DNA from: Clusia tigrina
Taxonomy: Eukaryota > Arthropoda > Insecta > Diptera > Clusiidae
Direction: 5' to 3'
Length of the DNA: 64,000 nucleotides
Assembly: GCA_920105625.2 (NCBI GenBank)
Contig: CAKKTE020000188.1
Location: 250,001-314,000, forward strand
Shown here: piece by piece, positions 1 through 64,000 of the stretch
Position numbering within the stretch: position 1 is the stretch's first letter
How the letters are laid out: every line of letters starts with the position of its first letter
Notes under the pieces: generated by a model
The model's input: the letters and a program-made list of their open reading frames with translations, nothing else
Databases searched by the model: none
Told to the model about the DNA's origin: nothing
Made by a program: the position numbers and the translations under genes

Positions 1-1200
1 GCATCTAAGGACACATTCAGTGTGGTTACGAGATAATAATGAAAGCGGTTTCACATAACATTTTGTATACAATAGCAACAATATTGCTCAAATTTGCTTC
101 GAAAACATCAGATACTTCCTAGTTAATCTATTATTTTCATAAATTCGAAATTTAATCGTACATAGACAAAATCGCATTCAGCACTAGCCCATAGCTGATT
201 TTGTGTTTTCCAATTTAAATAGTTTCCTTGAGAAAATTTCAATTTAGTTTTTATGAATGTTGGGAGTATCGCTTTTACCCGACTATCTCCAATCTTCAGT
301 AGTAATATTTGTTGATATGAATATTTTGCAAAATTTCATACAGGATGATACACATAATAAATCATATGCTTATTAAGGTGTGCTTAAAAGTAGTTTTTTA
401 ATCTATGAAAACAAACAAATTTGTCTTATGGTAGAACTTTGACCAGAAATATTAGAGATCATTGATAAGACCATTATATCACTTCAAAAGACGAAATAAT
501 AATTTTATATGTTACCAATTACCGAATATTATGGCATATTATATTCATAAACGTCTATCAAAGTACAAGAGAACGTTTTCCCATAATGACATTTACTCAA
601 AATTTGAGTTTTTAGTTTTGAGATTTGAAAAATTTTAATTAAAATATAAAATAATTTCATCGAAAATAAGGGTAAAGGTTAGAAAAGGGTATACTCCTAA
701 TATAATAATGTTCAGCACTTAGAAGAATAAAAAATTTATTGATTATTTTATTTGTGGCAGGGCTAAATAAATGATTTAAGTGGTTTGTTAATGAGAGTGG
801 CTTATTTAGTAATTTAAAAACATATTAGTTTTGTTCTTTGTTTAAATTATTGGTTTTTGCTTTTTTTCATATATGTATATATTTACTGAAGCGCTCAAAT
901 ATAAAATAATATAAATTCACAATAAGTACTACAATTTTAATTCTAGGGTACAAATATTTCTTCACTAGTGTTTTGTAATATGTTGAGTATGAGAATTAAA
1001 TTATGTTTTACATGGTTTTCCTACAAAATGATAAAAAATATTATCATTTTAAGTACAAAATTCAATTTAACATATACTATCAATCATATTTTCATGTCAT
1101 ATAAGAATTGCTATTTAATCCGAATAAATGAATATTTTCTATTCAAGCGCTTTCGATATTTGCATTTTAGAAGATTAGAAGCTAATTTGTTTGGATGAAC
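1..1200. other. AT-rich sequence, no gene recognised
   Basis: Both strands carry only short low-complexity ORFs with no domain I recognise. I see no repeat copy shared with the rest of the window. It may be ordinary intergenic DNA or very old transposon debris. Confidence 0.5.
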
Positions 1201-1259
1201 GCGAAGCCTTTTAGTATAATTCGTGCAATATCTTCGACCGTAGAAGCTTCGCATTGGTG

Positions 1260-1492
1260 AAGTACAAATAAAATAAACGTCTGGTTTCGTTGACGGTCGC
1301 TTTTATACTGCTCACTCATAACTCAGTGATGCTTGTTCAACTTCTCGATATTACAATGTTGTCAATATACTTAATAGTAGGTTTTACTTGTAATACTATT
1401 TTATAAAATACTTAAGGGTAATGAAAATAGTTATAATGATATTTAATAATACTTTATAAACGACTAATATACTAATATCATAAACAAGCTAG
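1260..1492 (-). repeat. 3' LTR remnant of deleted gypsy-type element A
   Basis: About 230 bp matches 5810-5915 plus 6240-6338 closely, in the same orientation. Shared blocks include AAATAAACGTCTGG and the AATAATACTTTATAAACGAC stretch. With minus-strand coding between the two copies, this is the downstream LTR. It lacks about 300 bp present in the right copy, or the right copy carries an insertion. Confidence 0.65.
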
Positions 1493-1722
1493 CTACAATT
1501 CGGCCTTCTTGACAATAAGATCGTCCCGATCATGTAGTGCTTAACAGAAACTATTTTGGAGGTTGAGACCTACATTTCTTATTTCTTTTTTCTACTTTTT
1601 TTCTTTGATTTAAAACCATGGTTTAATATTGGCAATAGCTCCAACTCCCTTATAAGTCGTCATTGATTGTTGAAACCCATCAACGTCTCGTAGTAAATAT
1701 CGTCCGTTTCGCAAAACTTTTG

Positions 1723-1941
1723 TTACCTTGTAAGGAACTTTAAATTAGGTAATAATTTTTTATATATTCCTTGCGTTGAATCGAAATTGCTAACCATAAA
1801 ATAGTCACCTTCCTTATACTTCGTTGCTTTTTTACGTTTCTTATTTACGTACGTTTCATTATATAATTGCAATTTCTTTTGTTCCTTTTCGGCCGTAGTT
1901 CTTATTTGGTCTAGACTTTTGTTCTTTCTATTCATTTTCAA
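1723..1941 (-). pseudogene. pol: gypsy integrase C-terminal remnant
   Basis: The 72-residue fragment has the basic stretch and the KYKEGDYFMVSNFD..G..KKLLP pattern usual at the C-terminus of gypsy integrases, just upstream of the 3' LTR. The catalytic integrase core, RNase H and reverse transcriptase that should precede it are absent. The next upstream piece encodes the region before RT, so one internal deletion removed most of pol. Non-functional. Confidence 0.65.
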
Positions 1942-2410
1942 TTAATTTCTTTTTCTGCATAAGACTTATTTTACTTTTAACACTCGATTCCATATAATAT
2001 CTTTTAAATATTTCATCAAAATTACATTTACATTCATAACTTACATTTTCATTTATTAAAGACCTTTCTTCTTTTGTGTCAGTGTCAATAAGCATAATTT
2101 CATTTGTAAAATTAGTTTCTAAGTATGTATCTCTTTGATCATTAAAATTATCCTTTAATATTTCTTTATTGGCGCTTTTAGAGCCACTTTGGGTTCTAGA
2201 ATTTTCTTCAGTTTCAATTTTAATTTTTTCTTTTCCAAAGTTTTTCTTAAAATTTTTGTTGATTTTCTCAAGATTATTACCAATTACTTCATCTACCTGT
2301 TTCTTCTCTAAAAAAGCGTGTATTTTGACTACCTGAGTTTTCATCATTTTACTTAAATGACCTGCATCTATTAAAGATGCCCTGCTTTCTTGATTTTTAA
2401 AATTGGTCAT
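1928..2410 (-). pseudogene. pol: gypsy pol segment between protease and RT
   Basis: This 160-aa charged, Lys/Asn/Glu-rich ORF follows the protease-like segment on the same strand and overlaps it by a few bases. Its position and composition fit the spacer upstream of RT in gypsy-type pol. No catalytic motif is visible. It stops where the integrase tail starts, marking the deletion joint near 1935. Confidence 0.45.
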
Positions 2411-2616
2411 TTTTCATCTTCTAAAAATTTTTTTGACATATCATCATTTATATTTTCTAATTCACAAATCATTTTAATTTTAGCAAGATCCATAAAATCT
2501 TTGCCGAATACAGCATCATGGTTCATAGACTCATCAGACACCACAATAAGGCCAAGCAAAATCTTAACTTTGTTAATAATTATAAAACCATTTATCTTTC
2601 CGTATGTTTTTAACAC
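2407..2616 (-). pseudogene. pol: gypsy aspartic protease C-terminal remnant
   Basis: The 69-residue fragment contains a VFGKDFMD motif resembling the second conserved block of retropepsins (hydrophobic-hydrophobic-G-x-D-F). It lies between gag zinc knuckles upstream and the pol spacer downstream, the expected order. The N-terminal DTG/DSG motif is not in this ORF. I infer a frameshift in the 2620-2820 interval. Confidence 0.5.
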
Positions 2617-2825
2617 ACTATTATTTAAACAAAAATAAACGGGTTCTTCTTTACATAATGAAAAATTTAAATTTATTTCAAAATTCTATGGCAAACAGCA
2701 TCTTTTTATGAAACTTATCGGGCTTCCGGAGTCTATGAGGGATGTAATAGAAAAACTACATTTACCATTTGAGTTAGAAATAAAATCGAAATTTCATACA
2801 TAATTATTCTTTTTTTCTTACATAA

Positions 2826-2962
2826 GCACTTTTTCCCTTATGCTGTAGACAATCTATGGCACGATGCGACAAATTGTTGCAAATAAAGCAGGCACCCTCT
2901 TGTCGCTTTGGTTTGCGGCACTCTGCAGTCATATGTCCGAACGAGTTACAGTTGTAACACTT
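2826..2962 (-). pseudogene. gag: gag nucleocapsid: two CCHC zinc knuckles
   Basis: The minus strand encodes two consecutive C-x2-C-x4-H-x4-C knuckles about 25 residues apart, reading CYNCNSFGHMTAEC and then CFICNNLSHRAIDC. A basic KPKRQ linker separates them. This is the RNA-binding nucleocapsid of a gypsy-type gag. It sits between the capsid fragment at 3107-3391 and the protease remnant. Confidence 0.75.
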
Positions 2963-3106
2963 AATTTTTCTAACCTGCACTACTGTTGCGACTTTTCAAT
3001 TCGACATTTGAAAAAACTGGCATCAATAGCAGTTCGTTTGAAAAACATTGTAGATGCGCTTGCGAGCGTAGCTGAGAATTGGGAATTCCTTCGATCAAAA
3101 AGTCAA

Positions 3107-3391
3107 TTAACTCCTTTTTTCCAAATTGACACCTTTCGCCAATGTCATTTTTGCATTGTAATACGATGTAAATGTCTCACCAGAGACCCATTTACGTGGC
3201 TCAAATTTTTTACGCAGTACAAGTTTGGATTCTTTTGAGCCAAAAATCATATGCATTTCACTTAATAAAGTTGCAATAGGCTCCACAGGATAGTTGGATT
3301 TCGAAAATAACCACGCTTGAGAATTTTTCCTTAGTTTATTGGCCAGCAATACGCGGGCCAAATTTTCGGTGACCGCAAAAATATTCAACAC
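3107..3391 (-). pseudogene. gag: gag capsid fragment
   Basis: The 94-residue ORF reads like the C-terminal part of a gypsy capsid, with the W.SGETF..YY..K motif typical of retrotransposon gag helices. It is in order with the zinc knuckles at 2826-2962. Upstream the reading is cut by LINE-derived sequence at about 3420, so gag is split. Confidence 0.55.
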
Positions 3392-3419
3392 GTTTTTAAA
3401 CTGAGATTCCCAAATTTCA

Positions 3420-4250
3420 AATTAAGCAGAACCATCGGGACGTCTTTCTCTTCGACTACACAGCCCCTTTCTAAGGTTGGAGAGAAGACACAATTTGGTG
3501 GGACCATTGGGCTGTGTTCACGTCAGCACAACATGCATTAAACCACCCAGGACGAAAGGTGCAACAGTTGAACTTAGGCTTTGTACAGCTTTTTCGACAT
3601 TTGCGCACCTTGTCCAAGATGGTCTTTTGAATTGCCTGCAACTGGGTTGTAGACCAGAGGACCTCGGGGTAATCCCGTGGTATTATACCGATTTTTACTC
3701 CAGTATTAGGCCCTTTGGAGGCAAATGTCTTTTTGGCAACATTGGCGTAAGTTTCGTTCGGATTTTGTGCCGACAGTCTGACTTGCGACCTAGCATCCAT
3801 AGGAGTATTTTGGTCCAGTGTCTCTATGGTGTATTAGAGCGGTGCTTCTTACCCATTTTATTTGTAAGAGTCCTCAGCTCCTTTTTGCCTTGAGCCATTG
3901 GCAGTTCGGCTAACCTTTTGGCTTCATCAGGGCTTGCACCATTTTGAAGGCAAAAATTGTGTCGGATGTGCTGAGCACCTGACTTTTTCTTCTCCTTCAA
4001 CTTGATTTCTTCTGGTGGGGGAGATAGCAGAGCATCCTCCTCATCCGTTGGAATTGGGTCAATTACAACGTTTGGACTTTAAGCACAATGTCCATGTCGT
4101 CGACTTCGACCTCCATTCTGACACCAGTCTCGTTCGGCTGGAAAAGCTCCTCCGAGGGCTGGATGCCAGCAGAATTTGTTGCCACTAGCGCAGAAGTTTG
4201 GTTTGTTTTTACTTTTGTTTCCATAAAAATTCCCACGAGTAATGGGGAAC
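3420..4250 (-). pseudogene. LINE ORF1 remnant inserted in gag
   Basis: Minus-strand pieces at 4063-4250 (acidic N-terminal part starting METKVKT) and 3471-3800 (ending in a GWFNACCADVNTAQW pattern) resemble ORF1 of LOA/jockey-group LINEs that carry a DUF4780-like domain. Stops and a frame change interrupt the reading. Gypsy gag sequence lies on both sides, so this is an insertion. Family assignment rests on the short W-containing motif only. Confidence 0.4.
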
Positions 4251-4690
4251 AACATGTCACCCAGAGCAGAGCTTCTTGCTCTGGGAAGTACTGTTTTGTC
4301 CTCATTTATTCGGATACCCCAATACCTTAATTTGTCTAAGATTTTTTGGAGGTAGTCGCTTTTGCAATGCAATCTTTCGAGTTCAGAATGACAGTATCGT
4401 CCGCAAATGTTGCAAACATAGCGCCGTTCTCGTTTGGCTTTGGAATATCAGATGTGAATATCAGGTATAAAATTGGTCTAGTACACTACCTTGAGGGACG
4501 CCAGCAGTTGCTTTATGTATTTGTGAGGAAGCATCATTAATTTGGACATAGAAAGCTCGGCCAGTGAGGTGGATTTCCAACGTCAAGCAAATATCATGTG
4601 GGAGAAATCGCTTTAGCTTGGCATGTAGTCCTGCATGCCAGACACTATCAATAGCCTTTGCAATATCAAGGTAAACGGCTATGCAGAATA
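4240..4690 (-). pseudogene. LINE reverse transcriptase remnant
   Basis: Degenerate minus-strand reading contains a VPQGSVL box, a FA.DDT-like box and a LQKILDKLRYWGIRINEDKT segment, the order seen in non-LTR reverse transcriptases of the jockey/LOA group. Several stops and frameshifts make it a pseudogene. It precedes an ORF1-like piece, the wrong order for one element, so two fragments are probably nested here. Confidence 0.55.
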
Positions 4691-4739
4691 TTTTTTCACT
4701 AATTCTTTTATTATGTTGAATGTTTCGTTGGGATAAATG

Positions 4740-5102
4740 TTATTTTGTAGAGTCGTTATTGTAGGGACATTTGGCTGTGCATACTTTTGCAAATAGTTCA
4801 TTATCTTTTTCCAATAAGAATTTTTCTTTGCGTAATAGTTCAGTTTTTCTTTTTATAAATTCCATTTTACAATCTTTGTCTAATTTATTTTGGCTTACTA
4901 TGAATTTGTCAACCTTGCTTTGTGACTCACTCGCTTGCGTCTCGTCGCCTTTTACTACGTCGTTGATCGTTACATTTTGAATAGGGGTTCGAAGGGGTTT
5001 GAAGTAGGAGTTCGTTTTCTCTACGTTTTTCGATCGTTTTATATTTTTAACTGCCGTTATTTGCATTATCTTCGTTGTTATTGTCCACTGCCACTGTTGC
5101 AC
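4740..5102 (-). pseudogene. gag: gag N-terminal/central fragment of gypsy element A
   Basis: A 120-aa Lys/Gln/Ser-rich, coiled-coil-like segment lies between the gag start at 5512-5715 and the capsid fragment at 3107-3391 on the same strand. No specific domain is recognised. Its assignment to gag comes from position within the element and composition. Confidence 0.4.
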
Positions 5103-5511
5103 AACTACGTACTTTCGTACAATTTAGGGTACCTTTTTCTATGGCGCATAAAAAGAACAGTTCTTTTGGTACTCGTAATTTTTCATTGTTTTCAAACTAT
5201 TATTAACCTTTTTTTTTATTTGTAGTACCAAAATGTCCAACACTTACATTACAGCTAAAAATTTTGTGAAAATAATAATTGTAGTTGGGGTTTTTTAAAC
5301 ATTTTTTAAATTCGAGAGTACTTTTTTATTTCTCTCTCGTGCATCAGTGTCCACTGCTTTGCTGCTTACATTTGAACTGCCGTTGCTACTTACTTTGTTC
5401 TTACTGTTGCTATCGCTACTGCCGCTGCTCTCTTCACTTGCCTCAGCTTCGATGCCTTCGTTATTGTTGTTTTACTTGACATTGCTTGCGTTGGCGCCCT
5501 GATGATCCAGT

Positions 5512-5715
5512 TTAGGGGAAAGTACCACGAGCTTCTTTAAGCACATCGTTTAAACGCTGTATTAATGCAGCAAAAATGCCTAATAAAGACAGCCCCAATT
5601 TATTTAACCACTTTTTTAACTGTGTAACTGTATACTGGCCGCTAACAACATCCATTGCGAAATTCTGATTTTTAACTATGTATTTCACAATTGATGATTT
5701 TATGGTTTTTGTCAT
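5512..5715 (-). pseudogene. gag: gag start with SAP-like helix pair
   Basis: The 67-residue ORF starts about 90 bp inside the 5' LTR. Residues 29-58 (YTVTQLKKWLNKLGL...ALIQRLN) fit the SAP pattern of a helix, a Leu-Gly turn and a second helix ending in IxRL. SAP-like N-termini occur in some arthropod gypsy gags. The frame is lost after residue 67. Confidence 0.55.
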
Positions 5716-5790
5716 TTATTTTAGTTTAATTATTATTATTAGGCGATGAGTAGAAATGTGAGTAAAAATTAGTAAAAAAATTTTCTCTTT

Positions 5791-5804
5791 TATCCCACTT
5801 CTGA
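5791..5804 (-). promoter_or_regulatory. candidate primer binding site, element A
   Basis: Just inside the 5' LTR the minus strand reads TCAGAAGTGGGATA. This resembles the complement of an insect tRNA-Leu 3' end, from memory and unchecked. A few bases separate it from the shared LTR block, so the boundary is uncertain. Confidence 0.35.
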
Positions 5805-5809
5805 AATTT

Positions 5810-6338
5810 AAGTACAAATGAAATAAACGTCTGGCTTCGTTGACAGTCGCTTTTATACTGCGCACCTCCTCGATATTACAATGTTGTCAATATACTTAAT
5901 AGTTGGTGTTTCTTCGGATTTTAGTTTATAAAAAATGAAACGAACGGCCTTTCTTGTACACTTAAAACGTTTACTTTATTCTTCACTTCAGTTTTTTTAC
6001 ACAGTTACTATTTTTCTCTTTTAAGTGAACTTTTTAAGAAACACGTCCGCCTTTGTCCAATATTCAGCCAAAATCGCCCTACCATTTCAATTCCCCGTTT
6101 TAAGCGCTTATTTCCTTTACATATATACTTATACATATATATTACATATTACATTTTTAATGCAGAAGGTATATAATGGTGTTAACAAGGCGGAGGAAGT
6201 TTTGTCATAATTTATTGTTATAATTTCGGCGGTAACAGTTGGTATTACTATTTTATAAAATACTTAAGGGTAATGACAATAGTTATAATGATATTTAATA
6301 ATACTTTATAAACGACTAATATACTAATATCATAAACC
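5810..6338 (-). repeat. 5' LTR of deleted gypsy-type element A
   Basis: It shares about 105 bp at its left end and about 100 bp at its right end with the LTR at 1260-1492. The middle 5916-6239 is present only here. As the coding strand is minus, this right-hand copy is the 5' LTR. Substitutions and the length difference show an old element. Confidence 0.6.
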
Positions 6339-6359
6339 TTAGAGCTTTTGATTGAAATC

Positions 6360-7170
6360 ATTGCATTTTTTCTTGAAATTGTTCCCCACTTTTGGATATC
6401 ATAACACCAAAGAGGTTTTATAATCATATAATAAAGTTATAAGACAGGACGTGGGACTCTAAATTCAGCTTTGATTGCTTTCCTATTAACCAGTTCATTT
6501 TAGCAATCTTAAGGTTTATCTGTGTTTTCTCAGCATCCAAGTGGGGTTTCCAGGTAAGTAGTTTATTGACGAGGATTCCCAGATAATTTACTGCTGATTT
6601 CTTCGTGACAATTTGATCGTTAAGCATCACATTCGGACACTCACCTTGGTTTAAAGTGAAATTTATATGCGAACATTTTGCCCCATTTATTGTGCTATGC
6701 CGTGTTGATAGCTATTTTTCCACTACACCAGGCAAGTTTGAAGCAAATTTGAGGCAGTTCTTGCATCTTTATTTTTAACTACCATAGCAGTGTCGTCAGT
6801 ACAAGTTGGAAGATCCGAAGTATATAACAGGTAGAGAAGAGGGTACGAGACACTTCCTTGTGGTACTTCAGCTGTAATATTATAGCTGTTAGAGACGTAG
6901 GTTTATAACGGACAACAAATTTCCTGTTCCCAAGATTACTTTGCAGAATTTTAAAGACATTGTACTGTAGTAATCATCTAATTTTGTAGAGTAACCTCCC
7001 TTGCCAAAACTTGTCAAACGCTTGGGTGACATAAAGAATACTGCTGGGCAGAATTGCTTTTCTACAAATCCTTTGGCTATGTAGGTTACTAGGTGATGTA
7101 CTTATTGGATAGTTGAGTGTCTGGTTCGAAAGCCGAATTGATGATTTGGTATTAAATTCCTCTTTTCATG
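6360..7170 (-). pseudogene. jockey-type LINE RT 3' remnant
   Basis: The open part at 6424-6630 carries the pattern S.VNYLGILVNKLLTWKPH, usual at the C-terminal end of jockey RTs, followed by KIAKMNWLIGKQSKL. Further upstream, degenerate minus-strand sequence has a TDDTAMV block in place of the catalytic FADD box. Multiple frameshifts. It resembles the jockey LINE at 9.4-13.9 kb but is more decayed. Confidence 0.65.
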
Positions 7171-7329
7171 AAACGGCTGATTTTTAAAATAATTTAGATA
7201 AAGAGAAATAAAGACAGAATTGACGGTCCTTGCCAGGCTTGGATGTAACTATTGTAATGTTTCGATTCAAAAATGTTAATATTGAGTAATGTGTCAAATC
7301 AAACTGATAATATCGAAACGTTATTTTTT

Positions 7330-7771
7330 TTAAAGTAATGTTGGGCTCAATGAATTGTACAGCGGCGCGAGAGCTAGCGCACAATTTAAATCGGTGACTT
7401 CGAGAGTACAGCCAAATATTAAAATGAGAAGCGATTTGTATGATTTCCAGATCGAACCTGATTAATTGGTAAAGGCTTATCGCTATTTATACCATGAATT
7501 CTTATGTTCTAAGACTTAGTATATAATGTTGTTCTTAATACATAAAGGGGGCTTTTGCAATGTCAGCGGAAAGTATCACGGTCAATTCCGCCGCACATTA
7601 GTTCAAGGGTATTGAACATTAGAATGCAGCGTAATCAAAAACGTGCACGCTGTTCGCACTTAGAAATGTTGACACTCTTGTATGAGAGTGCGATGCTCTT
7701 ATGCTGGGTCTCCGCTTACATTGCATGTGCTTAAGCCGCGCGTGGTGCTGGAGATTGTGTGTATATAAGTT
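7330..7771 (-). repeat. diverged solo LTR of the 56.7-kb element family
   Basis: Long stretches match the LTR at 56747-57322 in the same orientation: the GCGGCGCGAGAGCTAGCGCA block, CAGATCGAA, TTGCAATGTCAGCGGAAAG, and a GTGTGTATATA right end. No matching coding sequence flanks it. It is a solo or orphan LTR with substantial divergence. Its ends are approximate. Confidence 0.75.
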
Positions 7772-7789
7772 AACGGCAACAATATTAAT

Positions 7790-9240
7790 AAATATAATAA
7801 AGAATTAAGACAGTAAAAGCTAACGTCATCAAAATACCATAGATAACCAAAAACGAGTACAGAAGTCTCAAGTCGGGTTAGACCGACTTCGAAATACCCT
7901 TTACCTTTTCTTGTGCGTGCAAGTTCAACAATGGGGATATTTTCTTCATAAATCATCATTAGGAGCATACCAACGGTAATTTTTGGTAGGGTACCTTGAA
8001 ATGATTATATCGACCCCTTTTCTTGTGAATGGCTGTGTAGTGTCAATATAACCACTAAGATAATTTCGTCCAAAAATATTGTATAGGTCGCAAGTTATAA
8101 TAATATGTGAATAGTAGGCGTGGCTCTGGAAATAACACGCCCGTTTTTTGTGTGGTGTTTAATATAAGTACCCGCAACATTCCTGTGAAATTTCGTTGAG
8201 AAATCTTTAATAGGAACAGAGTAACGATTTTTGGATAATTGTGGACGTGGCAGTAGTAATAATCTGTCCATATTTGGAATGCTTGCTGGTACACACCCAG
8301 TGTATACATCTACCAATTTGTTTTCATATATCATCTCTAGAAGCATAGATAGGGTAACCGTCTTTAAGTGGGGTCCCCAAAGTTCATTATATGGGAGGGA
8401 GGCGTATCCTTCCTCTGATCGACCCCGAATCTTGTATATGGCTTTGTAGGGTCCATATACATACTAATGTAATAATGCGTGATAAATCTTTAATAGGAAC
8501 ACAGTAATGATTTCTGGCTAATTGTGGGCGTGGCAGTTGTATTATGATATCCATATTCTGCACACACACTATTATGGACCCCATGTATATTTCTGCAAAT
8601 TTTTATTCCGGTGGCATCAATACGAGCACAGGTAGACTAAATTTAATTTTAGACCCGAAAGTTCCCTATATCAAAAGTGGGCGTGTTTTTTCTCTGATCA
8701 GCCCCATTTATTGCAGATAGCTTTATAATGTCCACATGTTTCTTTCGTCCATAAATCTCTACCAGATCTTAAGTTATGAATATTTGTTAATAGTGGGCGT
8801 GGCAGTTAATATATACCGCCCATTTTTTGCACAGTCTTTAGTAGGACCCACATCTCCATATATGCCAAATAACATCACGTTTCCGTCAATTGGACCGAAG
8901 TTATAGTCATTTTAAAAAAGGTGAAAAAAGTTCTTTATATGGGAGGTAGGCGTGGTCGTTGTCCAAATCGGCCCATATAGCAATCTGGTTCTGTATCTTT
9001 GTCCAGTCTATACTTTTGCAAAATTTCATTAAGATAGCTCTAACGGTGTAGAAAAAAAGTGGCCACAGACGGACAGACGGACGGACAAAATAAAAATTGC
9101 TTAGAAAGTGATTCTGGTCATATCTGTATATATAAGTCCATACCTACCACGCCTCCTTCTTGAAATTGCAACCCCTCTCAAAAGCACAAAGTTAGTATAC
9201 CCTATTTACCTTTTGTAAAGGTAAAGGGTATAAACATTGC
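7790..9240. repeat. diverged tandem non-coding repeat ending in a hairpin
   Basis: At least four degenerate units recur, each with a GTGGGCGTGGCAG-like core, a 'TCGACCCC...TATGGCTTTGTAG' block and a 'TTTCGTTGAGAAATCTTTAATAGG'-like block in part. The right end holds ACAGACGGACAGACGGACGG and then, at 9195-9232, an inverted repeat built on ACCTTTTGTAAAGGT. TACCCTTTACC occurs again near 7898. No coding potential. It is probably a non-autonomous dipteran repeat. Confidence 0.5.
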
Positions 9241-9422
9241 ACTACGAAACAGCGTTCCCACAAGCTGCGAGCCAGACGACTTGTCAGCAGTAGCTTGCAC
9301 AAATTCCTTCACGCGCTTTGTAATTGGAGCAGATTCCAGGAACTCAATCACCACAACCACAGGTAGCCAAGCCTACATTTTAGATTAAGACAATTTTGTA
9401 AACCAGTTAGATTAAGAACGTA
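9241..9422 (+). repeat. left part of an LTR split by the jockey insertion
   Basis: This stretch ends in AAGAACGTA, which recurs at 13865-13873 on the other side of the LINE. From 13865 the sequence continues with an AATAAAGG polyadenylation-like signal and reaches a PBS at 13935. Joining the two sides across the LINE gives a plausible plus-strand LTR. The left LTR boundary is not defined. Confidence 0.45.
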
Positions 9423-9578
9423 CATTTTTTTTTTTTTTATGACAAGAATTTATTATTTATTGAATTTGCTTAAATTAAGCCTAACAATAAGTATATTAAA
9501 TCTTAAAACTAGTCACTTAAAAAATAATTTTAACCCAAATTGTATTTGGCCATCAAAATTTCGGTTCTGCTTCGCTCT

Positions 9579-11029
9579 TCAAAAGGCCGGAAGGTCTCTT
9601 CTCTGAAGGCTGGATCGGCTTATCGGTTTGGCGGGGGTTTTAGCTAGTGGATTCGGGTGATTTTCCAGTTTTGCTATATATATCTGTTTTCTAGCATTTA
9701 TTTCTGTGATAACTGTTGGTATTTTCAGGTCTTTGTGAATATTATCGTTACGCATGTACCATGGAGCACCTGTTATTAACCTAAGTATCTTCGACTGAAA
9801 CCTTTGAATTATGGCAATGTTAGAAGTGGATGCATTACCCCACAGTTGAATCCCGTACAACCATATCGGCTTAATAACTGCATTGTATAGGAGGATTTTG
9901 TATTCTAGGCTTAAGGTAGATTTGTGGTTTAGTAGCCAATGCAGCTTGGCGACCCTTAACTTCATATTTAAAATTTTAGTTGAAATGTGCGTACGCCAAG
10001 TTAAGCGCCTGTCTAAATGAATGCCGAGATAGGTGACTTCATTAGCTTATGGAATCTCAATATTATTGAGCCGAATGGCTGGACACGTACCAGGCCTCAA
10101 AGAGAATGTTACGTGTTTGCTTTTTTGCTCATTGACCTTTATACGCCACATTCCTAACCATTCTTCTATCCTAACTAAGTGCTCTTGTAGTGCTCTCGAC
10201 GCCTTTATCGAATATTTATTGCAACTGAGTATGGCGGTATCATCCGCAAATGTTGAAATTAGCGTGCTTTCACTTATAGGAGTATCAGATGTGAATATTA
10301 CATATAATGTAGGGCCTAGAACGCTACCTTGGGGCACACCGGCTAAAATTGGAAAATCTTCGGAAATGAATTCGTTTACTTTTACCCTGAAACGTCTATT
10401 GGATAAGTAAGAATCAAGAATTTTATGATAGCTTTTTGGGAGAAACTTTTTGATTTTGAACATCAGTCCTTGATGCCATACCTTATCACGTCAAGGAATA
10501 TTGCAGAGCAAAACTCCCCGAGTTCAAATGCTTTTCTTATTTCATTTGAAATTCGATTGACTTGCTCAATAGTGCTGTGCTTTTCGCAAAAACCGAATTG
10601 GTGTTGCGGTATTACGCTATGTTCATGAAGAAAAGCAGATAGTTTATTTAATAGTAGTTTCTCAAACAATTAGGAAAGGCAAGGCAACAGGCTGATAGGT
10701 CTATATGAAGACGGAAGCGTTGCGTCTTTTCCAGGTTTAGCTATCATACATATCTGAGACTTCTTCGTACATATCTGAGACTCATTCGGATAGTAACCGG
10801 TGCCCAAAATTGCATTAAAAAGCTTACAGAGAAATGCTGATGCAGAATCTAGTAACTGCTTTAGCATTTTCGGGGTAATATTATCGAATCCAGGTGATTT
10901 TTTTGGATTCAGTTGTTTAATTTGTTTGGCTATTTCTGGAAGGGAAATTTTAATAGGCTGAGCAATCTCAGTACTGCAAGGTAAGGAAGGCAATACAAAG
11001 CAGTTTGTTGCCATATTCGGCTGGAACAC
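9579..11029 (-). pseudogene. jockey ORF2, reverse transcriptase part (broken)
   Basis: Four consecutive fragments make up the RT. 10670-11029 has the KSPGFDNITPKMLK and YRPISLLPCLS boxes. 10463-10669 continues with LFEKLLLNKL and QFGF. 10047-10463 has GVPQGSVLGPTLY and the catalytic FADDTAIL box. 9579-9965 is the C-terminal segment with KLHWLLNHKS and W.YGIQLWG. A stop codon separates the first two pieces. The second and third are joined by a frame change with a small deletion around 10465. Order and spacing fit a normal jockey RT, so decay is recent. Confidence 0.85.
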
Positions 11030-12234
11030 GTTGCATAGATGTTGTGCAAAGCAGAGTGCTTTTTCTTGATCGCTTTGAGCCCACGCGCCGGGTTTCTTAG
11101 AGGTTTTACACCTTCCATTGGAGGCTTAAAGTTTTCCGATGCCTTCCAAAGGGAATACCTTTCGGTAGAATTTGGGGTTACCTTCTTCAGGTACTCTTTT
11201 AGGTTTTTATCCTCCTCCTTTGTAAGAGCATCTTTAAGCGCCCTTTCGACTGCTTTAAGATTGTATTTAGAGATGGGTGAGCGATGTTTCTGCCATTCTC
11301 GGCGCAGCCGTCGTTTCTGTGCTACAAGTTTTTCAATTTGGCTATTTGTACAGGCATACTTGCACTTTCTAGAAGTATTTTTTGGCGTTGCCACTACGGC
11401 TGCAGTCGCTAGCATGGAGTTGAAAATATCAATATTATTATCTATATCATCTGCATGTTTTACCTCAACTCTTGTAGAGATATGACTACTTATATACTTT
11501 TTGTATTTTAACCAATCGGTTTGGTTGGTCCCTAGGCGAAACTGTGGGCTTGTATATTCTGGTTGTTCATAAAGGTTGATTATTACAGGCGAGTAATCAG
11601 AGGACAGATCGACACAGGTTTCCGCTAATACTAAAGACCTATCTATATTTTTAGAAATAGCAAAATCAATAAGATCAGGAATTTTCTTTGGGTCTGTTGG
11701 CCAATAAGTGGGCTGTCCTGGTGAGACAAAATCGAATTTACTATGTCTGTTAGTTATTGCATTGTACAATTGTCGGCCTTTTGGATTAATTAGGCGAGAG
11801 CCCCAGTGTTTATGTTTCGCATTATAATCACCGCCAGCTAGAAATCTATCACCAAGGGAATCAAAAAGTTCTTTAAATTGAGTTTCTGTTACAGTAAAAC
11901 GGGGTGGGCAGTATATAGCTGAAAGCGTCAGGTCTTTGCCACGATTTTTAATAGATACTGATGTAGCTTGCATCCATTGCATCGAATGCGATTGCATAAG
12001 ATGATGCTTAAGCCGATTTCTGATTAGAATAGCCGTACCGCCATGTGCCTTACCATCAGGATGATTTGTGTTATAAAATTTGAAGCCTGGGAGATGAAAG
12101 TTGTATTTGTTTGTGAGATGTGTTTCAGACAAAAGCATAACATCAATTTCGTGGTCATGTAGAAACTTATTAAGGACTAGTTTATGCTGGTTAACACCGT
12201 TTGCGTTCCATAAACATATTTTTAACAAACTCAT
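10930..12234 (-). pseudogene. jockey ORF2, endonuclease part
   Basis: The 434-aa ORF opens with an exonuclease-endonuclease-phosphatase domain. Visible motifs are NANGVNQHK, the catalytic-type SETHL near residue 37, GGTAILIR, the GGDYNAKH block near residue 137 and SSDYSPV in place of the usual SDH block near residue 210. It nicks target DNA for target-primed reverse transcription. It overlaps ORF1 by ATGA, the usual jockey arrangement. The frame is lost around 11020 just before the RT. Confidence 0.85.
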
Positions 12235-12740
12235 TTTTTATTTACAAGAGTTTGAATCATCTGATTTTGAGCTTTAATTAAATCTTGTAGCATATTTTGC
12301 ACTGTAGACATGAATTGAGTCATACACTGAGTAAGATTTAGGATCATGGCTTCTACTCCACTATTAGATGCATTGTTATTGTTAACTTGCCGTACGTTAC
12401 CCTGCAGAACACTTGCGTAGGTTGCTTGACCAGAATTAGGTTTTTGCATAATAGGGTCACCTATCTGAGGATTTGAGGTGGCAGGCTGGATATAGATAGG
12501 ATTTGGGGATAAGTTACGTTTTAATTGTATACTCTGCGACAGTTTTGATTTTAGATCTTTATATACAGGGCAACCTCTGTAATTTGCCGTGTGGCTACCA
12601 CCACAGTTACTACATTTCTTTGCGGATGTGTCAGTTTTAGCTAAGGTGCAAGTACTTGTAGGGTGGAGATCACCGCAAACTACACAAACACTGCGCAGAG
12701 TGCAGTACGATTTAGAGTGGCCGAATTCTTGACAATTCAT
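12231..12740 (-). pseudogene. jockey ORF1, zinc-knuckle C-terminal part
   Basis: The 169-aa segment begins in a run of CCHC-type knuckles: NCQEFGHSKSYC, CVVCGDLHPTSTC and CSNCGGSHTANYRGC. A Gln/Asn-rich tail ends at the ATGA overlap with ORF2. This is the nucleic-acid-binding half of the ORF1 protein of jockey-group LINEs. A short frame break at about 12740-12800 separates it from the N-terminal half. Confidence 0.85.
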
Positions 12741-12794
12741 ACATTGTATTGGGCCGTTACGTTTGTGCGGTTCTTCAACCGTAATTCTGCGGTG

Positions 12795-13858
12795 TCAAAG
12801 ATATCTTAGGTTATATATTGGGTGCGTCTCGTTCTTTTTAAGCTGGGTTGAGTTGGGGAGCAGTTCAACTTTAAATATAGGTTGTGGAACCTTATTTCTA
12901 TTCACAATATTTATCACAACCTTAACGGGGAACCCTTGCTCTTCAAGAGCCTCTTTAATATCGCCAGAATCTACTGTGGCTTCGATTCCTTTTAAAACAA
13001 TAACAAGGCCTTTTGAGCTCTTTAGCTGATAGGAATAATAATTTTTCTTGTTCCCCGTTAAAAAATTTATAATATCACGATAGTGCTTTTCACTATATGC
13101 CTGTATCTTTGTCTCCTCAATACTACCTTTTCTAAGAGGCACAATGTGAAAATTTTTTGTGCCTATAATATTTGCGATGTTCAATACTAATTGATTAGAA
13201 CTACGCTCGCGCAGGTAAATTGGTGGCGGTCTGGCATTACTGACTACAGGTTCACCTTTCGATGTAGTAGTAGAATTCTCTACACTAAGAAGTGCAAATC
13301 TGTTATTCTCCAGAGGAGCACCTGAGTTTGTTGTGTTTGCCCTTTTGGCGACGCCCATGATCTTTTGTGGACTTATCTTTCTTTTAATATTAATGTTTAT
13401 GTAGCGGTCAATACCAGTCTGCACTACCGCCACTTTTTTTATTTTCTTTACCTCACCGTTTATTACCGCCTGCAGAGGCATTGTTGCTGGACTCCTTACT
13501 GCTGCTGAGTTTGGTGACGGCGCTATGCTGGGCTGCCTTGCCTTCGTTGTTGTTTCATCGCGCTCTTTCCTGTAGCGACAGTTGCTGGGATCGACTTTTC
13601 TGTTGAGGTCGCTGCTGCTGCCGACGCTGCTACTGACACAGATGATGACTCTGCTAGTGGCATTGTTGTTGCCGATAATATGCCGTATTGTATTGTTGTA
13701 GTGTTATTCTTTGGTGCAACGGGTATATGCACCGAGTGCCGACGCTCTCTATGATGAGAGTGAGCGACACTCATAGCTTTATGTGTATGTTTATGTTTAT
13801 ATTTTTCAAACACTGAGCGTACAAAAACACGTCCGAACAGTATAGACTCTCTAATCAT
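12795..13858 (-). pseudogene. jockey ORF1, N-terminal and RNA-binding part
   Basis: 12795-13481 encodes 228 aa including an RRM-like segment found in jockey ORF1 (RPPPIYLRERSSNQL early, then KNYYSYQLKSSKGLVIVLKGI and IKEALEEQGFPVKVV). 13523-13858 encodes the likely N-terminus, rich in His, Ala, Ser and Thr, starting six bases inside the element. The frame changes between them near 13500. The start ATG at 13858 is the first possible codon in the transcript, so it is uncertain. Confidence 0.7.
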
Positions 13859-13864
13859 CGAATC

Positions 13865-13934
13865 AAGAACGTAATAAAGGTCTCTTGACCAGAAAAATTA
13901 TTTTTTTGTGTTTTCCAACTTAAGGAACACTAAG
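13865..13934 (+). repeat. right part of the split LTR
   Basis: It begins with the target duplication AAGAACGTA, runs through AATAAAGGTCTCTTGACC (polyadenylation-like) and ends directly at a PBS. It is the R/U5-like end of the LTR whose left part lies at 9241-9422. Confidence 0.5.
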
Positions 13935-13948
13935 TGGCGCCCGAGCAA
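13935..13948 (+). promoter_or_regulatory. primer binding site, tRNA-Lys type
   Basis: TGGCGCCCGAGCAA follows the LTR end. TGGCGCCC is the classical start of PBSs pairing with tRNA-Lys in many retroelements. It marks a plus-strand LTR retrotransposon of which only LTR and leader remain here. Confidence 0.6.
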
Positions 13949-14160
13949 TAGTTAGCGGAAGGGTCAATGGTAAAAAAAGTACCATAAGCAGTGCTAAAAA
14001 GTGTTAATCGCATAAACCAGGACCCGCGCTGAGCAAATAAACTCTTTTGCCCGAACAATAGTTGGCGGAACGGTCAGTGGTAAAAAAAAGTACCATAAAC
14101 AGTGCTAAAAAGTGGTAATCGCATAAACCAGGACCCGCGCTCGAGGAAGAAAAGCGTGCA
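13939..14160 (+). repeat. 110-bp tandem duplication in a retroelement leader
   Basis: Two adjacent units start at 13939 (GCCCGAGCAATAGTTAGCGG) and 14049 (GCCCGAACAATAGTTGGCGG). Both continue through AAAGTACCATAA and ATCGCATAAACCAGGACCCG with a few differences. The first unit overlaps the PBS, so the duplication includes most of the primer site. Confidence 0.8.
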
Positions 14161-14760
14161 AATAGGGTGCAGAAAGGCCCAGTATCCGGAGGAAAAAAGG
14201 ACCCATCGCCACTGACAGCACGTCCTAGATGAGGATCACTCTCATGTAAGATTACTTTTAAGTTTTAAAATTCTAACATAAAAAAAAAATATAGAGTCTG
14301 TAATAAAATTAAGAGGATAAATAATTTTACCTTTATATAAATATTTTTACGTACATTATTTATGCATTAAGATATTGAAAATAATAATTGTTTATAACTT
14401 TTGGCGAGCACCAGCCAATAATAAGAAACAAAATACGAACACTGCGATTCCTACGGGACCCTCCAGAGTTAATAAATAAATTAAAAATAATAGTATATAA
14501 AAGCCTATATCTAAAAGATATAATAGTTACAAGGATAACACCGGCCAACATAGCCAATAATAAGACAGAAAACACGAAACCATGCGATTCCTACGGAACC
14601 CTCCAGAGATAATAAATAAAAAAAAAATATAATTTAAAAAAACCCTCCCTAAAAGGGTATACCGATAAAAATAAGTAATTACATCTGTAAAAAATGAGTA
14701 GTCGGGGGACTGTGATTCCTTTTCCCTTTATTCACTTTTAAACTTTTAATTATACGCCGT
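14161..14760. repeat. AT-rich segment with a diverged direct repeat
   Basis: Two ~100-bp copies at about 14381-14478 and 14534-14612 share CCAATAATAAGA, GCGATTCCTACGG and ACCCTCCAGAG. No ORF is recognised. It may be leader or 3' sequence of the element whose PBS is at 13935. Confidence 0.55.
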
Positions 14761-16035
14761 ATCTATATGTATGTATATTATTAGACTGTAAGTTTCACAT
14801 CAATAAAATGGAAGACAAATTTTATTATTACTAATGTTTTAAATTGTTACTTATTTTGCTTTGTTGATTTTTATTAATTGACTGAACAGAAAAATAGAAA
14901 TGAAAGAAAGCCTTTTCACCCGGTGCGCGTGGTTGCACGATCGATGGCCACGATGATGGACTGATCTGGTGATGCGGCTCCCTCGCTGGTTTCAATAGAA
15001 GTGGCCGAGTCAAGTGGCGAGAAATCGCATGTAAGTACTTGACAGGGCCGATCGGCCGTAGATATTAAATATGGCTGTCGACCGGCACTAACGGTTGCTC
15101 GCGCCATCTACGCACAGTTCGGAGGGACATGGTGCGGGGAACTCTCTCCGCAGCATGCCATACTCCGAAGTGACAGGCAGAATATGGCCACGCTCGCACC
15201 GGGTGGGGGTTCACGGCGTGAACATGCCGCCCCCTTGCAGTATTGCAAAAAGAGTCACCTTGGACGCGCTCGAATCCCATTCTCCTATTCCCTTCGCAGG
15301 TGGAGGGTGGTGTGGTGATCCCCTCTGCAGATTGCCCATGGGGGCTGCTGGCGCAGCAGGGTAAAAAACTTCACTCCGAGATGACTACCTGATCACCCGA
15401 GTTCGGGGGTGGAGAGCGAGAAAGACCCCTTCCATTCGATGGCTTGGGTTAGGTGCGGTGGGGTTGTACCTGCCCAGTAGTTGCCTTCGACAGTTTTGGA
15501 GGTGATGGTTTCGGGTGGTCAATTGGATACTGGATTGCCTACAGTAGCGCAAGGTGTGCAGTGGAGGCTGTATCTTTTGGTTTGGTTTCTCGGTGAGTCG
15601 GAGTGATGAATGATCTGGATGGGAAGAAAAGGAAAAATTAGTTGGTGAAGTAAAAGGATAGATTATGAGAATGAAGGAAAGAAAAAATAAACGAGGTTGT
15701 CAACAAGAAGCCGAACATAATTACGCTACACTCCAACGCCATTACTCCATTGGTGATAGTCCATGTTCGGATTCCTGGGTCAAACACCATCTTCACGTTG
15801 CGAATATTCCCAACAAGTCCTGGAAATGTCAGGCACCGCTCATCAGGGAGGAGATTTTGTTCTCGTACCCCCCTCAGATCACACGGCTTCGCTTGCTTTG
15901 ACGTTGCCCACCAAACCTTCCAGGTGGATGGAGACGCGGATGTCTCCTCAGGTTTAAGTGGATCAGTGAGTCGGGCTCCCATCAAAAAGTAACTGGAAGC
16001 TGGTGATACCAAGTCTCTGAAGTTTTCCAGAAGAT
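14761..16035 (-). mobile_element. BEL-like LTR plus 3' non-coding remnant
   Basis: At 15210-15250 the sequence GTGAACATGCCGCCCCCTTGCA is nearly that of the LTR/PPT joint of the intact BEL element at 23480-23510, and GGAGGGTGGT follows in both. GC-rich sequence on the left should be the LTR; sequence to the right is 3' non-coding. A 124-aa ORF at 15638-16012 (minus) has no recognised domain. The rest of the element is missing: LINE sequence begins at about 16040. Confidence 0.55.
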
Positions 16036-16102
16036 TACTGCTTATTTATTTATTTATTTCAGTCTACTGATAATTAAATCTTACAGACTATAGGTACAAA
16101 GT

Positions 16103-16537
16103 TTAATTAAATAATATAAAAAGACTTAACCTAAAACGATTTTCATCTACATTAAAGTTTAATGAGCTGCTATACTTATTACAAATGCGAATACATCTAT
16201 TAATTAGAGGCATATTTAGTTTTATAAAATTCATCAACAAAGATTGGGTTGTTTCTAAGAAATCTAGGAGCTTCATATAAAGCAAAATAGTTTGACATTC
16301 AATTTTGCCTGCTAATATGTGAAAAACAAACAAAATAGAGTGTAAAATTCTCCTTTCCTTTAAGGATTGAAGACCCAAAAGCTTCCGTCTACTATCGTGA
16401 GAAGGCAAACCTTCCTGCCAAAAAAAATTTTTGAGCGCATATCTGGTTATATTTTTTTGCACTTTTTCAATGCGATTTGAACTTTTGTCATAAAAAGGGC
16501 TCCAAATAATTGAACAATATTCCAGTATACTACGCAC
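16103..16537 (-). pseudogene. CR1-like ORF2 C-terminal region
   Basis: The 144-aa ORF opens with RSILEYCSIIWSPFYD and continues IEKVQKNITRYALK, the pattern after the RT thumb in CR1/Rex/Daphne-type LINEs. The rest is a helical domain with no catalytic motif known to me. The frame is broken upstream at about 16540-16890. Confidence 0.7.
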
Positions 16538-16889
16538 AAGGGAGACATACAGCGTCTATATCATAACTGGATCTTTGAAATCTTTAGTGTTTCTTTTAAT
16601 GAAGCCAACCATGGAGCAGGACTTTGCGACCATATATAATGACTCTTGAAACTAAAATTTGAGCTAAAAATGACACCCAAGTCTTTCATCTCTTACGTTC
16701 CAATACACAATCATTCAGACTGTATACATAAAAAAAGAGTTTATTGATCTGGTGTAAGTAACTACACAGCATTTATTAATATTCAGCTTCAAATTGTTTG
16801 ATTTGCATCACCTATGAAAATTTGATAGGTCATCTTCTAGCTTATAACAATCTGATAGCTGTAAAACTTCTAGAAACACCTTAACATCA

Positions 16890-17639
16890 TCACATGAAAC
16901 ATTTTGAAAATTTGTAACAGTGAGTTAGATCATTTATAAAAATTAAAAATAAAAGAGGACCACAATGTGTCCCTTGTGGTATACCAGAGAAAGCGTCTAC
17001 CGCAATGTCAGATAAAAAAGAGCCGATCTTAACAAATAATTTTCTATTTATTAGGAAACTTTTAAAGAATTTTAACACATTTCCTGAAAAGCCAAATTTT
17101 TTTAGTTTACAAAGAAGAATGCTGTGATCAACCTTGTCAAATGCTTTTGCAAAGTCTGTATAGACTACATCTAATTGGTTCCTATTATTCAATACATCAA
17201 CAATATTTCTCGAAAACAATGTCAAGTTTGAGCACGTGGATTTATCAGGCAGAAACCCATGCTGGCAATCTAAAATTAGGTTTTTAACATGGTTTAATAA
17301 ATTAATTTGAATAACATGATCGAGTAACTTACCAAAACTCCCTTGTTTCACAATTTCTCTATAGTTCCTTATATTGCTTTGATCTTCTGATTTGAAAATA
17401 GGAACAATAGAGCATGTCTTCCAAGATTGAAGAAAAGTTCCATCTTTAACATAAGAATTAAATAAGAAAGTTATTGGTTTAGCTACGTTATCAGCGGTGT
17501 ATTTAAAAAATATAGGCCGGAAATCTCCTTGCTCATAGAAGTAACTTGGTTTTAGATCCGACACAGCAAACAGTACATCTTCCTCTGTTATAACAAATTC
17601 ATCCAAAGAGTCAAGATCAGATGATCCAAAATTTTCCAT
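16890..17639 (-). pseudogene. CR1-like reverse transcriptase
   Basis: 249 residues cover RT boxes 1-5: CSIVPIFKSED, QHGFLPDKST, a catalytic DVVYTDFAKAFDKVDH box, then SGIPQGTHCGPLLFLIFINDL. The second catalytic box (FADD) should follow, but the ORF ends at the FSKCFM segment and the sequence downstream is degenerate. It polymerises cDNA at the nicked target in active relatives. Confidence 0.8.
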
Positions 17640-18337
17640 ACCATTCGAAACCTCATCATAATCGTGATAAACAGTTTGGAAGAACTTAGCAAAGAGATTG
17701 CAAGATTCTACTGTATTATTAGACTTCTCTACATCCGTTGATCAGTTGATGGAAAACCATTTGAATTTTGTTTTGAATTCACATATTCCCAGAACGAAGA
17801 CGGATTTGCTTTTAAGTTGGCTTCAATCCTTTCAACATATTGGGTATATCTCGGGATCGATCGGATTCTAGACCCGTAGTTCTAAACTTTTTAAAAGCTT
17901 TATTCTTAACATTTTTCATATTGGCTAATGTGGCATTAAACCAGGACTTGTCTTGTCTAATATTTGATTGTTTTTTTTTGGAACGTATTTTGAAATCGGA
18001 TTAGAAAATGTTTCGCAAATAAAGTTATATACATTATATATATGTACCTCATAAGGGCCTTTAAAATAATTCAAAACAGACCAGTCAAAATTATTTAGTA
18101 ACTCATTTATTTTGGTGAAATTATCTTTACGAAAGTCAAACTTTTCAGAAAAGTCCTCTGCTTTTTTATCAAAATTGTAAAACTCAAATCTATAGTCATC
18201 GCCTTATGATGCATGCTGTTCTTCATTACCGGCGCTATGTTATTTTCACAAATAGCTGTAAGTTCTATGGTTGCAAATTCTAGGTCTAAAATCCGGTGTA
18301 GATCGTTTTTTACAAAGTTAATTTGTTGAAAATAATT

Positions 18338-18804
18338 TTATAAAAAATAATTCATTACCATTGATTCAATATCTGTTTTAATGTTAAAAGGCAGTAAACT
18401 ATTATCATCGAAAGCCCATGATATATTACCTAAGTTAAAATCACCTAAAACTATACAATGATGATTTAAATCTAGTGAATCTATTATATAGCTTATATTG
18501 TCTAAATGACAAGAATATAAATAAATAGGACTATTTGGTGGTATATAGGAGACAATAATAAATATTACAACGTCTTTGGAAATAAAAGTCTTGCGCAAAG
18601 TTCTTCAATTCGTTTGTCATTCACTGACTGTAATTGGACAAGTTTATTGGAAAGATTAGCTCTTACCGATATGATATTCTCAGCGGTTACAGAAGGAGAA
18701 AATGATACCAGGTGTACCCACTTCATTTGAACAAGTACATCAAGTTCAGAGTTAGCATTAGAACCAACAACAAGAGGTTTTTTTCGTTTGTTGTTTTTCT
18801 TCAC
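18338..18804 (-). pseudogene. CR1-like ORF1 tail joined to endonuclease
   Basis: 18565-18804 encodes KKPLVVGSNANSELD followed by a W.HLVSFSPSVTAENI pattern, typical of the C-terminal RRM-like part of CR1/jockey ORF1. 18338-18598 encodes the middle of an EEP endonuclease with HHCIVLGDFNLG. In an intact element several hundred residues lie between them, so an internal deletion near 18590 brought them together. Confidence 0.55.
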
Positions 18805-18900
18805 CCTGATCCAATCTGAGTTGCGCTGAGAAGGCAGTAAAGGAGAAGGTGTAGGCGGGATAGCAGAGGAATTGGCATACTGTGTTTCTTTAATAGCAGC

Positions 18901-19134
18901 ATTAAGAGTGCGCGAAGCAGTGGAAGCAAGATTATTATTTGTAACTATCTTCGACGCAGTATGAAAGCTAGCGCTAGAATAGCATCAGCTGGAGAAATAG
19001 AAGCTGCAGCTGCGGCAACAGAACGGAACAGAACACCGTTTCTACTATGAGCTGAAATAAAACAAAAATCTCCCCAGTTATGCACTAGTAGCCCTAATTG
19101 TAGCTGAAAGTGGTACTGGTACCCATCTCCTGCT
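18901..19134 (-). pseudogene. unassigned sequence between LINE and copia remnants
   Basis: Ala-rich minus-strand reading continues across the copia breakpoint. It may be the N-terminal end of the LINE ORF1, but no motif supports a firm call. Confidence 0.25.
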
Positions 19135-20085
19135 TTATTTACTCCCCTCATAGGCGACACAGTTGGGGGACGAAGGTAAGTCCCACGATTCTTTATCCAA
19201 TTTAGAGTTGACAGTAATTTCTTCTTCTTCAATTTTTGTGAGCTTACCAGTAAATGTTACATCACGGGATATGTGAATTTTTCTGTCTTCGTCACACATT
19301 CTATAGGCCTTTGAATTTAACTCATATCCGACAAAAACCATTTTTGTTGACTTTTCACACAGGTTTATCCGCTTTACTTTTGGGATGTGTACAAAACCTG
19401 TTTCACCAAATAAACGAACGTGGCACAAATCTGGGATCTTACCAAACATTTTCTCGTACGGTGTAACTCCTGTAACTCTGGTAATAATTCGATTTTGAAG
19501 ATAATTTGCAGTATATACCGCTTTTCCCCATAACTCTCTTGGTAACTTTGATTCAGCTAGCATGCATCTGACCATCTCAATGAGCGAACGGTTTTTGCGT
19601 TCTGCTACGCCATTTTGTTCGGGACTGTATCCAGCTGTGTATTGCATGTACATACCTTCTTTATTTAAATATTCCACTACGTCTTTGTTTACATACGCCT
19701 TGCCTCTGTCTGATCGGAATATCTTTGGCTTTTTCTGAAAATTATTAAAAATAGATGCTACATAATTTTTAATTTTATCACATACATCAGTTTTGTTCTT
19801 TAAAAGATATATTTGGCAATAACGACTGTAGTCGTCTATGAAAGTAAGTATGTACTTATTTTCACTTGGAGTAGGCATCTCCATAGGACCGCACAGGTCG
19901 GTATGGACCAAGTCAAATATTGATTTTGAGGTTAATCCTGACTTTTTTGGAAATGGTAAACGTGCAGACTTACCAAGTGGACATATTTCACAGCTCTCAT
20001 TTTTGTTGCATTTTTCAATGTGAATACCTTTGGCCAAATTACTTTTTTCCATTACCTTTATAGCTTCCATATGCCGATGACCCAA
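19135..20085 (-). pseudogene. pol: copia integrase
   Basis: 316 aa: GAG-pre-integrase zinc pair (CEICPLGK near residue 34), then the integrase core. Putative catalytic residues lie in HTDLCGP (D ~66), RSDRGKAY (D ~129) and NGVAERKNR (E ~166), the copia DDE spacing. The post-integrase region (FVGYELNSKAYR) follows. The C-terminal ~30 residues cross into foreign sequence. The N-terminal joint with the protease ORF is frameshifted near 20080. Confidence 0.85.
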
Positions 20086-20711
20086 TACTTTATGCCAATG
20101 ATGAATACACTTTTTTTACATGATACGAGATTCAGATGTTCCTTTTCATCGCAAGAATACAAACCAGATTTTATTTTAGCTGACATAACAACTTCTTTGT
20201 TCTTTTTTACGATGCATCTGCTCTTTTTGAAAATTAATTGACAGCCATTTTCTGTCAGCTGTTTTACGGATAATATGTTGAGGCTTATGGTGGGAACGTA
20301 TACAACTTTTGAAAGATTTATGATGTTAAAATTTGTTTCGCTTTTCTTGAATTTAATTTTTACAGTTCCTTCACCACATGATAGAATTTTTTGACTATTT
20401 GCCAAAACTATTTCTTTTTTCACTTTTTTATTTAGCTCCGTAAATACTTGCCGATCATTACAGATATGACACGATGCACCTGAGTCTATTATCCAGCTTT
20501 CAGACCCATTTGTGGTTATCAGACAGAACTCGTTTGAAACCATATTTGCCTTCTGCCTATCATGCTTCCTCTTCCAGTCTTTATACTTGCCACAATCCTT
20601 TTTTATGTGACCTTTTCTGCGGCAAAAAAAAACACTCAAAATTATTGCTCGATCTGTTGAAATCACGTTTTGCTGCAACCATAGCTTTCGGCGAGACACT
20701 ACTGTCACCAT
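20058..20711 (-). pseudogene. pol: copia zinc knuckle, protease and pre-integrase part
   Basis: 217 aa: the CCHC end of gag (CRRKGHIKKDC), a basic linker, then the aspartic protease with ESWIIDSGASCHI (active-site D in DSGA). The pre-integrase segment begins at about residue 180 (SGLYSCDEKEHL). It overlaps the gag ORF in another frame, because a homopolymer indel near 20630 shifts the frame at the knuckle. Confidence 0.85.
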
Positions 20712-21288
20712 TTTTTCTTATTGTGTACTCCTCAATAATTTTTGCTTCTACGTACGTTATAGTAAGCTCATCTTCAGTTCGAGATTCTAGGGCTGTAATT
20801 AAATTGTTGAAACTTTGTGGCAGGCTACTTAAAAGCATGGCAATATTCCAGTTTTCGCTAAATGCATCTTCGCCTAAATTTTTTAGTTTTAAAAACAGGT
20901 CCCTCATAACTCCAATGTGCAATTGAGCATCACCATCTTCATTTAAACTTAAGCTGCAGATGTTTCTCATTACACTGATCTTGTTGCTTAAGGATTTCCT
21001 TTCGTGGTAATTTTGCAGGCTTGTCCACATTTCAATTGCTGTTGTACATTGTCTAATGAGGTGTAACTGGTCATCTTCAACCGACAAAGAAATGGTAGCT
21101 CTAGCATTGTTATCCATTTTTACCCAATTTTGTGGATTTTCCGCTGGCTTTGCTTGAGTCAAGACATCCCAGCTCCCTTCCTTGATGAGCAGAATTTCCA
21201 ATTTAAACTTCCATGTAAAGTAGTTTTCTGCATTTAGTTTTGCCACCGATAACTTTATGTCTGTTGCCATTTTAATAGTCCAACACAA
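20581..21288 (-). pseudogene. gag: copia gag (capsid part)
   Basis: 235 aa. The start near MATDIKLSVAKLNAENYF and the W.FKLE..L......W pattern are characteristic of copia gag (UBN2 family). The NYHERKSLSNKI and LP.SF..LI..LE segments follow. The frame slips in an A-run (T-run on the coding strand) just after NNFECFF, so the zinc knuckle is read in the next frame. The first possible start is MCWTIKM at 21288; MATDIK six codons later is the more usual-looking start. Confidence 0.85.
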
Positions 21289-21331
21289 AAAATACTTTAA
21301 ACCTTTTAAACCTTATTAGTTATGCGAAAGT

Positions 21332-21345
21332 CTGGGCCCATAACC
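21332..21345 (-). promoter_or_regulatory. copia half-tRNA primer site (initiator Met)
   Basis: The plus strand CTGGGCCCATAACC equals the anticodon-arm sequence of insect initiator tRNA-Met. The minus strand is therefore complementary to an internal tRNA segment, the priming mode of Drosophila copia. It supports both family and 5' boundary. The 5' LTR should start to the right of 21346, but no second copy is present to define it. Confidence 0.75.
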
Positions 21346-21536
21346 TATAGAAAAAGACTTTTGATGTGTTAGATAATATTAAATAAATATAGCTTTATTG
21401 GCAAAGAACGTATTATCTCTTGAGCTTTACAAATATATATATATATATATATTAAGAATATGTAATTTGCGCGAAATGCGGTATCGTCCGTCTCAATCAG
21501 CGTCAATAATCAACTCCAATTTTTAACTTCTTTTTT

Positions 21537-22172
21537 AACAAAGATAATATACTGAAAGACCTTTCATTGCTCTGTTGAGCGAAAATCAACATATTGAAAT
21601 GTATGGCAACCACATTGGAAAAATCATCGGCAATTTCACGAAGCATCATCGGCGCATTAACATATTAAATTATCGCATTATTAAATATTTATCTTAATCT
21701 TACTTGCTGTGTTTAATTTCGTGGTATCAAATCCCACATGTATGTTTACAGCTTTGGTAAAACCGGTTAGAAACGAAACGTGGATGATAAGATCAGGGCT
21801 CGCGCTCGAATTCGAGTAGAGAGTTAAACTCGCTCGAAGTACTTCTGCGAGTGAAAAAAAACGAGTATACTCTATTTTTCTATGCCACTCGAATAAGAGC
21901 GCATATGCTTTGCTCGATTTCGAGTGCGAGTAAAATACGCTCGAAATCGAGCAGATTATACTCCTGCCGAGTACTCTTTCAGTCTTTCTCATACAGTAGA
22001 AAAATAGAAGTTGTTTGTTTTTGCCGATTTGTGTGTGCGTGTGTGTGTGTGTGTAGTAGCAAAGACAATATACAGAAAGTCCTTTCATTGCTCTCTTGAG
22101 TGAGAATCAACATATTGAAATTGCTGGCAACCACATTGGAATTCAGATCGGCAATTTCACGAAGCAGTCGTG
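21537..22172. repeat. ~110-bp direct repeat pair with AAAGACAATATAC ends
   Basis: 21537-21648 and 22062-22172 share CCTTTCATTGCTCT, ATCAACATATTGAAAT, GGCAACCACATTGGAA and CGGCAATTTCACGAAGCA. Both start with a CAAAGAYAATATAC motif that also forms the arms of the MITE at 40111-40388. They lie about 525 bp apart in the same orientation, like two ends of a non-autonomous element. Confidence 0.7.
21912..21952. repeat. perfect 13-bp inverted repeat (CTCGA-rich)
   Basis: Arms GCTCGATTTCGAG (21912-21924) and CTCGAAATCGAGC (21940-21952) with a 15-nt loop. They sit in a 200-bp stretch dense in CTCGAA and CGAGT words (21790-21980). Confidence 0.85.
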
Positions 22173-22500
22173 AATATGTATTCATCGGCAGTCACACACA
22201 TGGCTATTGTTGTTTGCACATTCGTATGAATAATTTAGTGTGTTTGTGTGTGTGCTCACAGCAGAAGCGACTAATTTGAAATCAAATTTTTATTTTCTGT
22301 TCTGTGTGGCTGGGGTAAAATACCTTAGAATGAATTTTCTGTATGGCAAATGTTTTTTATACGGAAAGTGGAGCTTAAAACAAAGCATTTGTGGTTTTGC
22401 GTATAAGAAAGATTTGCCATGTCATGACGAAGCATAATGCGTGCATATTAGAACACTTGACAATATAAAATATATGCATACATACATATGTATGTATGCA

Positions 22501-22945
22501 AATTATGGTTTTTCACTTTATTTCTTAGTTTTTAAAAATTATTTAACTTAAGATACAAAGTAAAATTTAAGTTTTGGTCCGAGAAAGGCCTTCTATTATG
22601 AACGTCAAACTTTGGAAACCGCTAGTCGCGAAACTATACGAAAAACTGCAACTGTAAGCTCAGTGTCTCACTTTTATATCATATTTCTAATGCGCATTTG
22701 ATAATTCTATTTCATAATGTTTACAATATAATGTTTATGTTTATGCGCCCAATTTTAATTAACTTCTTTTTATTTATGTTTATCTATTTATGTTGATGCA
22801 ATATTCTAATTGTCATCAAATTCATTCGCTCTTAGCGGAATGATCTCATTTTTAAGATTCTATTGTATCTACGAGATGCGCCTTAAATTAATCTTTTGGA
22901 TATACTTTTGCATATGAAATTGTGTATTAAAATTGTAACTTAACT
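22501..22945 (-). repeat. errantivirus 3' LTR
   Basis: 445 bp, apparently identical or nearly so to 36836-37280 in every stretch compared. On the minus strand it begins AGTTAAGTTAC and ends CATAATT, the usual AGT...ATT errantivirus style. The very small divergence implies recent insertion. Confidence 0.95.
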
Positions 22946-22960
22946 CCCCTCTTTCTTTAG
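22946..22960 (-). promoter_or_regulatory. errantivirus polypurine tract
   Basis: The minus strand reads AAAGAAAGAGGGG immediately before the 3' LTR, the plus-strand primer site expected at this position. Confidence 0.8.
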
Positions 22961-22972
22961 AAGGAACGTCCC

Positions 22973-23056
22973 GTTTCTTCAATTAAAAGTTCTTGAATTC
23001 TTTTATTCAAATCTGTTTCATTAATTTCAATTTGCTTAAAATTTTTCTTTTTTAAA
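22973..23056 (-). pseudogene. env: env C-terminal tail fragment, cut off by BEL insertion
   Basis: A short open minus-strand reading of Lys, Glu and Ile-rich residues ends with a stop 27 bp before the 3' LTR. The polypurine tract follows. Its place fits the cytoplasmic tail of the envelope protein, separated from the rest by the BEL element at 23057-30275. The breakpoint is the TTAAA duplication. Confidence 0.6.
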
Positions 23057-23489
23057 TGTTGCACTCAGATAGAACTATTTATTTGATTAAAAAATATTTA
23101 TTTATTAACTTATGAAAACCACGTTAAACGAAAAATACGCAGCAGCATTCCTTAGCCAATTTTCACTTTTTATATATTTATTGTATAATTTATATTTAAT
23201 ATACTATGTTGGGCGCCGATCCACACTTGCCGCAATTCCAGAACAGACTGACTACCGCGCAAAGAGAGCAGCTGCCGCTGCTTCGTAGCCCCGCGCCAAA
23301 ATATGCCAGCAGATAAAGATGGCTTCCGCACAAATACGATATGCACCTGCCTCGACTGTTCTCTCGCTCTCCACCGCACAACACGTGCTTTCGCACCGTA
23401 CCGAACGATGGAACGCAGAGATAGACCGAAAACATGGTGCCCCAGGTACCAGGCGGAAGCCACCTGAACGTTAGGATTCGGAGTGAACA
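23057..23489 (-). repeat. BEL 3' LTR
   Basis: 433 bp matching 29843-30275 in the same orientation with no difference noticed. It is the downstream copy, as the ORF is on the minus strand. Confidence 0.95.
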
Positions 23490-24069
23490 TGCCGCCCCCC
23501 TTGCATTATTGCAAGAGAAGAACATATCCACGCCGGATCCCGTTCATACCCTTCATCAATGGAGGGTGGTTTGGTGCCCGAGGGCGCAACTTCAGGAAGC
23601 ATGCGCACCCCTCAATGCGGTGGCCCATCTGCTAACACATAGTGCAGATGATCTGCGGAGTAGGGCGTAGCTGCACCGGTCTCTTCGTAATACCCAGAAA
23701 GGGCGGAACAGCGCGGGATGGTTCCCGCCTGGTCTCTTCCTGACCTTGGTTTGGCGCTTTCGGAACCACGCAGCTAGGTGGCGCGCCGGTAATAGAGAGG
23801 TGGAGCTCGATGGGAAGTCGAATTTAGTTGACCTGGCCCGACGAGGTGCTGTTGGGTCCGGTGGCACCGCCATGGAGAGTGGAGGTGGTAGCATGGACAC
23901 ACTCGAACAACTGGCAGACAAAAAGCAGCATCCGTCAGAAAGCGAGTAGCGGGTCTTGTGCACCGCGCGGGCCGAAATCTGAGAAAATATCAAAAATTTA
24001 ATTAGTACAAGAAGGGAGTAGATATAAAAGAAAACATAAAAACTATAAATTAAAAAAGTACAAGGTACG
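23490..24069 (-). other. BEL 3' region with polypurine tract
   Basis: On the minus strand GCAAGGGGGGCGGCA abuts the 3' LTR (23490-23505), a good polypurine tract. The remaining ~560 bp is GC-rich, with ORFs that appear incidental. A diverged copy of the tract region occurs at 15225-15330 in the BEL remnant. Confidence 0.7.
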
Positions 24070-27000
24070 TTATACCCCTCCGCTGGTAGGAGGCGGCTCT
24101 TCTCCCGGTAGGATCACCATCTTCGTGATAGGTCGGGTTAGCATTCCTCGTGCGGTCCGCACATCCACAACACGCACTTTTCCGTCAGGACCAGGGTGCG
24201 TATCGGTGACCCTGCCCAGCCGCCATTCTTGAGGCGCTAGGTTGTCTTCCCGCACAACCACTAACTCACCCACCTTGACATTCACTTGAGCCGTTCGCCA
24301 CTTACTCCGCCGTTGACACTCGAGAAGGTATTCGTTTTTCCACCTGACGCTGAATTGATGGGCCAGCGCCTTCAGTTTTTGCCATCGGTTCAAAATTGAG
24401 AGAAAGGGGGTTGTATCCGGAGGCTCAGCTGGTGCCAACAGTGGCGCACCCACCAAGAAATGACCAGGCGTCAGCGCTTGGAGATCCGTGGGGTCTTCCG
24501 ACAGAGCGCTGATAGGCCTAGAATTAAGACACGCCTCGATGCGCGCTAAGAGAGTCACAAATTCTTCAAACGTGTACTTAAGTTGCCCTGCCATGCGTTT
24601 GAAATGGTGCTTGAAACTCTTGACCGCCGCTTCCCAAAGGCCCCCCATATGTGGAGCATGGGGGGGATTAAAATCCCACTCGATCTGAGTATGAAAGTGA
24701 CCCACCACGGTTCGGTCACGGATTTCGCGGAGCACCCGCTGGAAATCAAGCCTCAACGCCTTTTCCGCGCCCACAAAGTTCCGACCATTATCCGAGTGCA
24801 TTTTCAAAGGACATCCCCGGCGGGCGATAAACCGAGACAATGCCGCAAGGAAGGCAGGAGTACTCAAATCGGTAGTCGCCTCAAGGTGAACTGCTCTCGT
24901 AGCGAAGCATACAAAGATGCAGACGTACCCCTTCGTAACGTGGCATGCCCGCCCCTTATAGTGCTTGATATCAAACGGCCCCGCGAAATCAACTCCAGTA
25001 TGGGTAAAAGGACGTGAACACGTGGTACGTTCAACCGGAAGAGCTGCCATGAGCTGCTGTTGTCGACGCTTCTTCCACAGAATACATGTCTTACATTGGA
25101 GAATTGTGCTTTTAATGAGCGTTTTCGCTTTTGGAATCCAATATTGGGTCCGGATTAGCCGCAACATTAGTTGATTCCCCCCGTGTAGGGACACCTGATG
25201 GATGAACTTCACTATCAGACGAGTCAAATGACCGTAGTATGGCAGAATGATCGGGTGTCTCTCCGAAAATGGCAAATGTGTAGTGAGCGCCAACCGACCA
25301 TTTACGCGCAGAGTACCATCGGAGTGCACGAACGGATTCAGAGCCAAAAGCGAACTGGAGCTGGGTATCGGCTCCCGTGCCACAAGTGCGCTGTATTCTT
25401 TTGGGAAATACATTTTCTGCGCGAGCACAATAAGGCAAGTGGTCGTTTCAGTGATTTCTCCCCGAGTAAGCGGGGACCCCCTGTCAGGAGTCGTGTCCCG
25501 ATGTTTCACCGAACAGTGGCGCATAAAGCGGCGTACGAAACTCAACACTCGGAGGGCCCTAGAAAATGAGGAGAAGCGCAACATTGGGTCGTCCGCAGAG
25601 GACACATATACTACATGACACTTTGCAGGTCGTTGCTCTTCATCGGTTGCTAACACGTTTTCGTCCAACGGAGGCGGCCACCGTTTCCGCTCCTGCTGCA
25701 GCCAGGCCGGGCCTTCCCACCAGAGCCTGTTGTGGAGTAGTGCATCAGGTGCCACACCACGGCTAGCTAAATCTGCTGGGTTATCTTCTGAGCGGACATG
25801 ACGCCAGTTGTTCACACCTACTTTGCTGGTAATAGCAGTGACTCGATTCGCCACGAAGACTTTCCACACGTGGGGTGGCTTTCGCAGCCATGCCAACACA
25901 ATCGTAGAGTCGGACCAACAAAACAAGTTGTCATCTGAAATATTTAATAGAGGTTTGAGAGGGAAAATCAGCTCTGCTAAAAGTGTTGCCCCACATAGTT
26001 CTAAACGTGGAAGAGAGATAGTTCTCAATGGGGCCACCCGCGATTTCGCCACTAGCAAATGGGTAGAGATGGAATTGTCACCTTTACACCGAACGTAAAG
26101 GGCTGCAGCATATGCTAGCTGAGAAGCATCACAGAAGGCGTGGAACTCAATATCGCGATCAGGTGCAGATCGTACCCAGCGAGGCACGCGTACTTGGGAG
26201 ATTGCCTGATACTGCGATAAGAAGTGTGTCCACCTTGTTAAAGTGGTAGGAGTAAGTTGCTCGTCCCAACCTATTTGATCCAGCCATATCTGTTGCATCA
26301 AGATCTTAGCGGAGATGACAATAGGAGCCAACCATCCCGCTGGGTCAAACAGCTGTGCGATGACCGACAGGACCTTACGTTTGGTGTATACGGCAACGAT
26401 TGGCAAAGCTGCCACGTGGAAATAAAACCAATCCCCCCGCGCATTCCATCGAATACCCAAAGTGCGAGTGGTGCTGGTCTCCTCGAATTGGAGAAAATCT
26501 TCCCTAAGCAGATGCCCTGGAGGCAAACCGGATAAAATTTCTGTAGAATTTGCTGCCCACTTTCGCATTGAGAACCCGGCTGAATCCAAGCTCTCAATCA
26601 GCTCATCCCTAGTGCGAATGGCAGTAGCAATATCATGTGTACCCACTAGAGCGTCATCCACGTACATCGAATTACGTAGCACCTGAGAAGCCAATGGGAA
26701 CCTGCTCTCCATGTCGTCTGCCAATTGCAAAAGTGTCCTTATTGCAAGATAAGGAGCACAATTCACCCCGAAGGTGACCGTTTTCAATTCATAGTCAGAG
26801 ATATCGCTGTCGGGAGATTCCCTAAACACAATTCTCTGGTATGAAGCCTGGCTTGGCTCAACCAGAATCTGACGGTACATCTTTTGTATGTCCCCGTTCA
26901 GGACATAGCGAAACATACGCCACTGGATTATTAGCCGGGTCAGATCGGCTTGTAACACTGGCCCTGTGTGTAACACGTCATTCAAGCTGACCGTGTTGGA

Positions 27001-29358
27001 AGTCGCCTGTGAGGCATTGAACACCACGCGAAGTTTGGTGGTTGTACTCTCTGGCTTAATTACTGCATGATGTGGCAAGTAATAATGAGGCACAGGAGTT
27101 ACTGACGGCGGTGGAACCTTGCGCATGTGATTTAACGTCACGTATTCAAGTACCACCGCGTCGTATTGTCGCTTATCGGCCGGGCTCTTTACCAGCCGGG
27201 ACTCATTGCGCTCAAATTGCCGAAGGGCAATATAGCGCGACGCTCCTAGAGACTTCTCCGGAACAAACCCTTGTTTGAACGGCAGAGAGACTATGTATCG
27301 CCCCGTAGCATCCCGACGAGTAGTCTGGGAGTACAAATTAAGGCAGTCTTGATCAGTCTGGGACAGCTTTCGATCTTGCGGAGGCTGTTCCATTTCCCAG
27401 AACTGTCGTAGAAGGTGGTCGAGCGAAGCAGTTTCAGACACTTGCACGCGAGTTGTGAAAGTGGATATCCGTTTATCCGGCAGAGGCCCTGTAAGGATCC
27501 AGCCGAATACCGTTTCTTGGGCAATCAGTGACCCCACCACGTTGCGCCGCAACCCATCAAGCAAGACCTGAGGGTAAAGATCCCCTCCGATTAACAAATC
27601 TACTTGGGTGGAGTGTGAAGTGCTTGAATCGGCTAACCTGAAATGTCTCAGTTTGTGTTGCTCTCCTTTACTCAATAGGAGCGGCGGCAGTTCACCTGTC
27701 AGGGTAGGCAACACCAAAGCCGATACTTGGAGACGCACAGTGGCATCGTACCGCGACCCGATGGTGATATGACATGCTTTGGTAACGGTGCCAGCAAGGG
27801 TATTGCTGACCCCCGATACCTGGGCATGTACTGCGTGCGCCGGCAGCTTAAGGCGCTTTTGGAGGCGGTCCGAAACAAAGGACCCCTCAGAACCAGAATC
27901 TATCAGAGCCCGGGCTGTGTACCATACTCCTTGATGTTTTATCGTGACTAAGGCCGTACCCAAGATAACACGATTGGAGAGGCGGCCACTTGGATGACTT
28001 GGACTCGGCCCCGCCCTATCTGCCGGACGCGATACCTGCGCAGTGTGGTACGAAGACTTGGGTACGGGTGGATGGACCAGGGAGGAGCGTCCATTTGAAT
28101 TGGAGCGTCCCCTCCCCGATGTGGATGGTGGGTTTGGCGTCGCAGCGGTTGGACGACCCCGTGGCGAGTCCGTATGCAGCAGAGTGTGGTGCCGCTCCCG
28201 ACAGGTGGAGCACGAAAGGGAGCTGGGGCAATTTGCCACTCTATGTGAAGCTGACAAGCAATTCACACACAACCCGTGTTTGCGCACCAAGCCCCACCGA
28301 GCTGATACGGTGGCGGCCTGGAACGCAGGACAATTTCGCACCGAGTGTGTAGACCGCCTGCACACTTTGCACCCTTCCGGGGTAACACTTACTGGATGGG
28401 TTTGCACCCGTGCTGTTCGCGGTTGATTCGGCTGAACCCTTATTTGTGATGAAATGGAGCCTTGCGACCGGAGATCCGAAATCGCCTCGAGTGTGTGAAA
28501 CCGCAATGACAAGAAGTCATCCATCGCCTTCCATTCTGGAATATCTGCGCGGCCCCCCATGGTTTGTTCCCACAGGGACAGTGTGAGCTCAGGCAGCCGC
28601 ATGGAGCACAAGTATACTAAAATGGCATCCCAACTCGCAACGTCGATGCCGTAAGATGTCAGTGCAGCGATACAGTTACCAATGTCACGCTGTAGGCGTT
28701 TAATTTCCCCACCATCTTCTCTTCTAACCGGGTCAAGACCCAACAGTGTCTTCAATTGGTTGTTGATCTGGATGCGCTTGTTGTCGTAGCGCTCCAGTAA
28801 GTTTTCCCACACTTGCTGAAAACCCGCCTCAGTAATTGGAATTTTGGAGACAATTTCATGTGGTTCTCCCCGGGTCTTAAGGGACAAATGGTAGAATTTC
28901 TCCGCATTAGACAGCCGCGTGTTGTTAATGAACAGTGCTGTGAACATGTCACGGAACGTTGGCCATGCAGCATAACTCCCTTCAAAGGCAGGGATATCAC
29001 AAGGGGGTACGTGGATGCTGTGCGTCAATGATAAAAATGGCTCCCCTGTAGTAGGAACGGGAGTTGCCTGCTCTAAACGTTGTCTCACTTCCGCGATCAA
29101 AATACGACCCCGCTTAAAAGTATCAAAACTTGACTCGAACCGCTGTCCGATTGACTCTAACAGTGATTCACCGTCTTTCATGACCCGCGCCTCGGACATG
29201 GCAGTTATTTTTGCCGTTTTAAGCGAAGCCCACCGAGCATCCAATTCTGCTTCATCAAGTTGAAGTGATATAATGGAGTGACTTTCCGGCGAGCACCGTT
29301 CAAAACGACTTATGAACATCAGAAGTTCATCTGCCGCCGAAATATACGAGTCCACCAT
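24070..29358 (-). CDS. pol: BEL/Pao gag-pol polyprotein, intact
   Basis: 1762 aa in one uninterrupted frame, near the usual BEL length. In order: gag capsid-like region (~100-300, DUF1759 type); zinc knuckles from ~330 (CKVCRRSTHSVRNC, CVNCLSASHRVANC); aspartic protease with ALIDSGSEGSF at ~487; RT with NGDIQKMYRQI and the catalytic MYVDDALVG at ~899; RNase H (EFHAFCDAS); integrase zinc site HGGNQLM/CKTC at ~1393-1422; integrase core with D in GVDFAGPF (~1457), D in HSDNGRNF (~1523) and E in GLWEAAVK (~1576); and a C-terminal DUF5641-like domain (GELVVVREDN...W..GRV). All catalytic motifs look present. Base composition is GC-richer than the errantivirus around it. The start at 29358 is the first ATG of the frame. 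Confidence 0.95.
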   Translation of the reverse strand: MVDSYISAADELLMFISRFERCSPESHSIISLQLDEAELDARWASLKTAKITAMSEARVMKDGESLLESIGQRFESSFDTFKRGRILIAEVRQRLEQATPVPTTGEPFLSLTHSIHVPPCDIPAFEGSYAAWPTFRDMFTALFINNTRLSNAEKFYHLSLKTRGEPHEIVSKIPITEAGFQQVWENLLERYDNKRIQINNQLKTLLGLDPVRREDGGEIKRLQRDIGNCIAALTSYGIDVASWDAILVYLCSMRLPELTLSLWEQTMGGRADIPEWKAMDDFLSLRFHTLEAISDLRSQGSISSQIRVQPNQPRTARVQTHPVSVTPEGCKVCRRSTHSVRNCPAFQAATVSARWGLVRKHGLCVNCLSASHRVANCPSSLSCSTCRERHHTLLHTDSPRGRPTAATPNPPSTSGRGRSNSNGRSSLVHPPVPKSSYHTAQVSRPADRAGPSPSHPSGRLSNRVILGTALVTIKHQGVWYTARALIDSGSEGSFVSDRLQKRLKLPAHAVHAQVSGVSNTLAGTVTKACHITIGSRYDATVRLQVSALVLPTLTGELPPLLLSKGEQHKLRHFRLADSSTSHSTQVDLLIGGDLYPQVLLDGLRRNVVGSLIAQETVFGWILTGPLPDKRISTFTTRVQVSETASLDHLLRQFWEMEQPPQDRKLSQTDQDCLNLYSQTTRRDATGRYIVSLPFKQGFVPEKSLGASRYIALRQFERNESRLVKSPADKRQYDAVVLEYVTLNHMRKVPPPSVTPVPHYYLPHHAVIKPESTTTKLRVVFNASQATSNTVSLNDVLHTGPVLQADLTRLIIQWRMFRYVLNGDIQKMYRQILVEPSQASYQRIVFRESPDSDISDYELKTVTFGVNCAPYLAIRTLLQLADDMESRFPLASQVLRNSMYVDDALVGTHDIATAIRTRDELIESLDSAGFSMRKWAANSTEILSGLPPGHLLREDFLQFEETSTTRTLGIRWNARGDWFYFHVAALPIVAVYTKRKVLSVIAQLFDPAGWLAPIVISAKILMQQIWLDQIGWDEQLTPTTLTRWTHFLSQYQAISQVRVPRWVRSAPDRDIEFHAFCDASQLAYAAALYVRCKGDNSISTHLLVAKSRVAPLRTISLPRLELCGATLLAELIFPLKPLLNISDDNLFCWSDSTIVLAWLRKPPHVWKVFVANRVTAITSKVGVNNWRHVRSEDNPADLASRGVAPDALLHNRLWWEGPAWLQQERKRWPPPLDENVLATDEEQRPAKCHVVYVSSADDPMLRFSSFSRALRVLSFVRRFMRHCSVKHRDTTPDRGSPLTRGEITETTTCLIVLAQKMYFPKEYSALVAREPIPSSSSLLALNPFVHSDGTLRVNGRLALTTHLPFSERHPIILPYYGHLTRLIVKFIHQVSLHGGNQLMLRLIRTQYWIPKAKTLIKSTILQCKTCILWKKRRQQQLMAALPVERTTCSRPFTHTGVDFAGPFDIKHYKGRACHVTKGYVCIFVCFATRAVHLEATTDLSTPAFLAALSRFIARRGCPLKMHSDNGRNFVGAEKALRLDFQRVLREIRDRTVVGHFHTQIEWDFNPPHAPHMGGLWEAAVKSFKHHFKRMAGQLKYTFEEFVTLLARIEACLNSRPISALSEDPTDLQALTPGHFLVGAPLLAPAEPPDTTPFLSILNRWQKLKALAHQFSVRWKNEYLLECQRRSKWRTAQVNVKVGELVVVREDNLAPQEWRLGRVTDTHPGPDGKVRVVDVRTARGMLTRPITKMVILPGEEPPPTSGGV

Positions 29359-29842
29359 TTTGCGGAACTTATGCGCTTGCGAACGCAGCTCAATATTGGC
29401 TTATATGCACCTCCGAACGCAACCGCACTGAAACCACGCCCAACACTTATCGTTTAAACGCACTGCGACAGAAGGGCCCACAATGTTCAGGAAACCAATT
29501 GCTGTAACCGGCCCTGCTTCACAAAAGAAATAGAGACAGCAGCTGATCGCATGAGCCACTGACCTACTTTTCTTATTCTGCTTTCTGCATTAGCCACCAG
29601 TACCTAAAAACGGCGATAATGCAGCGAAGACAACAACAGCGCAATGGTTTCAATAGTCAGCAGCGCCGACAGAGCACAAACACCCGAACGCACGGCAAAC
29701 CCAACCGAAACACAAAAAATAATTAATTTGTGTATAATCAAATTTAAATTATTGTTTGTTTATAATAATAATATTTTTAATTCGATTAAAACAATCGACA
29801 CTTACCAAAAACCGGATTCTTATCCGGCTCGAAGGACCAAAA
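29359..29842 (-). promoter_or_regulatory. BEL leader and primer binding site
   Basis: The minus strand directly after the 5' LTR reads TTTTGGTCCTTCGAGCCGGA (about 29841-29822). The TGGTCCTTCGAGCCGG motif is a common BEL/Pao primer site; I do not assign the tRNA. The remaining ~450 bp to the ATG is untranslated leader. Confidence 0.6.
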
Positions 29843-30275
29843 TGTTGCACTCAGATAGAACTATTTATTTGATTAAAAAATATTTATTTATTAACTTATG
29901 AAAACCACGTTAAACGAAAAATACGCAGCAGCATTCCTTAGCCAATTTTCACTTTTTATATATTTATTGTATAATTTATATTTAATATACTATGTTGGGC
30001 GCCGATCCACACTTGCCGCAATTCCAGAACAGACTGACTACCGCGCAAAGAGAGCAGCTGCCGCTGCTTCGTAGCCCCGCGCCAAAATATGCCAGCAGAT
30101 AAAGATGGCTTCCGCACAAATACGATATGCACCTGCCTCGACTGTTCTCTCGCTCTCCACCGCACAACACGTGCTTTCGCACCGTACCGAACGATGGAAC
30201 GCAGAGATAGACCGAAAACATGGTGCCCCAGGTACCAGGCGGAAGCCACCTGAACGTTAGGATTCGGAGTGAACA
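29843..30275 (-). repeat. BEL 5' LTR
   Basis: 433 bp, the upstream copy of the LTR at 23057-23489. It should contain the promoter; no TATA box is claimed. Confidence 0.95.
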
Positions 30276-30280
30276 TTAAA

Positions 30281-30373
30281 TATGATTTAATTCTGTTATG
30301 TATTAACAATATTGCAAAAATTATCGATAATATAACAATAGTCCAAATTACAAAATATGTTGATCTATCATTT
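30281..30373 (-). pseudogene. env: env transmembrane-anchor segment in a shifted frame
   Basis: Just after the stop of the main env ORF, another minus-strand frame encodes a run of about 18 hydrophobic residues (Ile, Val, Leu, Phe, Trp), then a short basic stretch. This is the expected membrane anchor of an envelope protein. A frame break near 30375 uncouples it from the ectodomain, and the BEL insertion cuts it from its tail. Confidence 0.6.
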
Positions 30374-31624
30374 TCATAATTCTAAATATTCTGTAATTTC
30401 ATATTCATGTATTGAAATTGTTTTTAAATAATTTACAATTCTAGTTGTTGGGTTTTCATAGGTTACATTATCAATCTTTGTATAATTATCAAATACAATT
30501 AAATAGATTCCATTTACAATATGACCATCTATTAAATGTTTTCCTGATGCTAATATTGCGCCATCTCTTAATATTTCAATATATTTATTTTCTTCAATAA
30601 TTTTCTGACATTTTCCATTTTTCAAGTTTAATATATCAATCAAACATGTATTATTATTATTTTGAGTATTATTTTTACAATAAGTGTTTCTTATCTCAAG
30701 TTTACAATTATTAACATTTACATATTCATTATTACAATTTGCAATCTGTTTTTCAATATTCAATTTTCCTCCTTTCTGAGCTATTGCTCTTGTTTCGTAT
30801 AGTTTACAAATATTTTCGACAATTGGATACTTAATATATATTACAACCACATCTTTATTTTGAACAATTTTAAAATTTGAAGCATCAATTAAATCTGTTA
30901 GAGTGATCCTTTCATGTTCTGAATTAATTATTTCTTTAATTTCTTTTATATTCAAAATTGCTGGATTCAATATGTTCACTTTGGCTAAAGTTATAGTTTG
31001 AATCAAATTATGCAGTTCGTTTATTAAAATAGTATTTCTTTGTTTAATTATTTTGACCATTCTAGAACTTTCTTTAAAGTTATTAACTACTTGAGTTAAT
31101 TCTGTTACTGCTTTAAATAGTTGTGAATTAATCACAAATTGTTTATTATTATTCTGCACTAATTCATTTAATTTATTTTGAACTGATATAAAATCATCAT
31201 GGTCAGGTGTTCCAGCTATCCATTTCCAAATTGTGCCTAATTCATTTATACCTCTTTTATTTCTAGCATTTACTTTATCAGGTATTTCTAATTGCTTCAA
31301 TAACGTTTCAATTATATTCAATTCTAAATTGATTTCAAAAATATTATCACTCTCTGGATCAAATTCTTCGTATGAAATGTAATATAGGTTTTGTTTACTA
31401 TCAATATCAAAACTAGTATATGTGTGGTTACTTAATAATTTTCTTGTTTCCATTAATATCTCGTTATAATAAGTTAAATTTGTAATATGAAATATATTAC
31501 CAAAATCATTATAAATGGCAACTTCACCATATTCAATTAGTACGTAATCCTCTCTTGTATAATCAATAATTTCAGTAGCCTTTATATAAGGCAGCATAAC
31601 GATTAAAAACAACGTTAGGTACAT
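30374..31624 (-). pseudogene. env: errantivirus envelope protein, truncated
   Basis: 416 aa beginning with a signal-peptide-like hydrophobic stretch (residues 1-16). A furin-type site RNKR lies near residue 125, followed by the GTIWKWIAGTPD segment characteristic of insect errantivirus env. Several N-x-S/T sites and Cys residues lie in the C-terminal half. In the family this is a membrane glycoprotein. The frame closes at 30374 just before the membrane anchor. pol lies 23 bp upstream; such env genes are normally read from a spliced RNA. Confidence 0.9.
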
Positions 31625-31647
31625 TTTCTGAAAAATAAAATCAATTA

Positions 31648-34600
31648 TTACGTTCTTATATTGTCTTTATGCACCAATCTATTTTTCTTTTTTATTTTAA
31701 CCCTGTTCTTTAGATCTACCTTTACTTCTTGTTTCCTATATCTGGGTTTTAACTTATTCCTTTCACCTATGACTTTTTCAAATATTATTTGTTCCTTTTC
31801 AAAGTCTCTCATTGTTCTTTTTGCATTATTTCTTTTTAACATATCATTTTGTGCTTTTGATAATTTATCGGGAATATCATCGTGATTTATTTTATTAAAT
31901 AATACCTCAAATGGTTTCTTATCTATAACCGAATGTATAGATTTATTATACTCTTGAACTGATCTGTATATAGATTCTAAATCACTTATTAATTTGTATT
32001 CTTCTTTTAAACATCTTGCAATCTCTATAATCGTAGAATGAACTCTTTCAATTTGTCCATTAGTTGTGCTATGGCCTGGATCGCAGTAGTATACTTTTAT
32101 TTTTAATCTTTCCATTAATGATTTAAATTGAGGTGTAGTGAAACCTGGTTCATTATCGATTGTCAAGTTTTCAATTTCTGGAAAACCTTGAAGTGCTTCT
32201 AAAACTTTTTCATCTAGTTTAGTTTTGTCTTCTATTAACTTTAATATGACAAATTTTGAATAACTGTCAATGCATGTTAAGAATTTTAATTTTTGTGCAA
32301 AAAATATATCTAAATGCACTTGCTTCCCTTCCTTCTTTGGAATTGGAGCCCCTCCAATTGGTATCTTTATTGGATGTCGATCATATTTATTTTTGTTGCA
32401 TATTTCACAATGTCTTATATATTCTTTTATATGTTTCACCATTTTGGGCCAATAGTAAAATTTACATATTTGATTTAAATTTTCTCTATAATATCTATGT
32501 GCTCTACAATGTGTCTCTTGGACGATTATTTTTTGATCATCTTCATTTAATATATCCATTGGAAATTTCGTTGTATATTTAAATTTAATTCCATTAAAAG
32601 TGTTCTTTAATAACTCCTTTATTTCATGTAGAACTTCTCTAGTACAATGGATTCCTGTTGTAATATTTGGCTGTAGAAATTCTTTCAGAATTGTCTTTAA
32701 ATTATCTATGGTATCATACTCTATAATATGTCGAGTTCTGCCAAAGTTGACTATCATTTCATGAATAGTAAATCTATCTTTATCCAATAATAATTGTTGT
32801 TTAAATTGATTTAATGGTTTATTAGTTTCTTCAATTTGATTATCATCACTACTTTCTGCAGAGTGTTGCGTATTTGTACTAGAATCATTACTAGTTAAAT
32901 TATTAATATATTGTCGAGATAAAGCATCTGCAACTAAATTTGTTTTACCTGGTTTATAGACAATTTTTGGAGAAAATTCTTCTATAAAAGCATGCCATCT
33001 TTTCATTTTAGTATTAGGATTACGATGTGACATAGCAAATGTCAATGGTTGATGGTCTGTATGAATCTCTAAATTTGTTACTCCATACAAATAATTTCTT
33101 AAATTTTTTAATGACCATACTATAGCATACAATTCTTTCTCATTTGTTGCATAATTACATTCTGTTGAATTCAATGTTTTTGAAATAAAAATTATTGGTT
33201 TATTTTCTTGTGACAATACAGCACCAATTGCTGAATTAGAAGCATCTGTTGTTAAAATAAATTTTTTATTAAAATCTGGTTGAGTTAATTCTACTTGATC
33301 TGTCAATAAATTTTTTAACCTTTGAAATGCATAAATTGCGTCTTGATCTAATTTTATTTCAATCTTTTTAGACATATATTGTGAAACTTTTCCATTTTCT
33401 CCTGCTAAATACTTAGTAAGGGGTTTGCAAATAGAAGCATAATCTTTAATAAACTTTCTATAATAGCCTGTCATTCCTAAAAAGCTTCTTAATTGTCTTA
33501 ATGTTATCGGAATAGGATAATTATTAATTGTTTCAATTTTTTTAGGATCTGTTTTAATTATTTTGTGTCCAACAAAATATCCTAGAAACTCGACTTCTTT
33601 TTTATAAAAATTAGATTTTTGGAGTGATATTTTCATATGTGCATTTTTTAATGTTTCTATGACCATATTTAAATGTTTTGTATGTTCATCAATAGTTTTT
33701 GAAAAAACAATTATATCGTCTATGTAGACATGACAAAATGTTCCTATATATTCTCTTAAAATATCATCCATAGCTCTTTGAAATATACTTGGAGAATTTT
33801 TTAATCCAAATGGCATTCTTAAGAATTCATATTTTCCATTATTAATGGAGAATGCTGTTTTTTCTATATGTTTTTCATGCATTAAAATCTGATGAAATCC
33901 AGACTCTAAATCTATTGTAGAAAAATACACTGATTTTCCTAAATTTGACAGAATTACATTTGTATCCGGGATTGGATATTTATCGGAAATTGTAACTTCA
34001 TTAATTTTTTTATAATCAATAACTAGTCTCTGCTTTGGAGTACCATCTTCATTAATTCCTTTTTTAGAAACTATCCAAATTGGTGAGTTATAAGGACTTC
34101 TACTAGGTCTTATAATTTTTTCTTTTAACATTCTTGATATTTCCATATTAACAAACTTGTTTGCAGAAAAAGGATAAGGATACTGTTTACTCCATATAAG
34201 GGTTTCAACAGTTGTACGAATTTCTGCCTTAATGTCCGTTCTAAATGGTATATTTGTATTAATTTTAGAATGTATTAATTCTATTTTATTGACAATTTCT
34301 TCTTTCAAATTGTCTATATTTTTATTTGACACTTTATCTGATTTTTTACAACTTTTTCTTGAAATGTCACACATTTCTTTTTTCTCATTTTCCGACTTTT
34401 CTTCATGGAAATTATCATTATTTACTGGCGTTCTAGGATCATATTTCAAATTAACATTTTTCTTCTTATTTTCAACATTATATATTTTTTTAATGCGGTT
34501 TACTTTATTTTTCTTCTTTAAACTTTTCACATTGCCGGCATTATCATCGGCTTTCACTTTAGGGATACCTTTACCTAAAGCATAATTATTTATTACATGC

Positions 34601-34960
34601 TTTTCACTTTCACATGTTTTTTCAATAGATTCTTCACGAATTATTTCTGCACTGTAAATTTTTTCTTTATCTCCATTATACTGTAGTACACCATGTTTCA
34701 TATCAATTATGGACTTTGATTTTTTCAAAAAATTATATCCTATTAATAAATCTGATTCTAAATTATCAATTTCATAAAATATTTGCTTAACTCCTAGCAA
34801 TGTTATAATTTGATAATGAGTTATAATAATATAACTGTTAACTGTTCGAACCTTTTTCTTTATTGGCAACTCATTTCTTTCTTTATATATGCCTCTTCTA
34901 ATATAACAACTAGTCGCTCCTGTATCTATTAAAATTTTAAATTCTCTTCCTGTTTTAACA
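31648..34960 (-). CDS. pol: errantivirus pol (protease, RT, RNase H, integrase)
   Basis: The open frame from 34869 covers 1073 aa. Sequence in the same frame upstream holds the protease active site (ILIDTGAT, near 34930), so translation probably comes by -1 frameshift from gag rather than from the first ATG. RT has RLVIDYKKIN and the catalytic YIDDIIVF near residue 381. RNase H includes FILTTDASNSAIGAVL and LVADALSRQ. Integrase has an HRYYREN/CEICNK zinc site, then a D in HLDIFFA, a D in TIDNEPGF (usually DNG) and an E in NGQIERVHS. Integrity looks good over the whole frame. Confidence 0.9.
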
Positions 34961-34985
34961 TCTACTTTAAAAATGTAAGGAAGAT

Positions 34986-36104
34986 TTACCTTTTCCCTAA
35001 AAAATGGTTCTCATTTATATTGTTAATTCTTTGTGCCTTTGGAAAAGGCTGTTGACTATGTTGTCCACTATCATGAGCAGTATTATGAGGACGTTTTTGA
35101 CCGCGATTAAAATTATGTGGCCTATAGTTATTATTGTGCCAATAATTATTTGTATTATTGAATTTGTATCTATTCAACTTCTTAAAATGGTTTTGACTTT
35201 CGTCTACTTCCATAGGTTCTGGTTTAGAAAATTGATTAAAATTTTTAAATCTTTTACCAAACTGTTGAGGCCCTTTTGGATATCTCAAAACATTTTGATT
35301 ATCCTGAAATCCTTTTCTCTGAAAATTATTATTGTTTTGATTTTTATTAAATTGTAGAGCAAATGCTGCTCTTAAATTATTCGATTCGAGTTCTTGTGCT
35401 TTAGCTAACGCGTTTGGTATATCGCCCGGTTCAAGTGAAAATAATATATCATTCAATGGAGAATTCAATCCAGTGATAAATACTCTTAAGGCATATTGTC
35501 TATTTTTGTTATTTAACTCCTTTGTAATAGAGGAATCCGAACCATAAGTCATTATAGTCTTGTTCACTAAGAGTGTCAATTTTTTATTGACCAAATTATA
35601 ATAGTCTATTATAGACATTTGTCCTTGCCGAAGGACACTTAACTCTTGTTCTATGATATGTATCGGTCTTTTGTCTGCGTAAGCGAAATCTAGTCGTGCT
35701 ATAATAGCATCGAAATTTAAAACTGTTCCGTGGGCTGTTAGAACGTTATTAGCCTCTTTTACAAATTTATTTCTTAAAATCGTTAGTGCAGCGAAATATC
35801 TTTTGCTTCCTACGATATATAAACTCATACAATTATGAGCTGCTTCTCGCCAACTCACATATAATTCTCCGCCGAAAAATTCTGGTAACGATTTTATCAC
35901 GTCTAATGTTTATTCGCATATAATATTGTCATCAATTTCTTGATGAGTATATTCCGTAAAATCACTATTATATGTTAGCAATTGAATTTGTTTAGTTAAA
36001 TTATCGATTTCCGACCTTAATGAGGCTGTATTTGCACTGATAGCTCGTGCAATTACATCAACATTCAAGGATGTATTAAACGGATTACTGCGTAACGAAC
36101 TCAA
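34986..36104 (-). pseudogene. gag: errantivirus gag with one in-frame stop
   Basis: Two open pieces in one frame, 35910-36104 and 34986-35900, are separated by a single TAA at about 35910. The 304-aa part starts IKSLPEFFGGELYVSWREAA, the usual capsid entry of 17.6/tom-type gag. It ends in an Asn/Gln/Arg-rich nucleocapsid without CCHC knuckles. No ATG opens the N-terminal piece; a TTG lies at 36104 and an in-frame stop precedes it near 36160, so the true start is uncertain. gag overlaps pol in the -1 frame. Confidence 0.8.
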
Positions 36105-36159
36105 ACCCTGACTTGCGGGAGTTTGCGCGTTTTGCGAACATGTTGGACCGTCGTTAGCC

Positions 36160-36822
36160 TTTTTTTAACCTTTCTTTTATATTTTTTATATAAATTTTTC
36201 ATACACGAAAAAATCCTCAAATTTAAATGCTTCTTATTAACTTTTTCTTACAACTAACATAAATTGTTTCTAATGTATAAATCCTCTTTATATTTATCCA
36301 GTGCTTACTCACGTATTGATTATCCTTTTTATATGGTGTCTACCTTTCTGTTGAGCGAATCCAGTGCGTATGATGATCCTTTTTTTGTGTTTCTCTTCCT
36401 TTCAGCCAGTCTAGTGTTTGTTATGATCCTTCTTTATTTAAGTTTTCTTGTTTTGTTTTTTTTTTTTTTTTTTTTTTCTTCGCGACCAATCAAAATTTCG
36501 CCACTGTTTGTTGGTATATCCTTTCTTCACAAGGATAATTTTCTTTTTTCTCCTTTTTCACAAGGATACTTAGTGTTTTTTTTAAATTTTTTAACTGTAT
36601 TTCTCCTTTTTAATAAGGATACTTAGCTTTTTTAGTGTTTGTTTATTTCTGTTTTCTCCTTTTTTATAAGGATACTTAGAGGTATTGAGTTATTTCGTTC
36701 GTTTCTTTCACGGTTTCACTTTTAATTTATTTGAACCACTTGGATGTACTACTTTGAGTACTCCTCCAATATTAGTTTTTTATAAAAAAAATATTTGCGT
36801 CGTTTTTTTTTCGAAGACCTCC
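36160..36822 (-). promoter_or_regulatory. errantivirus leader with repeated hairpin units
   Basis: The untranslated leader holds four copies of a self-complementary TCCTTTTTNANAAGGATAC-like unit at 36519-36537, 36551-36573, 36604-36626 and 36657-36679, about 53 bp apart. The last three continue to CTTAG. A T-run lies at 36459-36478. Confidence 0.75.
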
Positions 36823-36836
36823 TGGCAGGATCGCCA
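36823..36836 (-). promoter_or_regulatory. errantivirus primer binding site
   Basis: The minus strand TGGCGATCCTGCCA begins at the last base of the 5' LTR, overlapping by one base as in related elements. It fits the 3' end of a tRNA ending TGGCAGGATCGCCA, closest in memory to a tRNA-Arg, unchecked. Better-known errantiviruses use tRNA-Lys or tRNA-Ser. The identical 14-mer is used by the elements at 55113 and 56681-56746. Confidence 0.75.
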
Positions 36837-37280
36837 ATTATGGTTTTTCACTTTATTTCTTAGTTTTTAAAAATTATTTAACTTAAGATACAAAGTAAAA
36901 TTTAAGTTTTGGTCCGAGAAAGGCCTTCTATTATGAACGTCAAACTTTGGAAACCGCTAGTCGCGAAACTATACGAAAAACTGCAACTGTAAGCTCAGTG
37001 TCTCACTTTTATATCATATTTCTAATGCGCATTTGATAATTCTATTTCATAATGTTTACAATATAATGTTTATGTTTATGCGCCCAATTTTAATTAACTT
37101 CTTTTTATTTATGTTTATCTATTTATGTTGATGCAATATTCTAATTGTCATCAAATTCATTCGCTCTTAGCGGAATGATCTCATTTTTAAGATTCTATTG
37201 TATCTACGAGATGCGCCTTAAATTAATCTTTTGGATATACTTTTGCATATGAAATTGTGTATTAAAATTGTAACTTAACT
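36836..37280 (-). repeat. errantivirus 5' LTR
   Basis: 445 bp matching 22501-22945. It is followed on its outer side by the TGCA duplication. Since coding is on the minus strand, this right-hand copy drives transcription. Confidence 0.95.
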
Positions 37281-37299
37281 TGCATAGGATCTTTTATAA

Positions 37300-37375
37300 A
37301 GATTGAAGCGCAAGTGGTAAAGCGTTGGTCTATCAATTTTATGATGCCGGGTTCAAGTCCGCTGAGAAATGTGTT
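37300..37375 (+). repeat. tRNA-like sequence (SINE or tRNA pseudogene)
   Basis: It has an A-box-like AAGCGCAAGTGGTAAAGCG and a B-box GGTTCAAGTCC with spacing close to that of a tRNA. The anticodon stem does not pair (GTTGG against ATTTT), so it is not a sound tRNA. It shares GTTGGTCTAT with the tRNA-like sequence at 39455-39533. Confidence 0.45.
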
Positions 37376-39454
37376 TATTTTTATATATTTTTAATTCTTC
37401 ATCCTTTTTTTGAAAGCAAACTAACAATTATTTTTATAAAAAATAATAAGAATAGTTTCTACTTTAGCATAAATTATCCCGTATTAAATAAATTTTACTA
37501 AACCACATTGAATTGCTGCTGCTATAGCAGATCATTACAGCAAAGAAATTTATATCTTCTAAAAATAGTCCTAACGGTGTTTCTTAACTCACATACATAC
37601 ATAAATTCATGTGCGCATGAAACTGAGTTAATTTTGTACGATTTCAAAACATTTGTTTATGTTAGTTTTTTGATGCTTTTCCGCAATTCGTCTGAAGAAG
37701 GTCATAAATTTCACAAAATCTAATCCAATCCAACATTTCGTTCGTCAATGAATATGTGTAATTTTAGGAAGTTTTTGTTTTTTCGTATAAGCTATGTGTA
37801 TATTAAATAAATTGTTAGATTGGTTTTTATTCTTATAGGAAAAGGAAGAATTTTGCAGATGTATTAAAATTTTTGATATTTCTTTTATATTAATATATTA
37901 TTTACAAAATAAAGATTAACTTAAATTATTATAATTAAATTAATAGAATTATAATATATAAAAAAAAAAACATGCAGTTGCATGGAAGAACTTAGACAGC
38001 AAATAATTAAAAAACAAAACTGAAAAGAAGTCCCAACTATTATTCACGAATATAGGTCAAGGCAGATTATTTGATTTAAAGTATTTTCTATATATGTATG
38101 TATGTAAGTGGATACACATCCAAATACAAGTTCACACGCATAAAGAAGCACGAAGCAGTAAGAAGTGTTTGCACATTTTTATTAATTTCCATAACTCAAG
38201 TCTCCAAGTCAAAACAATTGAGTTGCCGGTTGTAGTATTTCGAATGGCGTTTGTGCAAAAACATGCAAACAAGTCGACTTGGGTAAGCCCTGCAGACATC
38301 ATGCATAGAGTTTTTGAGGTCATTGTTAAATGTAATGGGCAAAAAAACGCACCTTATATTAAAATATGTTTTACTAAACATTATTTATCATAATATAAAT
38401 TTAAAATTTCTTGAATTTTGAAATACTTAAAATAATTTTTGATTATAATAATTTTCGATTATAAAGTGGTTTATTATGCGTTGGAACACAATTAGGGTTG
38501 AACTACATTTTTCCATAGGAAACAAATGTATATATGTATGTAGATTATTCCATTATATACGGTTTTATTTACAAAACTTTGTAAATCAATGTAGAACAAG
38601 AACATATGCACTTAATACTAGATATTGAAGTTCATAAAATTTGCTTCAAACATGAACATCATATACTATGTAAATGCGAAGAATCAGTGTTCATAGATAT
38701 GTATGCATGTATTAGTGGTTTAATTTTTAATATAATGTGATTATAGTATTTCAAGCTGATCTGACAAAGAAAAAAAAAACGTTTAAAACCTTGATTTTGT
38801 TGACTGTACCCTTAATCTAAAAATTACTTAGATACATTTTCTGATGGCATAGGCAACAGACGAACATAAGAATATTAAAATATTAACACTAATTTTATCA
38901 AAATTGGTTTTTTGTGCATAATTATTCTTTCTTCGGATAGACTCAAAATATGTTTGATCACATGCTGCCAAAGCGAAAATATGAAATATACATAAGATCG
39001 AAAGAGTAAATTGTGCTGGTATTTGTCCATACTGAAAATATTGACATATCCAAAATTTCATGACAAATTGAATTCTAATTCTGCTTCACTTTATATTTAA
39101 AGAAGCCACACCGCACATCATACAACAAAAACTCCAATCCAGACAAAAAGGCGCTTTATTTTCATTTCATTTCATTCTTTTTATGGCACAATTCGCTACC
39201 TGACAAATGATCAAAAGCCAAATATGTGCCTACATATGTACATATGTATGTATGGGTGTATATGATTTGTCAAGTTTGAAATTCATAATACTACATCTTC
39301 TATAACAGGCATGAAATAATTCTGCTCTAGTTTTGGTCCAGTAAAATGATATAATACTGGTTAATTTATGGAAGATAGTAAAATACTTTTACTACTATTT
39401 ATAAAAATGATTATTAATATAAAAAAAATCCGATAAAACACAGCATTTTGCTGG
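37376..39454. other. AT-rich DNA, no gene recognised
   Basis: No domain or repeat copy recognised. A 99-aa plus-strand ORF at 38094-38393 has unremarkable composition and no family I know. TATGTATGTA runs are frequent. Confidence 0.45.
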
Positions 39455-39533
39455 GGCTCGAATCCTAAAAGCCACAAAAACTATAGACCAACCCGTGAAC
39501 CATTGAGCTAAAGACACCCATACTATTTTTGTT
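39455..39533 (-). repeat. tRNA-like sequence (SINE or tRNA pseudogene)
   Basis: The minus strand reads an A-box-like TTTAGCTCAATGG and a B-box-like GGATTCGAGCCCC with near-tRNA spacing, starting GGGTGTC. The anticodon arm is unpaired. It contains GTTGGTCTAT as at 37300-37375, suggesting a common origin. Confidence 0.45.
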
Positions 39534-40110
39534 GATTTTCGATTACAGTAGAGAGTCAAAGTATTGGCTGGTGCTATTCTGAATGAACTAAAATTTCTAT
39601 AATTCTGTACATAACATTCCCCAAAAAATAACTTTTATACTTCTTCTGGTGCAGCCATGAAGATTTGCTGTGCAATTCGATGGTGGCATTTTTGGGGATA
39701 AAACAATAAAGTAAAAAAAATACATATTATTATTTATTAATTTTATATACCAATTTTTTCTTTTTTTTACTAATTTACAATATAAATTTTAAAAATATTC
39801 CCATAATTAGTTATAATGCCTCGTCTTCGATTGCTATGATTGAAATTCGTTTTCATTCCAATTCCAACAAATAAATAAATAACATGCTTGCATTCATATC
39901 CATACACACATATGCATGCCGTAAACATATGAAAGCAAGCATACAAACATTCTCACATGTAGTAAACACACACGTTCATATAGAACGCAACCACCAGAGT
40001 GTGTATCTACATGTTTTGCCTTTGCTTGCCGAGCACACTTCGGGTTTTGGTACAATAGGCAGCCACGGTTTTTTAACTCATTTCGCTGAGTGAAGAGAGC
40101 GATGTAATGT
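39534..40110. other. AT-rich DNA, no gene recognised
   Basis: No motif or repeat copy supported. A short ORF at 39884-40093 shows nothing recognisable. Confidence 0.45.
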
Positions 40111-40388
40111 CTTTATAGTATATTGTCTTTGGTAGTAGCAAGTATAGTAACTCAAACGGTTGTTGGTGTTGCTATTATCATAATATTACGAACTTGCATG
40201 CACATCTGTACACTATGAAAGTTACTTATGCACTGTAAAACAAGAGTTATTTCTCTGTATTCTCTGGTATTATGCTCATAGCCCATTGTTTGCATACTTT
40301 CCCTCTTTACTCATATGAAATGGTTTCGGTATTTAGAACCAAAGACAATATACTACAAAGATACTACCAAAGACAATATACTACAAAG
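40111..40388. mobile_element. MITE or foldback element, 278 bp
   Basis: Terminal inverted repeats of 27 bp, 40111-40137 and 40362-40388, differ at one base and contain AAAGACAATATACTA. A second copy of the right arm motif lies just inside at 40337-40360. No coding capacity. No clear target duplication seen. Confidence 0.75.
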
Positions 40389-40569
40389 CATAGAGTAATA
40401 TAGAGAGATAACACTTCTTCTTCCAATGTCAGCTGATGAAATGGTCCAATTTTTTTCCTTATCTGTGTGAAACAAAAACAATGCAATGTAAATAAGCCAT
40501 GTTGTGGGAAGAAAATTTATTTGGGATTAAATTTAGGGTACAATTGCGAGTTGCGTTGTGGAGAAATAA

Positions 40570-40950
<381 letters not shown>

Positions 40951-40961
40951 ACATACGCTAA

Positions 40962-41487
40962 ACTCAAAAACTACTGGACCGATTTTGACCAAATTTTATA
41001 TGCATGCTCTATGGGCCGTGAGTAGTGTTTCTGTGTAGTTTGAAGTTCGTCCGACAGATGGTGCAATATTTAGTTTTTTTGTGCTTTTGCACCGTAACTC
41101 AAAAACGACTGGACCGATTTTGACCAAATTTTATATGGATGCTCTATTGGCCATGAGTAGTGTTTCTGTGTAGTTTGAAGTTCGTCCGACAGATGGCCCA
41201 ATATTTAGTTTTTTTGTGTTTTGCCCGATAGAGATTAGCGCGATAAGCCTATGCTGTGTTTCGCTGAAGGCGTTGGGTCCTTAATCAGCGTGTAGTGGCG
41301 TTAATTAGCCCGATACCGACTCAAACCTAACATCTTTTCGTGAAAAAAATATACATCACAATTTTTTAAACTCTATTTGCGTGATAAGCCTATGTTATGT
41401 TTCGCTGAAGGCGTTGGGTGCTTAATCGGCGTGTGGCGGCGTTAAGTATCCCGACACCGACTCATACATAACCTCTTTTCGTGAAAA
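40962..41487 (+). repeat. two pairs of tandem repeats at the Helitron 5' end
   Basis: Pair 1, period 135 bp, starts at 40962 and 41097 (ACTCAAAAAC, GACCGATTTTGACC, GTCCGACAGATGG). Pair 2 starts near 41243 and 41383 (GATAAGCCTATG, TTTCGCTGAAGGCGTTGGGT, CTTTTCGTGAAAA), period about 140 bp. Confidence 0.9.
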
Positions 41488-41851
41488 GTGCGTGGGAGTC
41501 AAACGAAAAAAAATAACTTATTAAATTGAAGTTTAATTTATTTAAATTCAATATTACATACATTTTTATAAATTAACCCAAGGTGTTAGTGAAAGTAAAT
41601 TAATTGTATTATTGAGAGCTATTGAAGAAAGTAAACAAGCAACAGGTAAGACAACAAAGGGCAGCCTCACTACCACAACAATAACAAACAAACAAAAAAT
41701 AAATCATAAAAAACGTATATTGCAGTACAAAATGCCACGCCCACGTGCAAATATTGGTCGCCGTGCACGGCACACAACTCATATGAGTGTGCTGCGCTCA
41801 CAGTAGACACAAGAGGAGCGCGCAGAAGACAATGAACAAGCCAGGAATCGA

Positions 41852-42876
41852 ATGTCATTTTTACGCCAAAACTCTTCACAAGAAAATCGCGAAATACGGA
41901 ACGAAGAACAACGTGCTGCGAGAAGAGCCTCCAGAGCAGCAATACACAATACCAATCGCATTTCTTTTATGCGTCTTGCATTTAATTACGATCCGACAAT
42001 TGATTATAATGTACATCCCAATATCAATATCGGTAGCATGGATCAATTATGTGTCCATTGCAAAGCATTTAAATATAAAAAGGAAACACCTGGCTTATGT
42101 TGCGCAAATGACAAAGTAAAGCTGCCAGAATTAAGCCAACCACCGGAACCATTACTTTCATTGGTGTCTGGAACAACGCCACAATCAAAACATTTCCTAA
42201 CCCATATACGAGGTTATAATAATTGCTTTCAAATGACGTCATTTGGTGCTGACAATATAGTTAGTGGAAGTTTCATGCCAACATTTAAAGTACAAGGACA
42301 AATATATCACAAAGCAGGATCCTTATTGCCTATTCCTGATGAAGAATACAAATTTTTGCAGATATATTTCCTTGGCAATTCTGAAACAGAAGTCACCACC
42401 AGATGTGCAATTGCTACGGGACTACGCCGCAACATTGTAGAATCATTACAAAATTTATTCCATCAGCAGAACGAATTGGTGAAATTATTTAAAGTTGCAA
42501 TAGACCGAATGCCATCCGATAATCTCAAAATAGTTATAAAAGCTGATAAAACACCAGTAGGTGAGCAGCCACGACGATTCAATGCACCAACAATAAATGA
42601 AGTTGCTATTGTAATTGTTGGTGATCAGTTCGAGCCAAGAGATATAATTTTACATCGAAGAAATGATCAATTGCAACGAGTACCTGAAATAAATCGCTCA
42701 TATGATGCGCTCCAATATCCAATACTGTTTTGGCAAGGAGAAGATGGCTACCATTTTCAATTAAAAATGTTAAACCCAACTACTGGTAAATTTTAAAAAA
42801 TTTTATTGCTCACAAAAATTTTATTTATATTAGTTATTTATTATAGGTGAAGAAACAAATAACAAGATAAGTAGCA
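41852..42876 (+). pseudogene. Helitron Rep-helicase protein, N-terminal part with an apparent intron
   Basis: The 314-aa ORF 41852-42796 matches the N-terminal region of insect Helitron proteins: CVHCKAFKYKKETPGLCC zinc-type cluster near residue 68, then a Helitron_like_N region including SFGADNIV and RSYDALQYPILFWQGEDGYHF. A GT-AG interval at 42786-42846 restores a continuous reading past NPTTG into EETNNKISSM, as expected. The protein is then cut at 42877 by an LTR. The first ATG may lie further upstream, for example at 41612 in another frame. Confidence 0.8.
42786..42846 (+). other. putative 61-nt GT-AG intron in the Helitron ORF
   Basis: Starts GTAAATTTT, ends TTATTATAG, AT-rich (typical of short dipteran introns), and lies in phase 1 between NPTT-G and GEETNN. 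Without removal the frame ends at once. Confidence 0.65.
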
Positions 42877-42922
42877 TGTTAGTTCAATGACCGTGTCATG
42901 GATAACGGTCATTGAACTAACA
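42877..42922 (+). repeat. perfect 18-bp hairpin at the LTR terminus
   Basis: TGTTAGTTCAATGACCGT (42877-42894) and its exact complement (42905-42922) flank a 10-nt loop. It occupies the extreme end of the LTR, where integrase binds. Confidence 0.9.
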
Positions 42923-43257
42923 GACATATGAATCTAATGACCTAAAATCAATTAACAATTGCAAAGTGTGCAACATTCCAAAGTGGTGCCGATATGAGAC
43001 ACCAACATTCAAGGCGACGGTCAACGACCGTGAAATGTGAGCCAGCACACATACGTCTCAAATAACTGACCCTTACCCATCGATACCTCTTGAGTCATCG
43101 AACAGTGATGTCATCGACGACTCAACTATTTTAAGTATAAATATAAGTCCAACATTGTAATTGAAAGACAGTAGATAGTCGACTGTTAATGATTAATGTT
43201 CGGTAAATAAAGTTACATTTTAAACCATGGATTTAAAAACCCCGTCTAATCATTACA
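42877..43257 (+). repeat. 5' LTR of the 412/mdg1-like element
   Basis: 381 bp from TGTTAG to ATTACA, ended by the PBS. AATAAAG at 43205 is a likely polyadenylation signal. The LTR start forms a perfect hairpin, listed separately. There is no second copy in the window. Confidence 0.75.
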
Positions 43258-43268
43258 TGGCGACCGTG
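43258..43268 (+). promoter_or_regulatory. primer binding site, tRNA-Arg type
   Basis: TGGCGACCGTG directly follows the LTR end. It matches the start of the PBS known from Drosophila 412 and mdg1, which pair with tRNA-Arg. Confidence 0.75.
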
Positions 43269-43457
43269 GTATAAGTGACGCTAAAAATAACAAAATTTTA
43301 AAAATAAATATTTTTTTAATAACAAAAAGTGTAACTTCAGTGAATATTTGCTTACAATAGACAATTGCTGAAAATGAACTGCTAAGCATAAAAAAAGTGG
43401 AAAAATTTAAGAAAAGATAAAGTATAGAAATATCCATGAAAAACTTCAATCAACACC

Positions 43458-43727
43458 ATGAGTTGGTGGAAAAAAGCAATAAGTATAGTGATGATAGCAA
43501 TTTCTGGCTATGAAGTGGGAAAAGAAGTGCAACAGAAGAATACAGAAGTTGTAAAATATATAGACAAATACCAAGAGAAAAGTGACAATCAAAACATCAA
43601 AACAATACCTTGGGAAATTATGTGTTTGATCGGAGCCTTGGTGCTAATAATGGCAATACATACGGCACTCAAAAACTATTTAAAACGAAGGATACAACGT
43701 GTGGAAACACCAGCGGTCAGGATCTAA
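43458..43727 (+). CDS. small membrane-type ORF upstream of gag
   Basis: 89 aa, ATG in the leader 200 bp after the PBS. It has a short N-terminal hydrophobic stretch (residues 6-18) and a clear membrane segment (about 51-68, WEIMCLIGALVLIMAIHTAL), with Lys-rich polar parts between and after. I do not know a function. Small leader ORFs occur in some 412/mdg1 relatives. It is intact while the element is truncated. Confidence 0.55.
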   Translation: MSWWKKAISIVMIAISGYEVGKEVQQKNTEVVKYIDKYQEKSDNQNIKTIPWEIMCLIGALVLIMAIHTALKNYLKRRIQRVETPAVRI

Positions 43728-43998
43728 ACTATCTGAAAAACTATCTGGAGAAGAATTGCAGCTTCGTAAAGGACAACAAAAAGATAAGAAATATATAAGA
43801 TAAGAAATATTATTAAATTCAATTTCACAATATAAAACTAATAGTTACAACTAAGTATTCACATTAAAAACACCGTGCAAGCAACAACACACAAATGACA
43901 AGAAAATAATATAAACAAATAGACAAAATTAAGCTTTTTATTAAAACATGTAAATTTATCAATGTTGCAATTTCCTAATTACGTATGGTCCATTTATT

Positions 43999-45234
43999 AT
44001 GTCCTCACCAATCACATGGGACGAAGTTTTGAGAAAATTGAATGAAATAAAGATCACTTTTGACAAATCGTACAAATGTTTAAATAAAACACCCCTACCA
44101 TCCAAAATTACTCAACTAAAACATATTGGTATTCTTGCATGTCAGCATAATACAATTGCCAATTTAGGTAGGACAATTTACCCGGTACTTAGCACAGACC
44201 ATAAGCTAGAATTCGAAAATTATTTCACTTCCATTAAAAATAGACTGAAAGTACTTTTTAATAAATTACAAGTACCAGAAGAAGTACCAACAAGTATAAC
44301 AAAATTACTTGACCTGACTATTCATTCATTACTTTGCAGCGAAAGCTCTGATACAGATACTGACTCATTAGAAGACACATTAAAAGAACAAAACGAAATA
44401 AACAATCTCAGCAATATGACACCTATCGAGTTCATTAACACTGCAACGAAATTGCTTCCAGAGTTTGATGGCAAAATTGAAAATTTAAATAAATTCATAA
44501 ACGCCATTGATTTATTGGAAACCATAAAAGAAACCCATGAAAACATAGCAATTTCATTAATAAAAACGAAATTAACTCACTCAGCAAGTACATTGATAAC
44601 AAACGAGAGTACTATTCAAGCAATCAAAAGCAAATTACTTGCAAACGTGAAATACGAATCTCCACAGAGTATTTCAGCCAGACTTAATACCGTAAAGCAG
44701 CATAATAAAAGCGACAGTGATTTTGCCAAAGAATTTGAAACTTTATCATTGCAATTGGAGCAATCATTTATTGCGGACGGTTTGACGACTGCACTAGCAA
44801 AAAGCTACTCCACTCAACATGCAGTGAAAACAATAAAAACAAATGCGAAATCTGAAGAGGTAAAATTGCTAATGAGGGCAGGTCAGTTCCCAACAGTAGG
44901 AGACGCTATTACAAAATTTCTTGAGTTAAGTTCGGAAAGTTCAGGAACTTTACAAGTAAATTACATCAACAAATATCGAAATTCCAACGTAAGATATAGG
45001 GGTCGTGGAAACAAATCATATCGTGGACAAAGAAGCTCTGCGAACCGGAATTATAATACACGGCGTAACGACTCTCACTCTGATAACAGAGACAACAATA
45101 ATAGAAATAGAAATTATGGACACAACAATAATTATAGAGGACGCAGACATAATAATGGAAACGTTCGGTATACAGAGGCGTCGGAAAACGGGGATGTCCC
45201 CCAGTCCGCCCAACTGGGGAATGTATCGAATTAA
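43999..45234 (+). CDS. gag: gag of the 412/mdg1-like element
   Basis: 411 aa, intact. The capsid-like helical region covers about 130-330 (TPIEFINTATKLLPEFDGKI..LNKFI). The C-terminal 80 residues are rich in Arg, Gly, Asn and Tyr (RGRGNKSYRGQR), acting as an RG-type nucleic-acid-binding tail instead of zinc knuckles, as in 412/mdg1. The frame overlaps pol in the -1 frame near 45185-45234. Confidence 0.85.
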   Translation: MSSPITWDEVLRKLNEIKITFDKSYKCLNKTPLPSKITQLKHIGILACQHNTIANLGRTIYPVLSTDHKLEFENYFTSIKNRLKVLFNKLQVPEEVPTSITKLLDLTIHSLLCSESSDTDTDSLEDTLKEQNEINNLSNMTPIEFINTATKLLPEFDGKIENLNKFINAIDLLETIKETHENIAISLIKTKLTHSASTLITNESTIQAIKSKLLANVKYESPQSISARLNTVKQHNKSDSDFAKEFETLSLQLEQSFIADGLTTALAKSYSTQHAVKTIKTNAKSEEVKLLMRAGQFPTVGDAITKFLELSSESSGTLQVNYINKYRNSNVRYRGRGNKSYRGQRSSANRNYNTRRNDSHSDNRDNNNRNRNYGHNNNYRGRRHNNGNVRYTEASENGDVPQSAQLGNVSN

Positions 45235-46475
45235 ATGAGCACAGAATTTTAAATGTAAACCTCTGTTTAAACAATTACATCAGAATAAAATCATCCTTAA
45301 GTCAGTCCACCTCTACATTTCTTTTAGATACAGGATCAGATATAAGTCTCTACAAAACAAACCATGTAGACAATGCTACAATAAATATAAATCAAATATT
45401 CAACCTCAGAGGTATAGGCAGTGGTACAATAAAAACACTCGGTGTCACACAAGCAAGTCTAAACATAAATAATTTAACAATATCTCATAATTTCCACATA
45501 GTGGATGATTCTTTCCCGCTACCTTGTGATGGTATAATAGGCTATGATTTCATAAAAAATTATAATTGTGTAGTAGACTACCAAAATTCTGGTCCAAGTT
45601 GGCTCATTATTAGGCCAAACTGTTTAAATATTGAACTAGAAATCGAAATATTGGATTCACATCAGGGGAAAATACTCTCACTCCCAGCAAGAGCGGAGGT
45701 CATTAGAAAAATCGACATAACAAGTACGGAAAATGACCTCTTAATACCCAATCAGGAACTTGAAGATGGTGTTTTCATAGCAAATACAATCGTTAATACA
45801 AAAAACCCATATGTTCGAATTATTAATACAACGGATAACAACCTTTTTTTGCAGCAAAACACAATAAGAACAGAAAACCTTGATGACTATTACATTGTTA
45901 AAATAGATAAACAAAATAACAATCAAGAACGACAAACCAAAATTTTGAATAAATTAGCAAACAACTGCCCAATACTTCATAGAGAAAAACTAGTTCAACT
46001 CGTTTCAAACTACACAGACGTATTTGCTTTAGAAAGCGATGCGTGTACATACAACAATTTTTATAAACAGAAATTACACTTAAACGAAAATAATCCGGTT
46101 TACATAAAAAACTATAGGACTCCTCATACTCATAAAGCCGAAATAAATAAACAAATAGAAAAACTGCTTAGAGATGATATCATTGAACCGTCAGTCTCAG
46201 AGTATAATAGCCCTATACTTTTAGTCCCGAAGAAATCCTTACCAAATTCCTCGGAGAAAAAATGGAGACTTGTAATAGACTATAGACAAGTCAATAAAAA
46301 ATTAGCATCAGACAAGTACCCATTGCCTAGAATTGACGATATCCTTGACCAGTTAGGTCGTGCGAAGTATTTTTCGTGTTTGGATTTGATTTCAGGTTTT
46401 CATCAAATAGAGCTTGAGGAAAATTCAAGAAACGTTACATCATTCTCAACCGAACAAGGATCCTTTAGATTCAAA
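45183..46475 (+). pseudogene. pol: pol (protease and partial RT), 3' truncated
   Basis: Open in the -1 frame relative to gag. The protease has STFLLDTGSDISLY near 45318 and DGIIGYDFIKNY near 45531. RT begins with HKAEINKQIEKLLRDDIIEPS, then RLVIDYRQVNKKL and FSCLDLISGFHQI, and ends at GSFRFKR just before the usual PFGL box. The catalytic YxDD, RNase H and integrase are lost. A downstream ATG at 45501 gives 376 aa, whose last ~45 residues are Helitron sequence in another frame. Confidence 0.85.
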
Positions 46476-46485
46476 AGATCGGGAG

Positions 46486-47135
46486 AATATGGAAAATCAT
46501 ATTTTGAAATGCCGCCAACTGCATCATCAGTATGTTGTAGATATGTATGCAAAAATAGAATCAGAGCGGCTATCATTTATTCGCCTAAATCAACGTCAAT
46601 TACGATCGGAGGAATATATTCATCTACGTGATGCAATTAATAATGATGGCAATTTAAATGATCTTGGCCGATTAAAAATTCTACCGGCAGCCCACGTCAT
46701 ATCTATGAATATTCACAAGATGCTATGACATACGTTCGCAATTATGGTCGTCCCGATTTATTCATCACATTTACTTGTAACCCTATTTGGAATGAAATTA
46801 AAAAATGTTTGTTGCCAGGACAATCGCAAAATGATCGTCATGACATCACAGCACGCGTATTTAAGCAGAAATTAAAGTCTCTGATGGATTTAATTGTAGA
46901 ATCTAATGTTTTTGGCTTAGTTCGTTGCTGGATGTATTCGATCGAATGGCAGAAAAGAGGATTGCCACATGTTCATATTCTAATTTGGTGTGTTGATAAA
47001 ATTCAGCCAAACGAAATCGATAATATTATTTCTGCTGAAATCCCAGACCCAACAATTGATCGAGAATTGTTCGAAATAATAACGAAGAATATGATACATG
47101 GCCCATGTGTTGCCTTTAATATGCATTCACCATGA
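46486..47135 (+). pseudogene. Helitron Rep, HUH-motif part
   Basis: 46486-46690 resumes with NHILKCRQLHHQYVVDMYAKIESERLSF, cut from the N-terminal part by the 412-like insertion. After a frame change near 46690, 46725-47135 gives DLFITFTCNP and GLPHVHILIW (the HUH metal-binding motif with both His present). The frame ends at a TGA where Helitrons usually have Cys (HSPCM-type), a single-base change. Rep nicks and joins DNA in rolling-circle transposition. Confidence 0.85.
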
Positions 47136-48300
47136 ATGATTAATGGCAAGTGTTCTAAGCGATATCCAAGACAATTGATTCCAGAAACAATAACAGGCAA
47201 TGATGGATACCCTCAATATCGCCGACGTTCACCAGATAACAATGGTAGATCCATTACATTAAAAGTACGAAACATTGATATCGAGATTGATAATAGATGG
47301 GTAGTGCCATATTCACCATTTTATCGAAAATATATAAAGCACATATAAACGTTGAATATTGCAATTCCGTTAAATCAATCAAATATATTTGTAAATATGT
47401 AAACAAAGGCAGTGATATGGCCATTTATGGAGTGGCACCTGAAGATAAGCTAGATGAAATCACACAATATCAAATGGGAAGATACATTAGCAGCAACGAA
47501 GCAGTTTGGCGCATATTCTCTTTTCCAATTCATGAGAGGTATCCGACTGTAGTTCATTTGGCAGTTCATTTAGAAAATGGACAGCGAGTATATTTTACAG
47601 CAGAAAATGTGATCGAGCGAGCAGCACAACCACCAGCAACAACATTGACTGCATTCTTTTCATTGTGCCAAATTGATGACTTCGCTAAGACGCTACTGTA
47701 TAATGAGGTTCCGCGATATTTTACATGGAATGTATCCACAAAACAATTCCAACGTCGCAAACAAGGGAAAATAGTAGCTGACCACCCAAATGTATTTTCA
47801 AGTGATGCTTTAGGTCGACTATACACTGTACATCCAAATAATGATGAATGCTATTACTTGCGTTTGCTTTTGATTCATATACGTGGTCCGACATCATTTC
47901 AAAATTTGAAAACCATAAATAATATATTGTGTGAATCATATCGGGACGCCTGCCAAAAATTAAATTTACTCGAGAACGATGACCATTGGGAAAATTCACT
48001 TGCCGATGCCTCACTGGCTGCTTCTCCATATCAAATTCGTATATTATTCGCAATTATAATATCAACATGCGGTCCATCAAAACCTTTAGAACTGTGGGAA
48101 AAATATAAAAATGCAATGACAGATGACATTTTATATCAAGCGCGTAATGCAACTGCAAGTCCAGGATTAGAATACTCTCCTGAGATGTATAATCAAGCAT
48201 TAATATACATTGAGGATATTTGTTTAGTAATGGTGAATAAAACTTTGAATACATTGGGAATGACATCTCCAAATCGAGCCGTTACGGAAGTTGTTGCGCA
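47136..48300 (+). pseudogene. Helitron Rep, tyrosine part and post-Rep region
   Basis: 47136-47330 continues after the stop with NGKCSKRYPRQ and IEIDNRWVVPYSPF. After a frame change, 47297-48300 gives SIKYICKYVNKGSD, holding the catalytic Tyr pair region (KYICKYVNKG), then the long linker domain with EAVWRIFSFPIHERYP and HLENGQRVYF. It runs to LGMTSPNRAV, where the helicase should start, and there meets a deletion. Otherwise reads well. Confidence 0.85.
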
Positions 48301-49111
48301 TACAATTACAAAATCATGCATCAGCCTGTTTATTTGCACGTCAATTATTGGATATTGGAAATGGCAAAATTGCTATGGACAATGCAACAGGACTCATCAC
48401 ATTGCCTGCAGATTGTTGTGTTATAAATGAATCAAAAGAAGGCTTCATTTCACGTGTATATCCCAATATTGAGCGCAATTTTACCAATCACCAATGGCTA
48501 ATTGATCGCGCTATATTGGCAGCCAAAAACAAAGATGTTTGCGATATTAATGTTGATATTCAAAATAAAATAAGCGGAGAAATAAAAACATATAATTCCA
48601 TTGATTGTGTTAATGATCCTGATGAAATTGTTAATTACCCAATTGAATTCTTAAATTCGCTTGACTTGCCAGGAACTCCACCTCACATGCTGCAGTTAAA
48701 AGTCGGTGTACCAATAATTCTATTACGCAATTTAAATCCACCACGGCTTTGTAATGGAACAAGATTAGCTATAAAAAAATTATTAAATAACATTATAGAA
48801 GCAACTATATTAAATGGTATATTAAGTACAAAGGTGAAGTCGTATTGATTCCACGTATACCAATAATGCCCGCAGATATGCCGTTTTCATTTAAACGCAT
48901 ACAATTTCCAGTACATCTGGCATTTGCTATGACCATAAATAAATCCCAAGGTCAATCGCTGCAAGTATGTGGATTGAATCTTGAAACACCATGCTTCTCA
49001 CATGGACAACTATACGTTGGATGCTCACGTGTTGGTAACCCATCATCATTATTCGTATTCGCTAATGAAGGTAAAACCAAAAACGTAGTTCATCGAAAAG
49101 CATTGCAGTAA
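48291..49111 (+). pseudogene. Helitron Pif1-like helicase, C-terminal part only
   Basis: 48291-48848 has ARQLLDIGNGKI, NHQWLIDRAILAAKN and GTPPHMLQLKVGVPIILLRNL. A frame change near 48845 leads to 48845-49111 with FAMTINKSQGQSL and LYVGCSRVGNPSSL, the last helicase motifs. The Walker A (GKT), Walker B and motif III regions of a Pif1 helicase are absent between PNRAV and this part, about 220 residues by family expectation. Confidence 0.85.
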
Positions 49112-49115
49112 ATAT

Positions 49116-49349
49116 ATATTTATAATTTAAATAAAATATGTAAAACATAATTTATAATTATAAACATTTAAATTTTTACATTTTAAAATACATAAAATAT
49201 AAAAAAAAACATAAACTGTGTGTGTTATTACAATTTTGATTTTTGGATTTTTGAATAAAACATTTTTTTCTATTATATAAATAACTAAAAACACTGATTT
49301 TGATTTTCTTCGAGAGGCAGTTCAAAATAAAAGAAAACTTTGGGGCCCG
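49116..49349. other. AT-rich post-Helitron sequence
   Basis: No ORF or motif supported. It could contain the Helitron 3' end, but I cannot identify a convincing CTRR hairpin. Confidence 0.4.
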
Positions 49350-49351
49350 GC

Positions 49352-49728
49352 ACCGAGAACCATCACCGTCTACCGTATCTACGCGTAGTGGCTGTGCCGC
49401 GTGTTTTGTACAATGCTCTGTACTGCTGCGCAAGCGCATGGCGATAATACTCTTTTCGTGTGTTTTCTCGCGTACCGAGAACCAGCACCGTCTATCGTTC
49501 CCCTGCGCAGCGGATGGCAGCGGACGCTGTTGCAGCGTATTCCGTACAATGCTTTGAACCGCTGCGTTAGGGCATGGCGCCAATGCTCTCCGTCTTGTGT
49601 TTTCTCACGCACCGAGAACCAGCACCGTCTATCGTTCCCCTGCGCAGCGGATGGCAGCGGACGCGGTTGCAGCGTATTCCGTACAATGCTGTGCACCGCT
49701 GCGCTAACGCATGGCGCCAATGCTAAGA
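49352..49728. repeat. GC-rich tandem repeat, three units of ~121-138 bp
   Basis: Units start ACCGAGAACCA at 49352, 49473 and 49611. Each goes on through CACCGTCTA, CGCAGCGGATGGCAGCGG (units 2-3), TACAATGCT and GCATGGCG. Far more GC-rich than its surroundings. The last unit stops where an integrase fragment begins. Confidence 0.85.
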
Positions 49729-49812
49729 AAAAAAGATAACATACAAAATAGGGGACCTTGTTGCTATAAAGAGGACTCAATTTGTTGCCTGGAAAAAACT
49801 CATCAGCGAACA
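49726..49812 (+). pseudogene. gypsy integrase fragment, inverted relative to 51196-51282
   Basis: About 85 bp reading [14 protein letters not shown] on the plus strand is the reverse complement of the integrase segment at 51196-51282 with a handful of mismatches. Both end in TATATA tracts facing each other across the mariner. Confidence 0.85.
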
Positions 49813-52260
<2,448 letters not shown>

Positions 52261-52262
52261 AC

Positions 52263-52625
52263 TTATTTTGGCGCTCTGCTCAGAGCGTCCACATGTCTCA
52301 TAGAGGTACCTTTTCTGTGTTCAATCGTATATTGGAAGTCCTGTAGATAAATTATCCATCTTGTTATTGCTGGTGATAAGTCGCTTTTACTTGTAGCGCT
52401 TTTAAATGCTTGACAATCAGTTATTAATTTAAATTTCCTTCCGAGCAAATAATGCCTCAGTTTTTGTACCGCTAAATACGCTGCTTAAATTTCCAGATAG
52501 AAACTATGAAGCTGGCTCTCTTCTGGCATACACTTCTTACTCCAAAAATAAATCGGGTGTAACTTGTCGTCGAACTTCTGGAGAAAAATTGCTCCAAAAC
52601 CATCTTTGCTGTCGGGGAGAAAACT
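52263..52625 (-). pseudogene. pol: gypsy element C RNase H
   Basis: 52263-52448 reads GRKFKLITDCQAFKS and ends in MRHVDALSRAPK, the RNase H end of gypsy pol. Upstream sequence to 52625 is degenerate but still contains QKFDDKLHPIYF-like and PEESQLHSFY-like stretches. Confidence 0.75.
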
Positions 52626-52626
52626 C

Positions 52627-53968
52627 TCAAAACCGGCTGTTTCGTGAGTTTATTCTTAATATTTCAATCACGTTTATTTCAGCTTGTCCTATTTCTAATT
52701 TTGAGTTTTTTCTGAGCAGGTCTGTCAACGGTTTCGTTATTATTGCGTAGTTTTGTACAAATTTACGGAAGTATCCTGTGAGTCCGAGGAGTGATTGCAG
52801 TTTCTTAATGTTGTTTGGCACGGGAAAATTCTTTATAGCCAAACATTTTTCAGCATCCGGAGATATACTGCCATTTTTAATCGTTAGTCCTAAGTAAACG
52901 ACTTCCGTTTGTAAAAACTTACATTTTTTCTATTTTATTCGTAGTCCATGTTGCGCCGCTACCTGCAAGACCACACGTAGCTTGCGTATACCGTCTTCTT
53001 CATCCTTTGAATAAATAATTACGTCATCCATATACATCTGCATGATGTTTTCACGAACTAATTTCCAAAAAACGTGATTTATAAAGCTTAAGAAAAGCAC
53101 CAAAGGGTGCTCTGTTAAATTCAAAAACCCGGTCTCTGGTAATGAGCGCTGTATATTTTTTGGACTCTACGCTTATATGGACGTGGAAGAATTCGTTTTC
53201 GAGATCCAATGTGGTAAATATTCTTGAGCTCTCAAACGATTCAACCACTTCATCCATCAATGGCACTGGAAATACGTCCTTCTGTACCTGCTTGTTAAGA
53301 TCGCGATAATCGACACAGACGCACTTGCTTCCATATTTTTTATTCGCGACAACTACCCGACTGAAAAATTCTGAGTTTGATGGCCTTATTATTCCATTTT
53401 TTAGCCAATCTTCCACCTGGTCACTTACCGCCTTCTGCTCCAACAACGGCAATCTTCTCGGTGTATGTCTTTTAACTCGTTTATCGATTAATATAATTTT
53501 CATGTTTATCGGGCTTATCGCATCTTTGTTAGGTTTGTATTGTTCGACAATTTTTTCTTTTTGTTTCTGATGTTTTATTGGCGCTTCAAATTTCTCTTTG
53601 TTGATCATAATATTCATTATTGAATGTTCATAGCTGTCATCGAGAAAACTTTTGAACGTATACCCCTTTTCACTATAATCGTAACTGAATTTGCCAATGT
53701 AGTCGAAGCCTAAGATGACTTCATATTTCGATACATTGTTCGGAACAACAACAAAATTGTGAATACACTTCAAATTGTCGACAGTAATTTCAGCTTCAAA
53801 AATGCCGATTGCTTTTACCTTAACATTTCCTATGCCTGTCACACCGTTTTCGTATTCCCTGAATTCGGCGTTTATACTTTTCGAAGTTTTTTCATTCATA
53901 ACCGATATTTCTGCGCCGCTGTCAAATTTTCTTCGTTTATTTTTATCTGCTTTAACATTTTTTCGCAA
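52627..53968 (-). pseudogene. pol: gypsy element C protease and reverse transcriptase
   Basis: 53051-53968 (305 aa) has the protease FDSGAEISVMNE, KYEVILGFDYIG, then RT with NGIIRPSNSEF, CVCVDYRDLNKQV and FTTLDLENEFFH. After a frameshift, 52930-53124 carries the catalytic MYMDDVIIYS. 52627-52842 has LQSLLGLTGYFRKFV of the thumb/connection. Decayed, but motif order is normal. Confidence 0.85.
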
Positions 53969-53974
53969 CGATAT

Positions 53975-54070
53975 TGACTTCGTTTGCTTTGTTTTCTTTG
54001 GGCAGTTTCTGAGGGCAGTTTTTCGAAATGTGGTTTGATCCGTTACAGCGAAAACATTTTATTGGTGCTT
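53975..54070 (-). pseudogene. gag: gypsy element C gag zinc knuckle
   Basis: The minus strand encodes KCFRCNGSNHISKNC, a CCHC knuckle, followed by Lys-rich sequence leading to the protease frame. It is cut upstream by mariner sequence. Confidence 0.7.
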
Positions 54071-55048
54071 TACACTCGCTCTTGCCGAACAAACACTGCA
54101 ACAATACCATCAACAGGAAGGCCAAAAGAGGTGGTTACTGAAGAAAATATCAAGAAAATCCTCGATATCGTTATGAATGATCGCCGAGTCAAGTTGCGTG
54201 AGATTGTTGAAATGGTAAACATATCATATGAACGTGTGTTCAACATTTTGCATGAACATTTGCATATGAAAAAGCTATCGGCAAGATGGGTGCCGCGTTT
54301 GCTCAGTGTCGAACAAAAACGAGTTCGACAGACCACTTCACAGCGGTGTTTGGACATGATATAGCGTAATCCTGTTGATTTTTGGCGTCGATTAATAACT
54401 GTTGATGGAACGTGGGTCCACCACTACACACCTGAAATCAAAAATCAATCGAAACAATGGGTGGAAGCTGGTGGAAGTGCTCCGAAGAAGGCGAAGGCAG
54501 TGAAATCGGCTGGCAAGGTTGTGGCCACTGTATTTTGGGATGCATTGGGAATATTGCTCATCGATTAGCTTGAAAAAGGATCCACAATCACAGGAAAGTA
54601 TTATCGTGCATTATTGGATCAATTGATTGATGCAATCAAGGAAAAACGACCACATTTAAAGAAGAAAAAAATGCTCTTTCTTCAAGACAACGCACCGGTT
54701 CACACAGCAGTAGATACGATGCTAAAATTACGTGAAATACACTTCGAATCGGTTAATCATCCACCTTATAGTCCAGATTAAGCTCCTAGTGACTTTTTCC
54801 TGTTTCCAAACTTGAAAAAATGGCTCGCAGGAAAAAGATTCATCTCAAACGAAGAAGTGATTACCGAAACTAACGTGTATTTTGAGGGGTTCCCTAAATC
54901 GTATTATTCAGATGGTATAAAAAAGCTGGTATAAACGTCTTACTATGTGTGTCGAAGTAAAAGGAGACTATGTTGAGAAATAAATGGTTTTTGAAAAAAA
55001 AAATGTTTTTGCCTATTTAGGTAGCTTCAATATCAATCCGCCCTCGTA
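54071..55048 (+). pseudogene. mariner transposase, 5' truncated, with stops
   Basis: It begins around STGRPKEVVTEENIKKIL, missing the first helix-turn-helix and left terminal repeat. Second HTH: RRVKLREIVEMVNISYERVFNIL. Catalytic blocks: TVDGTWVHHYTPE (first D present; the following E has become G), LFLQDNAPVHTA (second D) and PPYSPD (third D), giving the D,D34D arrangement. At least three in-frame stops lie after CLDMI, at LLID-stop-LEKG and after YSPD. The right end ATATCAATCCGCCCTCGTA (to 55048) is a terminal repeat followed by TA. Confidence 0.85.
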
Positions 55049-55112
55049 TACTGCATCGATAAAAACTTTTTGCTGTTTTTGTCATTGTAGGGTATGTTGA
55101 GAAGTTAGGCTG

Positions 55113-55126
55113 GCAGGATCGCCATG
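55113..55126 (-). promoter_or_regulatory. primer binding site next to LTR
   Basis: TGGCAGGATCGCCA on the plus strand, the same 14-mer as at 36823 and 56681-56746, here adjacent to TGTAGG. It suggests the LTR to its right ends here in minus orientation. Confidence 0.6.
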
Positions 55127-55803
55127 TAGGATATGTTGATTGTTGGTCACGCAGGATCGGCATTCAATTCATTTGCAGATTCTATACAATGTATAGATGC
55201 AAAAGAGCACTATAAAGAAGAAATGCCTGACACGAAGCGGAAAGACGCCCTCAGTAAAGTTTTTGACCGGCAGAGTGTGCCGTTGGCCAAGCTATTGTTT
55301 GTGCTGTTCTAAGTCTTTCCTGACTTAGAGCACGAGAGATACAAGAATACACTAATGCGAGTAGCAGTTTCAGTTGTCTTCAGATTAACTCTGGTTTATT
55401 TGGTGGCTCGCTGGCCCTTTTATATTATTGAATTCTTATTGTTTTCTTATTCTAACTAACATAAAATATATCTATCTTATTTCTACTAGTTACAAATCAT
55501 ATTCCCGAAATTAGTCTTAAGTATCGGATTACCGATATTATTCATTGACGAATCATCGTCTTTGTTTATATTAATAATTTTGAGTGCAAGTTCAGGGCTA
55601 AAGTCACTGCACTGTCCAATATGCATACGCTGCTGCAATATAGGCAGCGTGTGTTATTGCACCACCAAAATGCTAGTCTAGCGTATTTGGGTATTGAGTG
55701 CAATTGCGCACGTCGCGCTATTGTCAGTTTGTTTGCATATGCGACTTGTTGCTGTGCTTATGACGATGTATGGTGTCAGTGTACACTTGTTTGGTACACT
55801 ACA
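55127..55803 (-). repeat. LTR of a 412-like element (relative of the 56.7-kb family)
   Basis: The right end GTACACTACACCCTCACCCTT parallels the LTR end ATACACTACACCCTTATCC at 57314. The left end TGTAGG adjoins a PBS. The interior differs from the 56747-57322 LTR. It serves as 3' LTR for the integrase remnant at 56130-56725. The left boundary is inferred from the PBS only. Confidence 0.5.
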
Positions 55804-56129
55804 CCCTCACCCTTAAGAGAAAAATTAGGGGTGTTAGCGAACAATTTTTCTGGAAATATGGTTTGTGTTGTATTACAATTGTCTTATGTTATGGATTTGT
55901 TACATGATTTTCATATCTTCTAATAATTGGTATTGTTTCTTTATAAATTGTTTCTTATTATTATAGTTACATTGTAGCGTTTTTAATTATATAGTTAAAA
56001 TTACAAATTATGTAGTTTTGATATAATTACATATACTTATGATTACTAATTACATTGTTTTGATTACATATTATGATACTTTTAATTATAAATCTTATTG
56101 TATAAATTTATATTACATTATATGGCTTT
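55804..56129. other. AT-rich spacer between LTR and integrase remnant
   Basis: It starts with a likely polypurine tract on the minus strand (CTTAAGGGTGAGGG). Otherwise low-complexity TTA/ATT-rich sequence, no ORF. Confidence 0.45.
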
Positions 56130-56725
56130 AATTGATTATTATGTACTTTCTTAGGTGTACCATTATATTCTATTAATGAATTTACTCCTAACTTATCTAG
56201 TATTTTATATGATTCTTCATATGGATTCATATTCTTTTTCCTATTTTCTACTTTTTATAGAACTAAATCTCCTATTTCTACATTAAGTGTATTCGTACTA
56301 GTTTTTGAGTCAGTTAGTGTGCGTTTTTGTTTTGCTTTCATTAGCATTTGTTTTGCCTTTTCGTGGGCTTAGCGTAATCTCGCTTTTAGCTCGTTGGCGT
56401 AATTTTCAAAGTTGTAAATTTTTGTGTTACTTTCTATTACTTCATTGGGTAAACCTGGGAGTTTCCCATATATTAATTCATATGGCGTGTAGCCCGTGTC
56501 AACATGTGGCATTGTGTTGTAAGTGAAAGTGAAGTAGGGAATCCACTTATCCCATTCGTCGTCGTTTGTCGATGTCAGTAGGAATTCATTCAAAACTCTG
56601 TGGTTGCGTTCTAGTGAGCCTATCGTTTGGTGGTGGTACGGTGTCGAAAATTTTTGTTGTATTTTGAGCAGTGCACATATTGTAAAGATGGCAGGATCGC
56701 CATGTAAAGATGGCAGGATCGCCAT
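56130..56725 (-). pseudogene. pol: 412-like integrase C-terminal remnant
   Basis: 56369-56725 carries FSTPYHHQTIGSLERNHRVLNEF (catalytic E in the ERNHR block) and HVDTGYTPYELIYGKLP, clearly related to the integrase at 57407-58811. 56130-56368, with one stop, holds the C-terminal end including NVEIGDLV and KVHNNQLKPY. Its 5' side joins directly to PBS repeats, so everything from leader to mid-integrase is deleted. The first ~15 residues of the ORF are translated PBS repeat, not pol. Confidence 0.8.
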
Positions 56726-56746
56726 GTAAAGATGGCAGGATCGCCA
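56681..56746 (-). repeat. three 22-bp LTR-end/PBS units
   Basis: Three exact units at 56681-56702, 56703-56724 and 56725-56746. Each is the 8-base LTR terminus (TGTAAAGA on plus) plus the 14-base PBS (TGGCAGGATCGCCA). They abut the LTR at 56747. Confidence 0.92.
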
Positions 56747-57322
56747 TGTAAAGATGGGCTCAATTAATTAATTTAGCGGCGCGAGAGCTAGCGCACAATT
56801 TCAATCGGCGACTACGAGAGTACAGCCAAATATTAGTGTATGAAGCGAAATATATGCTCGCTATGTACAGATGGGCTCAAAGTATTATTTAGCGGCGCGA
56901 GAGCTTGCGCACAATTTCAATCGGCGACTACTGGAGTACAGCCAAATATTTAATGAGAAACGAAAGGTTTGGTTTCCAGATCGAATCTGATTTATTGATA
57001 AAGTCTTATTGCTATTTATACTTTTAATTTCTTATGTGCTAAGACTTAGTACATAATATGGTTCTTAATACATAAAGAGGGCTTTTGCAATGTCAGCGGA
57101 AAGTATCACGGTCAATGCCAGCGTACATTCGTTCGAGGGCATCGAACATTAGAATGCAACGTAATCAAAAACGTGCGCTGTTCGCGCTTCATAACGTAAA
57201 TATTCTTATATGAGAGTTCGATGTACTTACGTTGCGTCTCCGCTCACATTGCATGTGCCTACGCCGCGTATGGTGTTGGCGTTTGTGTGTATATATATAC
57301 ATTATGCTTTTCATACACTACA
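56747..57322 (-). repeat. LTR, tandem unit copy 1
   Basis: 576 bp, on the minus strand TGTAGT...TTTACA. Near-identical to 60499-61074 and homologous to the solo LTR at 7330-7771. It contains an internal near-repeat: GGGCTCAA...TTTAGCGGCGCGAGAGC at 56756-56835 recurs at 56874-56951. Next to its right end, the minus strand AGTAGGATAAGGG is a polypurine tract (57323-57335). Confidence 0.9.
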
Positions 57323-57406
57323 CCCTTATCCTACTGGGAAAAAAAACTTTTGTTGGTGTTTAAACCAAAAAATTTTTTTTTTATAAAAGTATTTATGTTA
57401 TATTAA

Positions 57407-58811
57407 TTACTTAAAATTTTACCACTTTATCTTTACAATGGTGTATATTTTTTTTAATAAGTTTTTATGGAGTTCTTTTATTTCTCCTTTTATTTCTAAT
57501 AGACAATTTACATTCCGAATTTCAATTACTCTATAAGGACCATTGTAGGGTTTTTGGTTTTTCTTTCTATTCATATTTCTTACTAATACCATATCTCCTA
57601 TATTTAAATGTAGTGTGTTTTTGCCGTACAATACTTTTTTGTAGTTTCGATTTTTCGATTAATGCTTTTGCATTTTTTATTGAATAATGTAATCTAATTC
57701 TGAGTTCGTTAGCGTAGTTATCCATATTGTATATTTTTGGATTTTCTTGGCTGTCAGTACTTGAGAGGTGTGGTAATTTGCCATATACAAGCTCAAAAGG
57801 TGTGTATTGTGTGTCTACATGGGGGGTTGTATTATATGCAAATGTATAGAACGGGATCCAATTGTGCCAGTCATAGTCGTTGGTAAAAGATAACATGAAT
57901 TCATTTAATACGCGGTGATTTCTTTCTACTGATCCTAATGTTTGGTGATGGTATGGTGTTGAGAAGTGTTGTTCAATGTCTAGTAATTTGCAAATGTTGT
58001 ACATGAGCTCATTTGTGAACTCAGTGCCTCTATCTGATTTTAATGTCTTAAAATGGCCATATTTTAGGATGCATTGTTCTACTACTGTTTTAGCTACGGT
58101 TTTAGCGTCTTTGGTTTCTATTGGGTGTGCTATTACAAATTTTGTCAGTTCGCACTGTATTGTGAGTATGTATATGAATCTGTCTGACATTCTTAGTGGT
58201 CCAACTGTGTCTATTTCAAGTACTTCAAAACTTGTGTTTGGTGTGTCTGTTATTATTTCTTTTTCGTGTATATGTTTAGTTATTTTGCTCTGTGCGCATT
58301 TGTCACAGTTTTTTATAAAATCTTTCACCATTCGACTCATATTTTTCCACACATATCTTTGTTTTAGTTTTAGAGTGGTTTTTCTTATACCAAGGTGTCC
58401 TCCATGTGTTGAGTTGTGGTATTCATTTATTAATTTATATTTAATTATATCGTTTTCAATTCTTTTAGGGGTTTCATATATAATAATCTTGTATGCGAAA
58501 GGTTTTTCTTCAATATGCTGTTCTTGCAGCTTGTTAAATATATTTTTAAATTCTTCTTTTTGTACACCTTCAAAAATTATATCTTTATTCGATAGCGCTA
58601 AAATGTCGACTTTGAATTTTTTTATTTCAGATGCTAGCTTCTCCATAATCGAAACGTATTTCGTATAGTTATCACTAGATCTACTATGCATAGTTTTTGT
58701 ATTAAGAGGTGACAACTTCTCCAGAATCGAAACGGATTTCGGTGGATTATCGTTGTACCTTACGCGCAATATATTCTTATCTTTTTCATAGATTAATTGA
58801 GTACTCTTCAT
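57407..58811 (-). pseudogene. pol: integrase, unit 1 (frameshifted)
   Basis: Same protein as the 466-aa integrase of unit 2 up to residue ~402 (RQKH). There an 8-bp deletion around 57620 (between TGTGTTT direct repeats) shifts the frame: one ORF ends at 57567 and the rest of the C-terminal domain is read from 57631 to 57419. HHCC and all three catalytic residues are intact. Other differences from unit 2 are few (for example Asn/Gly near residue 21 and Asn/His in IYNMDN). Confidence 0.9.
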
Positions 58812-58839
58812 ATTTATATCGTTCGCTTTTTCAAATTTA

Positions 58840-59215
58840 AATTTTGCAATGTATCAGACGTCAGTGATAGATGTACAGTCCCAGATATGAAGTTGATCAG
58901 ACTTCTCTTGGGTTTTGTATTTTACTTGTTTTTGTTGGTCTGCATGTTTTTTGGCAGTTATAATTAATGTTCTTTTAGCTTTTTCATCGGTTTCTTTAGG
59001 AATCATTTGTTTTAAAGTTTCTGAATCAATTTTGATTCTGGAAAGTGCGTCTGCGTTGGTATTTGATTTTCCTCTTTGTAGTATGTCAAAATCAAAATGG
59101 TATTCTTGTCATTGTAAAAAGTGATACTAATGGTTAGTGGCAACTGTAAATTTTTTGACTATATAAAATTGCTAAAATTTCTTTTCAATTACTGGTTTAA
59201 CTACACATATTTTCT
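58840..59215 (-). pseudogene. pol: RNase H remnant, unit 1
   Basis: The minus strand reads EYHFDF.ILQRGKSNTNADALSRI, the RNase H end of gypsy-type pol. Further upstream KKFTVATNH resembles its F.V.TDH block with most of the intervening region lost and stops present. A basic linker continues to the integrase ATG at 58811. Confidence 0.75.
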
Positions 59216-59793
59216 TTTCAAAACTTAAATGTAAAATTTTGTTTTTGTGTATTTACTATTAAAATTTAAGCCCAAAATTTATTTCATTTTAACCTGCGAT
59301 TTTACATAACAAAATTTTGTTGTTTTTGGAAAATTTTGCAATAAATTTTATAATTTTTCTTGGTTTCCTAATGCTTTTGTTTAATGTTTCTCCATTACAT
59401 ATGTATGTATATGAATTATCAATTAGTTTCTGTTCCGTATTAATATATTTATAATAATAACATTTATATTATATATGGTCTTTAAATTAAATTAAAAGTC
59501 ACGTATGTATAGGTATATAAAAATATTAAAGATTCTTAACTAATATTTAAATGTATTAAGTTGCTTAACTATAATATTAAAATAAATTATTTGTAAGAAG
59601 TTTCGCTTACTCTGTTTCTAAAGACAAAATTATGCAAAGCTAAAATTATAACCATTTCATTTGTTATTATTTTTTTTTAAATTTATAAACATTTACAATT
59701 AAAGTCAAAGATATATATATATATATATTTTTTTTTTTAGATTAAATGCAAAAATAGTTTAAGAAAATGAGATAAAAAAATAGTTTTAAATGT
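59216..59793 (-). other. AT-rich stretch after the PPP1R14-like ORF (possible captured 3' UTR)
   Basis: 580 bp of AT-rich non-coding DNA lies between the host-like ORF's stop and pol sequence. It has no retroelement motif and is duplicated at 62977-63554. If the ORF came from a host mRNA, this is where its 3' UTR would be. Confidence 0.4.
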
Positions 59794-60162
59794 TTACAGC
59801 GTTTTAGCACGCTCCAAAAGATCACTGCTAAATTTCGATATTTCCAATTGTGGTCGTTTACAGACTGACAATAAATTAATGACATGAGATTTTCTTATGT
59901 CATCTGTGTCCATATCTAAAATTTCATCGTTGTCTACCTCGATGGCCTCGCCCGGTGGATCAAAGAGTTTCTGCACTTCATCATACAGCGACATCTCCAA
60001 AGCCAGTCTCTTTCGTATTACACTCATCTGATAGAAACCATATTTGGCGGTTAGGAACTTCTCCTGTCGCTTCTTAACTTCTGAACTTCTCTCATTAAAA
60101 TTGACGCGTAAATTTTGTTGGTTCGGTAAACCAATATTCAGTTTTTTGGGACCGCACTGCAT
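59794..60162 (-). CDS. PPP1R14/CPI-17-like PP1 inhibitor, retroelement-borne copy 1
   Basis: 122 aa, intronless, ATG to stop with no defect. Residues 36-122 fit the PHI-1/CPI-17 family of protein phosphatase 1 inhibitors: a KFLTAKYG segment aligned with the family's inhibitory R-V-T-V-K-Y site, Thr at 38; IRKRLALEM helix; DNDEILDMDTDD acidic segment (family IDELLELES); INLLSVCKRP and LLERAKTL end helices. In the family, phosphorylation of that Thr makes the protein a potent PP1 inhibitor. The usual Trp after the RRL-E helix is Ser (EMSLYDEV). No retroelement protein resembles it. It is in sense with the element, between leader and pol. Recognition is by eye. Confidence 0.7.
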   Translation of the reverse strand: MQCGPKKLNIGLPNQQNLRVNFNERSSEVKKRQEKFLTAKYGFYQMSVIRKRLALEMSLYDEVQKLFDPPGEAIEVDNDEILDMDTDDIRKSHVINLLSVCKRPQLEISKFSSDLLERAKTL

Positions 60163-60234
60163 TTTGAAAACAACTTTGGTCGATTTTATGTTGTCTTATT
60201 ACAGCCTTTTTTTGAAGTGGGTGTGAGATTGTAG

Positions 60235-60312
60235 CTAGGAGTCTTCCTTCTGGATATGTTGCTCTGCCAGTTGTTGAAATTTTTCGAATAGTTGGTGGAA
60301 ATCGGTATTCAT
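60235..60312 (-). CDS. 25-codon upstream ORF, possible gag start
   Basis: MNTDFHQLFEKFQQLAEQHI... then stop, located where gag should begin after the leader. The helical, Gln-rich composition fits the first residues of a gag. If so, the capture joint lies between 60235 and 60162. No domain is recognised in such a short peptide. Confidence 0.35.
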   Translation of the reverse strand: MNTDFHQLFEKFQQLAEQHIQKEDS

Positions 60313-60374
60313 CTTCTTATTGCAGTTTTAGGATTATTTTAGGATTGTTTAAAATTTTTGGGTTTTTAATAAAG

Positions 60375-60498
60375 TGCCAGTTTGGCAGGATTGATAAGAG
60401 AATTGCCAGTTTGGCAGGATCGATAAGAGAATTGCCAGTTTGGCAGGATCGCCATGTAAAGATGGCAGGATCGCCATGTAAAGATGGCAGGATCGCCA
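60375..60498 (-). repeat. leader repeats: 29-bp and 22-bp PBS-containing units, unit 1
   Basis: Two 29-bp units (60375-60403, 60404-60432), one partial (60433-60454), then two 22-bp units (60455-60476, 60477-60498) abut LTR 2. All contain TGGCAGGATYG, the core of the PBS. The full 14-base PBS occurs at 60441-60454, 60463-60476 and 60485-60498. Confidence 0.9.
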
Positions 60499-61074
60499 TG
60501 TAAAGATGGGCTCAATTAATTAATTTAGCGGCGCGAGAGCTAGCGCACAATTTCAATCGGCGACTACGAGAGTACAGCCAAATATTAGTGTATGAAGCGA
60601 AATATATGCTCGCTATGTACAGATGGGCTCAAAGTATTATTTAGCGGCGCGAGAGCTTGCGCACAATTTCAATCGGCGACTACTGGAGTACAGCCAAATA
60701 TTTAATGAGAAACGAAAGGTTTGGTTTCCAGATCGAATCTGATTTATTGATAAAATCTTATTGCTATTTATACTTTTAATTTCTTATGTGCTAAGACTTA
60801 GTACATAATATGGTTCTTAATACATAAAGAGGGCTTTTGCAATGTCAGCGGAAAGTATCACGGTCAATGCCAGCGTACATTCGTTCGAGGGCATCGAACA
60901 TTAGAATGCAACGTAATCAAAAACGTGCGCTGTTCGCGCTTCATAACGTAAATATTCTTATATGAGAGTTCGATGTACTTACGTTGCGTCTCCGCTCACA
61001 TTGCATGTGCCTACGCCGCGTATGGTGTTGGCGTTTGTGTGTATATATATACATTATGCTTTTCATACACTACA
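60499..61074 (-). repeat. LTR, tandem unit copy 2
   Basis: 576 bp, offset 3752 from the LTR at 56747, with one difference noticed (AAAGTCTT against AAAATCTT near 60753). It is shared by unit 1 (as 5' LTR) and unit 2 (as 3' LTR). Confidence 0.92.
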
Positions 61075-61170
61075 CCCTTATCCTACTGGGAAAAAAAACT
61101 TTTGTTGGTGTTTAAACCAAAAAATTTTTTTTTTATAAAAGTATTTATGTTATATTAATTACTTAAAATT

Positions 61171-62571
61171 TTACTTGTTTATCTTTACAATGGTGTATAT
61201 TTTTTTTAATAAGTTTTTATGGAGTTCTTTTATTTCTCCTTTTATTTCTAATAGACAATTTACATTCCGAATTTCAATTACTCTATAAGGACCATTGTAG
61301 GGTTTTTGGTTTTTCTTTCTATTCATATTTCTTACTAATACCATATCTCCTATATTTAAATGTAGTGTGTTTATGTGTTTTTGCCGTACAATACTTTTTT
61401 GTAGTTTCGATTTTTCGATTAATGCTTTTGCATTTTTTATTGAATAATGTAATCTAATTCTGAGTTCGTTAGCGTAGTTATCCATATGGTATATTTTTGG
61501 ATTTTCTTGGCTGTCAGTACTTGAGAGGTGTGGTAATTTGCCATATACAAGCTCAAAAGGTGTGTATTGTGTGTCTACATGGGGGGTTGTGTTATATGCA
61601 AATGTATAGAACGGGATCCAATTGTGCCAGTCATAGTCGTTGGTAAAAGATAACATGAATTCATTTAATACGCGGTGATTTCTTTCTACTGATCCTAATG
61701 TTTGGTGATGGTATGGTGTTGAGAAGTGTTGTTCAATGTCTAGTAATTTGCAAATGTTGTACATGAGCTCATTTGTGAACTCAGTGCCTCTATCTGATTT
61801 TAATGTCTTAAAATGGCCATATTTTAGGATGCATTGTTCTACTACTGTTTTAGCTACGGTTTTAGCGTCTTTGGTTTCTATTGGGTGTGCTATTACAAAT
61901 TTTGTCAGTTCGCACTGTATTGTGAGTATGTATATGAATCTGTCTGACATTCTTAGTGGTCCAACTGTGTCTATTTCAAGTACTTCAAAACTTGTGTTTG
62001 GTGTGTCTGTTATTATTTCTTTTTCGTGTATATGTTTAGTTATTTTGCTCTGTGCGCATTTGTCACAGTTTTTTATAAAATCTTTCACCATTCGACTCAT
62101 ATTTTTCCACACATATCTTTGTTTTAGTTTTAGAGTGGTTTTTCTTATACCAAGGTGTCCTCCATGTGTTGAGTTGTGGTATTCATTTATTAATTTATAT
62201 TTAATTATATCGTTTTCAATTCTTTTAGGGGTTTCATATATAATAATCTTGTATGCGAAAGGTTTTTCTTCAATATGCTGTTCTTGCAGCTTGTTAAATA
62301 TATTTTTAAATTCTTCTTTTTGTACACCTTCAAAAATTATATCTTTATTCGATAGCGCTAAAATGTCGACTTTGAATTTTTTTATTTCAGATGCTAGCTT
62401 CTCCATAATCGAAACGTATTTCGTATAGTTATCACTAGATCTACTATGCATAGTTTTTGTATTAAGAGGTGACAACTTCTCCAGAATCGAAACGGATTTC
62501 GGTGGATTACCGTTGTACCTTACGCGCAATATATTCTTATCTTTTTCATAGATTAATTGAGTACTCTTCAT
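61171..62571 (-). CDS. pol: integrase, unit 2 (intact, 466 aa)
   Basis: Zinc-binding domain with His at ~132-139 (YHNSTHGGHLG) and Cys 169/172 (NCDKCAQ). Catalytic core D201 (LEIDTVGPL), D260 (KSDRGTEF), E296 (GSVERNHR), spacing D-35-E. C-terminal domain with LNIGDMVLVRN and YNGPYRVIEI. 412/mdg1-type by the PYHHQTLG..ERNHR block. The first ~110 residues are an RNase H-to-integrase linker, so the ATG at 62571 may not be the natural N-terminus: in intact elements integrase is cut from a polyprotein. It could provide integration without gag or RT. Confidence 0.9.
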   Translation of the reverse strand: MKSTQLIYEKDKNILRVRYNGNPPKSVSILEKLSPLNTKTMHSRSSDNYTKYVSIMEKLASEIKKFKVDILALSNKDIIFEGVQKEEFKNIFNKLQEQHIEEKPFAYKIIIYETPKRIENDIIKYKLINEYHNSTHGGHLGIRKTTLKLKQRYVWKNMSRMVKDFIKNCDKCAQSKITKHIHEKEIITDTPNTSFEVLEIDTVGPLRMSDRFIYILTIQCELTKFVIAHPIETKDAKTVAKTVVEQCILKYGHFKTLKSDRGTEFTNELMYNICKLLDIEQHFSTPYHHQTLGSVERNHRVLNEFMLSFTNDYDWHNWIPFYTFAYNTTPHVDTQYTPFELVYGKLPHLSSTDSQENPKIYHMDNYANELRIRLHYSIKNAKALIEKSKLQKSIVRQKHINTLHLNIGDMVLVRNMNRKKNQKPYNGPYRVIEIRNVNCLLEIKGEIKELHKNLLKKIYTIVKINK

Positions 62572-62599
62572 ATTTATATCGTTCGCTTTTTCAAATTTA

Positions 62600-62976
62600 A
62601 ATTTTGCAATGTATCAGACGTCAGTGATAGATGTACAGTCCCAGATATGAAGTTGATCAGACTTCTCTTGGGTTTTGTATTTTACTTGTTTTTGTTGGTC
62701 TGCATGTTTTTTGGCAGTTATAATTAATGTTCTTTTAGCTTTTTCATCGGTTTCTTTAGGAATCATTTGTTTTAAAGTTTCTGAATCAATTTTGATTCTG
62801 GAAAGTGCGTCTGCGTTGGTATTTGATTTTCCTCTTTGTAGTATGTCAAAATCAAAATGGTATTCTTGTCATTGTAAAAAGTGATACTAATGGTTAGTGG
62901 CAACTGTAAATTTTTTGACTATATAAAATTGCTAAAATTTCTTTTCAATTACTGGTTTAACTACACATATTTTCTT
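62600..62976 (-). pseudogene. pol: RNase H remnant, unit 2
   Basis: Near-exact copy of 58840-59215 with the same stops, showing that the damage predates the duplication. Confidence 0.75.
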
Positions 62977-63554
62977 TTCAAAACTTAAATGTAAAATTTT
63001 GTTTTTGTGTATTTACTATTAAAATTTAAGCCCAAAATTTATTTCATTTTAACCTGCGATTTTACATAACAAAATTTTGTTGTTTTTGGAAAATTTTGCA
63101 ATAAATTTTATAATTTTTCTTGGTTTCCTAATGCTTTTGTTTAATGTTTCTCCATTACATATGTATGTATATGAATTATCAATTAGTTTCTGTTCCGTAT
63201 TAATATATTTATAATAATAACATTTATATTATATATGGTCTTTAAATTAAAATAAAAGTCACGTATGTATAGGTATATAAAAATATTAAAGATTCTTAAC
63301 TAATATTTAAATGTATTAAGTTGCTTAACTATAATATTAAAATAAATTATTTGTAAGAAGTTTCGCTTACTCTGTTTCTAAAGACAAAATTATGCAAAGC
63401 TAAAATTATAACCATTTCATTTGTTATTATTTTTTTTTTAAATTTATAAACATTTACAATTAAAGTCAAAGATATATATATAAATATTTTTTTTTTTTTA
63501 GATTAAATGCAAAAATAGTTTAAGAAAATGAGATAAAAAAATAGTTTTAAATGT
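62977..63554 (-). other. AT-rich stretch, unit 2
   Basis: Copy of 59216-59793 with small differences: AAATTAAA/AAAATAAA near 63250, a one-base T-run indel near 63437 and a changed TA run near 63480. Confidence 0.5.
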
Positions 63555-63923
63555 TTACAACGTTTTAGCACGCTCCAAAAGATCACTGCTAAATTTCGAT
63601 ATTTCCAATTGTGGTCGTTTACAGACTGACAATAAATTAATGACATGAGATTTTCTTATGTCATCTGTGTCCATATCTAAAATTTCATCGTTGTCTACCT
63701 CGATGGCCTCGCCCGGTGGATCAAAGAGTTTCTGCACTTCATCATACAGCGACATCTCCAAAGCCAGTCTCTTTCGTATTACACTCATCTGATAGAAACC
63801 ATATTTGGCGGTTAGGAACTTCTCCTGTCGCTTCTTAACTTCTGAACTTCTCTCATTAAAATTGACGCGTAAATTTTGTTGGTTCGGTAAACCAATATTC
63901 AGTTTTTTGGGACCGCACTGCAT
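63555..63923 (-). CDS. PPP1R14/CPI-17-like PP1 inhibitor, retroelement-borne copy 2
   Basis: Encodes the same 122 residues as copy 1. The only coding difference I see is synonymous (last Leu codon CTG in copy 1, TTG here), so the ORF has stayed open through duplication while the neighbouring integrase of unit 1 broke. The same call and reservations apply. The leader upstream reaches the window edge at 64000. Confidence 0.7.
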   Translation of the reverse strand: MQCGPKKLNIGLPNQQNLRVNFNERSSEVKKRQEKFLTAKYGFYQMSVIRKRLALEMSLYDEVQKLFDPPGEAIEVDNDEILDMDTDDIRKSHVINLLSVCKRPQLEISKFSSDLLERAKTL

Positions 63924-64000
63924 TTTGAAAACAACTTTGGTCGATTTTATGTTGTCTTATTACAGCCTTTTTTTGAAGTGGGTGTGAGATTGTAGCTAGG

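Follow-up and report, generated by a model that had tools for sequence, protein, structure and literature searches.

The window analysed here, a stretch of 64,000 nucleotides of DNA from the fly Clusia tigrina, contains two units of a deleted Ty3-type LTR element. The element is identified as such by its LTRs, primer binding site (PBS), polypurine tract (PPT), integrase domains, and, in two dispersed copies, 4-bp target duplications. Read along the minus strand, a unit consists of an LTR, the PBS, a gag-like start, host 5' UTR, a cargo open reading frame (ORF), host 3' UTR, a flank that is not parental, an RNase H remnant, integrase, the PPT, and a second LTR (Table 1). The cargo is in sense with the element, as a first-pass annotation of this DNA had described, with the LTR, PBS, and gag-like start on one side of it and the RNase H remnant and integrase on the other. 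The second unit went unnoticed in that annotation. It is 99.4% identical to the first; in an alignment of 3,560 columns, the two are set apart by 11 substitutions and two indels.

Table 1. Features of the two cargo-bearing units (positions within the window).
Feature	Positions	Strand	Description	Basis
Left (3') LTR of copy 1	56681..57322	minus	642 bp	
Polypurine tract	57323..57338	minus	Before left LTR	
Integrase frame, copy 1	57567..58811	minus	Shortened by 8-bp deletion	
RNase H remnant	58840..59184	minus	Broken (stops and frame change)	
Captured piece of parent 3' UTR	59427..59676	minus	84% over 269 columns	
Cargo ORF, copy 1	59794..60162	minus	122 aa, processed PPP1R14B-like	ORF, Pfam, protein comparison, parent gene
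Captured piece of parent 5' UTR	60172..60232	minus	85% over 61 columns	
Gag-like start	60235..60312	minus	25 codons from ATG 60312, then stop	Putative gag, by position
Primer binding site region	60437..60454	minus	Directly after LTR; preceded by 22-bp copies of PBS and LTR end	
LTR common to both units	60455..61074	minus	620 bp, TGTAGT...TTTACA; TATA box 60772, AATAAA 60748	
Polypurine tract copy	61075-61090	minus	Before shared LTR	
Integrase frame, copy 2	61171..62571	minus	Open, 466 aa	
Cargo ORF, second unit	63555..63923	minus	Same protein, one silent difference from copy 1	ORF list, unit alignment

The LTRs are direct repeats with TG...CA ends, and the integrase carries H2C2 and rve domains. 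Because gag, protease, and reverse transcriptase (RT) are absent between leader and integrase in the window units, and RNase H is broken, these units do not qualify as an autonomous LTR element. The primer that pairs with the PBS is presumably tRNA-Arg. We take the 412/mdg1 lineage to be a candidate placement, with the tRNA-Arg primer and pol phylogeny as its criteria; among the matches listed, one relative, 39% identical, bears the name 'transposon 412'. On its left, the array adjoins the integrase gene of another element (52.7% identical over 188 aa), as is expected of an insertion, while its right end lies beyond the edge of the window.

The TATA box and AATAAA in the LTR suggest a putative LTR promoter for the cargo. 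In the leader, four ATGs follow the AATAAA and precede the ATG of the cargo. A fusion of gag and cargo was considered for the window and is unsupported, as the gag-like start ends so soon.

At 56681-56746 and 60433-60498, 22-bp units repeat the end of the LTR together with the PBS. Two extra units are found in the middle LTR and three in the left LTR, and their numbers differ in other copies. Elsewhere in the window, at 7342-7767, a piece of LTR shares about 84% identity with the LTR of the cargo element; the matched part has no cargo nearby.

The cargo had been read as a relative of the PPP1R14 inhibitors of protein phosphatase 1 (PP1), and several comparisons bear this out. Its 122-aa product matches PF05361 (PP1_inhibitor) at 23.9 bits (E = 4.7e-5), above the gathering score of 22.4 bits. 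Seven cyclorrhaphan PPP1R14B proteins, 94-99% identical to one another, each share 73-76% identity with the copy 1 protein. The expected inhibitory site at residue 38, Thr-x-Lys-Tyr, is present as T38-A39-K40-Y41 and is invariant across a 23-row alignment. The protein is a putative inhibitor of PP1 or myosin phosphatase.

Like the CPI-17/PPP1R14 inhibitors described in excerpts of PMC5754374, the cargo combines PF05361 with a Thr at residue 38 that is followed by x-Lys-Tyr. It differs in that the CPI-17 chains of the PDB are weak sequence matches to it (E = 0.49 and 0.72). It also has private changes in the window array, including a 6-nt in-frame deletion and the loss of a tryptophan that all the orthologues share. 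The window array is therefore atypical of its family. In a protein tree the window copy sits on a long branch among the fly orthologues, where its placement is not firm. The putative C-terminal helices named in the first-pass annotation, and a four-helix fold like that of CPI-17, were sought in an AlphaFold model of the protein, which is of too poor quality for use (mean pLDDT 60.5, pTM 0.30), with no PDB match at E <= 0.001. No relative was found in the phage, viral-contig, and genome-contig collections that were scanned.

Parent gene and dispersed copies

The window's own genome (1.21 Gb in 666 contigs) was searched for the parent gene with the Stomoxys protein as query. The intron-bearing host gene that the first-pass annotation had called for is present in it, at locus L041 on contig C3 near 91 kb. 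This gene has four exons, separated by GT-AG introns of 72, 239, and 79 bp. Its product of 124 aa is identical to four fly proteins at 118-120 of 124 residues (119 of 124 for Stomoxys). All three introns are missing from the window ORF, which had rightly been called intronless, and none of the 70 other loci compared matches them at E <= 1e-8. At the nucleotide level, cargo copies are about 87-92% identical to the parent.

Parental sequence extends beyond the coding region on both sides. A match of the parental 3' UTR to positions 59216-59793 had been anticipated; it holds for 59427-59676, but not for the rest of 59216-59426. The intronless copy, the intron-bearing parent, and the parental UTR pieces together support the central proposal of the annotation, that an LTR element captured a cellular gene.

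Processed copies of the gene are found in other settings as well. L029 (C3:147416512-147416883) is an independent processed copy of the same host gene, broken and outside the element. Matches to exon 1 alone were considered as possible captures at the DNA level that include an intron. Four of the five examined (L061-L063 and L065) turned out to be processed copies with deletions; at L064, exon 1 alone is seen.

The element is dispersed through the genome. A nucleotide query of 651 bp around the cargo, with 40 of 361 first-look candidates scored, gave at least 46 matches. Forty of these, counting those of the window itself, are near full length at 94-100% and are spread over C1, C2, C3, C4, C10, C55, C139, and C242; the other six are 29 bp long. 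A protein query, with 150 of 346 candidates scored, gave at least 151 matches, which include a parent exon and the retrocopy L029. The anatomy of the element is repeated in the 20 stretches examined, which contain 22 of the 40 near-full-length places whole, often with LTRs or interiors truncated.

Target duplications of 4 bp flank the young copies L023 and L027, the two of the 20 stretches with both outer ends visible. One is probable, judged by eye in AT-rich DNA, in the older L067 too. Since the duplications surround the whole element, the element has moved together with its cargo. The members of LTR pairs differ at 6 of 352 positions in L023 and at 1 of 210 in L024, and four further pairs are comparable over just 30-58 positions. 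L061-L063 share one cargo deletion, yet they lie on C1, C4, and C2, so the full cargo is not needed for spread. Of 11 integrase copies that are nearly full length, nine have one difference near the C-terminus in common, and the remaining indels are private; stops are also private, save two that are common to both units of one array.

Cargo elements also occur in tandem arrays with a spacing of about 3.7-3.9 kb, at 56681-64000 of the window and, in genome coordinates, at C242:309.7-317.9 kb, C2:73.674-73.686 Mb, C1:365.559-365.579 Mb, and C4:122.959-122.964 Mb, with three, four, six, and two copies. Neighbouring units have an LTR in common in the window, C2, and C4 arrays.

The history proposed here, to which we give a probability of about 0.85, comprises capture of an mRNA, spread in trans, exchange of backbones, near-neutral decay, and a protein that is a passenger. 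A spliced PPP1R14B mRNA would have been copied into a Ty3-type LTR element during reverse transcription, presumably by template switching. The cargo and its UTRs would have taken the place of gag, protease, RT, and most of RNase H, leaving a non-autonomous element that retained its LTRs, PBS, PPT, and integrase gene. This element may then have been moved in trans by intact relatives. The wider lineage does hold intact pol frames: in a search for pol, with 63 of 32,801 candidates scored, 19 of the 66 matches listed cover the full length with open, stop-free frames of 1,155-1,319 aa, and they count as relatives by virtue of 54-61% identity to a third protein across the whole query.

The later steps of this history can be followed in the copies themselves. 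The element has spread through the genome with its cargo and has formed successive subfamilies. Its 3' half, and in some lineages the LTR too, appears to have been exchanged by recombination with other Ty3 backbones, as is visible at one locus each in groups M, K, and O. Inserted copies are seen to decay in a nearly neutral fashion. The protein, still largely open-framed, is most likely a passenger, although it might have a selected role.

Passenger or selected gene

If the cargo is kept by selection, a protein made from the LTR transcript would aid the element or alter signalling in the host. One such model sees the captured inhibitor as a durable, exchangeable Ty3 module, favoured because its germline LTR product would damp PP1/myosin-phosphatase signalling to the advantage of the element. 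An exchangeable inhibitor module of this kind would be the transposon counterpart of a viral oncogene. The state of the reading frame gives the idea of a selected gene some support. Among 24 complete cargo copies, 18 have an open frame and six are broken (L017, L018, L020, L021, L025, and L028); once three near-duplicates from arrays are left out, 15 of 21 are open. The T-x-K-Y site is also retained in the window copies.

The substitutions speak for decay. The 21 copies carry 54 nonsynonymous (N) changes, 16 synonymous (S) changes, and three stops as private variants, while their shared variants are two N, no S, and one stop. Their pN/pS is 0.85 and their mean divergence 2.1%. This pattern is a star-like burst with nearly neutral decay. 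Compared with the parent, the same copies show dN of 0.098-0.122 and dS of 0.098-0.158, with ratios of 0.67-1.06; over all 43 rows, L029 included, dN/dS ranges from 0.46 to 1.26. Within the groups of the cargo tree described below, pN/pS is 0.59 for 28 Y copies, 0.94 for eight K copies, and 0.75 for three M copies. In comparisons from one group to another and with the parent, net pN/pS is 0.64-1.05, with every interval including 1.

Sharing of variants gives a mixed answer. In the 43 copies, which include L029 from outside the element, shared variants comprise 75 N, 26 S, one stop, and no frameshifts, and private ones 149 N, 45 S, five stops, and six frameshifts. The ratio of N to S does not differ between the two classes (p = 0.67). 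Shared variants include fewer disabling changes (1 against 75 N) than private ones do (11 against 149 N), a difference that favours a selected gene and holds by Poisson (p = 0.026) but not by Fisher (p = 0.11). Changes are not enriched by site conservation: they fall on 17 of 74 invariant and 12 of 48 variable positions. A neutral simulation, in which the parent was guessed from orthologues, gave a weak result, with a probability of 0.08-0.17 for no stop; it is superseded by the comparison with the real parent.

Strong constraint on the cargo is thus not seen in these substitution tests, although its frame is possibly kept weakly. The four ATGs upstream of the ORF also weigh against a selected gene, as do L061-L063 with their common deletion on three contigs. 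Selection for the protein is therefore unlikely, and the same degree of doubt applies to the Ty3 module. The cargo is probably mainly a passenger.

One capture or several

The cargo is found in elements that otherwise differ considerably. A tree of 48 cargo sequences contains a clade of L058, L066, L067, L062, and L063 and another clade of 40 rows, which is made up of groups K (8), M (3), and Y (29). The parent clusters with L029, and L057 is weakly placed; the bootstrap of this tree is not settled.

L067 has an LTR pair of its own (94.5% identical over 650 bp), which barely aligns with the LTR of the window family (67% over 96 nt), and it has host 3' UTR to +759. Its integrase region, in three pieces, is 63-64% identical to that of the window; as protein, pieces match at 38% (84 aa) and 54% (37 aa). 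The cargo ORFs of the two are 86.7% identical over 210 nt.

Group M (L069) combines parts of both. Its LTR is of the Y type (82.8%) and its cargo ORF is 90.7% identical, while its integrase region is 79.9% identical to L067 over 1,122 nt, against 64% to Y; the last 83 nt are Y-like again (86.7%). Along the alignment, M and Y are 83-96% identical through the cargo and 3' flank and then drop to 29-65%. From this point M and L067 are 86-93% identical over about 750 columns, and then 45-70% where both are short. The change of similarity falls sharply just 3' of the cargo. Unequal rates give no such switch, which indicates recombination.

Group K (L068) consists of two tandem units that are 99.9% alike. 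It has a third LTR, 70.8% identical to that of Y over 113 nt, and an integrase region 63% identical to Y and 66% to L067, whereas its cargo is 87.7% identical. Just the last part of the 5' UTR is kept, so the 5' junction of K is not comparable. From these alignments, one captured cargo appears to be present in at least three backbones through recombination, with three of the four groups, M, K, and O, represented by one locus each.

The same distribution could arise if several Ty3 elements had captured the same mRNA independently. At least three backbones do carry the gene, and L029 shows that its mRNA was retrocopied separately at least once. Yet the 5' capture junction, with the outer bases of the element, is common to the window family, L066, and L067, and group M joins the window type and the L067 type in a direct mosaic. 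In addition, the K, M, and Y cargo falls into one supported clade of 40 rows, and that of L058, L062, L063, L066, and L067 into another. Independent captures are thus quite improbable.

Alternatively, a LINE could have made a processed retrogene that landed in an LTR element, after which the whole spread with the gene as a passenger. The element copy is intronless, L029 demonstrates another retroposition of the same mRNA outside the element, and a run of 11 A lies 55 nt past the cargo stop. However, the parental 3' UTR continues beyond this run, so it is not a poly(A) tail, and the 3' UTR match in the window copy shows, by eye, no terminal poly(A). No direct repeat of at least 9 nt has one copy at each end of the retrocopy. 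Moreover, gag, protease, RT, and most of RNase H are gone at the site. An insertion of LINE type is disfavoured by the missing poly(A) tail and framing target duplication, and this origin is also quite improbable. The competing case named in the first-pass annotation, in which pieces of retroelement inserted around a native host gene, is excluded by the missing introns, the dispersed copies, the target duplications, and the true native gene at L041.

Comparison with known systems

Capture by an LTR element, as proposed here, resembles several known processes. In retroviral transduction of the v-onc type, a host cDNA replaces gag-pol, and the chimera needs intact helpers. Here too a host cDNA stands in place of gag-pol, and the element would likewise depend on helpers. 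Unlike the v-onc type, the window lacks a gag-cargo fusion, and the element is an endogenous one of the Ty3 type, in which no env separates integrase from LTR. Retroviral transduction of cellular genes is named in passing in sections of PMC7264820.

In metazoans, LTR elements can capture mRNA by template switching (Tan et al. 2016, as described in excerpts of PMC5408686). As in that form of LTR-mediated retroposition, a spliced mRNA has here been copied via an LTR element without the signature of poly(A) plus repeat. Unlike the cases in those excerpts, the chimera in C. tigrina is a multi-copy mobile family with subfamilies and a cargo in several backbones.

Plant LTR elements carry transduced ORFs in one or few copies, according to sections of PMC7264820, and Bs1 of maize is presented as a classical plant case of a transduced gene in part of PMC13317346. 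In these, too, an LTR element contains coding sequence of the host in sense orientation. Unlike them, as portrayed in these sections, the present case is from an insect and has a complete coding region with parts of the UTR on both sides. That LTR elements capture host genes is already known; what sets this case apart is the mobile multi-copy family with its cargo in several backbones. Among the titles of the literature on PPP1R14 or CG17124, in a search with most subscription papers outside it, no element with such a cargo was found.

A single genome shows the parent with its introns, the capture junction, dozens of dispersed copies, subfamilies, and several backbones. The persistence of a captured gene within a retroelement, its role as passenger or tool, and the way in which non-autonomous elements switch partners through recombination thus all become open to testing. 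Copies of the cargo could also feed small RNAs directed against the parent gene.

The window contains other retroelements as well. On the minus strand at 24070-29400, an open frame of 1776 aa with Pao-type peptidase, RT, and integrase domains marks a BEL/Pao element with an open pol. It is followed at 30374-35909, also on the minus strand, by a Ty3-type element with an open pol of 1120 aa, whose third frame of 430 aa matches PF07253 (Gypsy, an env-type protein) at E = 4.2e-50. Finally, long simple repeats of the TA type are found at 49777-50128 and 50920-51260, one of them within the integrase frame of a retroelement.
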